A DNA stretch of 64,000 nucleotides, from contig OY720344.1 of NCBI GenBank assembly GCA_963082975.1, positions 67,236,546 to 67,300,545 of the forward strand. The letters run 5' to 3'. Both the position numbers and the translations under genes were made by a program. The stretch is from Labia minor (taxonomy: Eukaryota; Arthropoda; Insecta; Dermaptera; Spongiphoridae). The notes under the pieces are model-generated. The model did not search any database, was not told the DNA's origin, and was given only the letters and a program-made list of their open reading frames with translations. Positions 1-64,000 of the stretch are shown piece after piece; the stretch's first letter is position 1, and every line of letters begins with the position of its first letter.

Positions 1-320
1 TTCCTCTAAAGTGACCGTAAAAATAAAGATATATGTTTGATAATTTTTCACATGATTAATAATTGTATAAAACTGCTATATATAGAATTTCAGCTTGATT
101 GATTCGCTGAAATTACCAGAATTAATTTTTTAACACTGCAAATCTCACGCGCCAACACGTGACGTGGTGCCATCAACAAAAAGCCAAACATGCGCTGGTT
201 TAATATTTATTATTTATTATTTATAATTTATAATTAATTAAATTTAATTTAAATATAATATATTATGTTATTTAATCCAATTCAAATTGCGAGATAGTCG
301 AGTGGAGACACTCCAGCTAA
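1..320 (+). repeat. Helentron-like repeat, copy A1 (cut by the window edge)
   Basis: This is the 3' half of a repeat present four times in the window (also 3702-4320 +, 22662-22837 -, 23254-23880 -). The 3' end carries GAGATAGT, the inverse of the ACTATCTC at the 5' end of complete copies, then the hairpin TGGAG-ACA-CTCCA, then CTAA. Subterminal inverted repeats plus a terminal stem-loop are typical of non-autonomous Helentrons (HINE/DINE-1 type). No coding capacity is seen. Confidence 0.6.
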
Positions 321-458
321 TTTAAATAAGCTCTACTATATTTTATTTCTATACAAATATGATTTATCAGTACAATGATAAGAATAAAATTTGATAATTT
401 ATTAATATTAAATTATTATTGAGTATAGATATATTCGATTACAATATATTTATATTCA
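321..458. other. AT-rich spacer
   Basis: AT-rich sequence between repeat A1 and the Helitron candidate. No gene or repeat was recognised. Confidence 0.5.
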
Positions 459-2499
459 TCTATATATATAAAGGAGACTGTTTGTATGTATGTATGTAAT
501 TCGTTTACTTTTTTGCTGTCATAGTTTAATATGTTAAAATGTAAGTTATTTACATTTTAACATAAAATAGAAAATATATTATTTAAGGATTAAAGAATAA
601 AAATAGAAAGTAAATTAGTGAATATTTTAAAAATTAGACAATTTGTGGAAATTGAAATAACTAAGAAATGAGAGGTGGAGGGGATGAGGAGAGAGGTGAG
701 AGTGTGTGTGAGCGGGAGAGAGAGAGATTTAAAGTTTATATATAGTTCTCCGTGTTGTTCATTCAAGAGCCAGGCGTGGCCCACTGACTGGCGGACTCAT
801 TTTACACAATGTATATAACTAGCAATCAAAGAATTATTATAAATTTTAACTTTTTATTTTAAATTCTAATATTCAAATATCATTTCAATTAAATAATTTA
901 TTCTAAAAGTTCTCATTTTAATTAATATAATAAAATATTTAAATCATATTTAACTTAAATTATTTTGTATTTATTCTTTCCATATTTGAATAGGTACTTC
1001 TTTTATTTTAAGGGAGGGAATTAACTATGATCTAAAAAAATTAATAAATGAACTTAATAATAAAAAATCAAATAAATCCATTAATTTAAATTAATACTAT
1101 TAATGAATGTATATATTGTTAATTTATCTTTAGTTTTATCAATACTTTTATACCGTTAATTTTTATAAATTAATTTTTATAAATTGTCTCAAGTCTCTAA
1201 CTTTGCATTTTCTCTAATTTTATTATAATTAAAAATATTCAATAAAAATCAAACAATGAAATTAAAATATCGAAATGAAATGATCAAGAAATATTATACT
1301 CTATTATAACATATACAATACTTATAAACTATAGGCGGAGGAAATATTAGACGATATCATTGCGGGTTCATGCCAAATCGATCAACATTAATTAAGATAT
1401 TTTCATTATGACAGATATTAAAAAAACCGCGAATTCAATATCTCTGTTCACTAATTATTTGTAGACTTTAGTAAAACCTACGCATGACTCAATAGATCCG
1501 GATAAACTTTTTCAAATTTTGATCTTAAAATTTATCTTGAAGGTAGTAAAGAAAGAGTAAGATGTGGAAATCAATTGTAAAATATTAGGTGACCCAGACG
1601 ACTTAAATATAATAGGAGATTCGGCAATTGCAATTACAGATAGCGAGGAAAAATTAATCGAGGTGGGAAAAGAGATGAGGTTTGAAATTAATAATGATAA
1701 ATAAATATATTTAGAAACAAACAGGAGCAGTATTAACATACAAAATGTAGAATTTGAATATGTAGAAAAATTGAATGTAATCACGAAGGATAATAATATT
1801 TGAGAAGAATTGAAATCGAAGTTGCAATCGGAAAACGCCTGTTATCATGCAGTAAAGAGGCTTATCTCATCAAAATTATTATAAAAGGGAATGAAAATTA
1901 AAATATATAAAACAATTATTTTGTCTGTTGTATTATATGAGTGTTAGACATGGTCTATGATCTTTGGAGATGAGAGTGGATTCAGAGAATAGGATTCTCC
2001 CCAGCATTTATGGGCCAAAGAAAGATGAGTACATCAGGGAATGACGTACGAGAGATGGAACAGAGGCTCAGGATAAGGACACTTGGAGAAATGTGGTTGT
2101 AGCTGCCAAGAACTTTCGAGTACCGTTGAGCCACGCATGGTCTATGACCCTGGGAGATGAGAGTAGATTCAGATTATTCTTTCCAGCATTTATTGGCCAA
2201 AGAAAGATGAGGTCACCGGGGACACTTGGAGAAATGTGGTTGTAGCTGCCAAGAACTTTCGAGTAGATAGATATAACATATTCAATAATAATATATATAA
2301 TTAATTTACTAAATAAATTAAAATATATTTTAAATAATCACACAATAAGAAATGAATGTTTTATGTTATACATTGTTTGAAACAAAATGGATGAAAACCT
2401 TTTACTACTTTCAACCAAATACTATGTACCACTCGGGGGTACAGGGGGCGGAGCCCCCGTCTAGATGTGAAGAGCGACGAAGGAGCTCTGAGCAGCTAG
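459..2499 (+). mobile_element. Helitron candidate, non-autonomous, 2.0 kb
   Basis: The proposed 5' end starts TCTATATATATAAAGGAG and is preceded by A. The proposed 3' end is CTAG followed by T, which fits insertion between A and T. Near the 3' end are a strong hairpin GGGGGC-GGA-GCCCCC (2444-2458) and a small hairpin GCTC-T-GAGC just before CTAG. A diverged reverse-oriented copy of this 3' end lies at about 56396-56468. No Rep/helicase frame is present. Inside are a purine-rich tract (about 660-730) and an old LINE fragment (about 1340-2275). The 3' end is better supported than the 5' end. Confidence 0.5.
1340..2275 (+). pseudogene. Decayed non-LTR retrotransposon (reverse transcriptase tail)
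   Basis: Conceptual translation around 1590-1850 gives a broken RT core: a DDLNIIGDS-like segment (the tyrosine of YADD is lost), then FEINNDK and further on a weak match to the thumb region of insect LINEs. Stops and frameshifts are frequent. The stretch around 1960-2270 contains an internal partial duplication: the phrase meaning 'gagaaatgtggttgtagctg' occurs twice. A related relic flanks the second LTR element (30541-30773 and 38246-38790). It lies inside the Helitron candidate, so it was either captured or inserted there. Confidence 0.6.
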
Positions 2500-3701
2500 T
2501 ATGAAATAATTTCCATAATAAAAAAAATAAAATATTTTTATATTTGGTAAGTTAATAAGAAATAATAATGAAAAAGAGTTATATTTTTACAATATATACT
2601 CTGAAATTCCCTAATCTCACTAAATTCTGACATATAATTTAATATATTTCTCTATAATCTCCTAATGAATATTATCAAAAGCAAAAAATCATTGTAATTT
2701 AATTATACTTTCTATATTATATTAAACTTTACTTTAAATATTATATTTACATTTTCTATTTTAAAGTGCGCCATGCTAAATAAATAACGATTATTACTTA
2801 CATTTGGAGAGCTGTATTTAAATCATTTCATCGTCATGAAGGATGGAGAAGAAGAATTCAAATCAACAGTAGCAGAAACGAAGATTGAAACATGAAATAT
2901 AAGAAGAAAAATAACTTATTAGTTTATAATCAATAAATTTAAAAATTGAATTAAAAATAAAATTAATAATAAATACTGACCTCGGAGTTAATAAAGGGTT
3001 GATATTTCTCGCAGATTAAACTCGAAGAACAGCTCGTAGACTTGAATGGATGTCCATCACTCTCGCCTCGATAAAGAAAAAAAATTAAGATTAGATATTT
3101 ATAATATATTCAGGAAATAAAAAAATAAGATATAAATAAATAAATAATATTAATAGGATTAAAAAAGTGTATAGATTTTTAAAATTATTATCTTATTTCT
3201 GTAATATTAAAATACTAAAATTATTTTACATCCTATTTAGAACCATTATTATAATAAGTTATAATACGCATTTAATAGAGATATAATAAAAATATCTTAG
3301 AAAACATCAGAAAACTAATTATGATTATATTATTAATTTCACGAAGATTTTATTCTGTTTAATTGATATATAGGTAATAGAAATATTATTCATTTTTCAA
3401 AAGTGTTATAATAATATGAAATTGACAAAACAATATTCATGAGATTTGAAAGGAACGGTGTGAGCGATAATGAGATTAGAAAGAATATATAGAATATTTA
3501 AAATTATATATTCCTATATGTATATAAGAAATTTATATTTTTTTGATTTATAATTATATTATATGAATTTTGAAAATAATCACCACATCTTCATATTTTT
3601 TAAAAAAATAAGTTTTAATAGGATTAATATATATATTTAAATTTAAAAAAATATTTCAATAAATATATTTAAAGAAAAATAAAATTTTGTATATGATTTT
3701 T
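2500..3701. other. AT-rich intergenic DNA, no gene seen
   Basis: Very AT-rich sequence with many stops in all frames. No domain, repeat family or RNA gene was recognised. Confidence 0.5.
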
Positions 3702-4320
3702 ACTATCTCGCCAGAGATAGTATTGCGATCACGAAAATTTTCGATGTTGAGATTTTGATGTTTTTATACGTTTTGAAGGTTCCTGAATCATTTTCACTAA
3801 GGTTGAGAAAAATGTCTGTGTGTGTGTGTGTATGTGTGTGTGTATGTGTGTGTGTATGTATGTAGGCAAGATTACGCAAAAACGGTTTGAGCTAGAATGA
3901 TGAAATTTGGTACATGGACATTATTCAAAATTCATAGTTTTCTATCAACTTTTGAGAAATGTAGGTCAACCGGAAGAGGGTCATTACCTACAACGTTTTG
4001 ATTTTTTTTCCTCTAAAGTGACCGTAAAAATAAAAATATATGTTTGATAATTTTTCACATGATTAATAATTGTATAAAACTGCTATATATAGAATTTCAG
4101 CTTGATTGAATTGCTGAAAGTACCAGAATTAATTTTTTAACACTGCATATCTCACGCGCCAACACGTGCCATGGTGACATCAACAAAAAGCCAAACATGC
4201 GCTGGTTTAATATTTATTATTTATAATTTATAATTAATTAAATTTAATTTAAAAATAATATATTATGTTATTTAATCCAATTCAAATTGCGAGATAGTCG
4301 AGTGGAGACACTCCAGCTAA
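3702..4320 (+). mobile_element. Helentron-like non-autonomous element, complete copy A2
   Basis: A 619-bp element that begins with the hairpin ACTATCTC-GCCA-GAGATAGT and ends with GAGATAGT followed by the stem-loop TGGAG-ACA-CTCCA and CTAA. The 5' ACTATCTC and 3' GAGATAGT form the subterminal inverted pair. An internal TG/TA microsatellite (about 3815-3865) is followed by a CAAAAACGG...ATGAAATTTGG module common in insect Helitron relatives. It is preceded by a T-run, as is copy A4, which agrees with insertion into T-rich targets. No ORF. Confidence 0.65.
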
Positions 4321-5423
4321 TTTAATTTTTAAATAATTTTAATTTAACTTTTAATAAAATTTAATTAATGAGATCTGATAGAATATTTAAGATTAATTCT
4401 TTTCAAAGATTTGAATGAAAAATTTATAAATTGATTTGGGTATATGAATAAAAAATTATAAAAATGCACTTTATAAAATTTAATTTTTATTGAAATATTT
4501 TTGTTTTAAAGTTCACTAATCTTCCTTTTAATTAATAAAAATACATAATAAAATTACAATTAATTCTTGATTAAGGGATGATTAAGGGATGATTTCAATG
4601 GAGAGGCCGTTCCGTGTCCTACACTCACCAGGGAAGGGGAAAAAATGCGTTCGAGTCAGCCGGCCTGCAAGAGGAGGTGTGGCCAGGCGGCGGAGGGGCA
4701 TGGAGAGGGGCGAGCGGGGAGTCCAGAGGTGAGCGCTCTACTGCAAATTATTTCAAATAAAATACATATTAAAATAAAATAAAATAAACAAATATTAATT
4801 TTTAAAATTAGTGGTGTTTTAGAATACATCTTAAATCGAATCAATAAGTTTAATTCTATTAATTCTATTAAATCAATAAGCTTAATTTTATTCAAAGATC
4901 TTAATGAAAATTTAAAAAAAAAATTATAAATATATCAGTAAGAAGTTCATTAATGAAATTATCAGATTTTGAAAAAAAAAAACAAGGTGGCGTATTAATG
5001 TAAATGGTTCAATTTAAATTTAAAATTGTTTGCCGAATGTGATATAATTTTAAATTAATGTAAATATATTTCATAAAAAAGAGGGTAACTGGTAAGAATT
5101 GTTCTTATCTTGGTTCTGATACGGTATAGTAAGTCTACATGTCATTTCGAAGATATCGATGAGTTATGCTTTTCTTTGCTGTGTTCTTAGCAAATTACGT
5201 TAAACAATTCTTTTCTAGTATGAATTTCTATTTTAATTCTAAAAAACATTTAGTAAGTAAATACATTAGTTACATACCCAATTAAAATTTTATATATCTC
5301 AACCTTCTTTAGCTCCAGTATATTTTTCAGTTGGAGGAAAAATTTCCAAAATAATTTTTTATATATGTAAATTAATTCATAAATCTAGTCCAGTTTTTTC
5401 TAAATTTTTTCAATTGGTTCTTA
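4321..5423. other. AT-rich DNA with a GC-rich island
   Basis: Mostly AT-rich with no convincing gene. A GC-rich patch at about 4590-4745 stands out sharply in composition and ends in a sequence resembling a splice donor (GAGGTGAGC). It might be part of a non-coding exon or a fragment of an unrecognised repeat; no protein match was seen in it. Confidence 0.35.
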
Positions 5424-6240
5424 GAAAAATAAGTTGACCTGTGGCCAGGTCTGAACCGACGACTAAGTAAACTAATTTCCAGCTACAGAAACAATTTCAA
5501 ATAATTTTAATATATCTATTAAAGTAATAAAAAACAGATATGGATATAACAAAAATATTTTTAATTTTATTTTATTTATAATATATATGTAAGACCAGGC
5601 TGTGACGTCTTGAATGGGTGGATGAAGAAAAAACTAATAATAAAGATGATTTTTCTCGAGGATAAAACCAATACAAAGTGCATGATTCGTGGTGATATGT
5701 AAAAAATGTCCTCATGTGAAATTTGGTGTGAAAATAACCCTTCCCTTCCTATCGTCGATCGCTAATACTACCACTTCCGGTTTCCGGATTTGCACCAAAA
5801 GTTGATCAATTCATCCCACTGATGCATTAAGTAAATATACCAAATTTCATCAAAATCCGTTCAGCCGTTCAGGCTGTACACATCTATACGGACGAAGGGA
5901 AGGGTTATTTTCATACCAAATTTCACATGAGGAGATTTTTTACATATCATCACGAATCATTCACATTGCATTGGTTTTATACTCGAGAAAAATCATCTTT
6001 ATTAGTTTTTTCTTAATTAAAATTATATGACGTCATCCAGCCATTCATGACGTCACAGCCTGGTCTTACATATATATTATAAATAAAATAAAATTAAAAA
6101 TATTTATGTTATATCCATATCTGTTTTTTATTACATTAATAGATATATTAAAATTATTTGAAATTGTTTCTGTAGCTGGAAATTAATTTATTTCAAACCG
6201 TCGGTCGGTTCGGACCTGGCCACAGGTCAACTTATTTTCT
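5424..6240. repeat. Large fold-back repeat (about 330-bp arms)
   Basis: The left arm (about 5424-5757) and right arm (about 5894-6240) are inverted copies of each other over their whole length, starting from an AGTTGACCTGTGGCCAGGTC motif and ending near a CCCTTCCCTTC / GAAGGGAAGGG pair. The 136-bp centre holds a CCAAATTTCATCAAAATCCG motif of the kind found in Helitron relatives. Single arms recur at 27282-27478 and 27703-27935, and a part at 6246-6340. A transcript across it would form a long double-stranded hairpin. Confidence 0.65.
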
Positions 6241-6541
6241 GTTTAGAAAATGCATGATTCGTGGAGATATGTAAAAATCCCCACATGTGGAATTTGGTGT
6301 GAAAACAATACCTCCCTTACTATCGCCGGTCAGTAATTATATAAAATAAAATTTAATTATCACAGGCCAACGATGAAAAAACTTTTTTAATGAATATACC
6401 TTATTATGTTTTTTAGGTTGCTGAATCCAAATATGATGCTTAAAAAACTGAATCACCTACCATTTCTTCACATTTTATAGTTAAATGCATTTTTTTCGAG
6501 ATTTTTGAGTTTAGCGATATTTAAAGAATTTAAACAGATTT

Positions 6542-6545
6542 ATAG
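6542..6545. repeat. Target-site duplication ATAG (left)
   Basis: ATAG directly abuts the 3' LTR end and recurs at 16259-16262 directly after the 5' LTR. Four-base duplications are normal for Ty3/Gypsy integrases. Confidence 0.8.
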
Positions 6546-7477
6546 TGTAAGGCCGTGGTACTTACTTGCACAAAATATTAGAAGGGAGGAACGAGACCAT
6601 GCCACCTAGATGCGACGATCGTGTCAAATTAATCATTCAAAACGTCATTTAATTTAATTCAAATACAATTTATTTAATTAAGTCACAATTATTAATTAAG
6701 TTTGAATTATTAATATATTCACATACAATTTATTTAATCAATTTACAATTTATTTAATTAATTTTGAATCGTGAATTTATTCAAATACAATTTATTCAAG
6801 TAAGTTACAATTTATCATTTAAGTTTGAATTATTAATTTATTCACATACAATTTATTTAATCAAGTTACAATTTATTTAATTAATTTTGAATCGTGAATT
6901 TATTCAAATACAATTTATTCAAGTAAGTTACAATTTATCATTTAAGTTTGAATTATTAATTTATTCCAATACAATTTATTTAATTAAGTTACACTTTATT
7001 TAATTAATTCTGAATTATAAATTTGTTCAAATACATTTTATGTAATTAAATTTGTTCTACTCACACTCTACTGGCCAGTAACATATCTTCACTATACAGA
7101 TCAAGATTAACATAAACATTTTATAATTAATTATCAATAATTCATTCACTTAGCTTCTAGCACATCAGCTCGTCAGTACATCACTGCCCGGCCTCCTTCC
7201 ACCTCACCTTGAGCCTCCCACTCCTTCCCCTTTGGCCGCCCCCATCTCGTCGTGTTCCTCACCCCTCCTCTATCTCTTATCGTCCATCTCACTTCCACTT
7301 ACTTGTATTCTTTCTTTACTTATGTAACTATTATCTTTGATGGGTGAACAGCGATAATATATTCTCACGCAACTATTATTTAGCCAGCTAATGCATTCTC
7401 GAGGGGCCCTTGATGGGTGAACAGTTATAATCTATTCTCAACATATTACACTGATAATATATTCTCAATATATTACA
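6546..7477 (-). repeat. 3' LTR of the Gypsy element (932 bp)
   Basis: Near-identical to 15330-16258. On the minus strand it runs from TGTAATATATTG to GGCCTTACA. The U5-side half contains tandem AT-rich units of about 123 bp built on ACAATTTATTYAA and GAATCGTGAATTTATTC (about 6640-7050). Confidence 0.95.
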
Positions 7478-7490
7478 CTCCCCTACCCTT
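7478..7490 (-). other. Polypurine tract
   Basis: On the minus strand AAGGGTAGGGGAG abuts the 3' LTR start (TGTAA). This is the expected place and composition for the plus-strand primer of reverse transcription. Confidence 0.8.
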
Positions 7491-7538
7491 TAAAAAAAGA
7501 TTGTTTCGAGGTAAAGATTTTTCCCGAAACAATCCTTT

Positions 7539-8951
7539 TCAACAGTTCGACCCCTCCTCTGTTTTGTCTATGTCCACATCACTTCCCAGTTGATTCTGCA
7601 GCTCCCCGGCCTCCTTCCTCCTCCGTGCACACTTCTTCCACCAAAGATACACCACTAGTCCACACAGACTCACTAAAACTGTTCCACCACCGGTTCCGCC
7701 AGCGATAAGACGTTGTTTCCTTTTGCTCTGTATCAACCTCGCCTCCTCTCGCAACCTGGATAATGGAACACTCATCGAGGTCCTTCCCAACTCAGCTCTT
7801 ATCGACTCCAAACTTTTCAGTCCCTCCGCCATTATCGTGTTCTCCTTACACGATGTCTCTGTTATTAGGGGTTCTTCTTTCTGGCCGGTAAATATCGCTG
7901 GAGTTGTTATCACGATTCTCGATTGACCCGCGCTCCTAGACATCAACAGATGTTGATTTGTATGTAGCTGACATCCCTCCGGAACGGTAACGATGCCTTG
8001 TTGATGTAGTTGAATATCATCGAACCTAGGTTCGCTACTGGTACGGCAACTTTGTCGGGCCACTTGAGGTCGTGATATACTATAATACCAATGGGAACCA
8101 GAATATGATGGCTCCCAAAAATCAGTAGCCGCCCCTAATAACACTTCCCATGAGCAGTAACTATCTAGATGCTCCGCCTGTTTGAAGAAGAGGGCGCTGA
8201 CACAACTGAGTTGGGATCGGACTACGAGTGGAATAGGCTGTTGACACACCATAGGCTCCCGTCCCCGGCAGTTGTCCATATATCTATGTTCTAGCGTGGT
8301 ATATTTTTGGTGGTCATGCGTTACTAGGATCCACGGGGAAATTTTCACTAACTTGGTTCTCACTCCCCCCCGAGCTGTAGGCACCACATGAACGAAATAT
8401 ACTGTTCCTGACTGGGATACTGTCTTCAACGGAAGTGAGATCACGAAACGGATAGCGTCCCTGACACTATACACTTTCACTAATGAGATGTCATAGTACT
8501 TATAAATAAATCGTAATTCTAGCGGGGTCAGCCATTCCTGTCCTTCGGGGAGTTTCTTATTTATATCTATCATTAATTCTAATAACATTTTTGGGTTGAT
8601 CAATCGCGCATCGAGGCGTCCCGCTGCCGCCGATTGAACAATCCCGAGGACATCCTCTAACCAGTTTCGAACTGACGTCAGTGCTTGCCCCAGGCGTCGT
8701 GTCTTAGTCATTAATTCTAACGCTTCTTGAAAAAATTTTTCGGCTGCGTTTTGCCGTCCAAGTGTCGAATTAAAATTTTGGTCTATCAAAGTGGCTAATT
8801 CCAATAATGTTCTAGCATGTTGTTTAATCAAGTCGAAATTTTGATTAGTTTTATGGTCGAGTTGGTCTAATGCTGTGATTTGATCATCGAAGTAATGACT
8901 CATTTGTTCATTGACTTCATTTAAATTTTGTAATCTGGTATTCAATTCCAC
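7539..8951 (-). pseudogene. env: env, downstream (membrane-anchored) part
   Basis: Errantivirus-type envelope, the part that follows the furin-like site. The frame encodes 470 residues from 8951 and is open further upstream to the G-run at 8997-9002, where a fusion-peptide-like hydrophobic segment lies. Visible traits are a long helical N-terminal part, a cysteine-rich middle (CRGR, CQQP, CVSA, CSWE), one transmembrane helix at about residues 420-438 (VLVSLCGLVVYLWW) and a basic then acidic cytoplasmic tail. It resembles the F-like Env of insect Gypsy viruses. It is out of frame with the upstream part, so this copy cannot make full Env by plain translation. Confidence 0.8.
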
Positions 8952-8986
8952 CAGATCTTCATTATCTAAAGTTCCAAAAATAAATT

Positions 8987-9334
8987 TTAAAACGTGCCCC
9001 CCGCGTCCACCAGACCACGTCGACTTCGCGCCGGGGGTAGCATTTCACTCAAATGTGAAATAATCCCCTCCGTCATCTCGAAACTGGTCTTAATATATGA
9101 CATATCCTCCTTAAAATCTATTGTCTTCAAAGGTTCTCCTTCTAAGAGAGCGTATCGGTCATCCTGTAATTTCTCCAGAGACTCCCTGATGACCGATACC
9201 TTCTCTTGAATCTGTTTCACGTCGACTTCCGTTATAATCTGCCACTCATCTCCCGTAATTATCACGTCGTCGACTGGTTCAAAATAAACTCCCAGTGGCA
9301 TTATCTCCTCCCTCTCCCTCGCCTGCTTCCCCAT
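8987..9334 (-). pseudogene. env: env, upstream part with furin-like site
   Basis: 115 codons from ATG at 9334. Near its end RSRR (residues 103-106) is followed by GLVDAGG, the arrangement of a furin site next to a fusion peptide in errantivirus and baculovirus F-type envelopes. The frame then hits TAA at 8987-8989. The shift relative to the rest of env lies at a run of six G (minus strand; 8997-9002), a likely single-base indel. No signal peptide follows the ATG. A pyrimidine-rich tract ending in CAG (AG at 9352-9353, minus strand) just upstream looks like a splice acceptor, which fits env expression from a spliced RNA that supplies the leader. Confidence 0.75.
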
Positions 9335-9376
9335 CGCATCGTTAGTTTGGCCTGTGAGAGAAGAAACAAAGAAACA

Positions 9377-9913
9377 TTACTCCCCTTTTTTGTGGAAATT
9401 CCAAATGGTTCTCTTTTTAGGACGCCCTACCCCTCTCTTTTTTGGTGGGACCCCAACGGGTGGTTTACGAGTATTAGTATTCTCTGTCGCCCCGGCTGTT
9501 GTGGGAGTGCTTGTCCTCGGGCTACTGGTACTGGGTTTGGCCTCCATGCCATCCCTAACCGAGGCATCTATATTGGGTGATGTGTGAGGAGGGTGTGCAT
9601 TCTGGTCACTAGTGTTGGGTGATTTCTCCGGGCTAGCTGGGGAATCTATATCCTCCCACCCCTCCTCCCTTTGACCTTCTTCATCCTGCAAAGCTTGTCC
9701 TGTTTCCACTTGAGTATTGTGCTCACCGGTCTCTGTCTCCTGTCGCCAAGACTCTGAATCTCCTCCGTCAAACCTGAGGGATTCCTCTTCCCCTAGTTCT
9801 CCTGCTATGTCTATTTCATCTTGGCTTTCTAAGTTGATTACAGGGGGTGGTTCCTTCTCCCCTTCTGGCTCGATCTCCTCTATCTCGCTGGGTCTTGCGG
9901 AAGAATCTAGTTG
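9377..9913 (-). CDS. Open frame after the pol stop: acidic/proline-rich tail with an AT-hook
   Basis: Immediately after the pol UGA (9914-9916) the same frame is open for 178 codons and ends at TAA 9377-9379. The peptide is acidic and Ser/Pro/Thr-rich, then ends with a basic segment containing GRPKKR (about residue 165), an AT-hook core. The stop is followed by CAA CUA, which matches the CAR-YYA context known to promote readthrough in tobamovirus-type signals. Two readings are possible: a programmed C-terminal extension of Pol, or a nonsense mutation that cut a longer Pol. No good internal ATG precedes most of the frame, so independent translation is less likely. Confidence 0.55.
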   Translation of the reverse strand, partial: QLDSSARPSEIEEIEPEGEKEPPPVINLESQDEIDIAGELGEEESLRFDGGDSESWRQETETGEHNTQVETGQALQDEEGQREEGWEDIDSPASPEKSPNTSDQNAHPPHTSPNIDASVRDGMEAKPSTSSPRTSTPTTAGATENTNTRKPPVGVPPKKRGVGRPKKRTIWNFHKKGE

Positions 9914-12900
9914 TCATACTCCATTCCACTTGGGCTGGGAGTCATTCCATTCTCGCCACGGACTCAATGAAATGTTCTCTTTCCCTGACCATACATCGTC
10001 ATCCGCATCGCTCTCCCAAATCCGGTTTTTCTCCTCTTCCTCATCAGTTGGCGTTGGGGTTCCTATGGCCGCTGGTGTGTATACGTGTACTCTCACCGGG
10101 TAGTCGGGGGTTAGCTCTTTTAGCCACTTCTTGACTTGTACCCATTTGAGGCCGTCCATTCCGCATCCTAAGCGCGGAACCGCCAATGCTGGGATTCCTA
10201 CTTCGGTCGCTTTCAGTAGTAGGTTCTTGAGTGTCATTTTCACGTTTTCAGGGCGCGGCTTGTCACTCGCTTTTGTTTTCGTGACACAATGAAGTATCAC
10301 TCTATCTGGGTGGTATTGCACTAGGATATCTCCGATGGTTGGTTCTGGGATCTTTTCGCAAGGGTGCCTCGGATAGGTGTCTCGTATAGTTTTTGCAACA
10401 CCTTGGGACATGCGTAAGTCGGCCGATATACAATGAGCTAGGGCGTAATTTTTGGGTGCCATCAACATATCTCCCGTGTGTTCATATACACGGTTCACTC
10501 CGCGGCGTTCTATATTGGCTGGTTTCAAACGATTCACATGTATGTTGACAATCTTAGTGGGACTCCACCACACTCCATATACCACTTCGGAATTTTTTGT
10601 CGCTATTGTGTAGGGGCCCTTCCAAGGCTTATAGAATTTCCGAGCTTCTGACTCTTTCAGAACGGGGTTGTATACATATACTTCATCCCCTACCTCGAAC
10701 CTTCGGAATTTTCGATGTTTATTTGCCTGTTTCCTGCTCGACTGTAACCTGGCTTCCGACTGATTTATCGCTTGTTGTTGTAGATGTTCTATCCGGTCAC
10801 ACAATTCGTTTAAATATGCCCATTTATCCGGCTCTTCTTGCTGATGTTGATTTTTTCTAGTGATATTAATGTCTATTTCTCGGCCGAATGCTAGCACATT
10901 AGGCGAAAACCCAGTGCTAGCATGGGGTCCGCTCCGATAAGCCATTAATGCGTATGGCAACCAAATGTCCCAGTCTTTACCATCTGTCCTCACCCACGGT
11001 CGAAGCATCTCGTTTAATGTTCTATGTACCCTTTCCACTCGACCGTTCGATTCTGGATGATAGGCTGTTGTTTGTACCTTCTTTATTCCTAAACGTTGGC
11101 ATAGTTCCAGGAATATTTTAGAGGTGAAATTTCTCCCCTGATCGGTTAAGATGATTTCTGGGATCCCATGCCGGCTTATTACTTCTTCCGTGAGCGCACG
11201 GATCACTCTGGCCGCTGTTTGGTTCGGCATGGGTATCGCTTCCAAGTATCTGGAGTAGTGGTCTAGAACCGTCAAAAGGTATCTATTACCTCGGGTGGAC
11301 TTCGGGAATTCCACGACATCTAGTGCTATCATTTGGAAGGGCCTTCTGGGGATCTCATGTGGTTGAACGGGAGCTCGAAGTCCAGTTGGCGACTTCATCT
11401 GGGTACATATACTACACTGTTTCACCCAGGACTCTACGTCCCGTTCCATTCCCTCCCAGAAATATTGTCGCTGGATTCGTGATAAGGTTCCCTGAACCCC
11501 TCTATGCCCTGCCGTGGGTCTATCATGGTTTTCTTCCAATATCATGGGCACCTTTTCTCGGGGTACCATTAAACGGGTTTGGTGATCATCTACTACGTAC
11601 AAACACCCATCGGATCTTGCTTGGGCTTTGCCGCTCCGTGCCCAGCGCTGACAGTCCTCATCTTGATCTTGTGATTCGCGCCATTCCTCTTCGGTCGCTG
11701 TGGTTCTCAAGAAAGTTCGAATCGTGTGCACCGTCGACTCAGGTCCCTCCTCACTAGCTTTCACCCGACTGAGAGCATCCGCGTTCCGATGTAACTTCCC
11801 CGGACGGTGTTCTACTGTATAATCATATTCCGCCAGTCGCAGTGCCCATCGTGTCAACCGCTGTGAAGGATCATGCAGACTTAACATCCATTTCAAGGCC
11901 GCGTGGTCAGTTACCAGTTGAAATTTCCTCCCATATAGGTAACACCGAAATTGTTGCGTCGCCCACACTACAGCAAGTAGTTCTTTTTCCGTTACTGTGT
12001 AGTTACTTTCGGCCTTGTTCAAAGTTCGACTGGCATAAGCAATCGGCCTTTCATATCCGTCTCGACGCTGTGATAACACTGCGCCTAAAGCCTCGTTCGA
12101 GGCGTCTGTGGCCAAGATAAACGGCAGTGTGAAATCTGGATACACGAGTACGGTATCACTACACAGGAATTTTGTGAGAGAAAGAAATGCTTGTTCCTGT
12201 TCCTTCCCCCATTGGAATTTCTGGTCTTTCTTCGTGAGGGTCGTCAATGGCTTCGCAATGTTAGCATATTCAGGGATAAACCTCCTGTACCACCCTGAAA
12301 GTCCCAGAAACTGTTGTATCTCTTTCACGTTTTTTGGTTGTGGGTAGTTGTTAATTGCTTCCACTGTTTTTGGATCGGGTCGGACTCCATCTTTCCCCAC
12401 CCGATGCCCCAGGTACCCAACCTCTCCCACCGCGAAATGACATTTTTCTAATTGGATTTTCAATCTTGCCTGTCGAAGGCACTCGAATACGTCTCGCAAC
12501 CTTCTTTGATGTTCTGAAAATGTTGTACCAAATACTACCACATCATCTAGATATACGAAACATTCACTTCCTTTAATTCCGGCCAACACTCGATCCATCA
12601 GGCGTTGGAAAGTAGCTGGGGCCCCGGCTAAACCGAACGGCATTCTCGCGTACTCAAAATGCCCCATAAAAGTAGGGAATGTGGTTTTCTCTCTATCTTC
12701 TGGAGCTATCTGAATTTGGTGGTACCCACTTGCCAGGTCTAGGGTAGTGAAATATTGTGCATTCCCTAAGGATTCTAGCGTCTCCGTGATATTAGGTATC
12801 GGATACACCGGAATCTTCGTTACACTATTCAGAGCTCGGTAATCAGTACAGAATCGATATTTAACCCTCCCGTCTGTACTCTTTTTCGGTACTACTAGTG

Positions 12901-14239
12901 CTGACCATGGCGAATCTGATTCTATACTTACCCCTTCTTCTAGCATCTTCCCGATCTGTTTTTCTACTTCGGGTCTCATCGCATGTGGCACTCTATAGGG
13001 TCGTTTAAAGATGGGAGCTGATCCTTCAGTGACAATTTTATGCTTCACACCTATCGCACAACCCAATCCCGTTGTTCCTTCTTCATACATCAATGAAGCA
13101 TATTCTTCCAATAGCTCGAACATCTGATGTTGTTGGTTTCTAGGCAGGTGGGTTAACTTTTCCTTGAACTTAGGTATCCATTGACGTTTGGTATCTTGTT
13201 CAATCACCTGCACTCGGCAAATACAACTTTGATCTAATATTGATATCGTGCTGGCTTTGGCAAGTTGCTGACGACGATCTATCACTGCCTCACTACTAGA
13301 TAAATTTATTACCCTGACCGGTACACTTCCTTTCTCGACTCTCACACAAGTCCGCCCTACCCGCAACGCTGGTTGCGCTAATATATCCGGTTCTACTACC
13401 ATTTCTGACCCATCTTTTACATTAGCTACCTCAGCCCAGACCACTACCTCGGACCACGCCGGAATTACTTTGTTCTGTTTTGCTCTTACGACCTCCTCTT
13501 GCACTTCTTCTATCTCGGTGACAGGCGGAATGCCACTAATGGCTCCAAATTCCGTGTCATCTTTTCCAGTGCTAACTACTCTTGCTCTCACGACCTCCTC
13601 TTGCACTTCTTCTATCCCGGTGACAGGCGGAATTCCACTAATGGCTCCAAATTCCGTGTCATCATGTTCAGTGCTAACTACTCCTCTAGGTCGTTCCAGG
13701 GGAATGATCTCCAAATTACTCCCATCCCCAACACCCCTTCTCCTCCTCCCGTTACCTCGTGCTGTGCCGTTCCAACGGCACTCTCTTTTCTGCACATCAA
13801 TCACCGCTCCCAAAGCGGTCAAAACATCCATTCCCAGGAGCCCATCTCCCGCTATTTTAACATCGCAAATATTGAACGGATGCATGATTCTTCTCTTCGT
13901 CACCAGTATCGGAAGCGTTTGTTGACCACTAATGGGCAACAGATCTCCCGTAACTCCGCATGCGTTTCGTGGATATCCCATTACAGGGATATCAGGAATA
14001 GGGGCTTTTAAGATCGACACTTCCGACCCCGTATCCACTAACATTTCTAACTCTCGTCCCCCTATTCTCAGTCTCACTCTAGTAGCCTTATCCGCGTTGG
14101 TGTTGATTGCGGTTACCAGGAGAGATCCGAATCTCTTCGGACTCACTCTCGGGGCGGAGGGAGTCCGAACTCTTTTGGGGCCACTTGCGTATTGATGTTT
14201 TCTTCGGCCACACACTTTACCTGGGGAGGTCGGGGACAC
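9914..14239 (-). CDS. pol: Gypsy pol polyprotein with C-terminal TARG1-like macro domain
   Basis: 1,441 codons counted from a GTG at 14239; the true start is by frameshift or readthrough from gag. Domains: aspartic protease (VDTGS at 68-72, GLLGMD at 133-138); a 34-residue tandem duplication at about 187-253; reverse transcriptase (YLDD at 563-566); RNase H (TDAS at 711-714, D at 779); integrase (HHCC: H905, H912, C942, C945; D974, D1033, E1069 with 35 residues between the last two); a GPY module at about 1208-1210. A macro domain follows at about 1252-1390. It shows GDMLMAPK, AHCISADLRM, VTKTKASDKP and PRLGCGMD; K1321 and D1362 align with the catalytic lysine and aspartate of human TARG1. 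The reading frame is intact throughout, unlike gag and env. Confidence 0.92.
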   Translation of the reverse strand: MSPTSPGKVCGRRKHQYASGPKRVRTPSAPRVSPKRFGSLLVTAINTNADKATRVRLRIGGRELEMLVDTGSEVSILKAPIPDIPVMGYPRNACGVTGDLLPISGQQTLPILVTKRRIMHPFNICDVKIAGDGLLGMDVLTALGAVIDVQKRECRWNGTARGNGRRRRGVGDGSNLEIIPLERPRGVVSTEHDDTEFGAISGIPPVTGIEEVQEEVVRARVVSTGKDDTEFGAISGIPPVTEIEEVQEEVVRAKQNKVIPAWSEVVVWAEVANVKDGSEMVVEPDILAQPALRVGRTCVRVEKGSVPVRVINLSSSEAVIDRRQQLAKASTISILDQSCICRVQVIEQDTKRQWIPKFKEKLTHLPRNQQHQMFELLEEYASLMYEEGTTGLGCAIGVKHKIVTEGSAPIFKRPYRVPHAMRPEVEKQIGKMLEEGVSIESDSPWSALVVPKKSTDGRVKYRFCTDYRALNSVTKIPVYPIPNITETLESLGNAQYFTTLDLASGYHQIQIAPEDREKTTFPTFMGHFEYARMPFGLAGAPATFQRLMDRVLAGIKGSECFVYLDDVVVFGTTFSEHQRRLRDVFECLRQARLKIQLEKCHFAVGEVGYLGHRVGKDGVRPDPKTVEAINNYPQPKNVKEIQQFLGLSGWYRRFIPEYANIAKPLTTLTKKDQKFQWGKEQEQAFLSLTKFLCSDTVLVYPDFTLPFILATDASNEALGAVLSQRRDGYERPIAYASRTLNKAESNYTVTEKELLAVVWATQQFRCYLYGRKFQLVTDHAALKWMLSLHDPSQRLTRWALRLAEYDYTVEHRPGKLHRNADALSRVKASEEGPESTVHTIRTFLRTTATEEEWRESQDQDEDCQRWARSGKAQARSDGCLYVVDDHQTRLMVPREKVPMILEENHDRPTAGHRGVQGTLSRIQRQYFWEGMERDVESWVKQCSICTQMKSPTGLRAPVQPHEIPRRPFQMIALDVVEFPKSTRGNRYLLTVLDHYSRYLEAIPMPNQTAARVIRALTEEVISRHGIPEIILTDQGRNFTSKIFLELCQRLGIKKVQTTAYHPESNGRVERVHRTLNEMLRPWVRTDGKDWDIWLPYALMAYRSGPHASTGFSPNVLAFGREIDINITRKNQHQQEEPDKWAYLNELCDRIEHLQQQAINQSEARLQSSRKQANKHRKFRRFEVGDEVYVYNPVLKESEARKFYKPWKGPYTIATKNSEVVYGVWWSPTKIVNIHVNRLKPANIERRGVNRVYEHTGDMLMAPKNYALAHCISADLRMSQGVAKTIRDTYPRHPCEKIPEPTIGDILVQYHPDRVILHCVTKTKASDKPRPENVKMTLKNLLLKATEVGIPALAVPRLGCGMDGLKWVQVKKWLKELTPDYPVRVHVYTPAAIGTPTPTDEEEEKNRIWESDADDDVWSGKENISLSPWREWNDSQPKWNGV
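10070..10486 (-). other. Macro domain (TARG1/OARD1-like) within pol
   Basis: This part of pol encodes about 139 residues with the hallmarks of the TARG1 family, which removes ADP-ribose from acidic side chains and hydrolyses O-acetyl-ADP-ribose. From the GD pair that opens the domain to the catalytic Lys is 64 residues, and from that Lys to the catalytic Asp is 41 residues, the same as in human TARG1 by my count (K84, D125). No stop or indel interrupts it, so selection has probably acted on it within the element. Activity is an inference from conserved residues. Confidence 0.85.
13486..13690 (-). repeat. 102-bp tandem duplication inside pol
   Basis: Two copies of a 34-codon unit (DDTEFGAISGIPPVT core) sit between the protease and RT regions. 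The copies differ by only a few bases, so the duplication is young, and it keeps the frame. Confidence 0.85.
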
Positions 14240-15061
14240 TGCCTTATAAAGTGCTCCCTACTCCCTATAGCACCCTTCACGGGGTTTAATGCTCCTCTTT
14301 TTCTCTGTACCCCCAATGGTACTGTTCGGTTCCCTCTTTATGGGGCACATCCGAGCCATGTGTCCCTCCCGATTACAATTGTAACACCTGCCCCTAATCG
14401 CAGGGTTACTCGTGAACCGTGTGGTGTCTCTACGTCTCTCTGGGTAGGTAAAGCGGGTTTCCGGGACATTCCTTCCCTCTTTTTCCCACCGTTGTGCAAT
14501 TTGTAAGGCCCCTTCCTCAGTCGTGGGGGCTGATACTCGGGCTTGTCTACCCAGTTCGCCTCTGAGCCCTTCTAGAAACCGAGCCAATAGGGTAATTCCT
14601 GTACCCGTCCAATCTATCCCGGCCATCGCATCTCGCAATCGATCTAAATAATCCGCTGCACTCTCTTGCGGAGTTTGACCCATAGTCAGGACCGTCCTCA
14701 TCCTTTGGGTGGCCGTGTCTTCCGGTTTGAACCTCGCTCTCAGTTGTTCCTTCACCCCTTCCCAAGTGATATCTCGGGGTAAATTTCGGACGACTCTCAA
14801 CGCCGTTCCCTCCAGCTTCCATTCCAAGACCTCCCTCCTCTGGTCCTCGGGTATGTTACCCATTTTGGCCAGGTGCTCAAATTTATTGAGGAATAGGTCA
14901 ATTTGCCCTGTCCCCGTCCAGGGCGACATCCCCTCCACTATTCCCCAATTGGGGTCTCTAGTGACGCGTACCTCCACGGGGCCAGCCGCCCCAGTCAGAT
15001 TTAATAACTGGGCCTGCAATTGTCCCAGTTGTTGTTCCAGATTATGTATCTGTTCCTCCAT
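14143..15061 (-). pseudogene. gag: gag (Retrotrans_gag type) with a break in the second zinc knuckle
   Basis: ATG at 15061. The frame gives 267 residues and stops at TAG 14258-14260. It has an N-terminal coiled coil (about 1-24), a gag core (WTGTGQIDLFLNKFE to about residue 195) and a complete CCHC knuckle CYNCNREGHMARMC (226-239). The remains of a second knuckle, REHFIRQCP, lie in the +1 frame at about 14225-14260, and that frame ends at TGA 14143-14145, overlapping pol. A loss of about five bases inside the second knuckle would explain why gag now shares the pol frame with a TAG between. The ancestral layout would then be a gag/pol overlap with -1 frameshifting. Confidence 0.8.
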
Positions 15062-15310
15062 TTTTCGTGGGGGGTGCTTTCAACTTTGATGTTGAGCAAA
15101 CACCAGGTCTAGGGTTTAATTTTACCGTACTCTCCCTCACTTAAATACTCCCAAATTTCCGTATCTCTGCTCTCAGAATTTTACTTTATCTTTGGTTTGA
15201 AAGGAATTAAACTATTAACAAAATATTCCCATTTTTTAATTAAAATTTTTTATCGATTCAATCTTTAAAATTTAGCTTAATTAGTTTACTCTCTACCCCT
15301 AAACCCTCAA

Positions 15311-15327
15311 CCCCACACCTGACACCA
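15311..15327 (-). other. Primer binding site, tRNA-Leu type
   Basis: Two bases inside the 5' LTR the minus strand reads TGGTGTCAGGTGTGGGG. This is complementary to a tRNA 3' end CCCCACACCTGACACCA, which looks like a leucine tRNA. The identity of the tRNA is inferred from general tRNA knowledge. Confidence 0.75.
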
Positions 15328-15329
15328 TT

Positions 15330-16258
15330 TGTAAGGCCGTGGTACTTACTTGCACAAAATATTAGAAGGGAGGAACGAGACCATGCCACCTAGATGCGAC
15401 GATCGTGTCAAATTAATTCAAAACGTCATTTAATTTAATTCAAATACAATTTATTTAATTAAGTCACAATTATTAATTAAGTTTGAATTATTAATATATT
15501 CACATACAATTTATTTAATCAATTTACAATTTATTTAATTAATTTTGAATCGTGAATTTATTCAAATACAATTTATTCAAGTAAGTTACAATTTATCATT
15601 TAAGTTTGAATTATTAATTTATTCACATACAATTTATTTAATCAAGTTACAATTTATTTAATTAATTTTGAATCGTGAATTTATTCAAATACAATTTATT
15701 CAAGTAAGTTACAATTTATCATTTAAGTTTGAATTATTAATTTATTCCAATACAATTTATTTAATTAAGTTACACTTTATTTAATTAATTCTGAATTATA
15801 AATTTGTTCAAATACATTTTATGTAATTAAATTTGTTCTACTCACACTCTACTGGTCAGTAACATATCTTCACTATACAGATCAAGATTAACATAAACAT
15901 TTTATAATTAATTATCGATAATTCATTCACTTAGCTTCTAGCACATCAGCTCGTCAGTACATCACTGCCCGGCCTCCTTCCACCTCACCTTGAGCCTCCC
16001 ACTCCTTCCCCTTTGGCCGCCCCCATCTCGTCGTGTTCCTCACCCCTCCTCTATCTCTTATCGTCCATCTCACTTCCACTTACTTGTATTCTTTCTTTAC
16101 TTATGTAACTATTATCTTTGATGGGTGAACAGCGATAATATATTCTCACGCAACTATTATTTAGCCAGCTAATGCATTCTCGAGGGGCCCTTGATGGGTG
16201 AACAGTTATAATCTATTCTCAACATATTACACTGATAATATATTCTCAATATATTACA
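15330..16258 (-). repeat. 5' LTR of the Gypsy element (929 bp)
   Basis: Near-identical to 6546-7477; the 3-bp length difference comes from an ATC present once more in the other copy. It holds the same 123-bp AT-rich tandem units (about 15425-15835) and a C-rich stretch at about 15960-16075. The element promoter should lie here, on the minus strand. Confidence 0.95.
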
Positions 16259-16262
16259 ATAG
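16259..16262. repeat. Target-site duplication ATAG (right)
   Basis: Pairs with 6542-6545. Confidence 0.8.
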
Positions 16263-16419
16263 TATTATAATATTTATAAGTAAATTGGAAAAGTAGGTCT
16301 AATGGATGTAGATGATGTTGGTAGTACTGCCAAAAAACATTTGCTGGTCAAACAGCTGCTGTTTTCTTTACTGTCAACCAAACCTCACTTTAACGTTTCT
16401 AGTACATGTACTCAGTAAA

Positions 16420-17171
16420 ATGTCTAATCGCGGTTGTAAAAACTCTGCTGACAGTTTTTGTTATATTTGTGGTGAGTTTGTGATTAAAAAACACCAAAGA
16501 AACATTACAGACTTTGTGAAAAAGGTTTATCTATCATATTTTGGAACTAAACTTGGGGTGATCAGGAGAAATCTTGGGCACCACATAAGGTATGTTATGT
16601 TTGTGTTGAAGATCTAAGAAAATGGTCAAAAAAGGAGAGAAAAACCTTTAAATTTGCTGTTCCTATGATATGGAGGGAGCCGAAAAATCATTCTGATGAC
16701 TGCTATTTTTGCAGTGTTGTTATTACTGGTCATCACTCAAAAAACAAGAAGGTAATAAGCTATCCTAATCTTCCGTCTGCCATCCGACCAGTAGGACACA
16801 GTGTAGATTTACCAGTCCCTGAACCACCAGATGATTTAAATTCTATTGAAGTATTTTCTGATGTGCAATCCGAGTCAAATGAACAAGATGATGAAGAATT
16901 CCATTGTTCTACTGAAAACGTAGAGCCTAAAGTGTTTACACAAATCGAGCTTAATGACTTGGTTAGGGATCTGGGCTTGACTAAAGAAATGGCTGAATTG
17001 CTTGGCTCTAGACTGAAAGAAAAGAACTTGTTAGCCATTGGAACCAGCATTCATGTGTATAGAAAGAGAGACCAGCAATTTCAGCAAGCAACACATCGAA
17101 GAAAAAGCTACATAAGAAGCTTCAAAGAAAAAAGAGAACGGAAGTATAAACCAATTCCAGCTGACAAGTGA
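16420..17171 (+). pseudogene. Intronless ZAD-like zinc-binding protein copy, frameshifted
   Basis: ATG at 16420 opens a protein with FCYICGEF (first CxxC) and, in the next frame, VCYVCVEDLRKW (second CxxC), a layout like ZAD/zinc-finger-associated domains. It continues with REPKNHSDDCYFC, YPNLPSAIRPV, an acidic stretch, and LNDLVRDLGLTKEMAELLGSRL. I recall this protein type as very high-copy and uncharacterised in arthropod genomes. The frame changes at a G-run near 16553-16558, so the copy is broken by a small indel. There are no introns, and an AATAAA lies just after the stop (about 17184), as expected of a retrocopy or transposon-borne gene. It starts about 160 bp from the Gypsy LTR. Confidence 0.6.
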
Positions 17172-17209
17172 ATCCTGTAATATCAATAAAAACCTATAAT
17201 GGCACACAC

Positions 17210-18001
17210 ACACACACATTCGGTCACTGTTTTAAACTGTAAATACAAACCATGCTTATGATTTAACATAGCGTTTCATTAATTTCCCTATATACTAAAG
17301 TGGTTTTATACTATATTATTAAAAAACAGATTGCTCAAAAACTGTGCGTGATACAAAAAAACCAAGGCCAGATTTGGATTCAGCTCAAAAAAATCTATAA
17401 ACATCACCTATTAACGTGAAAAAAGTTTTCAAAAAATTTTTTATCTTTAGCTCTCAATGATTAAATTGATAATATAATATCAATCAATGACATGCAAAAT
17501 TGAAAATTTTGAGAATTTGTTTAAATTTCTGGATAAGATTCAATTGTTATACAAAATATAATATTTATTTGTGTATTTAAATGATTTATTTATTAACTAT
17601 TTATCTGTATATGTATATAGATTGTTATATTTTTTGTTATTATTTATTTATTAAATTCTAGTCATGTTCAATGGGGACCCCTTTACAGACCTTTATTCGA
17701 GCAAAATTTTTTATTTATTTATTTATTTGAGTATTTTATCTATTTATTTAAGAAATAGGGGAGCGTTAAGTCTGACACGATGAAATCGGTCAGGTTCAGT
17801 AGTTAACTGTTGGCCCGGCTGTGCCCCGGCGAAGAGAACGAAATTCTCCCTGAAGAGATTGCTTGGAGAAAAATGAGATTAATAATATACAATGGATTAT
17901 TTCTTTAAAACACAAATGCCAGTAAATGTTGAATTGCCTGAAGCTTCAAATAATAATATTTATAAAATTATTTTTAAAAAAATTTAAAAATTTATAAGTT
18001 A
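17210..18001. other. Intergenic DNA, no gene seen
   Basis: AT-rich DNA after the ZAD-like pseudogene, beginning with a short (CA)n run. No domain or repeat family was recognised. Confidence 0.5.
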
Positions 18002-19252
18002 AGTTCGGTGAAGTGCGCGCCCTTTTTTTAAATAACATTTTTGAGAGACGCTGTGGCTGTAAATTATGTGGATTCATAATTTTTATAGCAAATACTTATG
18101 CTATTGTTATTCATGGATCGAGAAATAAAAATATGAAAGTATGAATAAAGAACGATTAGTTGAACATTTTTGTGAGAGGTTTGCATGGCACGCAATAAAC
18201 TATTCTGTTTTTACGTGTGAGGTAATTGTGTTGAATCAACATTCTATCCTGAACAATATCCCATAAAAATTTTTAAAATAGGTAGACGGATAGGTTTGAA
18301 AATAACTTTTTAATGTACAGTAGATGATCATATGCTTTACAACATAATTTGATCAAACAAGGAAATTATATAAGATAGAATTGTTTTTCTTTTTTTATTG
18401 TATTCAAACATTAAATGGTAGTATAAATATAAAGATTAAGCTTATAAGATTGGCTCTAGCTATTATTAATTGTGTAAGAAGTCCATTTCTGGCACTGAAT
18501 ACACCTTACGATTAGCTCGATACCTCGATTTTTCAGTATATTTGGTCTGTCTGTTCATTTCCAAAGGCGACCAAAGCTTTCCATAGAGGAGATTGTGACT
18601 TCATTGTCATCAATCTCAGTTATTTTTTTCTGGGAAAAACAAATCCTTGTTTTTTAATATGATGTACTCGCCGACAATTTTTCTGATCGGCTGACAATTG
18701 TATTCTCACTTCCAATTGTGTGATCACGTACAAGATAAATCGTTTATGTATGCTTTCAGACATATAACTAAGTATTTATTATTAAGCTTATATGAAAACT
18801 CATAAAAAAGGAGCAAGTGCGTGGAGAGAGGCGCGCACTTATACCCAAGCTTGACCCACGCACTTACCCCACCAGGCCAAAAATCAGGGGCAAGTGCGAG
18901 CACCTCTCTTAAATTCAAATGGAAAGTGTTTAAGATATAAAAAGGTTTAGAATCACTAGTTTTTAATCAATAAAGTGATAATAAATCGAAATTTAAATAA
19001 TAAAAACAACGGATTGAGAAAATAATTTAGGTTTAAAAGTATCTAGCTAACTAGTGTGATGACCGTCAATGGATGTGGTCACATAAACGTCAATTGCCTT
19101 GATTTGTTTGTTTAGGGGTTCCAACAGATTACTTAGCTGTCATAACAAGAAAATCACCAATAAATGCTAAAGATTCGTGCCAAGTTTAAAATAATATTAA
19201 GTCTTCTGGAGGCCTAACTCGCACTTACCCCACGCGCGCACTTCACCGAACT
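18002..19252. mobile_element. TA-flanked inverted-repeat element, 1.25 kb, no transposase
   Basis: The terminal inverted repeat AGTTCGGTGAAGTGCGCGC begins at 18002 and its complement ends at 19252, each bordered by TA. TA duplication suggests a Tc1/mariner-type non-autonomous element. A second GC-rich segment with repeated GCGCACTT/AAGTGCG words lies at 18815-18905. No transposase was recognised inside. Confidence 0.6.
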
Positions 19253-20628
19253 TACCTTAGTATATTTTTTAAGAGTGACAAAGAAAATAAATGATTCATT
19301 TATTAAAATCATGCTTAAAAAAATCATACAAAAATGTTTCGAAATTCTCATTTTTCGTTATATATTGTATAAATAATAAATTATATGAATATAAATAAAT
19401 AATAAAAGGTGCTACTTAGTCTGGAAGGAAAAACCCAATATACACGAACAAAACTGGAAAGTTTGTTGAAATAAAAAGAGGCCTTCCGTTAAGTTAATAA
19501 GTAAAAGGATGAGAAGAGCCGTTGTACTGGTCATACAACATCTTTATTCTGTTTAGGCATCTACAGGCTTGATAGGGGCTGTCCTTTCTTAGGATTTTCA
19601 AATGTTAGTTTTTTATCATCAATTTTATTACTCATATTATAAATCTTTTTGAAATATTACAATTTTCATAAAGAGAAGAAACAAAATCGTTTTATTTGTG
19701 TAATTAAAAGAAATCTATCGAGATTTAAAAATTAAAAAGAAAAATCAATATGAAAAAGTAATCTTAAGACAGGTATAAATTTCTGATTTCGTTTCCATTT
19801 GATTAAATGATCCTTGTATTTTAATGTTTAGTGATTCTTAGTTAAGAAAATTTAAACCATTTAAAAGCTAATCTCTTGTGTGAATCTGTTTCAGTGCAAG
19901 TAATTAACAAACGGCGTGATTAGTTAAGCCAAAACTTTTCAATTGCAATTTTCAAATTAAAATCTTTTCTAAATTAATTGTATTCGTAACGGTGAGTGCC
20001 AAGCCTACCAATCGCCTTACAAAACAATGAAGACTTTTTAATTCAATAAAATATTTTAATTGCAATAAATTATTAATAAAATAATACTAATAAAAATAAA
20101 ATTTAAGAAAAAATACATGTGATAGGTTCAATATATATGTGAAAAACACAAATAAAAGAAAAATAAATTCAAAGTAATTGTACTATCTAAAAAATAAATC
20201 AAGGAAAGAATTCAAGAAGTGATGTTTTCAGTTTGGTTGAAAAACATTGAGGTAGGAAAAATCTTGGAATACACAAATTAATTGGAGTAAAAATGTTTAG
20301 CTAACATTGGGAAATACTTATCTAATTACCAAAAATGCATTCATATTTAGTCATTTACATACAATACTCGTCTATTTTTAAAATTAAAGAAAAACATAAT
20401 TTCTCAGAAATTAATTAATCTTTTTTTTAAGTTAATATTTTATTTCTTACTTTTTCGTGCAGGACCATAAAAAGTATTTTTTTCGACTTACAGTTTAATT
20501 CGTTCCGGAATAACATAATGAAATGCTCGAAAACCGAATCAAATTTTCAGATAAGATTTAATGTAAATGCAATTAATTTGTTTCTGAACACAAAATATGA
20601 AAAAATGATATTCAATAATATACAATAT
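19253..20628. other. AT-rich intergenic DNA, no gene seen
   Basis: No ORF with a recognisable product, no RNA gene and no clear repeat. It ends next to a short TATCT tandem repeat at 20629-20655. Confidence 0.5.
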
Positions 20629-20650
20629 CTTATCTTATCTTATCTTATCT

Positions 20651-21000
20651 TCTTATACGAGTAAAAATTGTTTGTTTGTTTGTTTCTTTGTTCTCAAAAA
20701 CCGCTCTAACGATTTTTTTGAAATTCACACCCGAGATAGTATTTATAAAGAAAAATTGAGTTTTATTGATCATATCTCACGAAAACTATATTTTTATTAG
20801 TTTTTTCCTTCTAAATTTAAATGTATATATGTGACGTCACAACCACCGCCTGTGAGATATATATATCTATTCTTAAAATAAAATTAAAAATATTTATATT
20901 ATATTCATATATTTGATTTTTTTTATTTCATTAATAGTTTTACATTTAAATTATTTGAAATTGTTTCACACAACGTTTTGAAGATTTATCTTTATATTCG
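20651..21000 (+). repeat. Helitron-like repeat, family B copy
   Basis: Starts TCTTATACGAGTAAAAATTG with a (GTTT)n tract, then the module AACCGCTCTAACGATTTTTTTG followed by AATTCACAC, and later a TGACGTCA palindrome. It shares this order with 39939-40300 and 55931-56390, and the AT-rich middle with the fold-back arms at 5424-6240. No coding capacity. Confidence 0.5.
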
Positions 21001-21171
21001 ATTCGATATATAGTAGGAGAATTAAATGACGTTATCAATTTATTATACTTCGGTAAATATTATAAAATATTTGTTTATGTTAGGAAAACATATCAAAAAA
21101 GAGAATTTACATTTTGTATGAAGGGACACAAATAATAATAATAATATATAATTAATTTACTGATTAAATTA

Positions 21172-21669
21172 AAAAATTGTAAAATTTTTAAAGTATATAA
21201 AAATAAATTGTATAAATTGGTTAAAGGGTCGAGTGATAGTTCGGTGTCACAGGTATATATTTTATATCAACACGCCTACTTTTCTGTTTGTATGTTATTA
21301 TTTGAATGGCGATTCGGTAAATGGTTAATGGTTAATTAACGATCCATATAACATCATCGACTGGGCCGCTACCATAAGGAGTGAAAATAGTGTCGAATAG
21401 AAATATACGATATTACTTGGATTAATCTTATTATACTAGCTAAAATTGTTTGTTTTATAACCACTTGGGGCGCTAAACAGTTTTTCAAAAAAACACTATA
21501 GAAAAAAAAATATATGTATATATTATATATTTATGTATTATTGAGGAGCACAAGTTCATTCATTTTAATCAGATTGATGCAAATGTGTAACATTTAATAA
21601 TTGTAATAAATAATTAAAGAATTGTATATCAATATTTTTAAAGGGTCGAGGGTTAGCTCGGTGTTACTT
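21172..21669 (+). repeat. Helitron-like repeat, family D copy
   Basis: Collinear with 41269-41384, 41477-41520 and 42043-42256. Contains two hairpin ends of the type GGGTCGAG-N-CTCGGTGT (about 21226 and 21642) and the phrase TTATACTAGCTAAAATTG. No coding capacity. Confidence 0.55.
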
Positions 21670-22049
21670 ATATATTAATGCTTAAAACAACATACAAATA
21701 AATATGTAAAATTTTTAATCATTGTTTATTCATCTAATTAATTTAATTTTTCTCTATGATATCGACCCACAGTTTTTCTCTTAAAGAGATTAGTAATTGG
21801 CAATTGAATTCGATGACTTTTTCAAAAAGAGCTGAAATTATCCATTGCAACATTGTCAAATATATGAATAGTCCTAATAGCTGCTGCTTCATCAGGATGG
21901 ATGGTTTTCTTTTATAAATTGTTTTAATTTTATCCATATTGAACTATGTTCTTGAATTGTTAATGTCTTCTGTTTTTTTTTTCTTCCTCTCATCTTCCTC
22001 TACTCAGGACAGAAACTCTTAAAGCTCATCGTGTTATTATATACTAAAT
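21670..22049. other. AT-rich DNA, no gene seen
   Basis: The longest frame here (21743-21937, minus) shows no recognisable domain and is probably chance. Confidence 0.4.
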
Positions 22050-22141
22050 CAGTGATTCCCAAAGTGTGCGCTACCGCCCCCTCGTGGATGCAGCAGCCAT
22101 CCAGGAGGGCGGTGATGGCCAAATAAGCTTGGAAACCACTG
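22050..22141. mobile_element. hAT MITE, 92 bp
   Basis: Ends CAGTGATTCCCAAAG and (complement) CAGTGGTTTCCAAGC, flanked by the perfect 8-bp duplication TACTAAAT (22042-22049 and 22142-22149). Eight-base duplications and CAG ends are characteristic of hAT elements. Confidence 0.8.
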
Positions 22142-22661
22142 TACTAAATGCTTCAACTTATCGGCCCTGAGATCTATGTTCTGTAAAGAGTTCTTCTATA
22201 TTAATTTCGTATTAATTAAGGCATAGGCACAATTTCTTTGACAGGCTCTTCTTCATTCTAAGTTTCTTTCTAAAACTATCTCAGGGTACAGTTTTATTAA
22301 AGCAGAGTTGAGTCTTCTTTTTGTGACATCTTGCCATGTTGTGTGAAATAGTTTTAACTTACTTACAATGTTGCTGATCTAAGGCAAGCACAGTTTATGA
22401 AGCGCTGAGTAGATAGCACATTGGGAAAACATTTCCGCCTAAAGCGCTCACGTGACTCTTGCGACTACTGATAAAATATTTATTACAAAATTTATGAAAT
22501 AATTATTTTCTATTTTCTCTCAATTAAATTGAGTTCTTTTTATTTAAATGTGTACTTTGCATATCATAATTCTTAAAATTTATATGAGATTTGAAACCAT
22601 ATTAATTTAAAATCGAATTGCAGGTCTTAATGACCTCACTCTTGCTCATCTTTATTCTAAA
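22142..22661. other. Intergenic DNA, no gene seen
   Basis: No recognisable coding sequence or repeat. Confidence 0.45.
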
Positions 22662-22837
22662 TTAGCTGGAGTGTCTCCACTCGACTATCTCGCAATTTGA
22701 ATTGGATTAAATAACATAATATATTATATTTAAATTAAATTTAATTAATTATAAATTATAAATAATAAATATTAAATCAGCGCATGTTTGGCTTTTTGTT
22801 GATGGCACCACGTCACGTGTTGGCGCGTGAGATTTGC
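22662..22837 (-). repeat. Helentron-like repeat, copy A3 (3' part only)
   Basis: Inverted partial copy of the 3' end of family A, ending abruptly at GATTTGC where it joins the hairpin end at 22849. Confidence 0.6.
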
Positions 22838-22848
22838 TTTTAACTTAA

Positions 22849-22881
22849 GTACCGAGCCGAGGCTCGGGGTCCCGGTACTAA
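22849..22881 (+). repeat. Helitron-like 3' hairpin end (family E, copy 1)
   Basis: A strong palindrome CCGAGCC-GA-GGCTCGG inside outer arms GTACCG / CGGTAC, ending CTAA. The same hairpin occurs at 40791 (diverged end) and 42305 (ending CTAG). CTRR after a GC-rich hairpin is the classic Helitron 3' end. Confidence 0.55.
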
Positions 22882-23253
22882 ATATATTATTTACTAAATT
22901 TAACCTTTTGGTAGCTTTTAATTTTTGTTTATTGTTTAATTTTATTTTACTTTTTTTATTAAATTATTAAATTTAGTAAATTTAACCAATCATAAATCAT
23001 AAATCTTTATTTAGATCAACCTACATATTATCTAGAAAATCTTAAAAAAATATTATGATCTTATTCTTATTTTGTTATTATATATAATATAAGCAAATAA
23101 TAATAAATGAATTGATGAATTATGTAAATGTTTATTATTCTTAATTTAAAAACAATAAACAATTCGTCAAATAAAATAATAAATATAATAATGTTTTATT
23201 TAATATTAATATTAACAGATATTTTACTGTTTGCAATTTATTAAAATTAAAAT
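22882..23253. other. AT-rich DNA, no gene seen
   Basis: No gene or repeat recognised. Confidence 0.45.
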
Positions 23254-23880
23254 AAGCTGGAGTGTCTCCACTCGATTATCTCGCAATTTGAATTGGTTTA
23301 AATAACATATTAAATTTAATTAATTATAAATTAAAATTAATAAATAATATTTATTAAACCAGCATATGTGTGGCTCTTTGTTGATGGTACCACGTCACGT
23401 GTTGGCGCGTGAGATTTACAGTGTTAAAAAATTAATTCTGGTAATTTCAGCGAATCAATCAAGCTGAAATTCTATATATAGCAGTTTTATACAATTATTA
23501 ATCATGTGAAAAATTATCAAACATATATCTTTATTTTTACGGTCACTTTAGAGGAAAAAAAATCAAAACGTTGTAGGTAATGACCATCTTCCGGTTGAGC
23601 TACATTTCTCAAAAGTTGATAGAAAACTATGAATTTTGAATAATGTCCATGTACCAAATTTCATCATTCTAGCTCAAACCGTTTTTGCGTAATCTTGCCT
23701 ACATACATACACACACACATACACACATACACACACACATACACACATACACACACACACACACAGACATTTTTCTCAACCTTAGTGAAAATGATTCAGG
23801 AACCTTCAAAACGTATAAAAACATCAAAATCTCAACATCGAAAATTTTCGTGATCGCAATACTATCTCTGGCGAGATAGT
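23254..23880 (-). mobile_element. Helentron-like non-autonomous element, complete copy A4
   Basis: Full inverted copy of family A (627 bp). The (CA/TA)n tract at 23701-23764 is the microsatellite of the family. On the element strand it begins after a T-run with ACTATCTCGCCAGAGATAGT and ends with the GAGATAAT...TGGAGACACTCCA stem-loop. Confidence 0.65.
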
Positions 23881-24853
23881 AAAAATAGATATAATAATAA
23901 TTTCGAAGACTGAAAATAATAAATTGAAATTGTCCAAATATATTAAATAATATATAAAAATAATAAAATGGTATACACATTTGCATTTGTAATATATGGT
24001 ATTACTTAAAAGTAGCAAACTCTCTCTCCAATACAATTTGATAATATTGATTAAAGATAAGCAAATTATATTATTATTGTTGATTTTGTTTTCCTCTTTC
24101 TTAAGTTACTTTTTTAATATAAATATCACAAGTAATAAATAATCGAAAAGTGAAAAAAGAAAGAAAGAAATTGCTTTATATTGCTCGTCTATAAAATGGA
24201 AGTCATTAGCCAATGTTAGAAACAAGAGAAATCGTAGTCTATCGTGAGCGAATTGGGATTCTCCTTCTGACAGTGAGATAAATCGTGCTCAGAAAGAATC
24301 CTAGAAGAAAAAGACGAAAGAATTTCTTAAGGAGCAAAAAAAAAACCTAAATAGTTCTCAAGCTCTCCATAATGAAACCTATAAGTTATTTCATTAAATA
24401 GATAGGTTAATTTTGATAATAATATGGAATATTGAATCTTAAAGATAAAAAAGAAAAAGAAAATTTTATATTATTAAATGTAAATTTAATAAGCAATTTT
24501 TAAGATTAATTTTAGATCTATAATATTATTCAAGTACATCTCATTGCAGTTTTAGGTAATAATCTTCATCTTACACTTCTCTACTAAGAAAAATCTAACC
24601 CCTTAGATGTAGATTGAAATATTCCAATAGGTCTCCAAACCATGAATACTGATGTCTCCCTATTTTCTTTGACTAATAAGGTGTAGAATATTTGTAATCA
24701 TGTATGATGTGACTTAAACGTCGGTCAATACTTTCATTCAAGTTCAGCAAGATTTCTGTTTGCTTATGCATAAATCTGTAAGAAAGTCCCTCTCACTTTT
24801 CTACATACATTCTATCAAAGCACTAGGATTTTAATCGGGACATAGGTTAAGTG
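23881..24853. other. AT-rich intergenic DNA, no gene seen
   Basis: No convincing ORF, RNA gene or repeat. Confidence 0.45.
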
Positions 24854-25371
24854 CAGTGGCGGATCATAACAAGTGGAGGCTCTAAACTATTTTTTTCCAT
24901 AAAGTTTTTATTTTTTCTTATTCTTATTATACAAAATATTTACGAACACAAAAAAGAAATTCTAAAAGTAGGTATAAGTGGGAGTTGAAGGGACATGAAA
25001 GAGTACTGGAACGCGTTCCGGATCTGAAAAAAGGTAAGGGAACGTCGTTCCCCGCGTTCCTCTCCCAATACATCACTGAAAATAAGGTTATTTGAATCAA
25101 TTTACTAATTAATTTAAAAATGTTAAACTGTAAAACAATTTTCTCTACGTTTTTACTACAAGTAAAACGAAATTATGTAAAATGTGGTTATTCAACTTTT
25201 GGTACTTTTTCACAAAACAATATATATTATTAAAAATTTTTTTTTTATAAAATATGTATATTACAAATGATTTCGTCAATGAAAATACTTTAACACAATC
25301 GACTTATTTTGAGACACTCACTATATGCCCCCAGCGGCCGCTTAGTCTGCGTATCGTATAATCCGCTGCTG
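24854..25371. mobile_element. Probable hAT relic, 518 bp
   Basis: Left end CAGTGGCGGATCATAAC and right end (complement) CAGCAGCGGATTATACG resemble the ends of the hAT at 39786-43836. The flanks GTTAAGTG and GTTGAGAG match at 6 of 8 bases, which would be an aged target duplication. No transposase. Confidence 0.45.
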
Positions 25372-26627
25372 GTTGAGAGTCAAGCGTGAGCCTCCAGACA
25401 GCGTGGCTTCTTCATGTATAATTCATTCTTTCTATAGAGATTTGTTTAATCATTAATTTAATTAACTAAATTTAAAACAATTTTAAATTTGAATCTGATA
25501 ATGAAAGTTTCGCTTTTTTAATTTATAAAAATCTAAGGGATATCTATAGTTATGTATCATTTCTCTATTAAGTGTTATTTATATCTTCGCCCATTCAATT
25601 AATTAAAAGTAAATATGAAAAAAAACTATAATTTAATTACAATAAACAAAACAATTAAATATAATAACTTTTAATGGCAAAATAAATTTAGTATTATAAA
25701 AATATTACAATTTATATATATTGTAATAAAATAAACTTAATATGATAAAAATTTAATATATATATATATAATGTATTATGTAAAAAAATTATATAAACAA
25801 AATTTATATTTATATTTCGAAGAGACCTTGACTAATTGATATAAAAATATAATAAAATATAGTATTTATTAGTAATTAACATCCATATATAATTAAATAT
25901 ATAAAGTAGTATATAGATTACTCAACTTGAGTGACAGAAAATAAGTAAATTTTTAAGATATTAAATATTAAAATGAAATTTTAGTCTTATTTCTCAACCT
26001 TTTAAAAGAGTACTGACAATGGTTAGAAATGGTTAGAAATATTAAAATAAAATTTATATTAGTAAAAATGTTTCATATTTGTAAAATATTACATATATTA
26101 TTACTCATATTACTCTTTTATTTATTTTAATTAAAGATTTTCATTCATATAGCAGTAAGATTTTTCAACATAATTTTAAAAGCTGAAAATTAATTAGTAA
26201 TTATATAAGTTTGGTTTTATATGAAAAAATTAAAATACTTAGTATAATTTATTTTTTTAAAAAAATAACTAATATCAAAATAAATAAATTTGCTCTGATA
26301 ATTATTTATTATTTTTTTAATTATTTGAAAAAATCAGCTAAAGTATTTCAAAAGAAAAATAAATTTTAACTATATTTTTAAATAAAAAAACATAAATATC
26401 ATGACTTTTAATAAAATATTTAAATTTAAAAATTTATTTATAATAAATTAAATAATTAAACTTATACTTGGTAATATATATCTTTTATTATCATAAATAA
26501 AACTTATCTCAAATTGTCAACATTTAAAACTAATCAAACCAACAACACTACTGACATTACGAGCTTATATTTTGACTCGATATAACAATCCTATTTTGAA
26601 TATATATTATTTAGTTATTTGTAAAAA
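25372..26627. other. AT-rich DNA upstream of carboxylesterase gene 1
   Basis: No gene seen. The promoter and any 5' untranslated exon of the esterase should be here. A sequence resembling a splice acceptor (ATTATTTAG) lies about 20 bases before the ATG, so an upstream non-coding exon is possible. Confidence 0.4.
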
Positions 26628-29600
26628 ATGATATGCGACACCATTTTAGTAACTACAAAATCAGGAATTCTTCGAGGTAGAATAGATAAACTTTCTGAAA
26701 ATTTAGGTGGAAAAAAATATTTTAGTTTTGAAGGTATTCCATATGCTCAACCGCCGATTGGTGAACTTAGATTTAAGGTAAAACTTATCTATAAATTTTG
26801 TTGTTGTTTTTTATATAATTCCATAATATTGTATATAAACTTTTAACTTTAACTTAGGCTCCAGTTGCTCTTAAACCCTGGAAAGGAGTACGGGATGCAT
26901 TAACAGGAGGGCCGTGCTCCTTACAACAGAACATGGGAAATGAGGATTGTCTTTATCTAAATATATATATACCAGAAATAGTTAATTTGGAGCCTTTTCA
27001 ATTATTACCAGTGATTTTATGGATCCATGGCGGAAAATTTTATAGAGGTCACTCCCAAATGTATGGCCCAGAATTTTTTATGAAAAAAGGAAATGTCATC
27101 CTCGTAACAATCAACTATCGGCTAGGAGCACTGGGTGAATAAAATTTCGTTTTTTAAATTCTTAAATATTTATCTAAGTATATTATCTATATTATATAAG
27201 TATACATTAATAAATTTTATTTAATTTAATGACAATATATTTTCTGAATTTATAATATGAATATTCAGTGTGATTTAAAATAAGTTGACCGGTAGCCAGG
27301 TCCGCGCGAACCGACCGACGGTTTGAAATAAATTCATTTCCAGCTACAGAAACAATTTCAAATAATTTTAATATATCTATTAATGTAATAAAAAACAGAT
27401 AGGCATATAACAGAAATATTTTTAATTTTATTTTATTTAGAATATATATGTAAGACCAGGCTGGATGACGTCATATAATAATCATTGAATAAGAACAAAA
27501 TTAAAATAAATTTTTTTTCAGATATTAATTATTAAACAATTAAACAATTGTTAACTAATGACGAAGAATTTTTTATCAAACATAAATGAAATATAATCAT
27601 AAATCAATCCTTAAATAAATATAACAAATAGTATTGAATAAAACAATATATTATGGTTGTATAATCGTTTCTAACTGAAAGAATAAATAATTATAAACTA
27701 TAAAAAGTTGACCTGTGGCCAGGTCCGAACCGACCGACGGTTTGAAGTAAATTAATTTCCAGCTACAGAAACAATTTCAAATAATTTTAATATATCTATT
27801 AATGTAATAAAAAACAGATAGGCATATAACATAAATATTTTTAACCGACGATAGTAAGGGAGGTATTTTTTTCACACCAAATTTCACGTGTGGAATTTTT
27901 ACATATCTCTACGAATCATGCATTTTCTTAAAAGAAAAAAGTATTTTTAGCATGTCTGTCCGTCCGTCCGTATAGATATAGTATAATTTCGAAATAAAAT
28001 TAAAAATATTTATTTTAATAATATAGATATATTTATTAATCCCTCACTAAAAAAAAAATTAAGTTACATATTAATACATATGAACAATTATAATTTAAGA
28101 AATTTTAAATATTATTTCTTTTGAGAAATTGAATGAATATCAATCAGAGTGCTTTTAATATCAACATTTTTCAAAGGGTCGAGCGATAGCTCGGTGTTCG
28201 AGGTACTAATACTAATAATAATTAACTCTTATAAATTATATTTTAGGTTTTATGTCACTCGGAACTGATAAAATTCCAGGAAATGCTGGCCTTAAAGATC
28301 AAATGTTTGCTATTAAATGGATTAAAAATAATATTTCAAGATTCCGTGGCGATTGTGAAAATATTACGCTTATAGGGGATAGTAGTGGAGGGCTTTGTGT
28401 TCTTCTTTTAATGTTAAATCCTCAGAGTAAAGGTGATATCCAATTAAAATTTTCAATTAAACAACGTTAAAACAAATAGTATTAATATTTCCAGATTTAT
28501 TTCATCGTGTGATCATACAATCATCATCTATTTTTTGTCTTTGGTCGTTTATAAATCCAAAAATTGCTCAACAAAGAGCGATTAAATTAGCCAATAATCT
28601 TGGATGTAAATGCAATGATTTGAATGAAATTGCTAATATGCTTTGCCAAGTACCTGCCACAAAGATTGTATCTGAATCAAAATATATCCTGGATGGAGTA
28701 AATTATTTGATTATCTTCTATAAAAATATTAATTTTTATTTTTAAATAAAATTATATAATCTTTAGTGAACAAAATGGAACAGTTGCTTTCTGTAATTCA
28801 TATTCTTTTTTTATATTGAATATATACTTGAAAATTGTAAACACCAGATAGCTCTGTTTCAACTTGTCTTTTATTATATTTGATTTAGTATATCTTAGAT
28901 GTACTCAAAATGTGGAAGATGTACCGTACCAGTGGTGGTAACTTATAACATTACATATTTATGTATAGTTGACAATGGTATCCAGTAAAGTTACTTTTAA
29001 TAACAAAATGATTTTAATATTCTATAGTACCGACTTCCAAAATTTTGAGAATATTTGGTATAACATATTTATGTATAGTTAAAATCACAAAAATATCCCT
29101 TGCCTTGTTAAAAGGATATCTATATAATCAGATAGCTTAATAAAATTAATATTCTATTATAAACCTTAATTTATATCTTTTAATTTATCTTAAAAGCTTT
29201 GAAAATTCATATTATTAAAAATTTAAAAATAATGATTTTTAATGTTGTTAATTATAATATTTTAACCCTATTTGACATAACTCAAGAATTAAGAAAAATA
29301 ATCTACATATTATTGTTTCATAATTTTAATTAATAATTTAAATTAAAATTGCAATAATTAAATTCAAAATTACAATATAATTTAAATATATAATTAAAAT
29401 AAAAACATCGCTTGAATAAAAAAATAAAATTTTTTTTAAAAATAATTTTGCAGCCAAAACGGTTAGTGGATATTTGTTTCTCCCCAACAATAGAGCCAAC
29501 CTGTAATGATGCTTTTATAACAGAAGATCCGAGAAAAGTTTTACTTTCGGGAAATTTTGTTAAAATTCCTATTATATTTGGATGTATGTCTCAAGAAGGC

Positions 29601-32600
29601 TTACAAGCTAATTATTGTAAGTTTAAAATTAAATTTATAAAATTCTTAAAAGAAAAGTAAAATTGAAATCATTAGTGAAATATTTTATTATTACTGTATG
29701 GTATTTACAAATTATATTAAATTATTTATTATTTATTACAGATTTTAATAAAGATGAAACACTTCTTGAAAGAAGTAGTAAAGATATTTCTGTAGTATTT
29801 ACAAGAGAACTTATGCATCTACTTAATGAAAAACCTGAGAAGAAAATGTTAATTACTAAAAAAATTAATCGATTTTATTTTCAAAATAAAACAATTACCT
29901 TAAACGAATATCCGAAAATAATCGAGGTTTATAATCAATTAATTAATTTTATAATTTAAAATTTATTTTATTAATGTGTGTATATTTACAGTTCTTGTCA
30001 GATTTGCAAATAATTGTTGGTATGGCAAAGTTAGCCAAGACTATTGTTAAAATAGATTCTAAAAATTCTATATACTTTTATATGTTTGATTATGATGGAG
30101 GATTAGGATATCATAAGAATAAATTTTTACTTGGAAAATTTCCTGTAATTCATGGAATTTGTCACGGAGATAGTTTAGGATATATATTTAAAATGGAAGA
30201 TACAGAACCAAAATCTCTTTCCACTGATTATTATATTATGGAAAAAATGATTGACGTTTTTACTAACTTTGCGATTGACGGGTGAGTTTAGATTTTTTTT
30301 ATATTTTACTTTTTAAATATAAGTCTTAATGATAAAAAAATATGAAACAAAACAAAAGAAAAAAAGAAAATGATTAAGAGTTAAGTAACAAAAAATTTCG
30401 GTGCTATTTGTAACAATAATTAGGACAAGGAAGAATTCGTTCTATTTAAAATATTAGGTCATAAATTATTAAAAAGAAAATTATGAAATTAATAATTATC
30501 TATATACAATAATAAATATAATATAATTATATTTAGGAAAATGATTTACGAATATTTTTTTAAAAATAAAATTGAGATTAGACATTATAGGAGAAATTGT
30601 ACGAAATCGAATTAAGAAAAAAATTCAAGTATTGGGTTAAGCGGACGATTTAATTATAATATGAGATTAGTTAAAATATATGTATCAGAAAGGATTAGAA
30701 GTATTACAGAAAATCATATCATATACTAAAATACTTAGAAATTGAAAAAGTAGAAAAATTGGTTGGTTGGTTGTGTAACGCCGAGATTGAATAATAGAGG
30801 AAAAGTCGTACAAGCACAAATGGACATACCCGTGCCATCTATCGGAATCAATATGATTGACTAATGGATTGGAGGGGAGATAGCCAAGTGGTAGGGCGAA
30901 GTTAAAAAGAAAGATATTCTCGCCTGTCCAATGGATGAAATATTATCGTCTCGCTATCGAATTAATTAATGTATTGCATCTTACCGAAAATTCTACCGTA
31001 AACGTTTCTCTCCAGTAGTGTCTGTAAGAATAAAATATATATATTGTTGTGATATTTACCTGCAATAAATACCGCCCTTATCAGATATCGTACCGGTGAG
31101 TGTGAATTATAATATATATCTTTATGGAAAACATTTACATAATTCCCGTACCTGTTAGTAATGAGTTATTACAGTTTTTAGGTTACGGCCAAGTTTTTAG
31201 GTTACGGCCAAGTTTTTAGGTTACGGCCAAGTTTTTAGGTTACGGCCAAGTTTTTAGGTTACGGCCAAGTTTTAGGATACCGCCAGTTCTAGGTTATCAC
31301 AAGTTTCTAGGCTACCGCAAGTTTCCGGTTAGCTGCTGTTTTAGACTACCGCAAGTTCAGGTTACGTGCAAGTTTTAAGTCATCGCCGTTTCCGGATATC
31401 GCTTTTCGTTATGCCTTTTTGTCTCTAGTTGGAAAACGAAGAAAATACACCTACTTCCTATATCATCATAGCATTACCGTATCGTACTGACTTTTTCTAT
31501 TAATAACGTCTATCTATTAAGTGTCTCGTATTAAAGGTTATAAAATAAATAAAAACCAGTAGATCCCCCCGTTGAGTCTCTATCCAGCAACCTAAGTTGA
31601 GCTTAGGCTATTTGTGTAACTGAAATTGTACAATAAACATATGTGTACCGTAATATGAATCAAAGTTTGTAAATATATCTTGTTTATTAATTGATATCTA
31701 AATATAATAAAATTTCTTTCTTTCTTTTTTTATATAAATTATTCTTATATAATTTCCCTCTCTTATGTTATTTATTTAGTACCGATTGTACAATTAAGGT
31801 CGCATGAGTATATGGCGCCCGAACAGGGACGCTGGTTTTTGTTTTTTTATACATAAATATATGACTGTTCAGCTGGGACATTGATTTTTCATTATACATA
31901 AATATATGGTCCCCAAACAGCTGGTACATTGGTTTTTCTTTTTATTGATTATTAATCACATAAATATATCGATATTAATTATTAATATAGTTAAAAATAA
32001 ACTAATTAATAAAATAAAATGAAAATAAGTATAAAATCATCTAAGTATATAAAATTAAAGAAATGAACTTGTAATTGATTTTGGATGATATAATTTATTT
32101 GGAGGTGTTTTTTTATATATATTTAATATAGATTAAATTTAAGTATACCTATAATTATCGTTTGTTCTTAGAAAATATAACTAAGACACAGTAATTCATT
32201 TTGTATTTATAAACATAATAATATTAATAATAAGCTTGACAATTTTGAATATTAATATTATTCCATTCTAAAGTAATTATATTGAAAATAATTATTTTTA
32301 TCTTTGAAGGTTTATATAATTGTTATAAATAAGTTTATGATTTATTTAAAAATAATTCAGAGATAATTTATTTAGTTTTTTTATAAATAATATAAATGGT
32401 TTCAAATTTCGTTTAGTTATATATAATAAATTTATTATTGAATAAATAATTTAATAACTGTTTGTCTGAAGTATATAATATTATAAATCATATAATAATT
32501 TGTTGTTGTATTTGATTATTTATTTATTTTGTAGTGTAATATTTTTTTGTTTTCTTGTATAATTATTTTGTACTAGGTTGCTGGTTAGAATAGAATTCCC

Positions 32601-35600
32601 TTTAACGATGGCGGAAGAATTAATAATAAATTTAGAAATTCTGCAATCAGAAAGAGAAGATTTGTTCTCCCTGATGACAGACCTCCACAGTAGATTTCGA
32701 TCAATAATACCGGATAACGTAGAGGATTATCGTGCACAATTTGACAGATTATCGGAGTACGAGACAAGGTTTTTGAAGTTAACGGCGGAAATTAGAGTCA
32801 TTAATGTTAAAGTTAAAGATCGAAAATTAAGATTAGATACCGGACAGGTTCAGAATAGATTTTTCGAGTTGTTGGATGGAGCCAAGAGTAAATATCTAGC
32901 TGCCAAGGAAGCCAAGATGGTTACTATTCCGACGGGAACTGTTTCGAGAACTTCGGCTGAGGGACAGTTACCTAAAATACAACTTCCTACCTTCACAGGT
33001 AATATCGAGGACTGGTCATCATTTTATTCTCTGTTTCAGTCGCTAGTCGATAGTGACCCCAACATACCAGATATTAAAAAGTTTCAATATTTGAGAACTT
33101 GTTTGAGAGACGATGCTGCCGCAATTATTTCTGCGTATGCCCTTGAGCCCCAAAACTATGTACTGGCTCTAGAAGCATTAAAAGCTAGATACCAGAATAA
33201 ACGAAGATTGGCTAGCTTATATTTATCTCGAATTACCGAATTTCTACCGCTAACAAATTCATCCCTTAGTAGCCTTCAACGATTTCTCAGTGTACATGTC
33301 AGCAATATGAGTGCTTTAATGTCACTAAATTTACCGGATGTGGGAGATTTTATTAAATTACAGTTAGCATTAAATAACTTAGGTTCTGGCACGAGGAGAG
33401 CGTTCGAGGACAAGCAGTCGTCGACAACCATACCGACTTATGAGTCACTCATAGAGTTTGTAACGGAGCGTAGCCGTGTAGAGGAGCTCATGAAAATAGA
33501 TAACATTGGTCGTAGTCGTGCTATTAGTAAATCAGATTCTAGAGGTCGAGTTTCCTTTCCGTCCCGAGTTCCTAAAGTGATGCCTGTACAGCCTCGAGAT
33601 CCGACCCCACGTTGTTACGGTTGTGGGAGACCAGGTGAGACCACGATGTCCTGTCCGGATTGCTGTTTTAAACGAAAACAGGAGTTGGGAGTAAAGACCT
33701 CTCCTAGTAAATGCCGTGGTCCTAACACCAATAATACCTTTCCTCCTTCTGTGAAGATTTCCGTACCGCCACCAACCAATAATACCTTACCGCCCTCTGC
33801 GAAGATTTCCGTACCGCCACCAACCAATAATACCTTACCGCCCTCTGTGAAGATTTCCGTGTCGCCACCAACCGATAATACCTCACTGCCTACGGGGAAA
33901 ACTTCAATACCGTTGTCGTTGGACAAAACTGTCTCGCTCTTTCGTGAACCTAAAGTGTCACCCTTGGAGAAGAGTGATGATATTCCGATCTCATCAATGG
34001 AGAATGAGCCTACCTGTATGAATGTCAGGATGCTATCTTGGCATATACCCGTACGACGAGCCATTAATGAGAAATGCAGATCACGTGTCGCATATGCACT
34101 TTATGATTCTGGTGCAACTATGTGTTTTATCGGAGATGAGGGGTTAAACAAGTTTGCCCAAGAACCTCGCCCACACCCCGTTCTTATCGAACAGTTCTCG
34201 GTTATGACTGTAGAGGGAGTCTCTGCAATAGTTAATTGTTACTATGTCATTTCTATCATAGTTCAGGATAGGAAATACGATCTGTGCCTACATTATCTTC
34301 CTAACTTACCGAGTGACATCCTATTAGGATTGGACTTCATTTCGGAGGCAGGCATATGCACCAATGCCCGAACTAATCAGTGGTGGTTTGCCGATTGTCC
34401 TGATGTATTATATAAGTTTGTCGGCCCAAGGATTGATTCATCTTTATCCTCAAATTGTGGATTGCAGATATTGAATAGGAACCAAAGGTCAATTTTAGAT
34501 AGTGTTGTACAGGAAGGAGTACAGTCACTCCAGGATTCTCCCGGATTAACTACTCGGATAACCCACTCTATCGATGTAAGGGGATCACCGCCTATTAAGC
34601 AGAGAGCTTATCAATATTCCCCCAAAGTGTTGGAAGCACTGTATGCCGAACTAGATCGGATGTTAGAGGAAAATACCGTTGAACCCAGCCATGCTGCTTG
34701 GGCATCTCCGGTGGTTATGGTGAGGAAACCTGATGGATCCTACCGTCCGTGTCTAGATTTCCGAAAAATTAACGCGGTTACCGTTAAGGATTCTTATCCT
34801 ATGCCAAATTTATCGTCGATCTTAGACAGTTTTCGTCAAGCCAAGTATTTTTCTAAACTTGATCTGAAGCAAGCTTTCTTACAAGTACCTCTTTCCGATG
34901 AAGAGTCACGTAACATTACGTCTTTTACAGTACCGGGTCGTGGTTTATTCCGTTTTCGAGTCATGCCGTTTGGCCTCTGTAACTCTCCCGCTACCTTCCA
35001 GAGGTTAGTAGATGATATTTTCGGTCCCGAATTGTGGCCATACGTAGTGGCTTATCTAGATGATGTGTTAATATGCACTCCGACTTTCGAGTTACATTGC
35101 CAGATGCTGAGAGAAGTATTTAAAAGATTAAAGAATTCGGGTCTACGAATTAATTTAGAGAAGTGTAGCTTTGGCTGCCAAGAAGTAGCATATCTAGGTT
35201 ACCGGATTAACGCAGATGGGTTAATAGCAGACCCTGGTAAGATAAAACCTGTCGTGGAATTTCCTACTCCAGAAAATATCACAGAACTTCGGCGATTTTT
35301 AGGAATGGCCGGTTGGTATCGGCGGTTTGTTCCAAACTTTTCCGTTATTATCGCTCCTCTTACCAAATTATTACGTAAGAAAACCCCATGGTGCTGGGAA
35401 AAAGAACAAGTAGATGCGTTCGAAGTGTTGAAACGCCATTTAACGTCTACTCCTATTTTAGCTCGCCCAAATTTCGACCTTCCCTTTACCTTGCAAACGG
35501 ACGCAAGTCAAGTAGGGTTAGGAGCCGTTTTGACTCAGGTGCAAGACGGCGAAGAGAAAGTTATTACTTATTGTTCTCGTTCTCTAACCCCCGCCGAAAG

Positions 35601-38600
35601 AAACTACTCAGTCACAGAGAAAGAGTGTTTAGCTGTGATTTTCGCTATCGAGAAGAACCGCCATTATATAGAGGGTTCACAATTTACCGTCATAACTGAC
35701 CACCATTGTTTGAAGTGGTTATTGAACTTAAAAGAACCTTCGGGTAGATTAGCCCGATGGGCCCTAAAGCTCCAACCGTACAATTTTACCATCCAATACC
35801 GTAAGGGAAAATACAATTGTATCGCAGATGCCCTATCCCGTATCGATAAATTCCAAGCTATGGTAATAACCCCCACAGATACAGCTTCATCAGATAATAA
35901 AGATGAGTGGTATAATAGAAAACTCTATAGAGTTAAACAGAATCCGCAAAAACATCCCGATTGGAGAGTTGAGAATAATCAACTCTATTATCTGAGAAAA
36001 GAATTCCTTAAGGGTGAATTGGAAGACCCTAGTGAAGACTGGAAGTTAGTTGTTCCGTGGAAATTAAGACAATCCATTATGAAACAATACCATGAGGATG
36101 TTCAAGCTGGTCATCTAGGTATTGACAAAACACATTGGCGAATTGGTCGACTTTATTACTGGCCCGGAGTATATCAGGATGTCGTTAGATATGTGAAGCA
36201 ATGTCACACTTGTCAGAGGACTAAGCCTTTAAATACTACTCCCGTGGGTATAATGTACCCCAGATACCTTACCTCTCCGTGGGACGTGGTTTCCACTGAT
36301 TTGATGGGACCTTTTCCTAGAAGTTCCCATGGCAATATTTACCTTCTCGTATTCCAAGATATCTTTACGAAATGGGTTGAATTAGTACCTATTCGACGGG
36401 CTACCTCTGACGTTATAGTAGATAAATTCCGTTCCGTTATACTGAATCGTTTCGGTGCCCCGATTGTTCTGATTACCGATAATGCAAAAAACTATGTCAG
36501 CAAAGTTGTGAAGGAAATTGCTACAGTCTATAATATTGAAATTCGGACAACTCCTTTATATCATTCCCAAGCAAACCCGACAGAGCGAGCTAACCGCAAT
36601 GTGAGACAATTAATAATTTCATATTTAAAGGAGAATCACCAACATTGGGATAAATATATCGGTGAGTTCCAGTTCGCATTGAATTCCGTTAAGCAGGAAT
36701 CTACAAAGTTTTCGCCTGCTTTTCTTAATTTTGGTAGAGAGTTAAGGCCTCTAGCCCAACTAAGTTCTAATAAAGTACCTGTTGTACCGAATACTATACC
36801 GCCTCAAAAACACAAACATCGTTGGTGTGAGCGTGTGACGAAACTTAAAGAACTTTACCATATGGTCGAGGAAAACCTTCTAAAGGCTAACTTACGGCAA
36901 AGTCAGAGGTATAATTTGAGACGAAGAGATAGTACATTTCGTGTCGGTGACAAAGTGCTTAGGCGCTCTTACCATCTCTCATCAGCGGGTAATAAAACTT
37001 CTGCTAAGCTATACCCAAAATTTGAAGGTCCCTTTGTAATAGATTGGATAAGCCCAGGAGGAACCTGTAAACTGCGTTCATTGAATAATGAGTTCGCCGG
37101 TTCATGGCATCCTTCCGTCTTGAAGTTTTACCAAGAATCCCGTACTGATTAAAATCAAACAATTCCGTACCGGTCCATTCCGACAAAACTTTCTGTACGA
37201 CGTTCCCTCTGGAAGGGGGTATGTAACGCCGAGATTGAATAATAGAGGAAAAGTCGTACAAGCACAAATGGACATACCCGTGCCATCTATCGGAATCAAT
37301 ATGATTGACTAATGGATTGGAGGGGAGATAGCCAAGTGGTAGGGCGAAGTTAAAAAGAAAGATATTCTCGCCTGTCCAATGGATGAAATATTATCGTCTC
37401 GCTATCGAATTAATTAATGTATTGCATCTTACCGAAAATTCTACCGTAAACGTTTCTCTCCAGTAGTGTCTGTAAGAATAAAATATATATATTGTTGTGA
37501 TATTTACCTGCAATAAATACCGCCCTTATCAGATATCGTACCGGTGAGTGTGAATTATAATATATATCTTTATGGAAAACATTTACATAATTCCCGTACC
37601 TGTTAGTAATGAGTTATTACAGTTTTTAGGTTACGGCCAAGTTTTTAGGTTACGGCCAAGTTTTTAGGTTACGGCCAAGTTTTTAGGTTACGGCCAAGTT
37701 TTAGGATACCGCCAGTTCTAGGTTATCACAAGTTTCTAGGCTACCGCAAGTTTCCGGTTAGCTGCTGTTTTAGACTACCGCAAGTTCAGGTTACGTGCAA
37801 GTTTTAAGTCATCGCCGTTTCCGGATATCGCTTTTCGTTATGCCTTTTTGTCTCTAGTTGGAAAACGAAGAAAATACACCTACTTCCTATATCATCATAG
37901 CATTACCGTATCGTACTGACTTTTTCTATTAATAACGTCTATCTATTAAGTGTCTCGTATTAAAGGTTATAAAATAAATAAAAACCAGTAGATCCCCCCG
38001 TTGAGTCTCTATCCAGCAACCTAAGTTGAGCTTAGGCTATTTGTGTAACTGAAATTGTACAATAAACATATGTGTACCGTAATATGAATCAAAGTTTGTA
38101 AATATATCTTGTTTATTAATTGATATCTAAATATAATAAAATTTCTTTCTTTCTTTTTTTATATAAATTATTCTTATATAATTTCCCTCTCTTATGTTAT
38201 TTATTTAGTACCGATTGTACAATTAAGGTCGCATGAGTATAGTTGGTTCTGTAATCACGAAGGATAATAATATTCTAGAAGAATTTAAATTTAGGTTACA
38301 ATCAGGCAGCGCATGCTATTATGCAGTAACTTATTTAGTCAAAATTATTATCCTAGGGAATTAAAATATATAAAAAATAATTGTGTTACTATGGGTGTGA
38401 GTCGGGGTCTATGATCCTGGGAGACGAGAGTAGATTTAAACTATTTTAAATAGGATTCTTTGCAGCATTTATGGAGCAAAGAAAGATGAGGTGGAGACTG
38501 TATAATGAGGAATTGCATGACTTTTATGCCTCTATAACAGAGAGTACTAAAAGCAAGAAGGTTGCAATGGGCAGGACATGAGGCAAGAATTGGAGATGAA

Positions 38601-39030
38601 AGACTGGAGGAGACGGATTGGAAACCGACCGGTTGGAAATCTAAAGACGTGGTGGGCAGATAATATAAAAAGGGACGTAAAATAGATGGGAGAAAATAAG
38701 AGTTTGATGAGTGTAGCTCATGTCAGGGATATTTAGAGAAATGTGGTTGCTCCGGGTAAGAACTTTCCAGTTCTGTAGAGCCTCATATACATAGATTTAT
38801 AAAAATGTAAATAAAAATTTATTTAATACAATATTTGAATTTAGTACTAATATTTTCTTTTAATTGATTTGTTTAGAAATCCCTCAACGAATATGGAAAT
38901 AAATTGGGAGCCATTCAATATAAAGGGTGAATTTCTACGAATAGATACAAAATGTTCTTTAGAAAGGAATTTTATAGATAAAAAATTAACATTTTGGCAA
39001 GATATCTTTAACGAATTAGATTATTTTTAA
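26628..39030 (+). CDS. Type-B carboxylesterase, gene 1 (8 exons)
   Basis: Alpha/beta-hydrolase that should hydrolyse carboxylic esters. Exons by splice sites and frame: 26628-26777, 26858-27134, 28247-28432, 28495-28697, 29454-29616, 29742-29926, 29992-30281, 38877-39030, giving 535 residues, a normal length. Landmarks: [25 protein letters not shown], oxyanion HGG, nucleophile in GDSSGG (usually GESAGG), the acid Glu in SQEGL, and His in CHGDSLGY, so the triad is complete. No signal peptide follows this ATG, so it is either cytosolic or missing an upstream exon. Intron 2 holds fold-back repeats; intron 7 (8.6 kb) holds a LINE relic with a 7.5 kb LTR element. An AATAAA lies at 39157-39162. It is a paralogue of the gene at 59274-62959. 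Confidence 0.85.
27282..27478 (+). repeat. Fold-back family single arm (intron 2)
   Basis: Matches the left arm of 5424-6240, from the AGTTGACC...CCAGGTCC motif to the TAAGACCAGGCTGGATGACG stretch. It lies in intron 2 of carboxylesterase gene 1. Confidence 0.6.
27703..27935 (+). repeat. Fold-back family arm, internally deleted (intron 2)
   Basis: Begins like the left arm of 5424-6240 but jumps to the inner part (CACACCAAATTTCACGTG, then ACATATCTCTACGAATCATG). A (GTCC)n run follows at about 27955-27970, the kind of microsatellite seen in DINE-1/HINE elements. Confidence 0.55.
30541..30773 (+). pseudogene. LINE relic, left part (interrupted by LTR element)
   Basis: Conceptual translation gives a broken RT segment around an ADDLIII motif. 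The relic is cut by the LTR element and resumes at 38242. The interrupted site matches the uninterrupted relative at about 1755-1800. Confidence 0.6.
30774..31812 (+). repeat. 5' LTR (1,039 bp)
   Basis: Starts TGTAACGCCGAG. Contains five tandem copies of a 19-bp unit (TTTTAGGTTACGGCCAAG-type, 31176-31270) followed by degenerate copies up to about 31390. A stretch at 30869-30895 (GATAGCCAAGTGGTAGGGCG) resembles a tRNA A-box region. Confidence 0.95.
31176..31270 (+). repeat. 19-bp minisatellite, 5 units
   Basis: Perfect tandem units built on AGGTTACGGCCAAGTTTTT. The other LTR has four units (37624-37700). Confidence 0.9.
31813..31830 (+). other. Primer binding site, tRNA-Lys type
   Basis: TGGCGCCCGAACAGGGAC directly abuts the LTR. 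This is the sequence complementary to the 3' end of tRNA-Lys(UUU), the primer type used by lentiviruses and several insect Gypsy elements. Confidence 0.9.
31831..32607. other. 5' leader of the LTR element
   Basis: AT-rich untranslated leader between the PBS and gag. A second, degenerate copy of the PBS-side phrase occurs (ATAAATATATGGTCCCC near 31900). No gene seen. Confidence 0.5.
32608..37152 (+). CDS. gag-pol: Gag-Pol polyprotein, single frame (DUF1759-like Gag, Gypsy Pol)
   Basis: ATG at 32608 gives 1,514 residues without a break. Residues about 120-215 ([16 protein letters not shown] ... LKARYQNKR) match the DUF1759 domain typical of BEL/Pao Gag. A zinc-knuckle-like [14 protein letters not shown] follows at about 336-349, with Glu where His is expected. 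Next come three 16-residue repeats ([16 protein letters not shown]), a protease (YDSGA at 499-503, DILLGLD), Gypsy-type reverse transcriptase (YLDD, 35053-35064), RNase H (TDAS), integrase (H-H-C-C; catalytic Asp in STDLMG, Asp in ITDNAKN, Glu in PTERAN) and a C-terminal chromatin/GPY-like part. Gag and Pol are made as one product, with no frameshift or stop between. Confidence 0.93.
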   Translation: MAEELIINLEILQSEREDLFSLMTDLHSRFRSIIPDNVEDYRAQFDRLSEYETRFLKLTAEIRVINVKVKDRKLRLDTGQVQNRFFELLDGAKSKYLAAKEAKMVTIPTGTVSRTSAEGQLPKIQLPTFTGNIEDWSSFYSLFQSLVDSDPNIPDIKKFQYLRTCLRDDAAAIISAYALEPQNYVLALEALKARYQNKRRLASLYLSRITEFLPLTNSSLSSLQRFLSVHVSNMSALMSLNLPDVGDFIKLQLALNNLGSGTRRAFEDKQSSTTIPTYESLIEFVTERSRVEELMKIDNIGRSRAISKSDSRGRVSFPSRVPKVMPVQPRDPTPRCYGCGRPGETTMSCPDCCFKRKQELGVKTSPSKCRGPNTNNTFPPSVKISVPPPTNNTLPPSAKISVPPPTNNTLPPSVKISVSPPTDNTSLPTGKTSIPLSLDKTVSLFREPKVSPLEKSDDIPISSMENEPTCMNVRMLSWHIPVRRAINEKCRSRVAYALYDSGATMCFIGDEGLNKFAQEPRPHPVLIEQFSVMTVEGVSAIVNCYYVISIIVQDRKYDLCLHYLPNLPSDILLGLDFISEAGICTNARTNQWWFADCPDVLYKFVGPRIDSSLSSNCGLQILNRNQRSILDSVVQEGVQSLQDSPGLTTRITHSIDVRGSPPIKQRAYQYSPKVLEALYAELDRMLEENTVEPSHAAWASPVVMVRKPDGSYRPCLDFRKINAVTVKDSYPMPNLSSILDSFRQAKYFSKLDLKQAFLQVPLSDEESRNITSFTVPGRGLFRFRVMPFGLCNSPATFQRLVDDIFGPELWPYVVAYLDDVLICTPTFELHCQMLREVFKRLKNSGLRINLEKCSFGCQEVAYLGYRINADGLIADPGKIKPVVEFPTPENITELRRFLGMAGWYRRFVPNFSVIIAPLTKLLRKKTPWCWEKEQVDAFEVLKRHLTSTPILARPNFDLPFTLQTDASQVGLGAVLTQVQDGEEKVITYCSRSLTPAERNYSVTEKECLAVIFAIEKNRHYIEGSQFTVITDHHCLKWLLNLKEPSGRLARWALKLQPYNFTIQYRKGKYNCIADALSRIDKFQAMVITPTDTASSDNKDEWYNRKLYRVKQNPQKHPDWRVENNQLYYLRKEFLKGELEDPSEDWKLVVPWKLRQSIMKQYHEDVQAGHLGIDKTHWRIGRLYYWPGVYQDVVRYVKQCHTCQRTKPLNTTPVGIMYPRYLTSPWDVVSTDLMGPFPRSSHGNIYLLVFQDIFTKWVELVPIRRATSDVIVDKFRSVILNRFGAPIVLITDNAKNYVSKVVKEIATVYNIEIRTTPLYHSQANPTERANRNVRQLIISYLKENHQHWDKYIGEFQFALNSVKQESTKFSPAFLNFGRELRPLAQLSSNKVPVVPNTIPPQKHKHRWCERVTKLKELYHMVEENLLKANLRQSQRYNLRRRDSTFRVGDKVLRRSYHLSSAGNKTSAKLYPKFEGPFVIDWISPGGTCKLRSLNNEFAGSWHPSVLKFYQESRTD
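33733..33893 (+). repeat. 48-bp coding tandem repeat in gag
   Basis: About three in-frame units encode the [16 protein letters not shown] motif between the zinc-knuckle-like segment and the protease. It keeps the reading frame. Confidence 0.85.
37211..37221 (+). other. Polypurine tract
   Basis: GGAAGGGGGTA immediately before the 3' LTR. Confidence 0.8.
37222..38241 (+). repeat. 3' LTR (1,020 bp)
   Basis: As the 5' LTR but with four instead of five 19-bp units. Contains several AATAAA words, any of which could end transcripts of the host gene early. Confidence 0.95.
38246..38790 (+). pseudogene. LINE relic, right part
   Basis: Continues the relic cut at 30773. The C-terminal RT-tail motif of insect LINEs is readable through stops ([13 protein letters not shown], then [11 protein letters not shown]). 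Related to 1780-2275. Confidence 0.6.
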
Positions 39031-39239
39031 ATACAATTATTATTATGTATTTATAATGTTCTTCAATATTTTATTAAGTTCATTTATATTTATATTAAAT
39101 ATTATCTTGAATTGTTAGACAGTAGTCATTAGATTATTGTGAACCAACAAATCTTAAATAAATTAAATAATAAAATTTTAAATATTATTTTATGTCTAAA
39201 AATAGATTAATGGTCTTCGCACCTAGGGACTCCTCCTAA
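39031..39239. other. 3' flank of carboxylesterase gene 1
   Basis: AT-rich; holds the candidate polyadenylation signal AATAAA at 39157-39162. Confidence 0.5.
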
Positions 39240-39938
39240 GGCTACTTTCACACACAGCGGTTTTTTCCTTGCATTACGCTGCCGTGTAGAATAGAGTCAG
39301 TTTTCATCATGAGTTGAAGACGTATACTCGCAATGTGGTGCTTATACCGCCAGATTCGAAATCGGTAACGACGTAGTCGTATATACTGGGTACATCCCAT
39401 AAACAAAAGAAGAGATGAAATTTGGGTAATATTTCTGTATCGATAATAATTTTGTTTGTTTCGTTCATTTCGTTCATTTTCATGATGTGGAGTGCATAAC
39501 ATAAAAGGTGACACTAGAATGAACAAGTTGAAATAAGCAAGAACCGAGCCGAGCATGAGGCGAGACATGCGTGCACGTATCAACTGTATGCGGTGGACGG
39601 CTAAAAACCGCTGTGTGTGAAAACAAACTATATAGTTTAATTGTTCAGTAAAATGCGGTTGCGGAGCGGTGCCGTTCAATTCTAGTGGGTGAGGCGGTCG
39701 TTAAGAGGCGACCGCGCGGAAAAAATCCGTCTTCCGCCCAGTGTGAAAGCAATACTATAGTTTCTGTTGTTTACTACCTACGAGCAGAGGCGGATTATCC
39801 GTAAGGCAAACTAGGCACGTGCCTAGGGGCGTGTAGTTACAAGGGGCGCGCGAGCTCAGAATTTTTAAATAATAAAGAAAATAACATATCAACGATTAAG
39901 AACTAAATGCTGATCTATAATCTAAATCTATAATCTTA

Positions 39939-40300
39939 TCTTATTATGCTAGCTAAAATTGTATATATCTATCTATCTATATATATTGGTTCTCAAAAAC
40001 CGCTCTAACGATTTTTTTCAAATTCACACTAGATATAGTATTTATAAAGAAAAATTAAGTTTTATTGATGATATCTCTTGAAACATTCAGCTTCATTATT
40101 AATTTCTTAATTGAAAATTATATATGGAAAACGTCAAAATTGGCCTCCATTTTTATTTGTATTAATATTTTTTTTTATTTAAAATATTTTAAAATTTATT
40201 ATTTAATTTCGAAATAAAATTAAAAATATTTATTTTTAATAAAATATATATAGATATTTATTAATCTCTCTCAAAAAAAAAAAAATAAAATAAAAAACAT
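39939..40300 (+). repeat. Helitron-like repeat, family B copy (in hAT)
   Basis: TCTTATTATGCTAGCTAAAA start, short ATCT microsatellite, then AACCGCTCTAACGATTTTTTTC followed by AATTCACAC, as in 20651 and 55931. The inner part recurs at 40640-40740. Confidence 0.5.
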
Positions 40301-40351
40301 CAAATCTACCTGCTAAGACAGTAAAAAAATGACAATTTTTTATCTAAATAT

Positions 40352-40410
40352 ATTTAGTTCAGATGGTAAAGTGATGTTTTAACGAGTGGATTTCGTCGGT
40401 TCGAAACTCT
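40352..40410 (+). repeat. tRNA-like/SINE-like segment
   Basis: An A-box-like TTAGTTCAGATGGTAAAG is followed 46 bases later by GGTTCGAAACT, a good B-box. Internal pol III boxes at tRNA spacing suggest a tRNA-derived SINE fragment. I cannot fold a full tRNA acceptor stem, so it is not called a tRNA gene. Confidence 0.4.
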
Positions 40411-40790
40411 CAGGGTGAATCGTTATTTAAAAATGAAAATGAAAATAATGAATTTGTTATTTTTTTTCTTTTTATCTATTGTTTACATTTTAATAAATTA
40501 CTATTTTATATTTATTTATTCATTGTTCTTTTATTAAATTTAATATTTATTAATATTATTTATTATTAATTTATATATTGATGACATCACAAATGACATT
40601 TATATTGAAATTTGACTCCCGCCTTTTTTTAAAGAATATTGTATTAATATTTTTTTTATATTTAAAATATTTTAAAATTTTTTATTTAATTTCGAAATAA
40701 AATTAAAAATATATATTTTAATAATATTTTATAATTATAAATTACGATATATATTTATCAATAATAATGAATTTTTTTTTTTTAACTTAA

Positions 40791-40820
40791 TTACAGAGCC
40801 GAGGCTCGGGGTCCCGGTAT
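40791..40820 (+). repeat. Helitron-like hairpin end (family E, copy 2)
   Basis: Same palindrome as 22849 with a diverged last bases (CGGTATGATC). Confidence 0.45.
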
Positions 40821-41268
40821 GATCTTAATATATTGTGAGAATTAGATAAATAATGTAGAGAGAAAAAAATATTTAAAAATAGATATTTATTTAAATGAAA
40901 TAAAATTATTTAATTTACAGAATGAAAATGTCTATAATAATGTCTAAACATTTTTTCTTTATAATTTTACATTATAATAATACTAATTACAGTAGTTATA
41001 ATATATGGGGAATTTTCAACTTTGACTGCCGATTTGACCATGTTCCCAAACGAATTTTAAAAAAACCAAGACCACTTTACATTTACACATTTTAAGCTCT
41101 AATCGAATCCAAAATCAAAATTTAAAAAATCGAAAAACAAACTCACAGATATATCGATTTTATAAATGAACATTTATACAATTTATTTTAATTAATTTGA
41201 AACATTTTAGGAAACAAATTTTTAATGGGTCATTTTTAGAAATCCCATTTAACAATTATAATAAATAA

Positions 41269-42256
41269 TTAAAAAATTGTAAAATTTTTAAAGTATATAA
41301 AAATAAATTGTATAAATTGGTTAAAGGGTCGAGTGATAGTTCGGTGTCCCAGGTATATATTTTATATTAACACGCCTACTTTTCTGTATAATAAAGATAT
41401 AAAGAATCATATTTTAATTTTTATATAACCAAGAAATCATTTTTTCACTTAAAATATAGTTGTAAAGCCCAAATCTCCGATCCATATAACATCATCGACT
41501 GGGCCGCTACCAAAAGGAGTCTTCTCTTGCTCTGACTAGGGCCACCGGTATTTGCCATTAGTCTCGAAAAAATAATATTAAATTTTATATAAATTTAAAA
41601 ATTAGAATATTTGAATTTGTTTAAATTTTAACACATGTAATCAATCATATGCATAAAGAATAGAAAATTTTGAAAATCAACTTGGTATTAAATTCAGAAA
41701 AAAAAATACTCATATATAGAATATATAGACTATTCGAATATAATTGAAACTCTTTCTCTCCCTCTATTTTAAATTTGAAAAAACGGAGTGTTAAGAAATT
41801 AAGATTCCTTATACAACATGGATGGTTAAATGAATTGGGCTCCCTACCTCCCTGAGAAATTCACATTAAAAATGTTTATAATATTTTAGTTTATTAAATC
41901 AAACTATTATTTTTTTATTTCAATATTTTTAATGTTAATACAATAATTTTTATTTTATAATCTATAAAATAATTTAATTATTTTTAAAAACAACGGTCTT
42001 CAATTACAATTTTTTTACTCTCTACTGACTGTTCATTTCATAACTGAAAATAGTGTCGAATAGAAATAGACGATATTACTTGGATTAATCTTATTATGCT
42101 AGCTAAAATTGTTTGTTTGTATTATTGAGGACCCCAGTTCAATTCATTTTAATCAGATTGATGCAATGATGCAACATTTAATAATTGTAATAAATAATTA
42201 ATTGTAGATTAATATTTTTTAAAGGGTCGAGCGACAGCTCGGTGTCCCAGGTATTA
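41269..42256 (+). repeat. Helitron-like repeat, family D copy with insert
   Basis: Collinear with 21172-21669 but split: 41269-41384, 41477-41520, then an unrelated AT-rich piece, then 42043-42256. Ends at a GGGTCGAGCGACAGCTCGGT hairpin. Confidence 0.55.
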
Positions 42257-42304
42257 ATATTACCAGCCAAACCCAATAATAATGAATCATTTTTTTTAAC
42301 TTAA

Positions 42305-42337
42305 GTACCGAGCCGAGGCTCGGGGTCCCGGTACTAG
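42305..42337 (+). repeat. Helitron-like 3' hairpin end (family E, copy 3)
   Basis: Palindrome CCGAGCC-GA-GGCTCGG, ending CTAG followed by A. Confidence 0.5.
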
Positions 42338-42604
42338 ATTATATTACACAAGCATCATATATTCGATGCAATATTGCGCGTTTGTTGCTTCGTCGCGTCG
42401 TTCTCAAGCGTCGGGCGGGGTAGAGACGCTGCCAAGCCCGCTTTTTCGACAATTAGTTAGTCGTAAAGCTCCCAGAGCGCGCTAAAAGCAATGTTTCAAA
42501 ATTTAACTTTGACTGCCATACCCTCAGTTACGCGCGCTTCTATTGTTTACGTTCTCGCTGTGGTATTTGTGTGTATCCATTACCTTTTAGAGTATTTCTC
42601 AAAG

Positions 42605-43640
42605 AATGAGTGAATTGAAAAAAAAAACCTAGTGGTGCATCATATAAAAGGAAGGCTAAAGAAAAGAAGAAAGACATCAAAATAAAGTGTAATAAAACAC
42701 ACGAAAAATATTAAGACATATTTTTCAAAACCAAAAAGTGATGATTCGGAATTGTCTAACGTCTAACGCAATTGTGCACAGTGTGTCTGCATCCGACCCT
42801 GTTCAAAGCGCAACTCCTACTAGTTCTATACAGCCACAAGATTTGTTCGTGCCCACGCCGTCTACTTCGTCAGCAGTAGATGTTGTGCATCAGTCGCAAA
42901 ATACAATAATTATCGTGGATTGTGACCCAGCCAAGTGGAGTATTAAAACGAAACACAAGAATATGTTGCACTAAATGGTTTCGATCAAAATATAAACGTA
43001 GATTTTTCATTGAGTAAGAGAATATATGAAGATAAAGTCTCACGTATTTTGACAAAAACAATGTTTGAACGGAAATTGTTAAATAGAGAAAAACGTCCAA
43101 GAAAAAAAATGGCTTATTTACTCTCCAAGCACAGGGAAAGTTTTTTGTGGACCTTATTTATTATTCGGTGGAGGAACTAGCATTGGAAAACAAGATGTAG
43201 GTTTCAATGATTGGAAGAACGCGTCGATTAGATTAGAAAGCCATGAAAACTCATGTGAACATAAAACATGTGTTTTGGCTTTGCAACGTAGATCTGACAT
43301 TGTCGGTAGTGTCGATCATGAGCTCGTCGCTCAATTTCAAGAAGAGCTAACTTATTGGCGTGAAGTTTTGAAACGAGTGGTTGCGACTGTAAAATCTTCA
43401 GCAGCGCGTGGATTATCTTTTAGGGGACATGAAGAAAAACTTGGGTCTTTTCATAGCGGAAATTATTTAATGATGCTGGAACTCATAGCGGAGTTTGATT
43501 CGCTTTTAAGTAAAATATTGCTCAATATGGCGACAAGGGAAAGTGATGTACCAATTACTTGAGTTCTACAATATGTGATGAATTTATTGAGTTGATGGCA
43601 AACAAAATTTGATCCCTCTTGATTTCTTTACAGTTATAAC
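42605..43640 (+). pseudogene. hAT transposase, N-terminal part (TTF-zinc-finger/ZMYM1-like), frameshifted
   Basis: Readable in changing frames: an N-terminus KPSGASYKRKAKEKKK, a Ser/Thr-rich stretch, a zf-TTF-like part (SPSTGKVFCGPYLLFGGG, FNDWKNASIRLESHENS), then ELVAQFQEELTYWREVLKRV and RGLSFRGHEEKLGS, which are typical of the ZMYM1-like/DUF4371 hAT proteins. At least three frame changes and a stop at 43560 break it, and the catalytic core and dimerisation end are absent, so it cannot be functional. Confidence 0.65.
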
Positions 43641-43910
43641 GTCAGATTTCATTCGCGCATTAGCGTAAGTACAGGGGTCCTGGTCTACTAAAGTCTAGGG
43701 TTTGATGATACAACGTCATCGTAATTGCAAAAACAACTAGTTAAAATTTATAGTATTATTATGGCCATTTATGGCCGATATAGGGGCGCCGATAAAGTGA
43801 ATGCCTAGGGCGCTCTGGACCTTTAATCCGCCACTGCCTACGAGTGCGGTTAAAATCCGCTACGAAAAAAAATCGTACAGAAGAAACCGCTGTGTGTGAA
43901 AGAGACCTAA

Positions 43911-44571
43911 GTCCTAAGTGATACATAGTATTTTGTTTTTAGTTTAGTATGTATAAAATATAGATTTTCATTTATTTGATTATAACATTCATTTCCTTTT
44001 CGTGTTATTTTTTAATTTATTTAAATTAATTAAATATTATATATATATATATTGTTTATGTTATAATAGAGTAGAATATTCCTTAACATTTATTTTGATA
44101 TTCGTTTTTATTATCATTTATCGTTTATATTGAATAATTTTTATTATAATGAAATTTAGCGAAATCCAAAGCTTGAGACTTGAGCTATTTTATAAGACTA
44201 AAACTAACTTAATCAATTGATTTCCCCAAAACCACATAAAACTTCAAATAAATTAAAAAAAAAAATTTTACGATATATAAATACGATTATGACCAAGTCA
44301 TAATAAATGGTGTACATATACAATGAAAATTACTTTTGATTTAATGTTCTCTGATTTGACTTTAATTTACATTGATATTCTCCTAAGATTAGAAGAAACT
44401 TATAAATTGAGTCCTACCCCAATCTAATTCATTTACTAATTTATCCAAGTTGTATGAGACACTTAGATTTCAAAGTTGGTATAGAAAAATTTAAAATAGA
44501 GTTTATAGTTATATGAAAATACAAATAGTGTTTATATATTGAAAATATATGAAAATGAATATTTATTTATA
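43911..44571. other. AT-rich DNA, no gene seen
   Basis: No recognisable feature. The last 11 bases (44561-44571) form the left target duplication of the LINE that follows. Confidence 0.45.
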
Positions 44572-45876
44572 TATAAGGAGGCTCTTAACCCCTTCGCCAA
44601 AAAGGGCTTACCCAGAAGTCCACCAGGAGGACCCAAGGAAAATCCACCCATTCTTGATGCTGACTGCGTTCGTGCCAGCCCACTAGCTACAGAAAACAAG
44701 TTTGTGTCTGCACCTAGCACGAGTCATTTTTCTTTACCTCTGGAGAGACACCGGTCTTCCTCCTTAAATGAAGTTAGTGAAAACACCGTGTCCAGACACA
44801 CTGATCCTCTGCTTTCATTTGAAACTATATCTACTTCGGAGTCCAGTATTTCTACGCCAAACACTGAGTGGTCAGTGATCGACTCAAGAAAAAGGACGTT
44901 ACAAGCCTCCAACTCGCCTCCTCAAAAAACCCTTAAACAATCCAAACTCGAAACTTACTGGCTTAATAAGCCATCCCCGCTTCCCACAGCTAACCAATTT
45001 GAAATTCTACCTACAGAGGAGAGTAGCCCCTCCCCACCTACAATCATAAACTCCAAACCAAAACCACCTCCAATTTTTGTCGTTGGAGTTCAACTCATAC
45101 AACCACTTAGAGCCTTACTCAATAACATTGTCCCAGGTTCATATACTCTAAAATGCACCAGAGCTGAGGAGGTTAAAATTCAACCCAGCTGCCCGGAAAG
45201 TTATAGAAAAATAATCAAAGCCCTCAAAGATAAAAACACCAACTTTCACACTTACCAACTAAAGGAAGAGAGACCCTATAGAGTCATATTGAGAAATATT
45301 CACCCCTCCACTAATACTCAAGAAATAAAGGATGCTCTACTGGAACTGGGACACGAAGCAAAGAATATCTCGAACATCCGGCATAGATCTACAAAAGTCG
45401 GACTACCACTCTTCTCCATAGACCTAAAACTCAAGAGCAACAACAAACTTATATATGGGATAAAAAATATTTTAAACACCATCGTCATCTTTGAATCTCC
45501 TTACCCCAAGCGAGATATCGTGCAATGTCACCGGTGCCAACAATTCGGGCATACCAAGAACTTTTGCTTCCGTTCCCCTAAATGTGTTCGGTGTGGAAAC
45601 AGCCACGATTCAAAAATGTGTCCTAAAGGAGTCAATGCTCCAGCCATTAAATGCGCTAATTGTGGTAACGACCATCCAGCTAATTACAGGGGATGCAGCG
45701 CTTATAAAGATCTCAAACAGAAGATGTATCCTACTCTCAGACCCAAGGTCCCCGCAAATAATCCCGTAACCAACACAGAAGTTACCCCCAAACACAACAA
45801 CTCTCCATCAAACCCATCTCCAACATACGCCCAGATAACCCAATCTAGGCACCAAACTGTACCAGGACATCCATGA
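44572..45876 (+). CDS. LINE ORF1 (Gag-like, three CCHC zinc knuckles)
   Basis: Frame open from flanking DNA (ATG at 44539 lies outside the element) to TGA at 45874. The N-terminal half is Ser/Pro-rich. The middle (about residues 175-325 from 44539) is a PRE/C2HC-like fold preceding the knuckles. The end has three knuckles: CHRCQQFGHTKNFC, CVRCGNSHDSKMC and CANCGNDHPANYRGC. It should bind the element RNA in an ORF1-type particle. The native start is probably lost by 5' truncation. Confidence 0.8.
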   Translation, partial: YKEALNPFAKKGLPRSPPGGPKENPPILDADCVRASPLATENKFVSAPSTSHFSLPLERHRSSSLNEVSENTVSRHTDPLLSFETISTSESSISTPNTEWSVIDSRKRTLQASNSPPQKTLKQSKLETYWLNKPSPLPTANQFEILPTEESSPSPPTIINSKPKPPPIFVVGVQLIQPLRALLNNIVPGSYTLKCTRAEEVKIQPSCPESYRKIIKALKDKNTNFHTYQLKEERPYRVILRNIHPSTNTQEIKDALLELGHEAKNISNIRHRSTKVGLPLFSIDLKLKSNNKLIYGIKNILNTIVIFESPYPKRDIVQCHRCQQFGHTKNFCFRSPKCVRCGNSHDSKMCPKGVNAPAIKCANCGNDHPANYRGCSAYKDLKQKMYPTLRPKVPANNPVTNTEVTPKHNNSPSNPSPTYAQITQSRHQTVPGHP

Positions 45877-45987
45877 TATTACCCTATCGAATTTCCTGTC
45901 GGAATTTAAAACAATGTTCAATTAACTGATTCACCAAAATAGTATGATTTTAAGCATGCTTACCTCCGTAGTTAATAAGCTTACAAA

Positions 45988-48654
45988 ATGAACAAGTTCA
46001 TTAGAATTGCCCAGTGGAACGCCAATGGCCTCCCAGCAAGAAAGGACGAAGTAGTTCTATTCCTCAACATGAACAAGATAGATATACTCCTGGTTTCCGA
46101 AACCCATTTCACCACAAAATCCCACTTCACGGTCCCCAACTACAACACTTATTGCACCAATCACCCGGATGGTAAAGCCCACGGCGGGGCCGCAGTCATA
46201 ATAAAGAGTACATTAACTCACCATGTGATGTCCTATCATGCACTTGACTTCTTGCAATCCACTGCAGTTCAAGTTAAGCTGGACAGTAAGCCAATCAATA
46301 TCATCGCCATCTACTGTCCCCCCAAACATCGCCTAACTAATGAAGCTCTATCTCCAATATTTAAATCCTTTGGCAACAACTTCATTTCTGGAGGTGACTT
46401 CAACGCGAAACACACCAACTGGGGCTCCAGGTTGACAACATCTAAAGGCCGCGTTCTGAACAAGGTAATAGAAGACTTGAACCTCTCTCATCTATCAAGC
46501 CGCAGTCCTACCTACTGGCCTTCAGATCCCAACAAAACACCAGACCTTCTGGACTTCTTTATCACCAAAGGCATCTCCTCCAATTACATTGAAGTTAAAC
46601 CCAGTTATGACCTATCCTCGGACCACTCACCAATCATCGCAACTATCAGCTCCGTTATATCTCTCAAGCCTAAAAAGTTCAGCCTTACCAACAAGAACAC
46701 CGATTGGGATAATTTCCGCAACACTATCGACACAACCCTGATCCCAAACATTAAAATTAAAACGACTGAAGATCTGGACAAAGCCATTAACTTTTTCTCC
46801 AACACCATCATTTCTGCAGCCAAATCTTCCACCCCTATAATTACCAATAATTCCCCCGTGCTTCCTAATATCCCTCTTGAACTTAAGAAGCTTATCGCTC
46901 TAAAACGCAGGGCTAGATCCAAATGGTACAGAACTCACAACATATACGACAAGAACCTACTCAATAACATCACAAACAGGCTTAAATCTCTAATGAACAA
47001 ATTTAATAACGAGTCATTTAGAAACTACACCGCAAACCTCTCATATAAAGACTACTCCCTTTGGAGAGCTACGAAACGAATTAAAAGACCAATATCTCCT
47101 TCCCACCCTATCTGGTCTGAAGAATTCTCCTGCTGGGCTAGAACAGACAAGCAAAAGACCAACACCTTCGCGTCTCATCTCTCCAAAAGCTTCCAGTCAT
47201 TCTCTACTCATATAGATTACGAAGTCAAAAATTTTTTGGATTCTCCCTTTCAAATGTCCCTACCTATTAAAGGTTTTAAACCCGAAGAAGTATACAAAGT
47301 GATTAAACATCTAAAATCCAAAAAATCTCCCGGACACGACCTCATCACTACTGATGCCCTAAAAAATCTTCCCAAAGCTGGTCTAAGGTTCTTAACGACC
47401 ATCTTCAACTCCATCCTCAGACTTTCTTACTGGCCCAAACAACTCAAACTGGCACAAATCATACTCATCCCCAAACCTGGCAAACCTCCTAACAAAGTTA
47501 ACTCCTATCGACCAATCAGCCTCCTCCCCATCATTTCCAAGGTCATGGAAAAGCTTATCTTCATGAGAATAAAGGAAAACGACCTAATGAAGTGGCAACC
47601 TGATCATCAATTTGGCTTCAGGCAACAGCATTCTACCATTCAACAATGCCACAGACTCGTGGATGTGATTGGGAAGGCCTTAGAAGATAAGAAGTATTGC
47701 CCCGCCGTCTTCCTCGATATTAGTCAGGCCTTCGACAAAGTATGACACGACGGATTATTATTTAAAATCAAAACTAATATGCCTTACCACTACTTCACAC
47801 TCCTCAAGTCATACCTATCGGATAGGTTCTTCCAAGTAAAATTTAATGAAGAACTCTCCGAAACCCATCCCATCCTCTCTGGAGTTCCCCAAGGTAGCAT
47901 CCTGGGCCCATTTCTATACCTCCTTTACTCCTCAGACTTTCCTACCTCCCCTGATTGTCACCTCGCTACATTCGCAGACGACACCGCCATTCTGTCACCT
48001 AACACAAACCTCTCCAGCGCTTGTGCCAGTCTACAATCATACCTAAATCTTGCCTCCGAGTAGCTTGACAAATGGAGAATGAGAGTTAACTGCGACAAGT
48101 CCAGCCACGTCACCTTCACGCTGAAACACCAAAGAGAGAACCACCTAATCTACATAAATAATAAAGCCATCCCGCAAAACAACAGCGTTAAATATCTGGG
48201 AATCCATTTAGACTCCAAACTCAACTGGAAAGAACACATCAAGAAAAAGAGGCAAGAAATGGATATCAAAATACGAAAGATGTACTGGCTTATCGGTAGA
48301 AACTCCAAACTATCCCTCGAAAACAAAGTTTTAATATACAAGGCAATCATAAAACCTATATGGACGTATGGCTTAGAACTATGGGGTTGCTCGGCAAAAT
48401 CTAACATTGATGTGATCCAGCGATTCCAGTCCAAATACCTTCGCATCATCACCGACGCACCTTGGTTTGTCACGAATAAATCAATCCACAAAGACCTCAA
48501 CATCCCTACAATCCCAGAAACAATTTACTCCAAAACCCAATCACACTACGGGAGACTCTCCCACCACCCCAACTGCTTGATAGATACCCTAAATGTGGTC
48601 ATCACAAATAGAAGACTCAAGAGGAAATGGCCCCAGGACATACTCCGAGTTTAG
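45988..48654 (+). pseudogene. LINE ORF2 (endonuclease and reverse transcriptase), two nonsense codons
   Basis: ATG at 45988, 111 bp after ORF1. APE-type endonuclease: WNANGL, SETHF, GGDFNAKH and SSDHSPI motifs. Reverse transcriptase: KSPGHDLI, ILIPKPGKP, YRPISLLP, FLDISQAFDKV, GVPQGSILGP and FADDT, then KYLGIHLDSKLNW and an IWTYGLELWG thumb segment. No RNase H. In-frame TGA at 47743-47745 (a Trp is usual after FDKV) and TAG at 48061-48063 (replacing Trp or similar), both explicable by a single G-to-A change. The rest of the frame is clean, so inactivation is recent. Confidence 0.85.
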
Positions 48655-48856
48655 AAATTAACACTACGGTGAGCCCCAATGGGGGCCCTCACCTTGTACA
48701 TATATTCCTTCCCCCTCCCCCCTCCCCTCGCCCCTCGGCCATCCCCATCTCCTCACACCTCTAAGTTAATATATGTTGACACCCCTTCTGCCCATAGAAT
48801 TCGCATAATGATTGTAATGATGATTGTGATGATTGTAATTCTGATCGCAGAATAAA

Positions 48857-48889
<33 letters not shown>
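48655..48889 (+). other. LINE 3' UTR and poly(A) tail
   Basis: C-rich leader, then a GATTGTAATGATGATTGT repeat, an AATAAA (about 48851) and a poly(A) run. Confidence 0.7.
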
Positions 48890-48892
<3 letters not shown>

Positions 48893-48899
48893 ATTTATA

Positions 48900-49846
48900 A
48901 ATTTATCAATATCTAACTAATGTTATTCAAAATATTCTTGAATAATATCTATATTTTACAATTAAATATAAAAATTTACAAAGTATTATAATTGAACTCA
49001 TTTTTCTGTTTTTTATAGTATAAGTTGATCTTCAAAATTTTATATTTAATTTACATTTAAATAATTGTTAATATGATTTAAGAAATTAAACAAATTAAAA
49101 TATTAATTTTATTAATTTATATACGATTTAATATTATTTTTTATTAATCTAAAATACCAAAAGTAAATTTAAAAAACGAAATAAATAATAAAAGAAACTT
49201 TTTAATAGTTGATTAAATTTATAAAATTTAATTAAATTTTTTTTTTTAATTTCAAATTTATTAATTTTATTCACAAGGCGTTAAATATATTTTCCTCCAA
49301 CCTCTTTTTAGAACTAATAGACTATAGGTGGAGTCCAAAATTGGTACAAAAACAAAAAAACGGTTTTTGTAAAAACATGGATTCAACTGTCTTTGCTTTG
49401 AAGGGGGGAAAAATTGATGGGTTAATTCAACCTAAAAGTAAATTAAAGTCCATAAACCTAAAGATAACGAAGTGGAAAAAAGGTTGGGCTTAGCTTTTTC
49501 CCTTTGTACCAATTTTGACCTGCGCCCCATATATAATAATATAATATAATTTGAATTTAAAAGAAATCTAAAAAATCTAACCAATTTTAAAAGAGAAAAA
49601 TTTAAAATAATTTCGTTATAGGTATCATTTGTCTAAAAAATCATATTTTAATTTTTATTTATTATATAAATAATTTTTACTCCTAAAATATAGTAGTAAT
49701 TAATAATTGAGTAATTAAAGTAAAAAAAATAATTACTATTTTTTTATTAGACATTAAGACATATATTAGACAATATAAACATTTAATACAAAAGAAGAAA
49801 TATTCAATTAAAATAAGAATAATATACAAAAATAATTTAATAAATA
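48900..49846. other. AT-rich DNA, no gene seen
   Basis: No gene or repeat recognised. Confidence 0.45.
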
Positions 49847-50704
49847 CAGGGTCCGGCAGTGAAACCTGACGGTTTTTGAAATGAGATAAATAAAAAAGTT
49901 GTTGAGATATTTTAATTATTTTTTTTTATTGTAAAGAGGAGAATTGGAAATTTAACATTCATAATAAAAAAGCACAAAAATAACTTATGTAGCAAAAATT
50001 ATGTCACTTAAATGATGACCACCATTTTCTCTACACTGTACGAGTCTCCTGGAGAAGTTAGTCATGACTCTTCAATGTTTGGCGCGGGATCTCACGACTT
50101 TCTCGCCGAATGTTCTCCTTCAGTTGGTTCAAATTATTTGGTCTGTTAACATAAACTCTTCCCTTGAGGTCCCCCCCCATAGATAAAAGTCACAAGGGGA
50201 CAAGTCGGGAGAACGTGCCGGCCATTCGATGTCACCTCTGAGGTATGGGCAGTTGCTCCGTCCTGCTGAAACCAGACCCTCCTGAGAGGGATACGATGGC
50301 GACGTAACTCTGGGATGAGAAAGTCACGGATGGCAACATAACGCGCTGAGTTCACTGTCACTGTTTGGCCATTCTCCTCAAAAAAATAAGGCCCTAACAC
50401 TGTTGACCTACACACTGCAGCCCAGACAGTTACTCTTTCACATTGAAGAGGCTGCTGGTGAAGTTCCTGTGGTTTTCTTCCCAATATCGAAAATTTTGTT
50501 TGTTGACACATCCGTTGAGATGGAAATGGTGGTCATCATTTAAGTGACATAATTTTTGCTACATAAGTTATTTTTGTGCTTTTTTATTATGAATGTTAAA
50601 TTTCCAATTCTCCTCTTTACAATAAAAAAAAATAATTAAAATATCTCAACAACTTTTTTATTTATCCCATTTCAAAAACCGTCAGGTTTCACTGCCGGAC
50701 CCTG
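49847..50704 (-). mobile_element. Tc1/mariner element with 181-bp inverted repeats, internally deleted
   Basis: Begins CAGGGTCCGGCAGTGAAACC and ends with its complement, flanked by TA (49845-49846, 50705-50706). The inverted repeats (49847-50027 and 50524-50704) are nearly identical over about 181 bp, much longer than the usual 20-30 bp. The 858-bp length leaves room for only part of a transposase. The near-identity of the arms indicates a young copy or recent gene conversion. Confidence 0.88.
50146..50511 (-). pseudogene. Tc1/mariner transposase fragment
   Basis: 121-codon open piece of the catalytic core: VTVWAAV, GPYFFEENGQTVTVNS, ELRRHRIPLRRVWFQQDGATAHT. The motif VWFQQDGATAHT holds the second catalytic Asp. 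The N-terminal helix-turn-helix part and the first Asp region are missing through internal deletion. After a C-run at about 50170-50177 the frame changes but the C-terminal part (RVYVNRPNN-like) is still readable in the +1 frame. Non-functional. Confidence 0.75.
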
Positions 50705-50789
50705 TATAATCTAAATATTTTATTAAATTATTATAAAAATGTAAATTTATAATAATCTTCGTGTGGGAATTGTTAGAATTATCTAACAA

Positions 50790-51790
50790 TTTGTCTACTC
50801 ATTTTTGATAATGGCAACCACAGAACATGATAAGCTGCTTCTTGAGCTTACATTAAATTTGCACTTAAAAATACATTTGCAATTCTTTTAAATTTGTCTT
50901 TCAAACTGTTGTTACCTGTTACAGCTGCATCTCTCATTAATTTCGATAAGCCGGATTCAATTTTTGCTACGTAATTTACTATGTAAGACGTTGCAGCATA
51001 TGGATCCAGTACAGATTATTTATCAATATTTGATTCAAATAAATACTGCATATTTTTATTATAGCAATTTATACCTACCTCTAAAATTGATCTTTTCAAA
51101 AATAATGTAAATGGGTTCATTTCAATGAACATCTTATATAGCCATTATATGTTTTTTCGTTTAATAATATTTTTTCTAATATTTCATCATAAGTCACAGT
51201 TTCGTAAATAAATAGTGTATGTATTTTTTTGTATCTTTAAAGGCTTTTTGAAAATATTCGGAATTTTGTTCGGGCGTTAACGGCTCTAGTATCATTTTTC
51301 TAGGCATTGCGGGTATAAGTTAATGGAACCTACACTTCTTCTTTTGCCCTTTGTAACAGGTATAATTATGTTTATGTTTCTGCAAGGTTCTGCATTGATT
51401 ATGTATTTATCTATGCATGTGGTACATCTGTCTATTAATTAGGCAACGTCTTTGTTGAATACAGGGGCATTTTTAACCACAAAAATATGTGTTCGTGTGG
51501 AGATACTCTCATTTGAAACTCCACACTGCTGTAACTGTCTTCAATTTAATATTCTTGAAAAATACCGTCATTCTCCTTTAAAAATATCATAAATTTGGAG
51601 CTATTGTAATCAAAGTATCTTTGCAAGACAAATATCTTTGGAAAAGATAACTCCTCCAAATTGCCATGGTACTAGTCCGGAGCTGTTATTCTTAATGAAT
51701 CGTTTTCTATAGCATAATATTTGTATAATACAAAGACCTCTTCATTATCCTCCAAATTTAAATTATTTCTGACAATCGTTATCTGTTAAA
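50790..51790 (-). pseudogene. Decayed Helitron/Helentron Rep-helicase-like protein
   Basis: Conceptual minus-strand translation, with several stops and shifts, reads: CTTCIDKYIINAEPCRNINI, VTKGKRRSVGSINLYPQCLE, EMNPFTLFLKRSILEVGINC, MQYLFESNIDK, DPYAATSYIVNYVAKIESGL and SKLMRDAAVTGNNSLKDKFK. The DPYA..YIVNYV..K..SG..LM block is the segment I associate with the region before the helicase in Helitron-type proteins. Its 3'-flanking helicase motifs were not found. It may be the remains of the autonomous partner of the Helitron-like repeats in the window. Confidence 0.5.
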
Positions 51791-52326
51791 CAAAAACAAA
51801 AAAATGTCACTTTGGAATAAATAAATATTATTAACATATAATTTAATTAAATTTTTTAATTAATATTATGTATTAAATATTTTATAATTCTTTATATATA
51901 TTCTTTTCTAAAACCAATTTTTATTTTAAAATATTTTTTTAAATAATTTAAAAAAAATTTATATCCATAAAGTATAAAATATTCTTTAAAAATATATATT
52001 AAAAATGTATTTAATGTATATATGATATAATTAAATTACACTACAGTCTTTGGTTTTTATAATTTAAATAAATTTTGATAGAGAGGTATAGAAAAAAAAA
52101 ATTGGTACTCAGTAATATATGTGTAGGTAGAAAAGGGGGAATATATATATATAGGATACCTTATCAACAACATTTAAGAATGAATTTATTACTTAATATA
52201 ACTCAAATATGAATTTTCCAGAATTTTATCATTTTTTAAAGTAATCTCAATTTTTTGTATATTTTATTGTCAACTTCCATATTAATTAAAAATTCTGATA
52301 TTTTTTATGAAAATATTATTTCTTCC

Positions 52327-52360
<34 letters not shown>

Positions 52361-52629
52361 TTACTATATATTCTTCATTTTAATTGAATTTTAAATTTTT
52401 ATATTTATTATTATACGAAAAAAACTAATTAGAAAACGATCCAGAATGAATGGGGTGATCTTGGGCAAGATTCTCTTCAAAATGACATAATAGAAATTGG
52501 AGGAGATATATTTGGCGAAGGATTGAATGGGGGAAATAAGTGGGTATGCACTTGCCCCATGATAGGATATGTAGAAGGGGTGAGATAAAAAGAGTATTTT
52601 TACTCATAAATTTAGAGATGTAGTAATAA
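51791..52629. other. AT-rich DNA, no gene seen
   Basis: No gene recognised. A perfect (AT)n run lies at about 52330-52360. Confidence 0.45.
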
Positions 52630-53245
52630 ATAATATAAATATAAAAAAAATTTATAAAATAACGTTTTTCCAATGGACTAAAAAGAATAAAATAATTTTT
52701 CTATAAACTTGACAAAGTTTATGGATGAATTGCTTCATATTCAACGAAAAACGTTGGGCGCATTTAGTTTAATTTATTTATATGAACAATCAAGTCAAAT
52801 TTTTGTAATAATAAAAATTTTATTAAACACATAAACTGACAATTTTTTTTTATCATGCAATAAAATTGATAGTTTAAGAGCTAAAAAATTAATATTTTTT
52901 TATTTTTCACTGTAATATACTTATATCAAAGTATGTATCAAAATTTAAAAGAATTTTTATTAAATTTACATATTATCAATCAAATTCAAAATGGTTGATT
53001 ATATTTGAAGAAATAGTGTTACTTGTTAATTAAGTGTTTTAGTGTGGTATGTATCTTAGTATATATATATATGAATTATAGCTCTATAAAGGAAGTTAAT
53101 TGCATAGAATTAAATGCGCCCAAGGTTTTTCGTTGAACATGAAGCAATTCATCCATAAAAAATTATTTTATTCTTTTTAGTCCATTGGAAAAACTTTATT
53201 TTATAAAAAAATTTTATATTTATATTATTTTATTCTTTTTAGTGC
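52630..53245. repeat. Fold-back repeat with about 140-bp arms
   Basis: 52630-52772 is the inverted copy of about 53105-53245 (shared words CCAATGGACTAAAAAGAATA, GGATGAATTGCTTCAT and GGGCGCATTTA), with about 330 bp between. Probably a MITE; no target duplication was settled. Confidence 0.6.
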
Positions 53246-55930
53246 AATTTTAATATGATAAATTTATTTAATATAACAAGAGAAATAGAAAAGATGAAGT
53301 TATACGAAAATTTACACAAATTGAATAAAACAAAAAAATATATTAATCTTCCAAAATTGATTTTATGCATTTATGTTAAGTAAATGTTATTATTGAATAA
53401 TAATTATTATATTATATTTATAAATAAATAATTTTTATTAATATGAGATTTTATAAATGGATATATATATATAAATATATACATTAATATATATATAAAT
53501 GTATATTTTATAAATATATATATATTGTCTTCATAAAAAAAAAGTTATTCTATTGTTTTGTTTCCTTACTATCGGGGATATATACAATTCTATAAAAAAA
53601 TATTTTCTCTAAACCATCTAAGGGGAAGAAACCCCTCCTCATTGGCGATACAACTGATTAATAAGAATTCATCATTAATTTTAATGCTATGAAATATTTT
53701 TAAATACGTTCAAAATGAAAATCTATCCTGAAATCAATATTTATGTTTCTGAATCCGTTGAAAAAAAATTAATCGGAGCAATACAAAAGGAGTTAGTTAC
53801 TAAAAGTAATTAATCGCTAATTAATTACAATTAATTAATTATAATTCAATTATATTTCTTCTATACCTTCTAGGGATCCATTGAAATATCTATAAATATT
53901 TTCAAAAGTCTATCTCAATAAAAAATCGATGAAAAATCGATTTCAATTTGTCAAAAGAGAGCGAACAGTCAAAGAGACAGACGCCAAGTGAAGTTAAGAA
54001 AAACGTTATAAAATATATTCTATCTATTTACCAAAAATCAAAATCCCAAAACACAAAATTTATTATAGCACTAAGATTTGTTATTGCAAGTCACAAAGTT
54101 ACACGTGTTAATTTATTCGGGTGATTTCAAAAGAGTGAATATATTATATGGGAAACGCACCCTATAAATAAGTGATATCTATCTGAAATGGTACATATTC
54201 ATATAAAGTAGATAAATAAGTATTTTCTATGCATTTTATTATCATGTTGTGAGAAATACAACTGTTTATGCACTTATCCCACTGCACCTTATTAAAATAA
54301 GTAGTGTTTTGAATATATTATTTTTTATTTTTAGAAGTTTTTGAAATTAATCCAACTCTTTTGTAATTTATTAAATATATTCTGTTTACTTTTATTTTGT
54401 GATGTAGTATATAATTGTCTATTTGGTATTTAAATGATAGAAGAAAGTTGAAAAAATTTATTTTAAAATTATTAAAAACTTGTTTGTGTTTTCGTTAGAT
54501 TTATTTTTTTTTACATATTTCCATCTTATCCCTATTTTTATCATTCAAATGTCTGAGTAAGCAAGGTGGCAAAAATGACATTTTATATTTATATTTATAT
54601 ACTCCTAATTGTATATTTTGTTGTTAATTTATTCACAATATATGGGTATATAGGTGAGTATTTTTTAGGAGTGTATTTCATATACAGATCAAAATGAAGT
54701 AACACATAGCAATACAAATATATACTTTAATATTAGGAGACGAGTATTGGCATAATTTTATTTTTATAATTTTCAATGGAAACTTAAAAAATATTTCTTT
54801 AAAAGGTTCCTATAATTTATAAATAAAAATATTTAGTTTATTAGAATCAATTTTTTTTTTGGTATTTCCTTTTAATTAGCTATTTATATCTTAAAAATAA
54901 CCATGATTTAAAAATATTATTTTTTTTAATCATTTATTCAAATTTAAATTTTCCAAGATTATTTATTAATCTCTTTACAATTTGATTAAATATAATATAT
55001 ATATATATATTTATACTAGATATTTGTAATTGTAAAATTAATAAAAATTTTAAATATAAACTTTGATAAATAAAATAAAAATAATATGAAAAGAACTGAT
55101 CGTGATTATTTTCTTAATTAATTGGAATACTAGTACATTGAATTTACCTTGAAAAACAATGAGAAAGGGATCCAGAGATTCGTTTAGAGCTGCTAGTTCA
55201 TCCTTTATTTTATAAATAGAGGTCAGCATAGAAAGAAAAAATAACGCGCGATTTTGCAAGTTTATACGGCCTTCATAAAAAAATTCTGTCACCTCTCAGG
55301 TTTCAACTCAGTTAATCAGAGTTATTCAATATCTTGAATCCATTGAGAACAATTCTAAGGTAAATCGATTTTCATTTTAATCTAATGATTTCTATTTAAA
55401 AATTGCATACTAACATGTTTTTTTATAACTTTTATAATTGTATTCATATTATTAATTATTTTCACTTATAACAAACATTGTCTTCTAACCATACCCTAAG
55501 AAAAATAATCAATTAAATAATAAAATAAAGATTTAAATCCGTGAAATGGTCAAAGTTATAATATAATGTATATTATCATAATTTAAAAAATAATTATTTA
55601 TTTAGGCCAGCAATAAATTATTAAATTAATTTATATAATAATAAAAATTAATTTAATAGTAAATGAAAAACATATGAAATTGGTGTGGGAGAGAAATAAG
55701 ATTTGTAATTGCTTAGCTTAAAGGTTAAATTATTTTTAAAGAGTTTATTAAAATATAAATAGTTAAATTTAGATATTTATTTTCTTTTTTTTCGCTCTCT
55801 TTCTCATGCTTTTTTCAATGTTTTTATTTAAAAATTCCAATAATACATATAAATTAAATTTTTGGAGAGGGAAAAGAGATAGAGAGGGGAGGGAAGGAGG
55901 TAATAAAAAACGATATGTATATGTATATAA
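53246..55930. other. AT-rich DNA, no gene seen
   Basis: 2.7 kb without a convincing gene. A 55050-55292 minus frame has no recognisable domain. Confidence 0.45.
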
Positions 55931-56395
55931 TCTTTTTATACTAGCTAAAATTGTATATATGTATGTATGTAAATAAGTATGTATATATGTATGTATATAT
56001 ATATATTTGTAAATGGGTTCTCAGAAACCGCTCGATCGATTTTTTTGAAATTCACACCATAGATAGTATTTCTAAAGAAAAATCGAGTTTTATTGATCAC
56101 ATCTCTGGGAAAAATCATCTTCATTAGTTTTTTTTTAATTTAAATAGATATGACGTCACAAATGACGTCACATCCAGTGCCTCTTATATCTTATAATATT
56201 ATAAATATATAAAAAAAAATTGAAAATATTTATGTTATATCCATATCTGTTTTTTATTGAATTAATAGATACATTTAAATTATTTGAAATTGTTTCATAA
56301 CGTTTAGAAAATTTATCTATATTCGATATAGGAGAATTAAATGACGTCATCAATTTCGTCATACATCGACTCGGAAATACAAAATATTATATACT
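55931..56395 (+). repeat. Helitron-like repeat, family B copy
   Basis: As 20651-21000: ACTAGCTAAAATTGTATATA start, (GTAT)n, GAAACCGCTCGATCGATTTT, TGACGTCA words, then ATTAAATGACGTCATCAATT. Confidence 0.5.
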
Positions 56396-56468
56396 TTCTG
56401 TTCAGTCCGCCTTGGGCGTTCTTCACATCTAGTCGGGGGGCCCTGCCCTCTGTACCCTATATTTGGTT
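56396..56468 (-). repeat. Diverged reverse copy of the Helitron 3' end of 459-2499
   Basis: Reverse complement reads GGGTACAGAGGGCAGGGCCC, then GACTAGATGTGAAGAACG, matching 2438-2475. Confidence 0.55.
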
Positions 56469-58202
56469 CAGTGGCGCAACCAGAATTTGCTCCTGGGGGG
56501 GGGTTTTGACTAGCCGCTCCACCTTCCTATGCCCCCCCCCCTCCCCGGGCTCACTCAAAGACAAATTTTCATTAAAATTTTTTTTTTTATATTAAATATT
56601 TAAAAAAGTTTTGTAAATGAAACACTGATTTTACAAAATCTGGCAAATTTTGTATTTTATTTACTCGTATTCACAGTTTTAGAAAGAAAATATTTTTTTC
56701 CAGCTATAAGTAAACCATTTTAGCTTTCCTCATGAAATAAGGATAGCTTTTACGATGATCGGAAAATTTTTGCTCCGAGATTCTTCGAGATTTCCACTTT
56801 TCAGACGGTTCTGAATCCAAACTTGCAAAAAAAAATTTTGATCCGTTCGTTACCAAAATTAAGTCTAAACGAAATGAGATATTATCTTGGGATTTGATAT
56901 TTAGATGTTTTTTTTGGAATGATGGGCGGGGATTGGATTGTTTTTGGACAAGATGGGACCATAAGTAATGCTAGTTTAAAGAGGTGTCAAAACACATTTT
57001 ATTAAATTTCTTTATAAATTCCGATTTTTATGAGAATTATCATACTATCGTATTAAATTTATAGGAAATCGCATTTACTAAAAGTTTCATTATATTCATT
57101 TTTACCTAAACTTAATAATAAAGGAGTTATTTATAATAAACTACTTTAAGATGTCGAAAGCTTTTCGTCCGCCCGTAGTGGTAGGATAATTTGAAAAAAT
57201 TAAACTTAAGAAAATTTAGAAAAAAATAGATTTTATGTGTGGGAACTGAAGCTCCCCCGAATCCCCCCCCTGCCTCTTCCCTGGCTACGTGAAAAAATGA
57301 AATTCGATTTTAACCCATTGGTGACCAGATATCATGTAGATAAATATAGAAAAAAATATTTTTGAAAGGGTTTTTGGTGTATAAAAATAAATGTTCCCAT
57401 TTGGGAACGCTGGCTCTACAAATGGGTTAATATATATAAAGAAATAAAAAAAATTAACCTTTTCAGTTGTGAAATCAACTATTTCTTTATTGTCTTCTTC
57501 GCTATTGCTATTAACACAATCTGTTGTTTCTGAAGGTCCAGCTTCACTATCTAATTCTTAAATGGAAAAGTATTTAAGAATTAATTCACTAATTTAAAAA
57601 AAAATTTTAAATCTTACCTTTCTAGTTTTTCTTATTTTGAAAAAAATCTGAAATTAGTCTTCGCTTCATAATCTTTATGAAATTAGCAATTAATGTATGT
57701 AGCAATGTGGAAGGGGTTGAATTGGTGTCTAGGGTAAATGTTCTCGATAGAGCAACTTCTTGTTTGCGAATTTCTATAAAATGGTTTATTTACAAATGCC
57801 CTACCCGTTGTGGTGGAGAAGGGGGGAGACTTTCTCCTGGACGTCACCAAAGGCCCTGTGGGGGTGAGGGCCTGCGTTTCCGCTATCCCTCTGTTAAATT
57901 TTACAACCAGGGATAAGGAAGTGGAGTGAGGAGCTCGAAACATCCCTTGACCTCGGTATCAATTTCCACATGTATTAATAAAAAAAAACTTTTTTATTAT
58001 ACACTAAGTTATATTTTAAGAATTTTTTTTCTTTTCTATTTGAAAACATAATACATATACAGCAATTTTTTTTTTCTCTCCTGGGGGTTTTAACCCCCAA
58101 AACCCCCCCTGGTTGCGCCACTGAATATACAGCAATTATTATTTTTTTTCTCTCCTGGGGGGGGTTTTAACCCCCAAAACCCCCCCCCTGGTTGCGCCAC
58201 TG
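56469..58202. mobile_element. hAT element, 1.73 kb, non-autonomous
   Basis: Ends CAGTGGCGCAACCAG at both sides, with perfect 8-bp duplication ATTTGGTT (56461-56468, 58203-58210). The right end is present twice in tandem (58079-58124 and 58153-58202), each with a CCTGGGGG...CCCCC hairpin. A minus-strand acidic frame at about 57480-57560 could be a transposase trace, but no catalytic motif remains. It inserted into the Helitron-like end at 56396. Confidence 0.85.
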
Positions 58203-58210
58203 ATTTGGTT

Positions 58211-59273
58211 AGAAGTTTATATGTAAAAGATTTTTTGCGATTTCATGCGTTAATCTGTAACCTTGAAAAACTAATCAAATAAATAAGAAAAATCTAAACA
58301 CCAAGAAGAAATTAATCTAGAGGATTTAAATTTAGGCAAAGGATTTGCTATTTGATTAGTGTTTCTAGATTATGTGAAGACCTTAGAGCGAAACAGTGGT
58401 AAGCCACAAAATCAAAATGTTGAGATATTGCAGTTTAAAGTTTAGAGAAAAGATAGAAAACATTGGGTTTACTGCATATATTTCAAATTTGCTCAATATG
58501 TAATATCAGTAAAGGGAAAAAGTCAGCAACTATTATTTCTTAGATATATATAATTAAGAATAAAACAATTTTCTACAAAAGTGGCTTACCATTGTTTCGC
58601 TCTAAGGTCTTCATATTTAAAATTAAGGGAGGAAAGTACATAAACCTCATGAATAAAGAATTTGGTATTTGTCTTCAAAATATCAAAACAATTAATTTAA
58701 ACTTTTATGTAAATAAATAAAAAAACTATATGGGGAGTCTATTTCTAATATTTTTAATCAAATAGTAAGGATAAATAATGATATTAGAGTTGATTTTAAA
58801 TCTATTATTTAATTTTTAAGAAACCACAGTATTCCATTAATTTTTTTTTTCCATGACTGCGAATTTTTTAAATGGGTGTAATTTAAAAAATAAAAACAGT
58901 ATATTTTATACTAGAATAGTATACCATACATTAATAATACAGTACAAATTTTTTTCCGATATAGAAATATAATAATTTAATTACTTATCCAGGGGCATTT
59001 AAATTCAACTTATATCATTCAAATGGAAATTTTATTTTATGAAGTCAACACAATTTCTTTTGTGAGTGAATATTTATTTGTGTGTGTATGTAATATATTT
59101 AAAATATCTGTGAGAGGAATGTGCTAGAAACCTTCATTGATTTATGAAATAGATATTAAATTAAAGTAAAAAATAATGATGAGACCACTCAATTGTTAAA
59201 TGTTAGTAGACAAAAATACCTCCCTTACTTAATTAATTATTAAATGAAAAATGTTTTTGTTTTTTCAGTTAAA
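58211..59273. other. DNA upstream of carboxylesterase gene 2
   Basis: AT-rich; holds the fold-back at 58376-58612. The gene's promoter should lie here. A good splice acceptor (TTTTTTCAG, 59260-59268) precedes the ATG, so an upstream non-coding exon is likely. Confidence 0.45.
58376..58612. repeat. Small fold-back MITE with 32-bp arms
   Basis: GAAGACCTTAGAGCGAAACA...GTAAGCCAC at 58376-58407 is repeated inverted at 58581-58612 with one mismatch. Confidence 0.65.
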
Positions 59274-62959
<3,686 letters not shown>

Positions 62960-64000
62960 GATAATTATTAATTAATATCATGTGCGTTTTGTAAATTATT
63001 AGAAATATTCTTAAAATAAATAAAGAATATCTTCTTTTGGAAAGAATGATTTGTACTGACTATAGTTTTGTGTGATGATTTCAAAAATTAACCGACTTTC
63101 ATCATTCCCCATTTATGTTACCATCAATGACTTGGTATTAAATTTAAATCTATGATTTACAATCTTAAATAAAAATTGAATCAATTGAGAAACCAACATT
63201 AAATTAAATATTTTAATTTATAAATGGCATAGTCTTTCCTCAGGTATTAGTCTATCAACTTTTCTCCTTTAGTTGCATGGTGATTCTAATTATGTAATCT
63301 ATATTATACTTCAATGATTTCTTCAATTAAGAATTTTATTTCAAACTTCTTGAGTCTAATCTCGTCCTCTAAAAAATCCCCATAGTTCACAACTAGATAT
63401 ATTATAAATGGCATTTATATATATTTATCATTATTAAAATTTGGATAAATCATATATAACAAATAAACAATAAATAAATATATTTATATAAACTTACTTC
63501 AAGAAATTCTTAAAAAGTTTCATCATTAATTGGTTGATATTCTAACAAGTCCAATATTTGTATATTTTGTCTCTTCTTCCGTTCTTATAGTGAGTGACTG
63601 GTTTAGAATTCTTATAGAATTTTTATTTATTTACATATATTTATATATAATTATATTCCCTCCTTTAATTATTATATATATATAAAATTATACTAAATTA
63701 GCAATCATCAGTAAGTGATAGAATATTTTTTTCTTACATGACTACGATATGATTCACAACGATAAACAAAAACTAAACGAAATGATAAAAATCAATAGAG
63801 ATTGATGAATAGCATACATGAAATGATTATTTAAAATTTAAAAAGTAATTAAACATTTTTCAGTGTTTGATTTAAAATAAATTCATGTGAAAAACTTACA
63901 TAAGTAGATACAAATTTAGGTAAAACAAAAGGAAAAGAAATATGTATTAATAACATTATCAAATCATAATAGTATATATTAATAAGATACAATGAAAAAT
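62960..64000. other. 3' flank, no further gene seen
   Basis: Contains the polyadenylation signal at 63015-63020, then AT-rich DNA to the window end. Confidence 0.5.

What the first reader, a model, noticed from the sequence alone, without database searches (positions are those of the whole stretch)
10070..10486. A Gypsy retroelement Pol with a built-in TARG1-like macro domain
Directly seen: after the integrase GPY module the same pol frame runs into about 139 residues with GDMLMAPK, AHCISADLRM, VTKTKASDKP and PRLGCGMD. These match the TARG1/OARD1 macro domain, and the spacings GD-to-Lys (64) and Lys-to-Asp (41) equal those of human TARG1 by my count. Known: TARG1 removes ADP-ribose from acidic residues using those two residues. 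Inference: the element captured a host ADP-ribose hydrolase and may use it against PARP-based antiviral defence or to act at PARP-marked chromatin or DNA breaks during integration. Macro domains are known counter-defence factors of some RNA viruses; I do not recall one fused to an LTR-element Pol.
Basis: partly seen in the sequence, partly recalled or inferred. Interest (0 to 1): 0.92.

Follow-up and report, generated by a model that had tools for sequence, protein, structure and literature searches.

The report
Retrovirus-like element carrying an ADP-ribose eraser
A young virus-like jumping element in what looks like an animal genome (perhaps an insect's) has, joined to the end of its replication protein, a domain resembling the cell's own enzyme TARG1, which strips ADP-ribose tags off other molecules; this suggests that the element erases such tags when it inserts itself or evades defence.

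Summary

Best reading: an ADP-ribosyl hydrolase of the ALC1-like class made as part of Pol, acting where Pol acts. Activity, target and source (host gene, RNA virus or bacterium) are inferred or open. Whether other copies share the fusion is untested: the genome search did not complete.

Precedents lower the novelty: fish retroviruses with macro-domain ORFs (review passage) and insect RNA viruses with such domains. No listing of the ten paper searches showed one fused to a Ty3/Gypsy Pol.

Extra: the Pol stop (TGA) is followed by 178 open codons in frame, ending AT-hook-like.

The parts
6546..7477 (-). 3' LTR (TG...CA ends, internal 123-bp tandem array)
   Evidence: 99.46% identical to the other LTR over 932 bp, 2 mismatches and 1 gap opening; tandem array
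15330..16258 (-). 5' LTR
6542..6545 (.). target-site duplication ATAG, left copy
   Evidence: flanks printed
16259..16262 (.). target-site duplication ATAG, right copy
   Evidence: flanks printed
14258..15061 (-). gag
   Evidence: zf-CCHC E 4e-7, Retrotrans_gag E 1.6e-6
9914..14239 (-). pol ORF, 1441 codons: protease, RT, RNase H, integrase, macro domain, acidic tail
   Evidence: pieces searched apart: RVP 1.7e-5, RVT_1 2.9e-34, RT_RNaseH 2.8e-42, rve 4e-20, Integrase_H2C2 3.2e-12
10073..10492 (-). TARG1-like macro domain (Pol residues 1250-1389)
10277..10279 (-). K1321, aligned to TARG1 K84
10154..10156 (-). D1362, aligned to TARG1 D125
9917..10072 (-). acidic C-terminal tail of Pol, modelled at low confidence (mean pLDDT 59 at model residues 221-230, 34-37 after that)
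9380..9913 (-). 178-codon frame continuing directly after the Pol stop (TGA followed by CAACTA), acidic, ending in an AT-hook-like KKRGVGRPKKRT; possible readthrough extension
   Evidence: the other five frames there are open for at most 82 codons; chance 1.8e-4 by base composition; no Pfam match; motif name recalled
8987..9334 (-). env, first frame
   Evidence: Baculo_F E 0.0021, 17.2 bits, below its cut-off of 24.1
7539..8951 (-). env, second frame (env is split between two frames in this copy)
   Evidence: Baculo_F E 2.5e-19; open frame extends up to 9044

Best explanation
The element is a recently inserted, errantivirus-like Ty3/Gypsy provirus whose Pol ends in an ADP-ribosyl hydrolase of the ALC1-like class (TARG1 type). 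The domain is translated as part of Pol. It would be packaged with reverse transcriptase and integrase and reach the nucleus with the pre-integration complex, either fused to integrase or cut off by the protease. There the Lys/Asp pair would remove ADP-ribose placed by a host PARP on element proteins, chromatin or DNA ends, so that integration or gap repair is not blocked. Shown: the fusion, the domain, the residues, the young LTR structure. Inferred from TARG1 biochemistry: hydrolysis. Inferred only: packaging, place and target.
Against: One copy only; no second copy to show conservation. The confident model was built on an alignment of 23 OARD1 proteins; without it the model is poor (mean pLDDT 54.6), and its best PDB matches, TARG1 and DarG, do not reach E 0.001. 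24 of 53 OARD1-invariant columns differ; they were not mapped onto the pocket. Insects are said to lack most vertebrate PARPs (PMC10221186). In the LINE-1 title above PARP2 helps insertion, which argues against the need to erase its mark.
Confidence: 0.58

Rival explanations
1. Reader, not eraser: the macro domain sits where chromoviruses carry a chromodomain (after integrase) and tethers integrase to PARP-marked chromatin or DNA breaks, choosing the insertion site. The AT-hook-like end of the readthrough frame would be a second tether.
For: Position directly after the integrase C-terminus; macro domains bind ADP-ribose; AT-hook-like motif downstream; a paper title placing PARP2 at LINE-1 integration sites (reference list only).
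Against: A pure reader would not need the Lys/Asp hydrolase pair, which is kept. The chromodomain comparison is recalled, not tested.
Confidence: 0.22
2. Counter-defence against a cytoplasmic ADP-ribosylating antiviral response, as proposed for alphaviruses and coronaviruses, possibly taken from an insect RNA virus rather than the host.
For: The viral structure library ranks Kadipiro virus VP8 second and proteins of Frankliniella-associated negev-like and flavi-like viruses third and sixth; a figure legend lists a macro domain for aphid flavi-like viruses (PMC7154061).
Against: Insects are said to lack most vertebrate PARPs and insect-specific alphaviruses lost the activity (PMC10221186). Of the three named matches only the flavi-like one superposes well (3.0 A over 148 columns, 29% identity); the other two have rmsd 19.5 and 15.3 over 205-206 columns. 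Their catalytic residues were not inspected.
Confidence: 0.2
3. Passenger: a captured gene piece kept by chance, with no function.
For: Only one copy seen; no protein relative of the domain was found at E 0.001 with the two single-sequence queries.
Against: Open frame and catalytic pair at about 32% identity to TARG1 and Pol-like base composition speak for long selected residence.
Confidence: 0.06

Closest known systems
TARG1 / OARD1 / C6orf130 (ALC1-like class macrodomain hydrolase)
   Same: Whole domain, no gaps in the alignment, catalytic Lys and Asp at identical spacing
   Different: About 32% identity; fused to the end of a retroelement Pol, with an acidic tail
DarG antitoxin macrodomain
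   Different: NCBIfam DarG equivalog score 42.2 against a cut-off of 250; no search for a DarT partner was made
Fish epsilon-like endogenous retroviruses with macro-domain ORFs (Basta et al. 2009, seen only as cited in PMC4977317)
   Same: A retroelement that took up a macro domain
   Different: Vertebrate retroviruses; described in the review as additional ORFs, not as a fusion to a Ty3/Gypsy Pol; the primary paper is not held
Errantiviruses (envelope-carrying Ty3/Gypsy elements)
   Same: gag, pol order, LTRs, 4-bp duplication, Baculo_F-type env
   Different: Extra macro domain and a further open frame after pol
Macro domains of insect-associated RNA viruses (Kadipiro VP8; Frankliniella negev-like and flavi-like viruses)
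   Same: Matched by predicted fold at E 2.3e-14 to 3.8e-12
   Different: RNA virus proteins at 22-29% identity; clean superposition only for the flavi-like one (3.0 A); not retroelements

Membership tests
Macro domain (Pfam PF01661) | Score above the curated cut-off | tested here: met
   32 bits against 22
TARG1 / ALC1-like class hydrolase | Closest to TARG1 by sequence and fold among solved structures | tested here: met
   (model made with OARD1 rows); the single-sequence model also ranks TARG1 first, but only at E 0.009
TARG1 / ALC1-like class hydrolase | Catalytic Lys84 and acidic residue 125 | tested here: met
   K1321, D1362; role of the pair from a PMC7050489 passage, which prints residue 125 as Glu; the alignment shows Asp
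TARG1 / ALC1-like class hydrolase | Descent within the animal OARD1 clade | tested here: inconclusive
   Branch length 5.8; nearest row by path an animal OARD1, but animals plus window held together p-AU 0.03, animals alone 0.151; no insect OARD1 among the rows; nearest rows bacterial
TARG1 / ALC1-like class hydrolase | ADP-ribosyl hydrolase activity | not testable with these tools
   needs an assay
DarG antitoxin | NCBIfam equivalog cut-off | tested here: not met
   42.2 bits against 250
Errantivirus (envelope-carrying Ty3/Gypsy) | Protease, RT, RNase H, integrase order | tested here: met
Errantivirus (envelope-carrying Ty3/Gypsy) | Two LTRs and 4-bp target duplication | tested here: met
Errantivirus (envelope-carrying Ty3/Gypsy) | Baculovirus F-type env | tested here: met
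   Baculo_F E 2.5e-19; gene split between two frames
Errantivirus (envelope-carrying Ty3/Gypsy) | RT tree position | not tested
   no related RT found in the one collection scanned with it

The most novel reading that the evidence does not exclude
A lineage of envelope-carrying Gypsy elements turned integrase into a chromatin-editing machine: the macro domain (and, by readthrough of the Pol stop, an acidic AT-hook arm) lets the integrase complex bind PARP-marked or AT-rich chromatin and erase ADP-ribose at the insertion site, a so far undescribed kind of integration control.
Probability: 0.15. Interest if true: 0.85.

Novelty: new variant of a known kind. Interest (0 to 1): 0.62.

Why it matters
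ADP-ribose erasers are known tools of RNA viruses. A catalytically complete one welded to the integrase of a retrovirus-like element would tie ADP-ribosylation to integration, or to defence against retroelements, in animals that may have few PARPs. The isolated domain is small and directly testable.

Tried and rejected
Rejected: chance motif resemblance (E 1.3e-19); a decayed domain (open frame, catalytic pair kept); a DarG antitoxin; a second macro domain in the window (best other tblastn match of the 261-residue piece E 0.16).

Led nowhere: protein searches with an 821-residue Pol piece scored on the macro region (338 candidates, none at E 0.001) and with the domain alone (17 candidates, none); these reach only relatives sharing exact words, so absence of annotated fusions is weak evidence. 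The third search, with a two-row alignment (window and human TARG1), gave 1341 proteins of which 120 were listed, largely vertebrate OARD1, some unnamed, plus Acropora and Mytilus; the rest were not seen. Viral contigs with the domain, the RT, and an RT pair: none. Viral contigs and prokaryote genomes with the OARD1 alignment: 47 and 64 loci. RT, RNase H and integrase pieces matched none of these 111 loci below E 1, so no second fusion lies within the flanks held. Rfam and tRNA scans of the window: nothing. No insect OARD1 was among the rows, so host capture stays open. Tree sets: 21 of 120 listed animal proteins and 108 of 111 loci (3 dropped as short or with a stop), 51 loci after removing near-copies; 15 and 28 in the second tree. 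One incomplete gene model (P0002) was dropped from the column count, leaving 18 of 19. The profile search rests on 19 OARD1 rows and one window row, so I do not count it as evidence for the window. A script error put the integrase piece out of frame; redone. The tail and duplication translations were out of frame and are not used.

Papers: all ten searches used. None of the listings showed a macro domain in a Ty3/Gypsy Pol; some searches listed only 20 of 31, 20 of 377 and 15 of 94 papers. Passages only were seen of the papers opened. The errantivirus survey (eLife.108449) and the fish retrovirus paper (JVI.02546-08, id recalled and then confirmed) are not held.

Full report
What is there. On the minus strand lies a complete LTR provirus, 6546-16258. 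Its LTRs (6546-7477 and 15330-16258) are 99.46% identical over 932 bp, with 2 mismatches and one gap opening, and it is flanked by the duplication ATAG (6542-6545 and 16259-16262). It is therefore a recent insertion. It holds gag (zinc knuckle, Retrotrans_gag), a 1441-codon pol (protease, RT, RNase H, integrase) and a Baculo_F-type env. By its parts it is an envelope-carrying Ty3/Gypsy element. Such elements occur across metazoans and are particularly abundant in insects (PMC13172572 passage); the host itself could not be named.

The domain. Without a stop, pol continues from the integrase C-terminus into 140 residues (10073-10492) and a short acidic tail. The PDB sequence search puts TARG1 first at E 1.3e-19, with bacterial DarG next at 1.3e-6 (named DarG). 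Pfam Macro passes its cut-off. The alignment to TARG1 has no gaps between the ends, about 32% identity, and pairs K1321 with K84 and D1362 with D125 (human numbers by recall of the full-length protein, agreeing with the chain ranges). Those are the residues of the TARG1 mechanism (PMC7050489 passage; that text prints residue 125 as Glu, while the alignment shows Asp). Among 53 columns invariant in 18 OARD1 proteins, 29 are kept. K stands in 21 of 21 animal proteins and 107 of 108 loci, and D likewise; since one of the two patterns that found the loci contains the Lys, the Lys count is biased.

Age and origin. The domain has nearly the base composition of the rest of pol, so it has probably been in the element for long. 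Its source is open. Listed animal OARD1, bacterial and viral loci are at 25-37% identity. In the trees the window sits on a branch of 3.6-5.8 changes per column, nearest to bacterial rows in one and to an animal OARD1 in the other. Holding it with the animals is weakly rejected (p 0.03), which is against simple host capture but falls under the long-branch caveat, and no insect OARD1 was among the rows. The viral fold library ranks Kadipiro virus VP8 second and proteins of Frankliniella-associated viruses third and sixth; of these only the sixth superposes cleanly (3.0 A over 148 columns). A viral donor is therefore possible, not shown.

How it may work. The kept Lys/Asp pair favours an eraser over a mere reader. 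Because it is part of Pol it would be delivered with integrase. TARG1 interacts with PARP1 and removes ADP-ribose from proteins and DNA ends. A PARP at retroelement insertion has a precedent by title (PARP2 at LINE-1 integration, reference list only), although there it is said to help. I therefore put nuclear action at the integration complex first, chromatin tethering second, and cytoplasmic counter-defence third, since insects are said to lack most vertebrate PARPs. Packaging, cleavage from integrase and targets are inference.

A second oddity. The pol stop is TGA followed by CAA CTA. The same frame then stays open for 178 codons (9380-9913). The other five frames there are open for at most 82 codons, and base composition gives a chance of 1.8e-4. 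Like the pol tail before it, this stretch is acidic, and it ends in KKRGVGRPKKRT, an AT-hook-like motif by recall; Pfam finds nothing. It stops just before a pyrimidine tract and CAG at about 9352-9378, upstream of the env start at 9334 (by eye). Either the stop is read through (its context resembles the CARYYA readthrough signal, recalled) or this copy has an early stop. More copies would decide.

Novelty. Fish endogenous retroviruses with macro-domain ORFs are in print, and macro domains in insect RNA viruses too (figure legend). A macro domain as the C-terminal part of a Ty3/Gypsy Pol appeared in none of the listings of the ten paper searches named under Tried and rejected, which cover open-licence papers only and in three cases were capped lists. 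I rate it a new variant of a known kind.

Limits. One copy was seen.

Noticed in passing
9380-9913 (-): 178-codon open frame in the pol frame directly after a TGA stop with CAACTA context; acidic, with an AT-hook-like end; possible readthrough extension of Pol.
   Followed up: partly
8951-9044 (-): env is split between two reading frames just after a furin-like SRRG site (by eye).
   Followed up: partly
9352-9378 (-): Pyrimidine tract and CAG before the env start codon, like a 3' splice site for a subgenomic env mRNA (by eye).
   Followed up: no
13480-13683 (-): Tandem duplication of 102 bp (94%) within pol between protease and RT, giving a repeated 34-residue unit.
   Followed up: no
6651-7041 and 15432-15822: LTRs contain an AT-rich 123-bp tandem array of about 3.2 units.
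   Followed up: no
32563-37149 (+): Second retroelement: one open stretch of 1529 codons with DUF1759 near the start and RT, RNase H and integrase of Gypsy-like make-up.
   Followed up: partly
44509-48651 (+): Non-LTR retrotransposon: PRE_C2HC protein, then endonuclease and RT in open frames.
   Followed up: partly
L006 512-1033: TARG1-like ORF on an IMG/VR contig that groups with animal OARD1 in the quick tree; neighbouring ORFs listed only.
   Followed up: partly
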